From a virus: a DNA stretch of 26,873 bases. Positions within the stretch are counted from its first letter, which is position 1. The number at the start of each line of letters is the position of its first letter. The stretch covers positions 1 through 26,873 of IMG/VR virus record IMGVR_UViG_3300010299_000049, one strand, 5' to 3'. Shown here piece by piece: positions 1 through 26,873 of this stretch. The translations under genes were made by a program, and so were the position numbers. Below the pieces are notes generated by a model. It did no database searches and was not told the origin of the DNA. It saw nothing but the letters and a program-made list of their open reading frames with translations.

Positions 1-1001
1 CTTCCGCTGCTGCTACAGCAACAGTTTCTTCTGCGGGAACTATAACTTCATTTACAATCAGCGATGGTGGATCTGGATTTGCATCCATTCCTTCTGTAAC
101 TCTTTCCAATCCAATTGGAATTGGATCAACGGCGTCTGCTACAGCAACTATTATCAATGGGTCTGTTGTTGCTATTGCAGTTTCCAATCCTGGATCTGGA
201 TATGCATCGACAAATCCTCCAAAAGTCCTTATTCAAGATGAACCATCTGTATTAGAAACTGATAATGTTCAGAGTTATAGTGGAGATTATGGAAAAATTG
301 TGGGATTTGGTGTTACTACTAGTGGTTTGACCACAAAAGTAATATTTGATCTTTTCATTCCTACAGATTCAGATCTAAGAGGAACCCACTATGTTTCTTC
401 CGCAAGCACTATTAGCGGAATTAGCACTGGCGACTATTTTGTAGTCAGAGATTCCAATATTGGTTTTGCAGTAACTAATTTTGAAACTAGAAGAACCAAC
501 AGCACCACAATCGGTATTTGCAAATCTCATTTTGATGGCGTATATCAAGTAAATGACTTCCACGTAACATTTAGACCTGTTACTGGAATTGGCACCGTAT
601 CTGTAGTAAGAGTATTTGCTAATGTTGCTGGACTTGGTTCTCAAAGTCTTTCAAATATTACTGGAATTGGATCTGTTGGATTGGGAGTTACTTCCCTTGG
701 CGGAAATATTGAGTATTCTCAAGTTGCAATTAGTAGTGTAACTTTCGATAGTAGCACAATTACTTTTGATAGCACATTGTATTCCTTTGATAATCAAGGA
801 AATATAACTGGCATTGCTTTTAGTGGCAATGTCTTAGATTCAGCGTTCTTTGGAAGATATAGTTGGGGCAAAATTGTTGTCGAAGGAAGGAATTCTACAA
901 ATCAATTCAATTTCTACGGCAACAATGGAATCATTGGAATCAATACTTCCGCTCTAATTACAAGAGAAAGATACCTGAAATACAAGAACTACATCAATTA
1001 A
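1..1001 (+). CDS. C-terminal part of a large virion structural protein (partial)
   Basis: The reading frame is open from the first base (codons begin at position 3) to the TAA at 999-1001, so the true start lies outside the window; the GTG near 300 is internal. About 332 residues are visible. The first 80 are rich in Ser, Thr, Ala and Gly and hold two copies of a short beta module with the signature Gly-(Ser)-Gly-(Tyr/Phe) (SDGGSGF, SNPGSGY); the same module appears in gp8, the DUF4815 protein and gp14 downstream. The rest is beta-rich with many GIG and GVT turns, and the end is charged and aromatic (TRERYLKYKNYIN). Lying just upstream of a fibre gene and gp8, it could be a gp6/gp7-region baseplate protein or a fibre. 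I do not recognise the family with certainty. Confidence 0.75.
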   Translation, partial: SAAATATVSSAGTITSFTISDGGSGFASIPSVTLSNPIGIGSTASATATIINGSVVAIAVSNPGSGYASTNPPKVLIQDEPSVLETDNVQSYSGDYGKIVGFGVTTSGLTTKVIFDLFIPTDSDLRGTHYVSSASTISGISTGDYFVVRDSNIGFAVTNFETRRTNSTTIGICKSHFDGVYQVNDFHVTFRPVTGIGTVSVVRVFANVAGLGSQSLSNITGIGSVGLGVTSLGGNIEYSQVAISSVTFDSSTITFDSTLYSFDNQGNITGIAFSGNVLDSAFFGRYSWGKIVVEGRNSTNQFNFYGNNGIIGINTSALITRERYLKYKNYIN

Positions 1002-1003
1002 AC

Positions 1004-1010
1004 CTAAATA
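1004..1010 (+). promoter_or_regulatory. Putative T4-type late promoter (CTAAATA)
   Basis: CTAAATA lies 2 bases after the stop of the preceding gene and about 21 bases before the ATG at 1032. It matches the single-box late promoter of T4-like phages (TATAAATA, relaxed to CTAAATA in marine relatives), recognised by the gp55/gp33/gp45 late system. Its position at a gene junction supports it. Confidence 0.55.
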
Positions 1011-1031
1011 CTTTTAAAATCTTTGGCGATA

Positions 1032-3131
1032 ATGGCAGTACAAGGAATAGGCACAGGATCTAGTCCAAATGATGGAAATGGTGATAGTCTACTAGCAGGT
1101 GCTTTAAAAATAAATTCTAATTTTGATGAATTATATACTCTCCTTGGAGATGGGACCACATTAACTTCTAATGTGGTCAATGAACTTGTTGCGGGAAGCA
1201 ATGTTTCTCTTTCTGCTACGACAGGCAAAATTACCATCACTGCAACTGCATCTGCAAGTGCATTAGATTCTGTTTGGAGAACTACAGATGTAGGAATTAA
1301 CACAGTTTCTAACGTTGGAATTGGAAGCACTGGTCCTGAGTCAGCATTAACCGTTTCTGGAGATGCTAAAGTTTCTGGTGTTGTCACTGCAACTTCTTTT
1401 GTTGGAAATTTAACTGGTGATGTAACTGGTGGTGCTACACAAGTATTCATTAGTACAACCACTTCCAACTCAGTAACTAATACTTCATGGTTAGTTCCTT
1501 TTGTTGATGGATCTGGTGGTTCAAACAAACCACTTTATATTACTGGCGCTGGATGGGGTCTAAGATGGTTCAATCCATCTAAAGCACTGTTCGTTACTAA
1601 TTCCACTGATGCGGATCAATCTGCTGATCCTGGAGCAGGAAAGGTAATTATTAGACCCAATGATGTAACAATTGGGGCAAATGTCAAAATTGATGGAAGT
1701 TCCGGAATTATTACCGCAACTACATTGGAAGGTAATGCCACAGGTCTTACAGGAACTCCAGATTTGAATGTCGGAATTGTAACTGCTGTTAGTTTTGTTG
1801 GATCTGGTACTGCTCTAACTGGTGTTTCTGTTGGTAGCACCGATTATGTCACTGGTATAGCAATTACCATGGCAACAGGAAACTTCAGTGGAAATGTTTC
1901 TATTGGAGGAACTACCTCTATTGAGGGCGGTGTAACATTAGTAACTAATAATGCAACTGTTTCTGGAACCATTGGAACAACTGGAGAAATTAAACAAATT
2001 GGTGGAGTTCCATTCTTCTATGATGGAAGTGCATGGAGAGAGTTTGTTCTTTCTACAGGTGTTAGCACTACTCAAACTGCGGATACCAGTTGGGATAATG
2101 TTATCTTAAGATCTACTTATGATACAGACTTCTATGATTCTAAATTCGAAGTTCATCCAGTTCTAACGGGATCTGGTGCTACTACTGTATCCAGTCCTGT
2201 CAAAATAGGAACAAAATCATATAGAAATAATGGATCTGCTGGTGCTGGTTTATCTTATGCATATAGATCCGAATATGACTTTACTGGTCCATGGACAATA
2301 GAATTTTGGATATATCACGATTCTACTCCAGCAGATTATTATACAATAATATCACAACTTTCAACAATTAATACTGCTAATAACTGGGCGTTTACAATTA
2401 GTCAAATCGGCAGCAATATATACTGGCGGTGGTCCAATGAAGCAGAATCTAGTGATCAAACCCTCCATCTAACTTCAACATCTGGTTTCAACAGTAATTA
2501 TGTAAATAAATGGATACATTATGCACTTGTTAGAGAATCCGATAATGGATCCATACACTTTTACATCGATGGTGTAGAAACCGCTTATACGATCAATGAT
2601 GCTGTTATTGATAATGATATAACCAGCACTAATGGAGCTGGATTGTATATTGGAGGGATTGTTAGTGACACTATAAATTCATATACCTTTAATTCCGCAG
2701 GTTCTATAGATGCTTTCTTTGATGATATTAGAATTTCAACAGTAGCAAGATATACATCTATTGGAATTAATACTGATATAACATTCACTCCTCCTTCTAC
2801 TGCTCTTGAGACAACAGGAACACTTACAAGTTCATATACTCCACCTGGAAACAAACGTGGAGTAATTGCCTTAGGAGCAAGTCCAAGTTGGAAAGGAACT
2901 CCTGGTTGCACAGTTTCTCAACAATCTAGCGGAAATTATCGTGTAACTTTTGCAACTCCATATATTAGCAATCTTGATTATTCAGTTCTATCACAGGCAG
3001 CAGATCAAGGATATGCTTCATATGTCGGTATCGCTAGATCAACTGAACATGTAGATATTTCCGTCAACAAACAGAGCGATGATTCTGCTGTTGATACTGG
3101 TTATCTCACTGTTCAGATTACCAATCTGTAA
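1032..3131 (+). CDS. Tail-fibre-like virion protein with LamG/concanavalin-like domain
   Basis: 699 residues if read from ATG 1032. A TTG at 1023 is in frame, but ATG gives the usual fibre N-terminus (MAVQGIGTGSSPNDGNGDSL). Residues 1-45 are that motif, followed by an NSNFDELYTLLGDGT helix. Residues 95-125 contain the stem motif GIGSTGPESALTVSGDAKVSG, related to stem motifs of the fibre proteins downstream. Residues about 370-575 look like a LamG/concanavalin A-like jelly-roll: FTGPWTIEFWIYHD, later WIHYALVRE and IHFYIDGVE, then IDAFFDDIRIS. Such domains usually bind carbohydrate. The gene has its own late promoter motif and precedes gp8. It is inferred to be an accessory fibre or surface adhesin; which virion part carries it cannot be told from sequence. 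The fold assignment is from motif recognition only. Confidence 0.75.
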   Translation: MAVQGIGTGSSPNDGNGDSLLAGALKINSNFDELYTLLGDGTTLTSNVVNELVAGSNVSLSATTGKITITATASASALDSVWRTTDVGINTVSNVGIGSTGPESALTVSGDAKVSGVVTATSFVGNLTGDVTGGATQVFISTTTSNSVTNTSWLVPFVDGSGGSNKPLYITGAGWGLRWFNPSKALFVTNSTDADQSADPGAGKVIIRPNDVTIGANVKIDGSSGIITATTLEGNATGLTGTPDLNVGIVTAVSFVGSGTALTGVSVGSTDYVTGIAITMATGNFSGNVSIGGTTSIEGGVTLVTNNATVSGTIGTTGEIKQIGGVPFFYDGSAWREFVLSTGVSTTQTADTSWDNVILRSTYDTDFYDSKFEVHPVLTGSGATTVSSPVKIGTKSYRNNGSAGAGLSYAYRSEYDFTGPWTIEFWIYHDSTPADYYTIISQLSTINTANNWAFTISQIGSNIYWRWSNEAESSDQTLHLTSTSGFNSNYVNKWIHYALVRESDNGSIHFYIDGVETAYTINDAVIDNDITSTNGAGLYIGGIVSDTINSYTFNSAGSIDAFFDDIRISTVARYTSIGINTDITFTPPSTALETTGTLTSSYTPPGNKRGVIALGASPSWKGTPGCTVSQQSSGNYRVTFATPYISNLDYSVLSQAADQGYASYVGIARSTEHVDISVNKQSDDSAVDTGYLTVQITNL

Positions 3132-3137
3132 TCCTCA

Positions 3138-3144
3138 ATAAATA
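3138..3144 (+). promoter_or_regulatory. Putative T4-type late promoter (ATAAATA)
   Basis: AATAAATA sits in the 30-base gap between the fibre-like gene and gp8, 17 bases before the gp8 ATG. It would drive gp8 and the DUF4815 gene, which follows gp8 after 6 bases without another motif. Confidence 0.65.
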
Positions 3145-3161
3145 ACTAAAAAATTTGCAAA

Positions 3162-4712
3162 ATGGCTGCAATAATCACTGATCAGATAAGAATTTTAAAT
3201 GCTAGTAATTTTGTTTCTGGTGTAACGACCGGAACAGATAGTTACTATACTTGGATTGGACTTCCCAATCCAAGTGACTATAAAAGTGACTGGGATGTAA
3301 GTCCTCCTTCACCGAAGGACAACTTTGACGAAGAGAATGCATATTGGGACAATATGATTGCTCTGAAAAAAATTAATGAATCTGATATCAGACAAGTAGT
3401 TACTAAAAGGGTTTGGTCTTCTGGAACCAAATATGAGATGTACCGTCATGACTATAGCAGAACCAATACTGCTAAAGTTTCTGGTGCATCGAATCTTTAT
3501 TCGACACCCTTCTATGTTCTAAACAGTGATTATAGAGTTTATATTTGTCTTCAAAATGGAACAAGTCCAGAAAACCCATCAGGAAGACCTTCCCTCGATG
3601 AACCAAGATTTACAGATTTAGAACCAAGAGCAGCAGGAAACAGTGGTGATGGTTATGTTTGGAAGTATCTTTATACAATTAAACCATCCGAAATTGTAAA
3701 ATTTGATTCTACTGCATATATGCCAGTTCCTCAAAACTGGGATACAAATGCAGATGCAGCTCCAGTAAGAGATAATGCTGTCGATGGATCAATTAAGATC
3801 GTAACAATTACCAACAGAGGTGTTGGTGTAGGAACAGCGAATCAGATTTATACCAGAGTTCCTATTAAAGGAGATGGATCTGGTGCAGAATGCACATTAG
3901 TTATTAATAATGATCAGCAAGTAGAATCAATTACAGTTTCCAATCAAGGAAGTGGATATACTTATGGAAATATTGATCTGGATGCTGGCAATGTTCCAGT
4001 TTCTACAACTAAGCCTTTATTCAACATTATAATTTCACCTCAAGGTGGACATGGTGCAGATATTTACAGAGAATTGGGAGCAAGTAACGTTCTTCTTTAT
4101 TCTAGAATTGAAAATGATAATGAAAATCCCGATTTTGTTACAGGAAATCAAATTGCAAGATTGGGTCTTGTGAAGAATCCAAGAGTTTATAGTTCTTCCC
4201 AAGTTTTAACATCAGACAAAGCTAGTGCTGCTTATGCTGTTAGACTTACTGGAATTGGTTATAGCACGGCAACATTTACAGCAGATTCATATATTACTCA
4301 AACAATCGGAACGGGACAAACTGCTGCTGGAAGAGTGATTAGTTATGATCAAGTGACTGGTGTTCTTAAGTATTGGCAAGACAGAACTGTTGCGGGATTC
4401 AATACAGTAGGAACTGCACAAAGTAATCCTCAATATGGATATGACATGTTCAGGTTTACTGCTTCCCCATCAACAGGAGGATCCTTATCTATTAATGGAG
4501 GATCTACTACTCTGTCTATCAGCACAAATTTCACGGGTATTTCGACCGTAATAAATAATAAAACCTACTACTTGGGTCAATCTTTTGTCTCTGGTGTGTC
4601 TAATCCAGAAGTTCAAAAATACTCTGGAGACATTTTATACGTTGATAACCGACCTGCCATTACAAGGTCGTCTAGTCAAAAAGAAGATATCAAGATCATT
4701 TTGCAGTTCTAA
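3162..4712 (+). CDS. gp8: Baseplate wedge protein gp8
   Basis: 516 residues; T4 gp8 has 334. Both ends match T4 gp8 well: GDGYVWKYLYTIKP (about residues 162-175) against T4 GDGYVWEYLFEIPP, and the C-terminus GDILYVDNRPAI ending DIKIILQF against T4 GEMIYMENRPPI ending EINILFTF. gp8 is a dimeric wedge protein that links gp10, gp7 and gp6 in the T4 baseplate. The extra roughly 180 residues lie between about 205 and 430. They include two beta modules with VTITNRGVGVG and VSNQGSGYTYG, and a GTGQTAAGRVISYD segment of a second module type also seen in gp14 and the DUF4815 protein. These are probably surface insertions that leave the wedge fold intact. Synteny agrees, although no gp9-gp12 homologues follow as in T4. 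Confidence 0.93.
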   Translation: MAAIITDQIRILNASNFVSGVTTGTDSYYTWIGLPNPSDYKSDWDVSPPSPKDNFDEENAYWDNMIALKKINESDIRQVVTKRVWSSGTKYEMYRHDYSRTNTAKVSGASNLYSTPFYVLNSDYRVYICLQNGTSPENPSGRPSLDEPRFTDLEPRAAGNSGDGYVWKYLYTIKPSEIVKFDSTAYMPVPQNWDTNADAAPVRDNAVDGSIKIVTITNRGVGVGTANQIYTRVPIKGDGSGAECTLVINNDQQVESITVSNQGSGYTYGNIDLDAGNVPVSTTKPLFNIIISPQGGHGADIYRELGASNVLLYSRIENDNENPDFVTGNQIARLGLVKNPRVYSSSQVLTSDKASAAYAVRLTGIGYSTATFTADSYITQTIGTGQTAAGRVISYDQVTGVLKYWQDRTVAGFNTVGTAQSNPQYGYDMFRFTASPSTGGSLSINGGSTTLSISTNFTGISTVINNKTYYLGQSFVSGVSNPEVQKYSGDILYVDNRPAITRSSSQKEDIKIILQF

Positions 4713-4718
4713 AAAGTC

Positions 4719-7700
4719 ATGCCACAAGAAATTAACCTTAACGTATCACCATACTTCGACGATTTTGATTCGGGAAAGGATTATTACAAGGTACTTTTTA
4801 AGCCTGGTTATCCCGTTCAAGCGAGAGAACTGACAACTCTTCAATCTATTCTTCAGAATCAAATTGAACAATTTGGTCAATCCTTTTATAAGGAGGGAGC
4901 TAAAGTAATCCCAGGTCATTTTGGATACAATAAGTCTTATTATGCCGTAAAAATTGACAATATTTCAAATGGTATTCCTGTAGATGCATATCTTACTGAA
5001 CTCGTTGGACTTAAAATTACAGGTAGAAATTCTGGCGTAACAGCGGTCGTTTCTGGATTTTTGTATTCAGATGAATCGGAAACTTCTAATGCTACTTTGT
5101 ATGTAAATTATCTTGGTTCAAGTACAACCGATAACGCTTCACAGTTCTTCAGTGATGGAGAAGATTTATTTGCAAACGATACAATTGTTTCTGGATCTAT
5201 TGCTAGTCCTGTAATTGAATCTGGAGAAACATTTGCAACTACAATTGCTAATGAAGCAAATGCAGTTGGATCTTCCTTCTCTATATCGGAAGGTGTATAT
5301 TTCATAAGAGGAAGATTCGTTACTGTTAAAGATGAAACACTGATTTTAGACCAATATTCCGCAAATCCTTCTTACAGAGTTGGTCTTTATGTTAATGAAG
5401 AGATTGTCAATGCTGATGAAGATGATACATTAAACGATAATTCACAAGGTTTCAATAATTATTCTTCTCCTGGCGCAGATAGACTTAGAATTACTGTATC
5501 TCTTTTCAAAAAACCTCTAGATGATAAAGATGATGCAAACTTCGTGGAATTGGTCACCATTAAAGATGGTGTTTTAAGATCACAAGAAAAAACGGAACTT
5601 TCCAATAGAGTTGGAGATGAGATTTCCAGAAGAATATCTCAGGGAACTGGAGACTATTATATTGATCCATTTTTAGTAACAGCAAAAGAAACTTTAAATG
5701 ATTTAAAAGGAAATGGTGGAATTTTTGGCGAAGGACAACTGACTTCTAATGGATCAATTCCATCAGAAGATCTTGCAACATATCAAATTTCCCCAGGTTC
5801 AGCAGTAGTTAAAGGATTTGATATAAAAACTATTGCTCCAACTTTTATTGATTTTCCAAAAACAAGAACTACTAAAACATTAGAAAATCAATCAATAATT
5901 TACAACACCGGTTCTACTCTTGTACTTAATAGAGTATTTGGATCTCCTAGCATTGGTGTAGGAAACACTTATGTTTTGAGTTTAAGAGGTGAAAGAGTTG
6001 GTCTTGGATCTACTACTCCAGCAGGAAAAGAAATTGGAGTAGCAAGAGTATATGACTTTAAATTAGAATCTGGATCATATGATAGCGAAAATGCAAACCT
6101 AAACAGATGGAATATTTCTTTATTTGATGTTCAAACTGTAACTGAAATTAATTTAAATGAACCAATCACTTTGTCGGTTCCAACCTTCGTAAAAGGAAAC
6201 AAAAGTGGAGCAACAGCATATTTGAATAGTTCTGTTGCTGCTGGAACTGCTTTAACAGTATATCAAAAGTCTGGAGATTTCCTCGTAAATGAAACTTTCT
6301 CCTTTGACGGAATTTCAAATACTAGAGTAGCAACTTCAGTAACTTCATATGGAATGTCAGACGTTAAGTCTGTTTATGGTGTAGTGGGAGTAGCAAATTC
6401 TTTCACTGCGGACGTTATACAAACACCTTCATCGACAATTGGAATTGCAACTATCAGTGCGATTGATGCAGCAACAGGATTTAGTTCAATTCGTTCATCA
6501 AACGAATTTTTCCCAGGAACAATATCAGTCAATAATCTTATAAGATTTACTGATACATCTCTTCCAAATCCAGTTATCGCTAGAGTTGTTAGTGTAGGAA
6601 CTACTCATGTAGTAATTGCGGGAGTTACTACAGTAACAGGAATTACATCTAGCAAACTTCCAAGTTCTACTCTCCAAGTAACAGATTTAACATATCTTAC
6701 AACAAAATTAGGAGATTCTGCGGATAATACGCTTTACACTAGACTTGCTAAACCTAATATTTCTAACGTTTCTATTGATAAAACTACTCTGACAGTTAGA
6801 AAAACATATACCAACCTGATTATTGATTCCACTAAAAAATTATCGACAACTGTAAGTGCTGGCACAGACCTTAGATTCTTGCCTTTTGATGAAGAAAGAT
6901 ACACACTTTTCAGGTCTGATGGAACATGCGAAGTTCTTACTTCAGATAAATTTGAATTTACTTCCGATGCACAAGAACTTCAAATTTATAACTTGAGTGG
7001 AACTGATACTGGAGCAACTTTAGTAGCTACTCTTACAAAAACAAAAGTAAAGGAAAAGGTAAAGAGAAAAAATAGAGTAGGAACTCTTTTAGTTTCATAC
7101 TCAAACAATTCTGCTTCTGGCGTAGGAACTACTTCTATTAATGATGGTTTGACATATGGAAACTATCCATATGGAACAAGAGTACAAGATACGGAAATTT
7201 CATTAAACGTTGGTGATGTTACTGATGTTCTTGGAATTTATGAGTCGTTTGGAACTTCAAATCCATCTGCACCTCAAATGACCTTAACGACCATTTCTGG
7301 TCCAAGCAGTAAGACCTCCGACTTAATTATTGGTGAAGAGTTTGTGGGACAGTCTAGTGGTGCTGTCGGAATGGTTGCAGAAAGAATAGATGACACAACT
7401 ATTTCTTTCATAAGTTTGAATGAAATTGGATTCACTGAGGGAGAATCTGTAATTTTTAAAGAAACTGACATTCAATCAGTAATTACAAATCTATCTTCTT
7501 CAAGTATTAACATTTCAAACAATTATATCTTTAAAAATGGTCAAACCGGCACTATTTTAGGACATAGTTCTATTGTTAGATCGCAAAAGTATTCGGCTCC
7601 AACAAGAAAACTTAAAATTTACTACACAAACGGGTTCTTTGAGTCTTCAGATGAAGGAGATTTTGTAACGGCAAATTCTTACAAAGAGTTTGATTACACC

Positions 7701-10700
7701 GATGATATTCAATTTATTGGAAACACTAGAAATACTGACATTATTGATATTAGACCAAAAGTTACAAATTATACGGTTTCTGAAGGATCTAGATCTCCTT
7801 TAGAGTTTCATGGAAGAACATTTGGTTCAACAGGAAACAGTGCTGCAAATGTACTTGCTTCAGATGAAGCAATCGCATTAGATTATTCATATTATCTTGG
7901 TAGAATTGATAGAATTTTCTTATCTAAAGATGGAAAATTCCAAGTTAAATACGGAATTCCTTCGGACAAACCAGAAATACCGGTAAATGTTGACGAGTCT
8001 ATTGAAGTTTGTCAAGCAAATATTCCCCCATATCTTTATGATGTAAGAAACGTATCATTTAATTTCTTACAGCATAAGAGATATACTATGAAGGATATCA
8101 AGAGACTTGAAGATAGAATCAGGAATCTTGAATATTATACTACCCTTTCTTTATTAGAAACTGACACTAATAATTTGTTTATTGCTGATAATAATGGATT
8201 GAATAAGTTTAAGTCTGGATTCTTTGTTGATAATTTCTCAACACTAAGACCACAAGATACTGGTAGAGAAATTAAAAACTCAATTGATTACTCTGCAAGA
8301 GAAATAAGACCAACTCATTATACTACATCAATAGATCTTCAACCATATCCAACGAAATTGTCTTCGGAGGATTTGAGATTTAAACAACCTACTGGTGTTA
8401 ATATAAGAAGAGGTGAGGACATTGTAACCCTCGATTATTCTGAGACTGAGTGGTTAACACAACCATATGCAACTAAATCTGAAAGCGTAACTCCATTTAT
8501 TCTTAATTTCTGGGAAGGAACAATCGCATTGACCCCTTCTTCTGATGTTTGGGTCGATCAAAAGAGAATTGATGCAAAAATCATTCAAGCTCAAGGAAAT
8601 TATAATGAAACTCTTCAAAATGCTGTAGAAAATCTTGGAATTGATCCCCAAACTGGTCTTGCTCCAGTTGTTTGGAATTCTTGGGAAACTTTCTGGACAG
8701 GAAGACAAGTTATTGGCGGTGAAAGAACTGTAACCAGAAGTTTTGGTGGAGAATGGAGAGGAAACTTAGGGGGCGGCAACCGCATTGCTGCTTATGGCAC
8801 CAGAACCACTCAAGTTATTAGACAACAAGTTCAAGAAACTATTGATACTGGATATAAGACCAGAACAGGTACACAACAGCAATTTGTAGAGCAATGGGAT
8901 AATACTTCTGTTGGCGATAGAGTTGTAAGTAAAGACTTGATCACAAGTATGAGATCAAGAAACATTACTGTTGATGGAAGAAGATTCAAACCAAAAACAA
9001 GAGTTTATGCCTTCTTTGATGGGGTTGACGTAACTAAGTTTGTCACTCCAAAACTTCTTGAAATTGAAATGCTTTCTGGCGCTTTCCAAGTTGGAGAAAA
9101 TGTAGTTGGAACTGTCAGAGCGACAGGTCTCGGTGAAGATAAAGACAAGTCTAAACCATATATTAAGTTTAGATTAGCTTCTCCAAATCATAGAGAAGGA
9201 ACGTTTAACTCCCCAACGGTAGTTTATCCGATTAATCCTTACACTGATGAGGCGATGCCTACGACATATTCGTCAACATCATCCCTTCTCAATGTAGATA
9301 CATATGCGTTATCTAATCAAATTGATGGAGAGTATTACGGATTTGCTGAATCCGGAATGATATTGAAAGGAGAAACCAGTGGTGCTCAAGCAGTAATCTC
9401 AAATATGAGATTGGTAAGTGATATTGCCGCGAATGTACAAGGAAGTTTCTTCATTCCAGATGGAGATGTTATTGGATTCCCTAGTTTTGAGACTGGTTCA
9501 AAAACTTTTGAACTCAGCAGCGACAATTCAAATAACAGAGATCTGGCAACCACCCATGCAGTTGAAACATTTGTATCTTCTGGAACTTTAGAAACAGTTC
9601 AGGAAAACATTGTTTCTGTTAGAAATGCTAGAATTGAAACTATAGAAACATCTCAAACCGAAGATGTAAGAAGAACCACAGGAACGGTTGTTGTTGATTC
9701 TCAAGTTATTTCGCAATCAAGCAGACAGGTTCTTATTGGTTATTATGACCCTCTTGCACAAACCTTCTTTGTTGAAGATGAAACTGGAATATTCTTGTCG
9801 AAGGTAGATCTCTACTTCAGAACTAAGGATGATGCAGATATTCCTGTTGGCGTCCAAATTAGAACTACTAGACTTGGAACTCCAACTCAAACTGTTCTTC
9901 CTTTCTCGGAAGTTTACTTAGATCCAGTAAATGTAAATGTTTCTAGTGATGCGTCAGTTCCAACAACATTTACATTCCCAGCCCCAGTATATTTGGATGG
10001 TCAAACAGAATACGCTGTTGTAGTAAGATCAAATTCGGCAAAATACAGCGTATTCATCTCCAGAGTTGGTGAAAATGATTTGATTACTCAAGAATTTGTT
10101 GCACAACAACCTTACTTGGGATCCCTGTTCAAGTCGCAAAACGCTGCTGTTTGGGAACCATCACAATGGGAAGATCTTAAATTTACTCTCTATAGAGCTG
10201 AATTTGTTGAAAATGGAACACTTGAGTTCTTCAATCCAACTCTTTCTGTTGGAAATGGTCAAGTTGCTCCCCTGATTTCAAACCCAATTTCTTTGGAATC
10301 TAGAAAAATTAGACTTGGAATAACTTCTGCAGTCTTAGACAGCAGTTTGACATTAGGAAATACTCTTATCCAGAAGAATTCTAATGCATCTGGCAAGTAT
10401 ATTGGTGGAGCAGGAATTTGTACTGGTTCGCTCCAAGTAATCAATCCAGGTATAGGATACACTCCTTCTGCTGTTGATGGCGGAAGCTTCACTTACACTG
10501 GAGTTGCATTAACATCTATCACTGGAAATGGAATTAATGCAACGGCAGATATTCAAGTATCTGGTGGAATTATACAAAGTGCAACCATCGTAAATGGTGG
10601 AAATGGTTATGTTGCTGGTGATGTAGTCGGTGTATCTTCACTTGGAAACACACCAGCAGGATCTAACTTAAGACTTTCCATTGTTTCTATTGCAAGCACA

Positions 10701-12182
10701 ACCGAATTGATTCTTGAAAATGTACAAGGAGACTTTAAAACTGGAACAGGTTCAACAATTCAATATATTAACAATAGTTTGACTACTGTGGATCTTAACA
10801 GTTCTACTGGTGGTGGTGTGGAAGCAAGTACCGTTACGGTCGAAAGAACTGGATTATCATTTAAGGTAAATCATAAAAACCATGGAATGAATTTTGCAGG
10901 AAATAAAGTTATTATTTCCAATGCACAATCCGATGTATCTCCAACTAAGTTAACGTCTCCATATTCTATAGATTCTACCGATCCAATTTCAGTAGAATCT
11001 GCGTCCAATTTCGGATTATTTGAAAATGTCGGCGTTGGAACAACCAATAAAGGTTATGTAATTATTGGTGATGAGGTTATTTCTTACACTAGCACTGGCG
11101 CAAATCAAATTGGTGGAGGAATTGTCAGAGCAATTTCAGGAAATAGCAAAAATTATCCTGCTGGAACTCCCGTTTATAAGTACGAACTTGGTGGCGTTTC
11201 TCTTAGAAGAATTAATAAGCAGCATGATGTATCATCTTCGAACATTGAATTTGATTCTTACTACGTAGATCTTGATTTGTCTACTAATGGTGTAGATAGA
11301 ACTGTGGGAACAAGTTATCCTAAGTTATATCTTAATGAGCAAAAGTCTGCTGGAGGAAAATCTGTAAGAGCAACACAAAACATTTCTTATGAAATCATTT
11401 CTCCAATGATTCAGAATACAACTGTAAGAGGAACTTCTCTGAATGCTCAGATAAGAACAGTTACAGGTCAAAGTATTGATGGATCAGAGCAGACATTCGT
11501 TGACAAGGGATTTGAAAGTGTAACACTTAATCAAACAAATTATCTTGACAGCCAAAGACTTATTTGCTCCGAAGCAAATGAAAATGAATTCTTAACAACT
11601 CTTCCAAATAATAAATCTTTCAATATGAGAGTTCTTCTTGGAAGTACTGATTCAAGAATAAGTCCTGTAGTAGATCTCCAAAGATCTAACATAATTTTAA
11701 CGTCAAATAGAGTTAATGCTCCTATAACGGATTATGCTAATGATCCAAGAGTAAACACTATTGATGAGGATCCAACTTCATTCCAATATCTTTCTAAAGA
11801 AAATAGACTTGAGACTCCTGCTTCCTCTATTAAAATTATTCTTGATGCTCATGTTAATGTTTTCAGTGATATTCGTGCTTTCTATTCGATTGCAAATGAA
11901 GAGAAATTTGAACCAGTATTCACTCCTTTCCCAGGATGGAATAACATAAATGGAATTGGCAATGTCATCGATCCATCTTTAAATGATGGATCCCCTTATC
12001 AATTTGTAAATAAATCATCGTCCTTAGGATTTACTCCAGAGGAACTTGAATATAAGGAATATCAGTTTGAAGTAAATAACTTGCCAGACTTCAGATTGTA
12101 TAGAATAAAACTTGTACTGACTTCAACAAATCAAGCATATCCGCCAAGATTTAAGAATTTACGAGTCATTGCTCTTGCCTGA
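4719..12182 (+). CDS. Giant DUF4815-type virion structural protein
   Basis: 2487 residues, starting 6 bases after the gp8 stop. The N-terminus (SPYFDDFDSGKDYYKVLFKP, then GYPVQARELTTLQSILQNQI) is the signature of the DUF4815 family found in T4-like cyanophages. Residues about 1128-1150 (DIKRLEDRIRNLEYYTTLSL) look like a coiled coil. Residues about 1340-1440 are Gly/Arg/Gln-rich and end in KTRVYAFFDGVDVTKFV. Residues about 1668-1835 are a conserved block beginning YYDPLAQTFFVEDETGIFLS with LGSLFKSQNAAVWEPSQWED. Inserted small modules include two Gly-x-Gly-Tyr copies (about 1900-1970) and a gp15-like beta module (about 2080-2158). It is probably a baseplate-periphery or fibre-attachment protein, replacing part of the T4 gp9-gp12 role by position; that role is inferred. 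Confidence 0.88.
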   Translation: MPQEINLNVSPYFDDFDSGKDYYKVLFKPGYPVQARELTTLQSILQNQIEQFGQSFYKEGAKVIPGHFGYNKSYYAVKIDNISNGIPVDAYLTELVGLKITGRNSGVTAVVSGFLYSDESETSNATLYVNYLGSSTTDNASQFFSDGEDLFANDTIVSGSIASPVIESGETFATTIANEANAVGSSFSISEGVYFIRGRFVTVKDETLILDQYSANPSYRVGLYVNEEIVNADEDDTLNDNSQGFNNYSSPGADRLRITVSLFKKPLDDKDDANFVELVTIKDGVLRSQEKTELSNRVGDEISRRISQGTGDYYIDPFLVTAKETLNDLKGNGGIFGEGQLTSNGSIPSEDLATYQISPGSAVVKGFDIKTIAPTFIDFPKTRTTKTLENQSIIYNTGSTLVLNRVFGSPSIGVGNTYVLSLRGERVGLGSTTPAGKEIGVARVYDFKLESGSYDSENANLNRWNISLFDVQTVTEINLNEPITLSVPTFVKGNKSGATAYLNSSVAAGTALTVYQKSGDFLVNETFSFDGISNTRVATSVTSYGMSDVKSVYGVVGVANSFTADVIQTPSSTIGIATISAIDAATGFSSIRSSNEFFPGTISVNNLIRFTDTSLPNPVIARVVSVGTTHVVIAGVTTVTGITSSKLPSSTLQVTDLTYLTTKLGDSADNTLYTRLAKPNISNVSIDKTTLTVRKTYTNLIIDSTKKLSTTVSAGTDLRFLPFDEERYTLFRSDGTCEVLTSDKFEFTSDAQELQIYNLSGTDTGATLVATLTKTKVKEKVKRKNRVGTLLVSYSNNSASGVGTTSINDGLTYGNYPYGTRVQDTEISLNVGDVTDVLGIYESFGTSNPSAPQMTLTTISGPSSKTSDLIIGEEFVGQSSGAVGMVAERIDDTTISFISLNEIGFTEGESVIFKETDIQSVITNLSSSSINISNNYIFKNGQTGTILGHSSIVRSQKYSAPTRKLKIYYTNGFFESSDEGDFVTANSYKEFDYTDDIQFIGNTRNTDIIDIRPKVTNYTVSEGSRSPLEFHGRTFGSTGNSAANVLASDEAIALDYSYYLGRIDRIFLSKDGKFQVKYGIPSDKPEIPVNVDESIEVCQANIPPYLYDVRNVSFNFLQHKRYTMKDIKRLEDRIRNLEYYTTLSLLETDTNNLFIADNNGLNKFKSGFFVDNFSTLRPQDTGREIKNSIDYSAREIRPTHYTTSIDLQPYPTKLSSEDLRFKQPTGVNIRRGEDIVTLDYSETEWLTQPYATKSESVTPFILNFWEGTIALTPSSDVWVDQKRIDAKIIQAQGNYNETLQNAVENLGIDPQTGLAPVVWNSWETFWTGRQVIGGERTVTRSFGGEWRGNLGGGNRIAAYGTRTTQVIRQQVQETIDTGYKTRTGTQQQFVEQWDNTSVGDRVVSKDLITSMRSRNITVDGRRFKPKTRVYAFFDGVDVTKFVTPKLLEIEMLSGAFQVGENVVGTVRATGLGEDKDKSKPYIKFRLASPNHREGTFNSPTVVYPINPYTDEAMPTTYSSTSSLLNVDTYALSNQIDGEYYGFAESGMILKGETSGAQAVISNMRLVSDIAANVQGSFFIPDGDVIGFPSFETGSKTFELSSDNSNNRDLATTHAVETFVSSGTLETVQENIVSVRNARIETIETSQTEDVRRTTGTVVVDSQVISQSSRQVLIGYYDPLAQTFFVEDETGIFLSKVDLYFRTKDDADIPVGVQIRTTRLGTPTQTVLPFSEVYLDPVNVNVSSDASVPTTFTFPAPVYLDGQTEYAVVVRSNSAKYSVFISRVGENDLITQEFVAQQPYLGSLFKSQNAAVWEPSQWEDLKFTLYRAEFVENGTLEFFNPTLSVGNGQVAPLISNPISLESRKIRLGITSAVLDSSLTLGNTLIQKNSNASGKYIGGAGICTGSLQVINPGIGYTPSAVDGGSFTYTGVALTSITGNGINATADIQVSGGIIQSATIVNGGNGYVAGDVVGVSSLGNTPAGSNLRLSIVSIASTTELILENVQGDFKTGTGSTIQYINNSLTTVDLNSSTGGGVEASTVTVERTGLSFKVNHKNHGMNFAGNKVIISNAQSDVSPTKLTSPYSIDSTDPISVESASNFGLFENVGVGTTNKGYVIIGDEVISYTSTGANQIGGGIVRAISGNSKNYPAGTPVYKYELGGVSLRRINKQHDVSSSNIEFDSYYVDLDLSTNGVDRTVGTSYPKLYLNEQKSAGGKSVRATQNISYEIISPMIQNTTVRGTSLNAQIRTVTGQSIDGSEQTFVDKGFESVTLNQTNYLDSQRLICSEANENEFLTTLPNNKSFNMRVLLGSTDSRISPVVDLQRSNIILTSNRVNAPITDYANDPRVNTIDEDPTSFQYLSKENRLETPASSIKIILDAHVNVFSDIRAFYSIANEEKFEPVFTPFPGWNNINGIGNVIDPSLNDGSPYQFVNKSSSLGFTPEELEYKEYQFEVNNLPDFRLYRIKLVLTSTNQAYPPRFKNLRVIALA

Positions 12183-12187
12183 TAATT

Positions 12188-12421
12188 ATGGATTATATTA
12201 AAGTTGAGGGTCACTCTAATTTAAAGAGAGACCCTCAAACAAATGCTATTATCAATGATAATATGAAAGAATATAATGAATATATGAAAAGAAAGCAACT
12301 CAAATCTAAAGAGATTGATAGAATACAAAATATTGAAGATGATCTTGATAGAATTAAGGATGATATGAGCGAATTAAAAACATTATTGAGGATTCTTATC
12401 GATGGACCCAGACAAAATTGA
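12188..12421 (+). CDS. Small coiled-coil protein, conserved hypothetical
   Basis: 77 residues, starting 5 bases after the DUF4815 stop. The N-terminus DYIKVEGHSNLKRDPQTNAI is familiar from small cyanophage proteins at this place between the large structural gene and gp13. Residues about 43-72 form a clear heptad pattern (IDRIQNIEDDLDRIKDDMSE, then LKTLLRIL), so it is likely an oligomeric coiled coil. It is highly charged and has no signal peptide. Its place in the operon suggests a baseplate or fibre accessory protein, but its function is unknown. A strong RNA hairpin lies inside codons 6-17, and the 3' end overlaps the next gene by 20 bases. Confidence 0.8.
   Translation: MDYIKVEGHSNLKRDPQTNAIINDNMKEYNEYMKRKQLKSKEIDRIQNIEDDLDRIKDDMSELKTLLRILIDGPRQN
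12204..12238 (+). other. Strong intragenic RNA hairpin
   Basis: TTGAGGGTC (12204-12212) pairs with GACCCTCAA (12230-12238), and after one A-A mismatch CTCT (12214-12217) pairs with AGAG (12225-12228). This gives 13 base pairs around a 7-base AATTTAA loop. No T-run follows, so it is not a standard intrinsic terminator. It lies 16 bases past the ATG of the 77-residue gene, just after the 7.5-kb DUF4815 gene. It may be an RNA-processing, mRNA-stability or translation-control element. Confidence 0.5.
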
Positions 12422-12578
12422 ACTAACAAATTTAAATAAATCTTTGACATATGCCAAATCTGCAAGAGAAATTGATAAAGTAGATGACATAGAGATGTTG
12501 AGAAACATTGCTAAAACATACGTCAAATTATATCTTAAACAACAAGAAGTTCTTGCTTTTATCGGTGTTCCTGGGTAA
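12402..12578 (+). CDS. 58-residue helical hypothetical protein
   Basis: ATG 12402 to TAA 12576-12578, starting 20 bases inside the end of the 77-residue gene in another frame. The product begins MDPDKIELTNLNKSLTYAKS and ends KQQEVLAFIGVPG. It is predicted almost wholly helical, with a charged centre (AREIDKVDDIEMLRNIAKTY). A short gene of this kind is common just upstream of gp13 in T4-like cyanophages. Translational coupling to the preceding gene is likely because of the overlap. The late promoter of gp13 follows 13 bases after the stop. Function unknown; the reality of the gene rests on its position, overlap pattern and family resemblance. Confidence 0.7.
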   Translation: MDPDKIELTNLNKSLTYAKSAREIDKVDDIEMLRNIAKTYVKLYLKQQEVLAFIGVPG

Positions 12579-12591
12579 GAAAACATCGACC

Positions 12592-12598
12592 ATAAATA
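12592..12598 (+). promoter_or_regulatory. Putative T4-type late promoter (CATAAATA) for gp13
   Basis: CATAAATAC lies in the 39-base gap before gp13, 19 bases upstream of its ATG. It is a close match to TATAAATA and is the only promoter motif before gp13 and gp14. Confidence 0.68.
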
Positions 12599-12617
12599 CT
12601 CAAAAAGTGTTGAATAA

Positions 12618-13472
12618 ATGGCACAGCCTACGACTAGAGCAACTTTGATAGAATACTGCAAGAGAAAACTGGGCGCTCCAGTTTTGGAAATTAACGTTGC
12701 CGATGAGCAAATTGATGACCTTGTAGATGATGCTATACAGTTTTTTCAAGAAAGACATTTTGATGGCGTCTATCAGACATACTATAAGTATAAAATAACT
12801 CAATCAGATATTGATAGAGGTAGAAGTAGAGGTGGATCTAATACTGCGGTAGGAATCGCAACCACCACTGCATCTGCCACTATTGCGGGAGATAGTTCTG
12901 CGACTACATTTACTTTTGAGGAAAATAGCAACTATTTACAAGTTCCTCCTAATATAATTGGCGTAAATAAAATTTTTAAGTTTGATGGTAGCAATACCAT
13001 CACCAATAACATGTTCAGTATTAAATATCAACTGTTCTTGAATGATATTTACTATTGGGGAAGTACAGAACTTCTTTCATATTCTATGGTTAAGTCATAT
13101 CTAGAGGATATTGACTTTTTACTCAATACGGAAAAGCAAATACGATTCAATAAGAGACAAGATAGATTATATTTGGATATTGATTGGGCATCAGCTACTA
13201 CAAACGACTACATCATTATCGACTCTTATAGTACATTAAATCCAAGTGATTATTCTAGAGTTTGGAATGATTCTTTCCTTAAGTTGTATTTGACAGCTTT
13301 GATTAAAAAGCAGTGGGGACAAAATTTAATTAAATTCCAAGGAGTTAAACTTCCTGGAGGAGTTGAATTGAATGGTAGACAAATATACGATGACGCACAA
13401 AAAGAGTTGGATGTGATTATGGAAAAAATGTCCAATACTTATGAACTTCCTCCAATGGATATGATCGGATAA
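12618..13472 (+). CDS. gp13: Neck protein gp13 (head-completion / head-tail connector)
   Basis: 284 residues; T4 gp13 has 309. The N-terminus (TTRATLIEYCKRKLGAPVLE, then INVADEQIDDLVDDAIQFFQ) and following ERHFDGVYQTYYKYKI are typical of T4-family gp13. In T4, gp13 binds below the portal and, with gp14, seals the filled head and creates the tail docking site. The middle has a short Ser/Thr/Ala-rich stretch (about residues 75-95) that is probably a surface loop. The C-terminal third (SFLKLYLTALIKKQWGQNLI, LPGGVELNGRQIYDDA) is the conserved helical part. It ends 4 bases before gp14, so the two are surely co-translated. Confidence 0.93.
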   Translation: MAQPTTRATLIEYCKRKLGAPVLEINVADEQIDDLVDDAIQFFQERHFDGVYQTYYKYKITQSDIDRGRSRGGSNTAVGIATTTASATIAGDSSATTFTFEENSNYLQVPPNIIGVNKIFKFDGSNTITNNMFSIKYQLFLNDIYYWGSTELLSYSMVKSYLEDIDFLLNTEKQIRFNKRQDRLYLDIDWASATTNDYIIIDSYSTLNPSDYSRVWNDSFLKLYLTALIKKQWGQNLIKFQGVKLPGGVELNGRQIYDDAQKELDVIMEKMSNTYELPPMDMIG

Positions 13473-13476
13473 TCAT

Positions 13477-14898
13477 ATGTTAAATCCTTTTTTCCAGCAA
13501 GGTTCAAAAACAGAACAAAGTTTAGTTCAAGATCTCATTAATGAGCAATTGAGAATGTATGGTGTTGAGGTTCATTATATGCCTCGACAATTTATTACTA
13601 CAAAAACGGTAATTGAAGAGGTAATTGAATCTTCCTTTAAAGAAGCATATCCAATAGAAGCATATCTAGAAAACGTAGATGGATATGCCGATAATTCTGT
13701 TATTCTTTCTAAATTTGGAATACAATCTCAACAAGAGATAACATTAACTATTTCAAGAGAAAGATATGAAACTTATATAAGACCATTAGCACAACAAAAT
13801 TCGCAAAATCTTGTTCCAGAAAGACCAACAGAGGGAGATTTAATTTATTTCCCGTTGGGTGGAAGATTATTTGAGATAAAATTTGTAGAACATGAGAAAC
13901 CATTTCATCAGTTAAATTCTACATATGTTTACACTTTGAGATGCGAACTCTTCAGAATTGAAGATGAGGTTATTGATACTGGAGTCGATGATGTCGATGA
14001 CGAACTTGTAGGAAGCACAAGTGTCGATGGAACAACTCCTATCGGCATAAGAGGAAATATGCTGACCCTGAATATGGTTGGCGTTGCTTCTACTGCTACT
14101 GCTTCTACTGGTATCGTCAATGGATCTATTAGTGCTATTTACATCAGCAATCGTGGTGGAGGATATTCATATGCTCCTCAAGTTGGATTCTCCTCTTCTC
14201 CCGAATATGGTGGAACTGGTATTGGAACAGCGATCATGATTGGTGGAATAGTCGTATGTAATAAGAACGTAAATCCAAACGATGGTTCTGTTCAAGAAAT
14301 TAGACTAATCAATCCAGGATTCGGATATACAGTTGCACCTCTAATTGCAGTTAGGGGTGATGGAGTTGGATTTGCTGCAACAACAGGAATAACCACAGTT
14401 GGAGCAGTTGGATTTGTAACGATTACTGGTGGTGGATCTGGATATACTACAGCACCAACAGTCACATTCTCTTCTCCTGGAAGTGGAACAACTGCCACTG
14501 GTGTTGCTGCTATAAATTCAAGTGGAAATGTAATTGCAATTTACCTCACTAATGCTGGATCTGGATATACCTCGGCTCCAACAATTACAATTTCGGGTGC
14601 TGGTTCAACTTCATCTGGAACATTCCAACTTAATGAAATTGTTACTGGACAAACATCAGGAACTACAGCAAGGGTTAAGAATTGGGATAAACCAACATCA
14701 GTCTTAGATCTTTACAATGTAGATGGAACATTTACATATGGAGAAACTTTAGTTGGATCTGCTTCTTCCGCAAGTTATAGACTGAAAAATGTTGAAGAAT
14801 TCCCTAGAGATGATGGATTTGCTTCAAATGCCGAAATTGAAGCGGCGGCTGATCAAATTATAGATTTTACAGAGACAAATCCATTTGGAATCCCCTAA
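13477..14898 (+). CDS. gp14: Neck protein gp14 with inserted beta modules
   Basis: 473 residues, against 256 in T4. The N-terminal 170 residues (MLNPFFQQGSKTEQSLVQDL, then YGVEVHYMPRQFIT and DNSVILSKFGI) are the conserved gp14 core that forms the neck with gp13. From about residue 190 the protein is very different in composition: four copies of a Gly-x-Gly-Tyr beta module (SNRGGGYSYAPQV, INPGFGYTVAPLI, TGGGSGYTTAPTV, TNAGSGYTSAPTI), then one NEIVTGQTSGTTARV module. The last 35 residues (VEEFPRDDGFASNAEIEAAA ... NPFGIP) return to a typical gp14 tail, so the modules are an internal insertion. They probably decorate the neck as whisker-like or adhesive knobs. Late promoter motifs flank the gp13-gp14 pair. 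Confidence 0.9.
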   Translation: MLNPFFQQGSKTEQSLVQDLINEQLRMYGVEVHYMPRQFITTKTVIEEVIESSFKEAYPIEAYLENVDGYADNSVILSKFGIQSQQEITLTISRERYETYIRPLAQQNSQNLVPERPTEGDLIYFPLGGRLFEIKFVEHEKPFHQLNSTYVYTLRCELFRIEDEVIDTGVDDVDDELVGSTSVDGTTPIGIRGNMLTLNMVGVASTATASTGIVNGSISAIYISNRGGGYSYAPQVGFSSSPEYGGTGIGTAIMIGGIVVCNKNVNPNDGSVQEIRLINPGFGYTVAPLIAVRGDGVGFAATTGITTVGAVGFVTITGGGSGYTTAPTVTFSSPGSGTTATGVAAINSSGNVIAIYLTNAGSGYTSAPTITISGAGSTSSGTFQLNEIVTGQTSGTTARVKNWDKPTSVLDLYNVDGTFTYGETLVGSASSASYRLKNVEEFPRDDGFASNAEIEAAADQIIDFTETNPFGIP

Positions 14899-14902
14899 AC
14901 TG

Positions 14903-14909
14903 TTAAATA
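14903..14909 (+). promoter_or_regulatory. Putative late promoter (GTTAAATA) for gp15
   Basis: GTTAAATAG sits 4 bases after the gp14 stop and 22 bases before the gp15 ATG. It is a weaker match to TATAAATA, but is correctly placed at a gene junction. Confidence 0.45.
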
Positions 14910-14931
14910 GTAATTATTAAACCTTGGCAAA

Positions 14932-15927
14932 ATGTTTGAATATTTTTATAACGAGATTTTCCGAAAGACTATTATTTCTTTCGGTACCCTTTTTAACAAC
15001 ATAGAAATCCAAAAGACGGATTCTAATGGTGACGTGAGTAGCATCATTAAAGTTCCTCTTGCTTATGGTCCTACACAAAAGTTTTTGGCAAGGATCAATC
15101 AACAAGCTGATTTAAATAGTCCAACTGCAATGACATTGCCAAGGATGTCATTTGAATTTACTGGAGTTACTTACGATCCATCCAGAAAAGTAACAACAAC
15201 ACAAAGATTCTTACAAAAAGACTCATCTGACGGAACTAAAACTAGAAAGGCATATATGCCAGTTCCCTACACGATGCAATTTGAATTGTCAATTATGACA
15301 AAATTAAATGATGATGCATTGCAAATAGTAGAACAAATTTTACCATATTTTCAACCTCAGTTCAATCTCACTGTTGAATTGGCATCAAATATACAAGAGA
15401 AAAAAGATATTCCAATTATTTTGGAAAATATTACTATGATTGATGATTATGAAGGTGATTATACAACGAGAAGAGTTTTAACTTACACGTTGAGATTTAG
15501 TGCCAAAACATACCTGTTTGGACCTATTCCAGATGTTTCTACAGATCTTATCAAAAGAGCTACTATTGCTGTTGGTGCAGGAGATCCATCAAATCAAAGA
15601 GAACTTACATATACGCAAACCCCAAGAGCAATTAAGAATTATACTGGAAACGTGCTCACATCCTTGTCTGAGGATATTGCCGCCACCGACATTTTACTCA
15701 AAGTAGATGATGCAAGTGGAATTACAAAAGATACTTATTTGGATATTAACCAAGAAGAAGTTTATGTAAGACTTGTAAGCGGAAATAATATCACCGTAGA
15801 CAGAGGAGTTGATGGAACAACAGTTAAATCTCACTTGAAAGGAGATAGTGTAAAATCGATTACTGCTTCTGATGATGCTCTAATCGAATTTGGAGATGAC
15901 TTTGGTTTTAGTGGAAGCGCATCATGA
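14932..15927 (+). CDS. gp15: Tail sheath stabiliser / tail completion protein gp15
   Basis: 331 residues; T4 gp15 has 272. The start MFEYFYNEIFRKTI matches T4 MFGYFYNSSFRRYA, and QIVEQILPYFQPQFN is nearly identical to the T4 block QIVEQILPYFQPHFN. In T4, a gp15 hexamer caps the tail tube and sheath and binds the neck. Beyond about residue 232 there is an extra domain: ATDILLKVDDASG, then LDINQEEVYVRLVSGNNITV, DRGVDGT and HLKGDSV. This resembles a beta module in the DUF4815 protein (IGDEVISYTS ... GIVRAISG ... PAGTPVYKYE). The gene has its own late promoter motif and overlaps gp16 by 4 bases (ATGA). Confidence 0.95.
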   Translation: MFEYFYNEIFRKTIISFGTLFNNIEIQKTDSNGDVSSIIKVPLAYGPTQKFLARINQQADLNSPTAMTLPRMSFEFTGVTYDPSRKVTTTQRFLQKDSSDGTKTRKAYMPVPYTMQFELSIMTKLNDDALQIVEQILPYFQPQFNLTVELASNIQEKKDIPIILENITMIDDYEGDYTTRRVLTYTLRFSAKTYLFGPIPDVSTDLIKRATIAVGAGDPSNQRELTYTQTPRAIKNYTGNVLTSLSEDIAATDILLKVDDASGITKDTYLDINQEEVYVRLVSGNNITVDRGVDGTTVKSHLKGDSVKSITASDDALIEFGDDFGFSGSAS

Positions 15928-16376
15928 AAATGACTAAAAAATTTGATAAATTAAATGAATCTTTTGGAGTTGAGGATAATCTCATAGTTCCAGAAGTAGA
16001 GTCTGCTCCTATTGAGATTATTAACGATGATTCTGATGAAGAATTTGAAAAAACACCAGAGGTAAGAAAAGATTATAAGTATACAAGAAATCAATTATAT
16101 TCATTAATAGAAAAAGGACAAGATGCTATTAACGGTATCTTAGAATTGGCAGCAGAAACAGAACAACCAAGAGCGTATGAAGTTGCAGCTCAATTAATTA
16201 AAAATGTTGCAGATACAACTGATAAATTAATGGATTTGCAAAAGAAATTGAAAGAAGTGGAGGAAGACACAAAGCAAAAAGGACCAACGAACGTCACCAA
16301 TGCTCTATTTGTTGGATCAACTGCAGATTTAGCAAAACTTCTAAAGAATAAGCAACAAGAAGAGGATACTAAATAA
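15924..16376 (+). CDS. gp16: Terminase small subunit gp16 (DNA packaging)
   Basis: 150 residues; T4 gp16 has 164. The middle follows T4 gp16 closely: KDYKYTRNQLYSLIEKGQDA ... LELAAETEQPRAYEVAAQLI ... DKLMDLQKKLKEV against T4 DDYGVVRRNM ... TAKNADSPRHMEVFATLM ... EILKLHKDMKDI. The C-terminal ALFVGSTADLAKLL matches T4 ATVFMGSPTELMDEI. gp16 forms rings that regulate the gp17 ATPase/nuclease and select DNA for packaging. The ATG at 15924 overlaps the gp15 stop in ATGA; a second ATG two codons later is possible. The acidic N-terminus is normal for the family. gp17 is not found in the remaining 10 kb, although in T4 it adjoins gp16. Confidence 0.9.
   Translation: MKMTKKFDKLNESFGVEDNLIVPEVESAPIEIINDDSDEEFEKTPEVRKDYKYTRNQLYSLIEKGQDAINGILELAAETEQPRAYEVAAQLIKNVADTTDKLMDLQKKLKEVEEDTKQKGPTNVTNALFVGSTADLAKLLKNKQQEEDTK
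16369..16375 (+). promoter_or_regulatory. Putative late promoter (CTAAATA) overlapping the gp16 stop
   Basis: CTAAATA covers the last sense codons of gp16, and its final TA forms part of the stop codon (TAA 16374-16376). It is 24 bases before the ATG at 16400 and would start the fibre cassette. Confidence 0.55.
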
Positions 16377-16399
16377 TAGTACGAATATAAAAAGTTAAA

Positions 16400-16735
16400 A
16401 TGTCCGTTGCCGCAGTAAATATAAGAATTGAAAAAGGCACTGATTTTGAATCAACTTTTACTATCAATTCTTCAGATGGTTCTGCTTTTAATTTAGCAAA
16501 TTACAGTGCTACGGCAAAGATTAGGAAACATCCTAATGCTGGAACTGCTAAAACTTTTTCAACAACGATTACTTCAGCTACAGGTGAAATAAAAATAACG
16601 ATGAGTGATACGGACACATCTGAATTATCATCTGGAAGAAATTATTATGATGTGATTATTCAGCATTCATCTACAGAGAAGAAAACAAAAGTATTTGAAG
16701 GAATGGCGATAGTCTCAGATACCGTTTCTTTATAG
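16400..16735 (+). CDS. Small beta-sandwich virion protein, BppU-N-like (hypothetical)
   Basis: 111 residues, no signal peptide. The pattern IRIEKGTDFESTFTINSSDG, NLANYSATAKIRKHPNAGTA, ITSATGEIKITMSDTDTSEL, GRNYYDVIIQHS and VFEGMAIVSDTVSL is that of small phage proteins predicted to form an Ig-like or BppU-N-type beta sandwich, often encoded next to fibre genes. A structural role, such as a baseplate or fibre adaptor, is inferred from this and from its position between gp16 and fibre genes. It ends 4 bases before the next ATG, so the two are likely translated together. The family resemblance is from memory and only moderately certain. Confidence 0.65.
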   Translation: MSVAAVNIRIEKGTDFESTFTINSSDGSAFNLANYSATAKIRKHPNAGTAKTFSTTITSATGEIKITMSDTDTSELSSGRNYYDVIIQHSSTEKKTKVFEGMAIVSDTVSL

Positions 16736-16739
16736 TAAA

Positions 16740-17054
16740 ATGGAATTCAAAGTAACTCTTGTAACAGGTCCAACTTACAGTGCTCGTCTTAAAGAAGACA
16801 ACAAATTTAAAGTAATTACACAACTTACACAAACAGAAGTGGCTAACTTTTCAGATTTAAGCGATTTTGATGGTACTGAAGCTCAGGACGGATGGGTCTT
16901 GATGTATGACTCTGCATCTGGAAAATATAAAGCAGTAAATCCAGATCTCGTATTTACTAAAGCTGTTTCTGATAGCAGTCTTCCTAGTGAGTTTATTGAT
17001 CAATTGGATGTAGAACTTGATGATAAGATCGATCTGGATGCTGGTTCATTCTGA
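16740..17054 (+). CDS. Small fibre-associated protein (hypothetical)
   Basis: 104 residues. The N-terminus EFKVTLVTGPTYSARLKEDN is a short beta region. It is followed by FSDLSDFDGTEAQDGWVLMY and DSASGKYKAVNPD, a motif common in T4-like cyanophage fibre proteins. The C-terminus DLDAGSF resembles the C-terminus of the next, much larger fibre protein (TIDGGSF). In both genes the stop is followed by the same bases (TTCTGATAAG), which suggests a shared origin of the 3' ends. It may be a small partner or N-terminal piece of the fibre. No enzyme motif is visible. Confidence 0.68.
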   Translation: MEFKVTLVTGPTYSARLKEDNKFKVITQLTQTEVANFSDLSDFDGTEAQDGWVLMYDSASGKYKAVNPDLVFTKAVSDSSLPSEFIDQLDVELDDKIDLDAGSF

Positions 17055-17062
17055 TAAGAATT

Positions 17063-17070
17063 TATAAATA
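17063..17070 (+). promoter_or_regulatory. Canonical T4 late promoter TATAAATA
   Basis: A perfect TATAAATA lies in the 50-base gap before the 697-residue fibre gene, 34 bases before its ATG. A Shine-Dalgarno-like AAGG (17091-17094) follows, 10 bases before the start codon. This is the best late promoter match in the window. Confidence 0.8.
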
Positions 17071-17104
17071 ACTACATCTAAAAATATAATAAGGTATAGA
17101 TACA

Positions 17105-19198
17105 ATGCCCGCACCCGTAATTCAATTTAAAAGGGGCAATTTAGCTAATCTTCCTGGTTTGCAGGCTGGTGAACCCGCGTTTACAACAGATACTTTTGAT
17201 TTGTTTGTTGGATTAACTTCATCCACAGATGCAAATAAGTTTTTTGGTTCTCATAGGTATTGGAATAAGGAATCTACGACTTCAGGTAGTTCGGTAAATT
17301 TGGTTGAAGGAACCTCCAATGGTTCCAATTATGTCAGCCTCAAATCTCCAGATTCTCTTGCTGGTATTACTACATACACTCTTCCAGCAACTGCAATTGA
17401 TGGATATTTTCTGAAAACAAACGCAGCTGGGGAATTGTCTTGGGAACAAGCTGCATCTTTTGCTGGAATTGTAACCTTTACCGATACTACAGAAAATACT
17501 TTAGGTGATGCTGATACTGGTGCTGTTCAGATTGATGGTGGACTGGGAGTTAATAAAAACGTTACGGTTGGCGGAAATTTAAACGTACAAGGTTATTCCG
17601 AGTTTGTTGGTGTTGTAACATTCCAAGGCGGAACTATTAATCTTGGTGATTCTGATGCAGATGATATTAATGTTGCAGGTGAATTTGTATCTAATTTAAT
17701 TCCAAATCAAACAGATACATATGATTTGGGAAATGGTGATAAGAAATGGAGAAATATCAATATTTCGGGTGTTCACACTAATGGCGGTTTAAGAGTTCTT
17801 GGCGCAGCTCAGGTTGGATCTTTAACAGTTGATTCCGATGTAAATATTGTCGGAAACGTAACTATTGGCGGTACAACTTTAGCTGTTTCTGCAGAATCTC
17901 TTAAAATTCGTGATCCTGATATTGTTCTTGGATTTAGAACAGATTCTGAAGGTAACGATATTTCCACTGACACTACTGCTAGTCATGGTGGTGTTGCAAT
18001 TGCATCTACAGAAGGTTATCCTTTAGTTGATTTAGTTATTGCTGGAGTTGAAACAGCTCCAGCCACATATAAGAAATTTATGTGGTTCCGTGAAAATTCC
18101 TTTGCTGGTCTTGGAACAGATGCATGGTTATCAAACTATGCCATTGGTATTGGAAGCACACAGTTCCCAACAGGAACAAGATTGGCTGCTGGAAATGTTC
18201 AGTTTACTCAAGAAGATTTAGCAGTTGTAAACAATATTAATGCTTCTGGTGTTGGCACATTTGGGGGAGCACTTTACGTTGCAGGACTCGAAATTACAGG
18301 TGGCGGTGTTTCTATTGGCGAAGACATTAGAACAAGAAATTTAAATGTATCTGGAATTACAACCTTAGGCGATTCAACTACAGATATAGTTCAAATTTAC
18401 GGTGATGCTAATTTCATTGCTTCCGTAGAGGCTGTAAATATCAATTCAAGTGGAATTGTAACTGCTACTACTTTTGATGGTAATTTAGCACTTTCAAATG
18501 TTACTGGTCTTGGTGCGAATGTTTCTACATTCTTAGCGACTCCTTCTTCTTCTAATTTAGCTGCTGCTGTAACGGATGAAACTGGTACTGGTGCTCTCGT
18601 ATTTGCAAACAGTCCAACATTAGTAACTCCTGTTCTTGGAGATGCATCTGCCACTACATTAACTACAAGTGGAGATGTAATAGTCGGATCTGCCATGAGT
18701 GCTCCGACTGTAAGAACGGCAACGATCACTCATTCTAACGGAACTAGTGCTGCTACAATTGACGCTAGTGGAAATGTAACAGCAGCTCAAGACTTAACAG
18801 TTACAGGAAACCTGTACGTTAACGGATCAACTACTCAAGTAAATACTTCTTCGATGACTGTCGAAGACAGAACGATTGAGTTAGGTTTAGTAGATGGTTC
18901 TGCTCCTTCCTCAGCAACTACTTGGGATCTTGGTGTTCTCTTCAATTATAATTCTTCAGGTGCGAAGAAGTCTGCTGTTCTGTGGGAACATGCTGATGGA
19001 AGATTCAAATTTGGATCACAAGTAACTGATGGTGGTGGAACTGATAACGATAGTCCACAAATTAGTGTTTCTAACTATGCTGCGATTGAAGTAAGTTCAA
19101 TTTGGATTAATGATTGTGCAGGACAATCTCAATTAATTGATTGTTCTGGAGGAGTAAGAACACTTCAAAATATAACTATTGATGGTGGATCATTCTGA
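17105..19198 (+). CDS. Tail fibre-like virion protein
   Basis: 697 residues. Residues 1-60 (PVIQFKRGNLANLPGLQAGE, then PAFTTDTFDLFVG) resemble the N-terminal attachment domain of phage fibres related to the Major tropism determinant N-terminus. The body is beta-stem sequence rich in short Gly-Asp turns (GDADTGAVQIDGGLGVNKNV, VTVGGNLNVQG). A unit occurs twice: GGTTLAVSAESLKIRDPDIV around residue 260 and NGSTTQVNTSSMTVEDRTIE around residue 575. The C-terminal 130 residues (WDLGVLFNYNSSGAKKSAVL, DGRFKFGSQVTDGGG) form the likely distal domain and end in TIDGGSF. There is no S74 chaperone of its own. It probably acts in host adsorption. The gene has a perfect late promoter and is followed by an intrinsic terminator. 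Confidence 0.8.
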   Translation: MPAPVIQFKRGNLANLPGLQAGEPAFTTDTFDLFVGLTSSTDANKFFGSHRYWNKESTTSGSSVNLVEGTSNGSNYVSLKSPDSLAGITTYTLPATAIDGYFLKTNAAGELSWEQAASFAGIVTFTDTTENTLGDADTGAVQIDGGLGVNKNVTVGGNLNVQGYSEFVGVVTFQGGTINLGDSDADDINVAGEFVSNLIPNQTDTYDLGNGDKKWRNINISGVHTNGGLRVLGAAQVGSLTVDSDVNIVGNVTIGGTTLAVSAESLKIRDPDIVLGFRTDSEGNDISTDTTASHGGVAIASTEGYPLVDLVIAGVETAPATYKKFMWFRENSFAGLGTDAWLSNYAIGIGSTQFPTGTRLAAGNVQFTQEDLAVVNNINASGVGTFGGALYVAGLEITGGGVSIGEDIRTRNLNVSGITTLGDSTTDIVQIYGDANFIASVEAVNINSSGIVTATTFDGNLALSNVTGLGANVSTFLATPSSSNLAAAVTDETGTGALVFANSPTLVTPVLGDASATTLTTSGDVIVGSAMSAPTVRTATITHSNGTSAATIDASGNVTAAQDLTVTGNLYVNGSTTQVNTSSMTVEDRTIELGLVDGSAPSSATTWDLGVLFNYNSSGAKKSAVLWEHADGRFKFGSQVTDGGGTDNDSPQISVSNYAAIEVSSIWINDCAGQSQLIDCSGGVRTLQNITIDGGSF

Positions 19199-19215
19199 TA
19201 AGTAAAATATGATTT

Positions 19216-19222
19216 CTAAATA
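19216..19222 (+). promoter_or_regulatory. Late promoter CTAAATA built into a terminator stem
   Basis: CTAAATA overlaps the first five bases of the left arm of the terminator at 19218-19249. With T4 late spacing, transcription would start near 19228, after most of the left arm. Such transcripts could not form the hairpin, while readthrough transcripts from the fibre gene could. Confidence 0.55.
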
Positions 19223-19249
19223 GGGGGAGATTACTTCCCCTATTTTTTT
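19218..19249 (+). terminator. Intrinsic terminator after the 697-residue fibre gene
   Basis: AAATAGGGG (19218-19226) pairs with CCCCTATTT (19237-19245). GAG then pairs with CTT/C inside (one G-T wobble), giving a 12-pair stem with an ATTA loop. The run of seven T at 19243-19249 directly abuts the ATG of the next gene at 19250. Confidence 0.88.
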
Positions 19250-19480
19250 ATGTCTGAAGAAGAATATAAATCTGTGATTTCAACATATCAACAGAAAGCA
19301 TTTGAACTTTTTAATGCGAATATTGTACTAGAATCTCAGATTCAATCGCAAAAAAATGTCATTGACGCATTAAAAAAAGAGTTAGAAAATATGTCATTTG
19401 AATTGCAAACTCTTAGAGATCTTAGGGAAAAGGGAGAACAGCAAATAAAGACAACTAGGAAATCCAGTGCATCCCAATAA
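19250..19480 (+). CDS. Small coiled-coil hypothetical protein
   Basis: 76 residues: SEEEYKSVISTYQQKAFELF, then a long heptad region (about residues 20-62; IVLESQIQSQKNVIDALKKE, LENMSFELQTLRDLRE) and a short basic tail (KTTRKSSASQ). Similar small proteins starting MSEEEYK are common in T4-like cyanophages; none has a known function to my knowledge. A rod-like oligomer, for example a fibre accessory or chaperone, fits the sequence and the position between fibre genes. The ATG follows directly on a terminator T-run with no Shine-Dalgarno sequence. Expression probably depends on the late promoter inside that terminator, giving a short leader of about 20 bases. Confidence 0.78.
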   Translation: MSEEEYKSVISTYQQKAFELFNANIVLESQIQSQKNVIDALKKELENMSFELQTLRDLREKGEQQIKTTRKSSASQ

Positions 19481-19481
19481 C

Positions 19482-19488
19482 ATAAATA
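19482..19488 (+). promoter_or_regulatory. Putative late promoter (CATAAATA)
   Basis: CATAAATAA lies 1 base after the stop of the 76-residue gene and upstream of a terminator hairpin. Transcripts from it would have to pass that hairpin, so it may be weak or non-functional for the next gene. Confidence 0.35.
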
Positions 19489-19494
19489 AATTAT

Positions 19495-19516
19495 ACCGAT
19501 AAATATCGGTTTTTTT
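19495..19516 (+). terminator. Intrinsic terminator with promoter-bearing loop
   Basis: ACCGAT (19495-19500) pairs with ATCGGT (19505-19510) around an AAAT loop, followed by T at 19510-19516. It is short, with 6 pairs, but has a classic T-run. It separates the coiled-coil gene from the 223-residue gene. Confidence 0.72.
19498..19505 (+). promoter_or_regulatory. Late promoter GATAAATA inside the terminator loop
   Basis: GATAAATA spans the end of the left arm, the loop and the first base of the right arm of the terminator at 19495-19516. Transcription started about 6 bases downstream would begin in the T-run and so lack the hairpin. It is 35 bases before the ATG at 19541. Confidence 0.58.
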
Positions 19517-19519
19517 ACG

Positions 19520-19526
19520 GTAAATA
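19520..19526 (+). promoter_or_regulatory. Late promoter-like GTAAATA in a GGTAAATACC inverted repeat
   Basis: GTAAATA lies 14 bases before the ATG at 19541, within the inverted repeat GGTA-AA-TACC (19519-19528). If used it would give an almost leaderless transcript. It may instead be chance. Confidence 0.25.
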
Positions 19527-19540
19527 CCACACCAAATTGA

Positions 19541-20212
19541 ATGGCCGATCCGAATATTAGGATAAAACGGTCTGCCATACCTGGCAAACAGCCTACGGCA
19601 GATCAACTCCCGTTGGGAGAACTAGCTTTAAATACTAATGATGGAAAACTCTTTGCCTCTAAAAATGCAGGCATAGGAACAACAGTTTTCGCTGTAAATC
19701 CGTGGTCGGTTGGAACAGGAACCGATTCTTATAATGTACATTTTACTGCTGGAAATGTTGGTGTTGGTAGCACAATCCCCACATCTAAATTAGATGTAGA
19801 GGGTGACATCAATGTTTCTGGTGTAATAACTGCTAGTCAATTTATTGGTGGTGGTGTTGGTGTTGGAATTCAATCTGGGGGCACTGTCCTTGGATATGGA
19901 ATTACAACACTGAATTTTATTGGTGCTGGAAATACTTTCTCTGTTAGCGGAACTACCGTCGATATCAGCATAGCTGCTGGTAGTGGTGGAGGTGGTGGAA
20001 CTGGAATCAGTTCCGTGATCATACAGAAAGATGGAACAAATATAGGTACTGGTTCTAGTACTATAAACTTTACCGGAACTGGTATTCAAACTGTTACATC
20101 ATCACCTAGCGGAATTACAACCGTTAGGGTTGAACTGCAAGGTAATCTTGATGGTGGATTGCCTGATTCAAATTACGGCGGCATCGAAGCTATTGAAGGG
20201 GGAGGAATCTAA
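19541..20212 (+). CDS. Fibre N-terminal-domain protein
   Basis: 223 residues. Residues 1-50 (DPNIRIKRSAIPGKQPTADQ, then LPLGELALNTNDGKLFASKN) are a standard phage fibre attachment domain. Residues 75-105 carry the stem motif GNVGVGSTIPTSKLDVEGDI with INVSGVITASQF, nearly the same as the N-terminal part of the S74 gene at 23420. The rest is Gly/Ser-rich beta sequence with a GSGGGGGTG linker, ending NLDGGLPDSNYGGIEAIEGG. There is no receptor-binding tip or chaperone, so it reads like the base of a fibre whose distal part is encoded elsewhere. Its stop is directly followed by the ATG of the collagen-like fibre (TAAATG), which implies tight translational coupling and probably a joint assembly. 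Confidence 0.75.
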   Translation: MADPNIRIKRSAIPGKQPTADQLPLGELALNTNDGKLFASKNAGIGTTVFAVNPWSVGTGTDSYNVHFTAGNVGVGSTIPTSKLDVEGDINVSGVITASQFIGGGVGVGIQSGGTVLGYGITTLNFIGAGNTFSVSGTTVDISIAAGSGGGGGTGISSVIIQKDGTNIGTGSSTINFTGTGIQTVTSSPSGITTVRVELQGNLDGGLPDSNYGGIEAIEGGGI

Positions 20213-23200
20213 ATGGCAACACGAATTCAGATAAGGAGAGGCAGTGCCGCTGCATGGACTTCAGCTGATCCTATTCTCGCTGAGGGTGAACTTGGCGTAG
20301 AACTAGATACGCAGAAATTTAAAATTGGTGTTGGCACAACCAGTTGGAGTGGTCTTAGTTATGCAACTGGTATTCAAGGAACTACTGGTGCCCAAGGAAC
20401 CCAAGGAACAACAGGTATCCAAGGGGATACTGGTATTCAAGGTGTCACTGGTAGAGGTCTGAATATTGTAGGAAACGTTGCTACAGTTGGAGATCTTCCA
20501 GATCCCTACAGTGGAGACGTTGGAGATGCTTATGTTGTAACAGGAACAGGCGATCTTCACGTTTATAATGGAACGAGTTTCGATAACGTTGGACAAATTG
20601 TTGGTCCTCAAGGAACCACGGGCGCTCAAGGAACCCAGGGTATCCAAGGCGAATCAATTCAAGGTACAACTGGATATAATGGTACCCAAGGAACTCAGGG
20701 TATTCAGGGTGATGATGGGGCTCAAGGAATTGCTGGTGCCTTCGCTGCACAAGGTATTCAAGGAACCCAAGGTATTCAAGGTAGAGAACCTGATGTAGCA
20801 CAAACAGAAAAAAATACAATTACCTTTTCTGCTACTGAAGGTCAAGTATCTTTTGGAGCAACATACGTTCCAAATGCGATTGATGTTTATCTGAATGGTG
20901 TCAGATTATCAGAATCGGAATATGTAGGAACAAGTGGAACTCACATTCTTCTTAATGATAGTGCTAATGTAGGGGATGTTTTAGATCTCGTTAAATTTGA
21001 CTTTGGTAATGCTTTTAGAGGTCTTCAAGGCGTACAAGGTCTTCAAGGATTACAAGGAGTTCAGGGTCTTCAAGGACCACAGGGAACAACTGGTATTCAA
21101 GGTGATGTTGGTATTCAAGGAAGTACTGGTGCTCAGGGAACTCAGGGAGTCCAAGGAACAACTGGTATCCAAGGTGATGTTGGTACCCAAGGAACTCAAG
21201 GGGTTCAAGGTGTTCAAGGCGAAATTGGATCTCAAGGTCTCGATGGTGCATATGCCGCACAAGGTATTCAAGGTATTCAAGGTATCCAGGGTTTAACACC
21301 CGACGTTGCTCAAACAAGTAAGACAACAATTACTTTTTCTGCCAATGAAGGTCAAACTTCCTTTGCAGGAACATATGTAGCAGGAGCAATAGACGTATTC
21401 TTAAATGGTGTAAGATTATCAGAATCAGAGTACGTAGGAACAAGTGCAACTAATATTGTTCTAAATGACCCTGCTAACGCTGGAGACGTACTTGATCTTG
21501 TTAAGTTTGATTTTGGTAATGCTCTGAGAGGTTTACAAGGTGTTCAAGGAACACAAGGTATTCAGGGCGATCTTGGTATTCAAGGCATTCAGGGTCTTGA
21601 CGGTGCTTATGCTGCTCAAGGTATCCAAGGTCCACAAGGAACTTTGGGTGTTCAAGGAACAAGTGGTCGTGGTGTTACTATTCTTGGTAGTGTTTCCACA
21701 TCTACAAATCTTCCAGGATATCCATCTTCTTATTCTGGATCTGTTGGTGATGGATATATCACACTAGACACAGGTCACTTATGGACTTGGAACGGTAGTT
21801 CTTGGGACGATGTTGGTAATATCACAGGTCCACAAGGAACCACTGGGTCACAAGGAACACAAGGTATTCAGGGAACTACTGGTTCTCAGGGTCAAACAGG
21901 TATTCAGGGTGACTTAGGTATCCAAGGTATTCAAGGAGAGGCATTACAGGGCGTTCAGGGAACGACTGGCATTCAAGGTGATCTTGGTATCCAAGGTACT
22001 ACTGGTGCTGGTGTACAAGGTGCTACTGGTACTCAAGGTGAAACAGGTACTCAAGGTACAACAGGTACTCAAGGTCTCGATGGTGCATATGCCGCCCAGG
22101 GTATCCAAGGTATTCAAGGCATCCAGGGTTTAACACCTGACGTTGCTCAAACAAGTAAGTCAACTATTACATTCTCCGCTAACGAAGGTCAAACTTCTTT
22201 TGCTGGAACATATGTAGCGGGAGCTATTGATGTTTATTTGAATGGTGTTAGATTATCGGATTCTGAATATGTTGGAACAAGTGCAACCAACATTGTTCTC
22301 AATGATCCTGCTAACGCTGGAGACGTACTTGATCTTGTCAAGTTTGATTTTGGTAATGCATTAAGAGGTCTTCAGGGAATTCAAGGAACAACTGGTATTC
22401 AAGGTTTTACTGGTATTCAGGGAAGTGATGGTGTCCAGGGTCTTGCTGGTGAATATGCAGCACAAGGTATTCAGGGAACTGATGGTTTACAAGGTACCGA
22501 TGGTACTCAAGGAACACAAGGTATTCAGGGAACCACAGGATCTCAAGGAACCACTGGAACTCAAGGAACACAAGGTATTCAAGGTAACAGTGGTCGTGGT
22601 GTTACTATTCTTGGCAGTGTTGCTACAAGCACATCTCTTCCAGGATATCCTTCTTCTTATGGCGGAAACACTGGAGATGGTTATATTACTACCGATACTG
22701 GTCACTTATGGACTTGGAATGGTACTTCTTGGGACGATGTTGGTAATATTACAGGTCCACAAGGAACTACTGGAACACAAGGAACTCAGGGCATACAGGG
22801 ACCTTCGATTCAAGGTGCTCAAGGAACAACTGGAATTCAGGGAACAACTGGAACTCAGGGATCCACAGGTCCACAAGGAACTACTGGTTTACAAGGAACC
22901 ACAGGTCTTCAAGGTTTAACTGGTATTCAGGGAGACACAGGTCTCCAAGGATTAACTGGTATTCAGGGAACTGATGGTCTTGGAGCACTTACAGGAGTTA
23001 CATCTGTAACTAGTGGAACGTTCTTCCCACTGTTCGTTTCTGGAACTGGAGATGTTTCACCAAATATCAGAACAGAAGCAACCGCATTTGGTTATGACGC
23101 AGGAACTAATACTGTTACTGCCACAAACTTCAATACAACTTCGGACATTACACTGAAGAAAAATGTCAATATTATTGAAAATGCCATTGATTCGGTAAAA

Positions 23201-23410
23201 CTTATCAACGGTGTTAAATTTGACTGGAAAGATAATGGAAGACCTTCTATTGGTGTTATCGCTCAGGATGTTGAGCAAGTTTATCCAGAATTGGTTTATG
23301 AAGTAGACGGACAGAAGACATTAAACTATAGCGGTTTAATAGGTGTTCTTGTTGAAGCGGTTAAAGACCTTCAGCAACAAATTAACAATCTAAATAGTAC
23401 TACAGGTTAA
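20213..23410 (+). CDS. Collagen-like tail fibre with C-terminal S74 self-cleaving chaperone
   Basis: 1065 residues. Residues 1-52 (TRIQIRRGSAAAWTSADPIL, then AEGELGVELDT) match the Mtd-type fibre N-terminal domain. Seven tracts of Gly-x-y triplets, mainly GTQGIQGTTG, alternate with two globular domains, each present three times: B (residues 80-131, 485-539, 794-848; DTGHLWTWNGSSWDDVG) and A (195-270, 365-440, 644-719; AIDVYLNGVRLSESEYVG). The order is B-A-A-B-A-B. The last 90 residues are an S74 (endosialidase-type) intramolecular chaperone: S977-D978 in TSDITLKKN, then GVIAQDVEQVYPELV and LNYSGLIGVLVEAVKDLQQQ. Cleavage before S977 is expected after trimerisation. The fibre is inferred to be a trimeric receptor-binding adhesin. 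Confidence 0.92.
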   Translation: MATRIQIRRGSAAAWTSADPILAEGELGVELDTQKFKIGVGTTSWSGLSYATGIQGTTGAQGTQGTTGIQGDTGIQGVTGRGLNIVGNVATVGDLPDPYSGDVGDAYVVTGTGDLHVYNGTSFDNVGQIVGPQGTTGAQGTQGIQGESIQGTTGYNGTQGTQGIQGDDGAQGIAGAFAAQGIQGTQGIQGREPDVAQTEKNTITFSATEGQVSFGATYVPNAIDVYLNGVRLSESEYVGTSGTHILLNDSANVGDVLDLVKFDFGNAFRGLQGVQGLQGLQGVQGLQGPQGTTGIQGDVGIQGSTGAQGTQGVQGTTGIQGDVGTQGTQGVQGVQGEIGSQGLDGAYAAQGIQGIQGIQGLTPDVAQTSKTTITFSANEGQTSFAGTYVAGAIDVFLNGVRLSESEYVGTSATNIVLNDPANAGDVLDLVKFDFGNALRGLQGVQGTQGIQGDLGIQGIQGLDGAYAAQGIQGPQGTLGVQGTSGRGVTILGSVSTSTNLPGYPSSYSGSVGDGYITLDTGHLWTWNGSSWDDVGNITGPQGTTGSQGTQGIQGTTGSQGQTGIQGDLGIQGIQGEALQGVQGTTGIQGDLGIQGTTGAGVQGATGTQGETGTQGTTGTQGLDGAYAAQGIQGIQGIQGLTPDVAQTSKSTITFSANEGQTSFAGTYVAGAIDVYLNGVRLSDSEYVGTSATNIVLNDPANAGDVLDLVKFDFGNALRGLQGIQGTTGIQGFTGIQGSDGVQGLAGEYAAQGIQGTDGLQGTDGTQGTQGIQGTTGSQGTTGTQGTQGIQGNSGRGVTILGSVATSTSLPGYPSSYGGNTGDGYITTDTGHLWTWNGTSWDDVGNITGPQGTTGTQGTQGIQGPSIQGAQGTTGIQGTTGTQGSTGPQGTTGLQGTTGLQGLTGIQGDTGLQGLTGIQGTDGLGALTGVTSVTSGTFFPLFVSGTGDVSPNIRTEATAFGYDAGTNTVTATNFNTTSDITLKKNVNIIENAIDSVKLINGVKFDWKDNGRPSIGVIAQDVEQVYPELVYEVDGQKTLNYSGLIGVLVEAVKDLQQQINNLNSTTG
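20450..20605 (+). repeat. Fibre domain B, copy 1
   Basis: 52 codons, from GRGLNIVGNVATVGDLPDPY to VGQIVG. This is the most divergent copy: the Trp-rich strand of copies 2 and 3 (HLWTWNG) is HVYNG here. Confidence 0.8.
20795..21022 (+). repeat. Fibre domain A, copy 1
   Basis: 76 codons, from VAQTEKNTITFSATEGQVSF to FGNAFRG. It is clearly related to copies 2 and 3, but with more substitutions (PNAIDVYLNG, SGTHILLNDSANVG). Confidence 0.85.
21305..21532 (+). repeat. Fibre domain A, copy 2
   Basis: 76 codons, from VAQTSKTTITFSANEGQTSF to FGNALRG. It is almost identical in protein to copy 3 but differs at many synonymous positions, except in a nearly identical patch at 21470-21522. Confidence 0.88.
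21665..21829 (+). repeat. Fibre domain B, copy 2
   Basis: 55 codons, from GRGVTILGSVSTSTNLPGYP to VGNITG. It is near-identical in protein to copy 3 and includes the aromatic strand HLWTWNGSSWDDVG. Confidence 0.85.
22142..22369 (+). repeat. Fibre domain A, copy 3
   Basis: 76 codons. It differs from copy 2 at only a few residues (S for T at position 7, Y for F in DVYLNG, D for E in LSDSEY). It is followed directly by a collagen-like tract. Confidence 0.88.
22592..22756 (+). repeat. Fibre domain B, copy 3
   Basis: 55 codons, from GRGVTILGSVATSTSLPGYP to VGNITG. It precedes the last collagen-like tract before the chaperone. Confidence 0.85.
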
Positions 23411-23419
23411 TCTAGATAA

Positions 23420-23872
23420 ATGAACAAAACTAGAGAAGTTGCAAACTTAGTTACTGAGAATAATATCTTTGTTAGCACCTCTAATAATAGAGTTGGCGTC
23501 GGATCCACTGTACCAGTAAGTAAACTCGATGTTACTGGAGATGTGACTGCAGATAACTTTAATTCGGCTTCTGACGAGTCGATGAAAAAGAACATTGCTA
23601 GTATCGCAGATGCTATTGCAAAACTTGATAAAATCAATGGCGTTTCTTTCGTATGGAAAGAATCCAATACTAAATCATATGGAGTTGTTGCTCAAAACGT
23701 TCAGAAAGTATTCCCAGAACTGGTAAATGACAACGGATCACACTTAACAGTTAACTATAACGGTTTAATTGGTGTTCTGATTGCTGCGGTAAAAGAACAA
23801 CAAAAACTAATTGGTTCTTTATCCGATAGATTAGATGCTTTAGAAGGAAACAATCAAAGTGAAAACGTTTAA
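23420..23872 (+). CDS. Stand-alone S74 (endosialidase-type) chaperone protein
   Basis: 150 residues, starting 9 bases after the collagen-like fibre stop. Residues 23-48 carry the fibre stem motif NRVGVGSTVPVSKLDVTGDV. Residues 51-130 are an S74 domain: S51-D52 in SASDESMKKN, then GVVAQNVQKVFPELV (88-102) and VNYNGLIGVLIAAVKEQQKL (111-130), with a helical C-terminus (SLSDRLDALEG). The Ser needed for self-cleavage is present. The fibre part is too short to be an adhesin, so the protein is either a trans-acting trimerisation chaperone or the C-terminal end of a split fibre (compare the gene at 19541). The last 14 bases overlap the next gene. Confidence 0.85.
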   Translation: MNKTREVANLVTENNIFVSTSNNRVGVGSTVPVSKLDVTGDVTADNFNSASDESMKKNIASIADAIAKLDKINGVSFVWKESNTKSYGVVAQNVQKVFPELVNDNGSHLTVNYNGLIGVLIAAVKEQQKLIGSLSDRLDALEGNNQSENV

Positions 23873-24014
23873 ACAATTTCAAGAAGATTGGAGTAATAAA
23901 TACAAACGTAATATTGATTGCTCCAATCCTAAAGGATTTTCACAAAAAGCACATTGTGCTGCTAGAAAAAAGAGAGCAAGAGGTGAGGAAACCAAATCGC
24001 TACCAGTGAAATGA
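23859..24014 (+). CDS. 51-residue Cys/Lys-rich peptide (GTG start)
   Basis: The reading frame runs from GTG 23859 to TGA 24012-24014. AGAAGG at 23842-23847 is a good Shine-Dalgarno sequence for that GTG. The product starts MKTFKQFQEDWSNKYKRNID and contains CSNPKGFSQKAHCAARKKRA; this block of Cys, His and basic residues recurs in T4-like cyanophage proteins. It overlaps the S74 gene by 14 bases and the next gene by 4 (ATGA), a typical coupled arrangement. The N-terminal ten residues resemble the T4 capsid-targeting peptide (MKTYQEFIAE), though the expected Leu/Ile before x-Glu is Phe here. Two Cys and one His could bind a metal. Function unknown. A nucleic-acid-binding or head-internal protein is an inference. 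Confidence 0.8.
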   Translation: MKTFKQFQEDWSNKYKRNIDCSNPKGFSQKAHCAARKKRARGEETKSLPVK

Positions 24015-24577
24015 AATCCTTAAAAATTGCGGGAATTGTTTTAGGATCAGTAATAGGAATTGCCCATGTTGGCGTTCTTGGACATTTAATAAAATTATCT
24101 GAGGACATTAAACATCCTCAAATTAATTTGCCAACTGGAAGATATTCTTCATATAAAATAGAAGTTGGGAAGGATGGATACAAGATAGAATACAGAGCTG
24201 ATGATCCAAAGGTATTAAGTTCGGAAAAATCACTCGATCTTGATAAAGAAAAACGGGGATTGTTTGGTGGTGGTTCTGAAAAAAGAACTGAATATCGTCG
24301 TGATGAATATACTGCAGGCGGAACAAGAAATATAGGAGGCGCTGCAATAGACAGCGAGGGAAAGTCTGCAAAAGAAGTAGAGTGCATCGTGGCGGACGCT
24401 GGAGCACGGTCTCAGGGTGCGATGGCAGGTAGTGCTATTTCTGCTGGTGTGGCAGTTCCAGCTTTAATTAACATTCCCTATATTGGATGGTTAGCGGCAG
24501 GTTGGGCGACACTATTGGGACAAAATATTGGATCTGAAATTGGTTCTGAGGTTGGGTCTGCTTTTAATGATTGCTAA
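24011..24577 (+). CDS. Membrane protein with glycine-zipper C-terminus (hypothetical)
   Basis: 188 residues. Residues 5-27 (KIAGIVLGSVIGIAHVGVLG) form one transmembrane segment right at the N-terminus, without a clear signal-peptidase site. Residues 45-66 (YSSYKIEVGKDGYKIEYRAD) are a soluble beta-like region, and 70-125 are charged. Residues 130-186 are Gly/Ala-rich and hydrophobic (GAMAGSAISAGVAVPALINI, then PYIGWLAAGWATLLGQNIGS), ending in repeated GSEIGSEVGS, a glycine-zipper pattern that could insert into or pack within membranes. It overlaps the 51-residue gene by 4 bases. It could be an ejected membrane-active virion protein or an envelope modifier made in infection. A holin role is not excluded but is unsupported by any endolysin nearby. 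Confidence 0.78.
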   Translation: MKSLKIAGIVLGSVIGIAHVGVLGHLIKLSEDIKHPQINLPTGRYSSYKIEVGKDGYKIEYRADDPKVLSSEKSLDLDKEKRGLFGGGSEKRTEYRRDEYTAGGTRNIGGAAIDSEGKSAKEVECIVADAGARSQGAMAGSAISAGVAVPALINIPYIGWLAAGWATLLGQNIGSEIGSEVGSAFNDC

Positions 24578-24580
24578 ATA
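24574..24580 (+). promoter_or_regulatory. Putative late promoter (CTAAATA) overlapping a stop codon
   Basis: CTAAATA contains the TAA stop (24575-24577) of the membrane protein gene and lies 21 bases before the ATG at 24602. It resembles the arrangement at 16369, where the motif also overlaps the stop codon. Confidence 0.55.
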
Positions 24581-24601
24581 ATAAAAAGTCCTGTTTGTGG
24601 C

Positions 24602-25945
24602 ATGAAAAAATATTGTCGTCTTTGTAAGAAAAAAGAACATCGTGAGGAATGCGGATTTGGTCCCAAAATGTGGGACAAGTATTCTGTAGATGATGCTACC
24701 GATAAAGAGCAAGAAACTGCTGCGAAAGAATCTGGAATTATTGATGTTGAAGAAGAAAACAAGAGTGGTGATAGTTCTTTGCGTGACTGGTTTACTAAGA
24801 GTCGCGCTTCTGATGGCACCCCTGGTTGGGTTCAATTGGGCGGTAAATACGCAGGAAAACCCTGTGCCAAACAACCAGGACAAACAACCAAACCAAAGTG
24901 CGGTTCCAGTAAGATGAAACGCAATCTTGACAAAGGTGAAGAAGAAACGGCATTCCGTCGTAAGAATCAAAAAGATCCAAATCCAGATAGAAAAGGAAAG
25001 GCAATTAACGTGGCCACTGAAGAAACAAAAAAAGATCATGAATACTCCATGGCTCGTTCTGAGATAAAAACTCTCAAAAATGCTGCTAAGAGATTAGAGA
25101 AGAAAATGGGCAAAAAAGGTGAGGGAAATCTTGAAGCCTGGGTTCAATCCAAAATCACAAAAGCGGCGGATTATATTGACACAGCTGCGGACTATGTTAC
25201 CAATGAAGAAAAAGATGCATGTTACCATAAGGTAAAGTCTCGTTATAAAGTTTGGCCAAGTGCATATGCTTCTGGCGCATTAGTTAAGTGTCGCAAAAAA
25301 GGTGCTAAAAACTGGGGCAAGAGTACCAAGAAAGAAGGATATGAATATTCAAACTGGAGAGAAGACTTCAAAGCGATGGAATATGAATTCATTGATGTGA
25401 TTACTCCAGATCCACTGGAACCAACAAAGGGAATTGGCAGTGAAATGATCGGAATTGAAGAGGCAGTAAGAGTTCCTCAAAAAACAGGAACAATTGTTTT
25501 TGTATACCTTACTTTTAGAGGAAAAGCATATACCATTCAAATGTTCTTCCCATCAGTAAAACTTCCAAGTAGATCTGAAATTCAAGATCAGATTGATAAG
25601 GTATATCCTGGAGGAAAGGTGAGAAGTTATCACACATCTGATTACAAACCAGGAGAACCAGTTTTTCATACAGAAGATTGGCAAAAAGTTAATAGACAAG
25701 ATAAAACCGATGGATTAAGTCCTGCTGCTGTAAAAGCATACCGCAGAGAAAATCCAGGTTCTAAACTGAAGACCGCTGTGACCAAGAAACCATCAGAACT
25801 TAAAGCAGGTTCTAAGGATGCAAAGCGTCGTAAGTCGTTCTGTTCAAGAATGAGTGGCATGAAGAGGCGTCTCACTTCTGCTAAAACTGCTAGAGATCCT
25901 GATAGCAGAATCAACAAAGCACTCCGTCGTTGGAACTGTAACTAA
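24602..25945 (+). CDS. Basic multi-domain Cys-rich protein (DUF6321/DUF5872-like fusion)
   Basis: 447 residues, strongly basic. Segments in order: residues 5-17, C-x2-C-x4-H-x3-C, close to a zinc knuckle; 59-140, SLRDWFTKSRASDGTPGWVQ, LGGKYAGKPCAKQPG, KCGSSKMKRNL and RRKNQKDPNPDRKGKA, recalled as DUF6321-like; 144-200, HEYSMARSEIKTLKNAAKRL with AWVQSKITKAADYIDTAADY, helical; 207-240, CYHKVKSRYKVWPSAYASGA with LVKCRKKGAKNWG, recalled as DUF5872-like; 290-355, a YPGGKV-type alpha/beta domain; and 386-446, SKLKTAVTKKPSELKAGSKD, RRKSFCSRMSGMKRRL and LRRWNC. Each block occurs in cyanophage proteins of unknown function. Nucleic-acid or metal binding is plausible from composition. The DUF names are from memory. 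The next gene starts on the last base of its stop codon. Confidence 0.85.
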   Translation: MKKYCRLCKKKEHREECGFGPKMWDKYSVDDATDKEQETAAKESGIIDVEEENKSGDSSLRDWFTKSRASDGTPGWVQLGGKYAGKPCAKQPGQTTKPKCGSSKMKRNLDKGEEETAFRRKNQKDPNPDRKGKAINVATEETKKDHEYSMARSEIKTLKNAAKRLEKKMGKKGEGNLEAWVQSKITKAADYIDTAADYVTNEEKDACYHKVKSRYKVWPSAYASGALVKCRKKGAKNWGKSTKKEGYEYSNWREDFKAMEYEFIDVITPDPLEPTKGIGSEMIGIEEAVRVPQKTGTIVFVYLTFRGKAYTIQMFFPSVKLPSRSEIQDQIDKVYPGGKVRSYHTSDYKPGEPVFHTEDWQKVNRQDKTDGLSPAAVKAYRRENPGSKLKTAVTKKPSELKAGSKDAKRRKSFCSRMSGMKRRLTSAKTARDPDSRINKALRRWNCN

Positions 25946-26274
25946 TGAAAAACTTCAAACAATTCTTATCAGAAAGCGTTACCATTCAGGGCGACTTTAA
26001 CGGAACTCTGAATGTTGGTTACGATCCTGTTCAACAAAAAGTCAGTGAACAAAATCAATATATTGCTGATGTAATGTGGATGGGAAGTATATATAGAATG
26101 ACACTAGAAAAAAAGGAATCGATAAGACTTCCCTCTACACAAGAATTAGCAGAACAACTTCAAGGAGAATATCCTGGGGCAATTGTTCAAAGAATTTATC
26201 CAGTAGAACCAAAACCAGAAGTTAAAATTGCAGACGTTAAGAGATATCATCCAGGAAAATTAGAGTGGGTATAA
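25945..26274 (+). CDS. Conserved hypothetical protein with capsid-targeting-like N-terminus
   Basis: 109 residues; the ATG overlaps the preceding stop by one base (TAATG). The N-terminus MKNFKQFLSES resembles the T4 capsid-targeting peptide of internal head proteins (MKTYQEFIAEA), including a possible prohead protease site of the (L/I)-x-Glu type after LSE. The rest (QGDFNGTLNVG, WMGSIYRMTLEKKESIRLPS, TQELAEQLQGEYPGAIVQRI) is an alpha/beta domain. It shares with residues 290-345 of the preceding protein an aromatic Gly-x-x-Tyr strand, then LPS-x-x-E, a helix and Tyr-Pro-Gly. It ends in PGKLEWV. A packaged internal head protein is inferred; no activity can be named. Confidence 0.8.
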   Translation: MKNFKQFLSESVTIQGDFNGTLNVGYDPVQQKVSEQNQYIADVMWMGSIYRMTLEKKESIRLPSTQELAEQLQGEYPGAIVQRIYPVEPKPEVKIADVKRYHPGKLEWV

Positions 26275-26277
26275 ATT

Positions 26278-26873
26278 ATGGCTCAGTGGAATAAAAATGA
26301 ACAAGACTTCTTGAATCAAGAGAGAAGTCTCTTTGAGGTTTTTAATATTGCTGATCACTGGGGAAACCAGACAGACTGGAGACCTCAGTTTTCCGACAAT
26401 AACAGACTAAAGGTTGCTCCCTTCCAAACAGTTTTCTTCAATACTTTCCAGTATGGATTGGAGACTGATGTATGGGATCAAAGAATTATTGGAGTTGGAT
26501 CTGCTACTCATAATCCAACTTCCAGTAATGTGGTTATGGAAGTTGGATCTACTGCTGGTAGTAAGGTTGTCAGGCAGACGAAGAATGTAATGAGATACAT
26601 TCCTGGTAGACCAGCAACTCTTGCATTTGCAGTTCGTCTAGAAACACCACAAGTCGGTATTCGCAGAAGATTCGGATTGTTTAATGAGACTGATGGTGCT
26701 TTCTTTGAGGATGATGGTGGCACATATTCTTATGTAATTCGCAGCAGTGTATCTGGTATCACTACAGAAACAAGAGTAACCAGAGAAAACTGGAATGGTG
26801 AAAAGTTTGATGGTAACGGATACACTGGTGTAACTGCTGATGCTACAAAACAGCAGATGATTTCCATTAACTA
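26278..26873 (+). CDS. N-terminal part of a virion structural protein (partial)
   Basis: The gene begins at ATG 26278, 3 bases after the preceding stop, and is open to the window edge, with 198 residues visible. The start AQWNKNEQDFLNQERSLFEV, then FQTVFFNTFQYGLETDVWDQ, is familiar from large virion proteins of T4-like cyanophages. The later segment (GIRRRFGLFNETDGAFFEDD, VIRSSVSGITTETRVTRENW, NGEKFDGNGYTG) is a beta-sandwich-like region seen in the same family, ending here in the conserved TKQQMISIN. A Cys-poor, aromatic-rich composition also fits a structural protein. Length, C-terminal domains and exact virion location cannot be seen. Confidence 0.8.
   Translation, partial: MAQWNKNEQDFLNQERSLFEVFNIADHWGNQTDWRPQFSDNNRLKVAPFQTVFFNTFQYGLETDVWDQRIIGVGSATHNPTSSNVVMEVGSTAGSKVVRQTKNVMRYIPGRPATLAFAVRLETPQVGIRRRFGLFNETDGAFFEDDGGTYSYVIRSSVSGITTETRVTRENWNGEKFDGNGYTGVTADATKQQMISIN

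Follow-up and report, generated by a model that had tools for sequence, protein, structure and literature searches.

Virions of cyanophages reportedly contain unexplained enzymes and 'hypothetical' proteins. The closest described systems are the internal proteins IPI, IPII, IPIII and Alt of phage T4. In the available text of PMC9026906 they are described as basic, and residues 4 and 7 of their capsid-targeting sequence (CTS) are assigned to targeting and residues 8 and 10 to processing, with L/I-x-E as the cut motif. The T4 core proteins gp22, gp67 and gp68 are also cut by the prohead protease gp21. For cyanophages, the accessible part of PMC3037559 describes the gp16-gp17 region as a known hot spot and reports that the cytidylyltransferase T4-GC 190 of S-SM1 was detected by mass spectrometry (MS) in virions.

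Here we analysed the window, a stretch of 26,873 nucleotides (virus record IMGVR_UViG_3300010299_000049) that is a fragment of a T4-like cyanophage (Kyanoviridae), with a focus on four consecutive genes, g1 to g4. The product of g4 resembles IPI, IPII, IPIII and Alt in CTS residues 4, 7, 8 and 10, in the L/I-x-E cut motif and in its small size, and in complete-genome relatives genes for a scaffold and for a protease of the gp21 type are present, neither of which lies beside the cluster in the window fragment. It differs from these T4 proteins in that mature g4 is acidic (pI 5.3) and in that family searches recognised no T4 relative; g3 lacks a CTS in the window phage, and ejection is here a predicted step. 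With gp22, gp67 and gp68, the g3-type chains have in common that L/I/V/M-x-E often stands before their modules, but g3 is basic, Cys-containing and modular, its relatives occur in mature virions, and its cutting is a proposal. By sequence and neighbourhood g3 is a member of the T4-GC 119/phrog_727/DUF6321 cyanophage proteins, whereas the KGFSQ module is here a separate gene, g1, with g2 in between. Virion-associated cyanophage enzymes (NMNAT, cytidylyltransferase T4-GC 190, SAM hydrolase, kinase) share the N-terminal CTS with g4 but are annotated as enzymes, while g4 has no enzyme match in Pfam, PHROGs or structure searches.

Results

The genes g1 (23859-24014), g2 (24011-24577), g3 (24602-25945) and g4 (25945-26274), all on the plus strand, were recovered at the positions given by the initial annotation, and the sequence confirmed overlaps of 4 bases (g1/g2) and 1 base (g3/g4) as well as a gap of 24 bases between g2 and g3 (24578-24601). 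Downstream, g4 adjoins g5 (26278-26873, plus strand, running off the window), which matches phrog_1645, 'virion structural protein' (E 1.8e-85), and whose homologue SSZBM1_190 was seen by MS in S-SZBM1. At loci picked by similarity, and counting the order among the genes searched for, g1-(g2)-g3 was kept in 94 of the 102 contig clusters with g1, g3-g4 in 80 of the 86 with g4, and g4-g5 in 72 of these 86. This conservation is beyond chance. The initial annotation had named co-occurrence as support for its proposal. Among close relatives co-occurrence is kept for g1, g3 and g4 (and g5), whereas g2 belongs to the group only loosely: of 52 contig clusters containing g2, 12 had g1 or g3 on the same stretch.

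The product of g2 is a membrane-type protein of 188 aa (phrog_605/T4-GC 219) with hydrophobic segments around residues 6-24 and 137-155. It matches phrog_605 over its full length (E 5.7e-86), its S-SM1 match SSM1_165 is T4-GC 219, and members of its family occur in 365 phage records. The homologues in Syn33 and S-RIM2 are about 33 kb away from g3, and gp164, the homologue in S-SCSM1, carries no virion-protein label in the record of that phage. Because its homologues are often elsewhere in the genome and gp164 is unlabelled, g2 is probably a passenger gene outside the set, contrary to its initial inclusion.

A late-promoter-like element, CTAAATA (24574-24580, plus strand), overlaps the end of g2 and starts 28 bases ahead of g3; it has the TAAATA core in common with the S-PM2 late promoter, given as NATAAATA in the available published text. 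All 5 copies in the window are on the plus strand, and each is followed, 19-34 bases from its first base, by the start of a listed ORF. Strand and position are suggestive, while the number shows no excess over chance (mean 6.3), and the same applies to the number of ATAAATA sites.

The g4 protein (109 aa; phrog_1742/T4-GC 1019) matches phrog_1742 with E 3.6e-30 over residues 1-103. Its predicted CTS is MKNFKQFLSE (25945-25974, plus strand), with a predicted cut after E10, where the next residue is S. Both targeting residues, F4 and F7, are present, and F/Y4 and F7 occur in 64/64 distinct relatives; the gp21-type cut motif is formed by L8 and E10, position 8 being L in 42, M in 12 and I in 10 relatives and E10 being found in 64/64. 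Judged by its sequence, the start of g4 fits the T4 CTS at all four positions (4, 7, 8 and 10) mapped in IPIII, so that the 'head-targeting-like start' of the initial annotation agrees fully with the T4 rules, as do the starts of all 64 relatives. The initial description of the grouped proteins as basic applies to g1 (pI 10.1) and g3 (pI 9.6) and not to g4 (pI 5.8). In a structure model of g4 (mean pLDDT 70.9, pTM 0.46), residues 36-90 gave matches below significance to small folds of the T7 Gp2, YkzG and phi29 p6 kind (best Foldseek E 0.22; VIA Z 4.3, rmsd 3.0, 50 aligned). As ribosomal proteins obtain similar scores, the idea of deriving a function from these folds was dropped.

The g3 product (447 aa, 96 K+R, 9 Cys; phrog_727 at E 3.4e-119) is built as a chain of consecutive small modules, most of them basic, and its T4-GC 119/phrog_727 relatives sit between gp16 and gp17, a place read in the relatives. 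As its start, MKKYCRLCKK, lacks a CTS of its own, we did not class it as CTS cargo. The chain contains the module LRDWF..GKPCAKQPGQTTKPKCGSSK..DPNPDRKGKA (residues 58-139; 24773-25018; pI 10.1), mostly above pLDDT 50 in a weak model, a helical module DHEYSMARSE..EAWVQSKITKAADYIDTAADYV (residues 140-202; 25019-25207), the module KDACYHKVKSRYKVWPSAYASGALVKCRKKG (residues 203-243; 25208-25330; pI 10.1) and an acidic linker with a YSNWRE motif (residues 244-288; 25331-25465), in which E287 is a candidate cut site (IEE|A) at pLDDT below 50. These are followed by a beta-beta-alpha-beta module (residues 289-359; 25466-25678) akin to the folded region of g4 (phrog_1742, E 0.016) and the C-terminal DUF6321 module (PF19846; residues 360-447; 25679-25942; 53.6 bits against a Pfam cut-off of 28.5; pI 11.2), all on the plus strand. 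The g3 model was poor (pTM 0.22), and a PDB search returned nothing below E 0.14. In the relatives L403 and L378, g3-type modules stand directly behind a CTS, and in SSZBM1_192 they follow a looser form (MKTFKQYITEA). In the accessible literature DUF6321 was not found in print; DUF5872 alone was, in work on an algal virus.

In g3-type chains L/I/V/M-x-E often directly precedes modules, counted after contexts sharing their last 7 residues had been collapsed to one. The KDACY module does not conform to the cut-site idea (motif ahead of it in 7/42, shuffled mean 5.4), and the KGFSQ module provides only 3 contexts. In the g3 of the window only VEE-51 and IEE-287 are of this kind, and HTE-358 deviates from the motif. 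An L-x-E at residue 51-58 occurs in 5/5 cyanophage major capsid proteins, before A in 4/5; as these proteins hold further L-x-E besides this site, the motif is to be regarded as short and common.

The peptide encoded by g1 starts with GTG and has 51 aa with 14 K+R and 2 Cys; it consists of the CTS-like leader MKTFKQFQE (residues 1-9) and a KGFSQ module (WSNKYK..DCSNPKGFSQKAHC). Among 78 distinct sequences of its family, which include two in-frame fusions and one 10-aa stub, F/Y4 and F7 each occur in 76 and E9 in all 78. Since E9 is constant and position 10 varies, the predicted leader boundary is more likely E9 than E10. A leader ending at E9 instead of E10 is a point against reading it as a CTS. 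We had considered D10 as a mark of a 'targeted but uncut' protein, as D10 in T4 IPIII, and dropped this idea, as position 10 is E in 36, D in 25, S in 13 and another residue in 4 of the 78. The KGFSQ module also occurs within longer chain proteins (S-CAM9, DSL-LC02, P-TIM68), behind a different CTS-like start in S-SM2 gp108, and fused in frame to g3 in the relatives L035 and L036; in P-TIM68 the gene carrying it is the second after that for the major capsid protein. Free-standing g1 is absent from S-SCSM1, S-CREM2 and S-SZBM1, the three phages with per-gene virion lists.

The initial annotation had proposed virion proteomics as a check, and published data gave a mixed answer. Proteins of the g3 type were found in purified virions, namely gp29 of S-SCSM1 and gp137 (peptide coverage 4.1%) and gp160 (located outside the gp16-gp17 slot) of S-CREM2 (its Table 3). 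The g4 homologues S-SCSM1 gp30 and SSZBM1_191 were not among the virion-detected proteins (0/2), in lists that can miss small proteins, the g2 homologue gp164 had no label, and the DUF6321 protein SSZBM1_192 was missing from the S-SZBM1 list. The S-SCSM1 record holds 48 virion labels by our count, against 45 stated in its paper, and the accessible part of PMC9964418 gives 14 proteins for the S-CREM1 virion.

Seven annotated genes of S-SCSM1, S-CREM2 and S-SZBM1 start with a strict CTS, a pattern that is post hoc in that L4 and M8 were admitted after the first scan had been seen. Five of these seven were MS-detected (hypergeometric P 0.0046); without the g4 family it was 5/5 (P 0.0005), and with the narrower, first-used pattern 4/5 (P 0.0066). 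The detection of S-CREM2 gp13 comes from one peptide. When S-SM1 was included, whose T4-GC 190 cytidylyltransferase starts with MKKFSAFLNE, 6/6 other annotated proteins with a g4-like start were virion-detected in the scanned sequence, which excluded bases 1-5000 of S-SZBM1 and bases 1-69999 and 168001-174079 of S-SM1; matches outside annotated genes, one in S-SZBM1 and one in S-SM1, had been dropped before counting. Some virion detections may stem from abundant proteins carried over in the CsCl preparations.

When IMG/VR was scanned with a DNA pattern of the CTS, 50 of the 72 matches lay at the start of a gene, compared to 6 of 41 with a swapped control pattern, and by family 24/32 compared to 6/24, each among the matches listed and after matches fitting both patterns (9/81 and 39/80, among those listed) had been dropped. 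Among the matches listed, many protein families unrelated to one another begin with the motif at their gene starts; at least 65 proteins stand behind the tag, 56 of which were run against Pfam and PHROGs, with 8 g4-like ones and L401 set aside.

Discussion

Gene order, family membership, the CTS match together with its concordance with published virion proteomics, and the detection of g3-type proteins in virions are the observed basis on which we consider it reasonably probable that the products of g1, g3 and g4 belong to the head interior of a T4-like cyanophage and follow the T4 route of CTS and prohead protease, with g2 as a passenger. They would be made late and enter the prohead during core formation, g4 and probably also g1 via an N-terminal CTS of the T4 kind (MKxFxxF[LIM]xE). 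The prohead protease (gp21) would cut g4 after E10, and the mature pieces would remain with the DNA in the head and most likely be ejected alongside it. With its string of small modules, which contain Cys and are mostly basic, g3 could bind the DNA inside the head or, upon entry, act on targets in the host.

The undetected g4 homologues, the acidic mature g4, the missing CTS of g3 and the undetected SSZBM1_192 are points against this proposal. A tail location is possible given the tail neighbours (fibre genes and g5).

It is unlikely, though the most plausible of the alternatives, that g3 (and g4) serve as building blocks of the tail, neck or outer capsid, or as assembly factors, instead of as cargo. 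They are flanked by fibre genes and the MS-detected g5, in relatives they lie between gp16 and gp17, and virion detection by itself does not separate head interior from shell or tail; set against this are the full CTS of g4, the g3 modules directly behind a CTS elsewhere, the position of the P-TIM68 KGFSQ gene near the major capsid gene, and the small size, mostly basic character and shuffled arrangement of the modules, which set them apart from fibres. Somewhat less likely still is that the start of g4 is a chance resemblance or an unrelated conserved N-terminus and that g4 acts unpackaged in the infected cell. Its homologues escaped detection in both proteomes of phages that have one, but the conservation of all four T4-mapped positions, the detection of every other annotated protein with a g4-like start in the scanned sequence and the recurrence of the motif at gene starts of unrelated families (among the matches listed) argue against it. 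It is improbable that g1 to g4 are small, unrelated genes brought together at random in a hypervariable slot (gp16-gp17) and sharing no role. The known hot spot and the clearly mobile g2 speak for this reading, but gene orders are kept at the similarity-chosen loci, the g4 fold recurs as a module within g3-type proteins, and the g1 module is fused to g3 in two relatives.

Beyond the internal head proteins proposed here, we raise tentatively, as a possibility that we rate well below the proposal itself, a general head-cargo system of marine T4-like phages. The 10-residue zip code MKxFxxF[LIM]xE would send a changing set of proteins into the head, including nucleotidylyltransferases, a SAM lyase, kinases, J-domain, SET and HiPIP-like proteins and others. 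Because L/I/V/M-x-E often precedes their modules, T4-GC 119 chains such as g3 might be prohead-protease precursors; they would be cut at this motif into small, mostly basic, Cys-containing peptides that would travel with the genome and seize or shield it at entry.

The initial annotation saw in the cluster a candidate for an undescribed system. This was too strong, since the gene families are catalogued (T4-GC 119, 219, 1019 and 1207; phrog_727, 605 and 1742), PMC3037559 describes the gp16-gp17 hot spot in its accessible part, and the packaging route is that of T4. Our searches found nothing in print on the link to the CTS, nor on a CTS in cyanophages in general.

With a readable address tag, the packaged cargo of abundant ocean viruses could be predicted directly from their genomes, and what T4-like phages inject in addition to DNA, an old question, becomes open to direct tests. 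Should cutting of the chain proteins take place in the head, they would represent a phage precursor from which a set of small peptides associated with DNA is released.

Gene layout and neighbourhood

The window comprises 26.9 kb of a T4-like cyanophage (an IMG/VR fragment): of the 434 phage records that match its right end (19250-26873), 422 carry the name Synechococcus, Prochlorococcus or Cyanophage. The four ORFs g1 (23859-24014), g2 (24011-24577), g3 (24602-25945) and g4 (25945-26274), all on the + strand, are arranged as the initial annotation described, with overlaps of 4 and 1 bases and a 24-base gap. Furthermore, g1 shares its first 14 bases with the S74-type gene before it (23420-23872), and g5 (26278-26873), a virion structural protein by profile match (phrog_1645), starts 3 bases after g4. 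The S74-type gene encodes a second, short S74 protein and follows the gene of a collagen-like (G-x-x) fibre protein (20213-23410) with an Mtd N-terminal domain and a C-terminal S74 endosialidase chaperone. On examination of both strands, 12 of 12 ATAAATA/CTAAATA motifs of the window were located on the + strand, the five CTAAATA each lying shortly upstream of a listed ORF start.

IMG/VR searches with the four proteins (best 80 each) yielded 315 loci in 202 clusters. Among these, g1-(g2)-g3 order was found in 94 of the 102 clusters with g1, and g3-g4 and g4-g5 order in 80 and 72 of the 86 clusters with g4, whereas g1 or g3 was on the same stretch as g2 in only 12 of 52 clusters with g2; because loci were chosen by similarity (best 80 per search) and many contigs are short, these fractions describe close relatives, and the orders cover the searched-for genes only, between which others may sit. 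Among close relatives, the proposed clustering is supported for g1, g3 and g4 and not supported for g2. In loci L035 and L036, the g1 module and g3 form a single in-frame fusion.

g3 matches phrog_727 (E 3.4e-119) and DUF6321. Its counterparts in S-SM2, Syn33, S-SSM5 and S-SM1 carry the annotation T4-GC 119 and are encoded downstream of gp16; in S-SM2, Syn33 and S-SM1 these genes are also upstream of gp17, while the S-SSM5 stretch shown ends before gp17. g4 belongs to phrog_1742 (T4-GC 1019 in Syn33) and g2 to phrog_605 (T4-GC 219). With E values of at most 0.1, g1 matched 17 phage records. In S-CAM9, DSL-LC02 and P-TIM68, its module is part of longer chain proteins, encoded after the major capsid gene in the last two. 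S-SM2 gp108 carries this module at its end and starts with MKTLKQFLKE. A DUF192 domain inside the chain protein S-SM2 gp109 (L004:6120-8246) indicates that folded domains can be spliced into a chain. Close to g3 relatives in the slot downstream of gp16, a SAM-lyase-like domain (PF23780, cut-off 28 bits) was detected in SSZBM1_194 (L335:18253-20376; 33 bits) and, just under the cut-off, in S-SSM5 gp107 (L009:4277-4984, T4-GC 110; 27 bits).

Detection in virions

The initial annotation suggested that g1-g4 are a packaged or ejected set acting at genome delivery or early takeover. In S-SCSM1, the g3 homologue gp29 is labelled as a virion protein, which, reading the record alongside PMC9602691, we took to mean detection by mass spectrometry (MS); this label is missing from gp30, homologous to g4, and from gp164, homologous to g2. 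Table 3 of PMC10665884 lists S-CREM2 gp137 (4 peptides, 4.1%) and gp160 (7 peptides, 13.1%) in the virion. gp137 occupies the gp16-gp17 slot and contains DUF6321 and a stretch resembling g3 residues 285-355, and gp160, encoded outside the slot elsewhere in the genome, hits phrog_727 at 9e-49 and matches g3 residues 59-244. Table 1 of PMC9146016, the S-SZBM1 virion list, includes the g5 homologue 190; it lists neither 192, which has DUF6321, nor 191, the homologue of g4. These three lists therefore give detection of g3-type proteins in 2/3 readable proteomes, of g4 in 0/2 and of g2 in 0/1. Free-standing g1 had no match in the three genomes. Packaging is supported for g3-type proteins and likely for both g4 and g1; for g2 it is not supported, and ejection of the products is putative.

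SSZBM1_195 (L335:20378-20641; 87 aa), encoded immediately downstream of terS, ranks third by emPAI in the S-SZBM1 virion, and the small virion-labelled S-SCSM1 gp93 (L012:41626-41835) has the C-terminus KRTFKEFLEYIE, a string resembling a capsid-targeting sequence (CTS). S-CREM2 gp12 (L016:7704-10313), present in the virion and annotated as Cas9, gave no Pfam match at E 0.01; around residue 19 it contains RFASFMAEA, an internal CTS-like stretch.

A probable capsid-targeting tag in g4 and other cyanophage proteins

In T4, leader residues 4 and 7 direct internal proteins to the head, while residues 8 and 10 make cutting possible, at the motif L/I-x-E (PMC9026906). g4 starts with MKNFKQFLSE|S, and F/Y4, F7, L/I/M8 and E10 are kept in 64/64 distinct relatives, 57 of which lack N3 and were hence not picked by the sole search pattern covering this start. 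We scanned S-SCSM1, S-CREM2 and most of S-SZBM1 with a strict CTS pattern, M-x2-[FYL]-x2-F-[LIM]-x-E, which had been widened post hoc after a first look. Seven annotated genes fit, of which five were MS-detected (P 0.0046; P 0.0005 with the g4 family left out); the narrower first pattern gave 4/5 (P 0.0066). The detected products are an NMN adenylyltransferase of S-SCSM1 and a SAM hydrolase, gp13 (one peptide), a kinase and a cytidylyltransferase of S-CREM2; the remaining two, homologues of g4, were not detected. Simulated first-order Markov genomes contained no strict match in 15 runs. Within 98 kb of S-SM1, the sole annotated fit is the T4-GC 190 cytidylyltransferase, which according to PMC3037559 is present in the virion. 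The MS-detected SSZBM1_140 starts with MRFRQFIIEA, the motif short by one residue, and was left out of the counts.

Across IMG/VR, the DNA pattern of the tag matched at least 120 stretches, with 80 loci listed. Gene starts were defined by a stop at most 15 codons upstream and an ORF of at least 40 aa. Among the matches listed, 50/72 tag matches (those also fitting the control excluded) were at gene starts compared to 6/41 for a control with swapped F and L positions, and per family 24/32 compared to 6/24. For the 56 tagged proteins outside the g4 family, the only aligned positions are M1, K2, F4, F7 and E10, which the pattern fixes. Among the matches listed they comprise cytidylyltransferase-like (15), DUF6267 (6), zeta-toxin/AAA_33 (3) and HiPIP (3) proteins; SET, DnaJ, methyltransferase and HAD acid phosphatase each have one match, further families are present, and several matches score under the Pfam cut-off. 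The short CTS proteins L366:5022-5222, L410:4970-5167 and L413:1055-1255 have matches to high-potential iron-sulfur proteins, of which one exceeds the cut-off and two fall just short of it. In the metagenomic viruses L369, L371, L357, L406 and L340, a CTS start precedes J-domain, SET, HAD phosphatase-like, methyltransferase-like and zeta-toxin/kinase-like matches. Since two of the tagged proteins, L403 and L378, are g3-type chains, the chain itself bears the tag in some phages; g3 of the window does not. The open-licence literature that combines capsid targeting with cyanophage or marine, PMC9026906 and PMC5694885 among it, yielded no description of a cyanophage CTS, and one capsid-targeting review mentions cyanophages in its reference list only.

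Candidate cut sites in the chains

For eight module types in 142 chain-like proteins (311 distinct contexts), [ILVM]xE ended at most four residues from the module start in 157/311 contexts, compared to 33/311 when the position was moved upstream by seven residues and about 41/311 after shuffling. The excess was seen in 7/8 module types, with 3 contexts only for KGFSQ, the module of g1; no excess preceded the KDACY module. L-x-E is also present at residues 51-58 in 5/5 cyanophage major capsid proteins, which have other L-x-E closer to the start; this is the region where the 65-residue T4 gp23 propeptide (PMC9026906) ends. In g3, E51, E287 and E358 lie in segments with pLDDT <50 of a predicted model that is weak overall. 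Because relatedness of the sequences was removed only in part, the excess is a lead towards possible prohead-protease-type cutting of the chains.

Possible role

The folded half of g4 is predicted as beta-beta-alpha-beta and has counterparts within the g3-type proteins from S-CAM9 and S-SCSM1. Fold matches of g4 to T7 Gp2 and phi29 p6 were too weak to assign a function and were dropped. The S-CREM2 virion contains a CTS-bearing SAM hydrolase, and in T4, IPI inhibits restriction, while Alt is ejected and modifies RNA polymerase (PMC9026906). The set may, by analogy, protect the DNA as it enters or target host enzymes.
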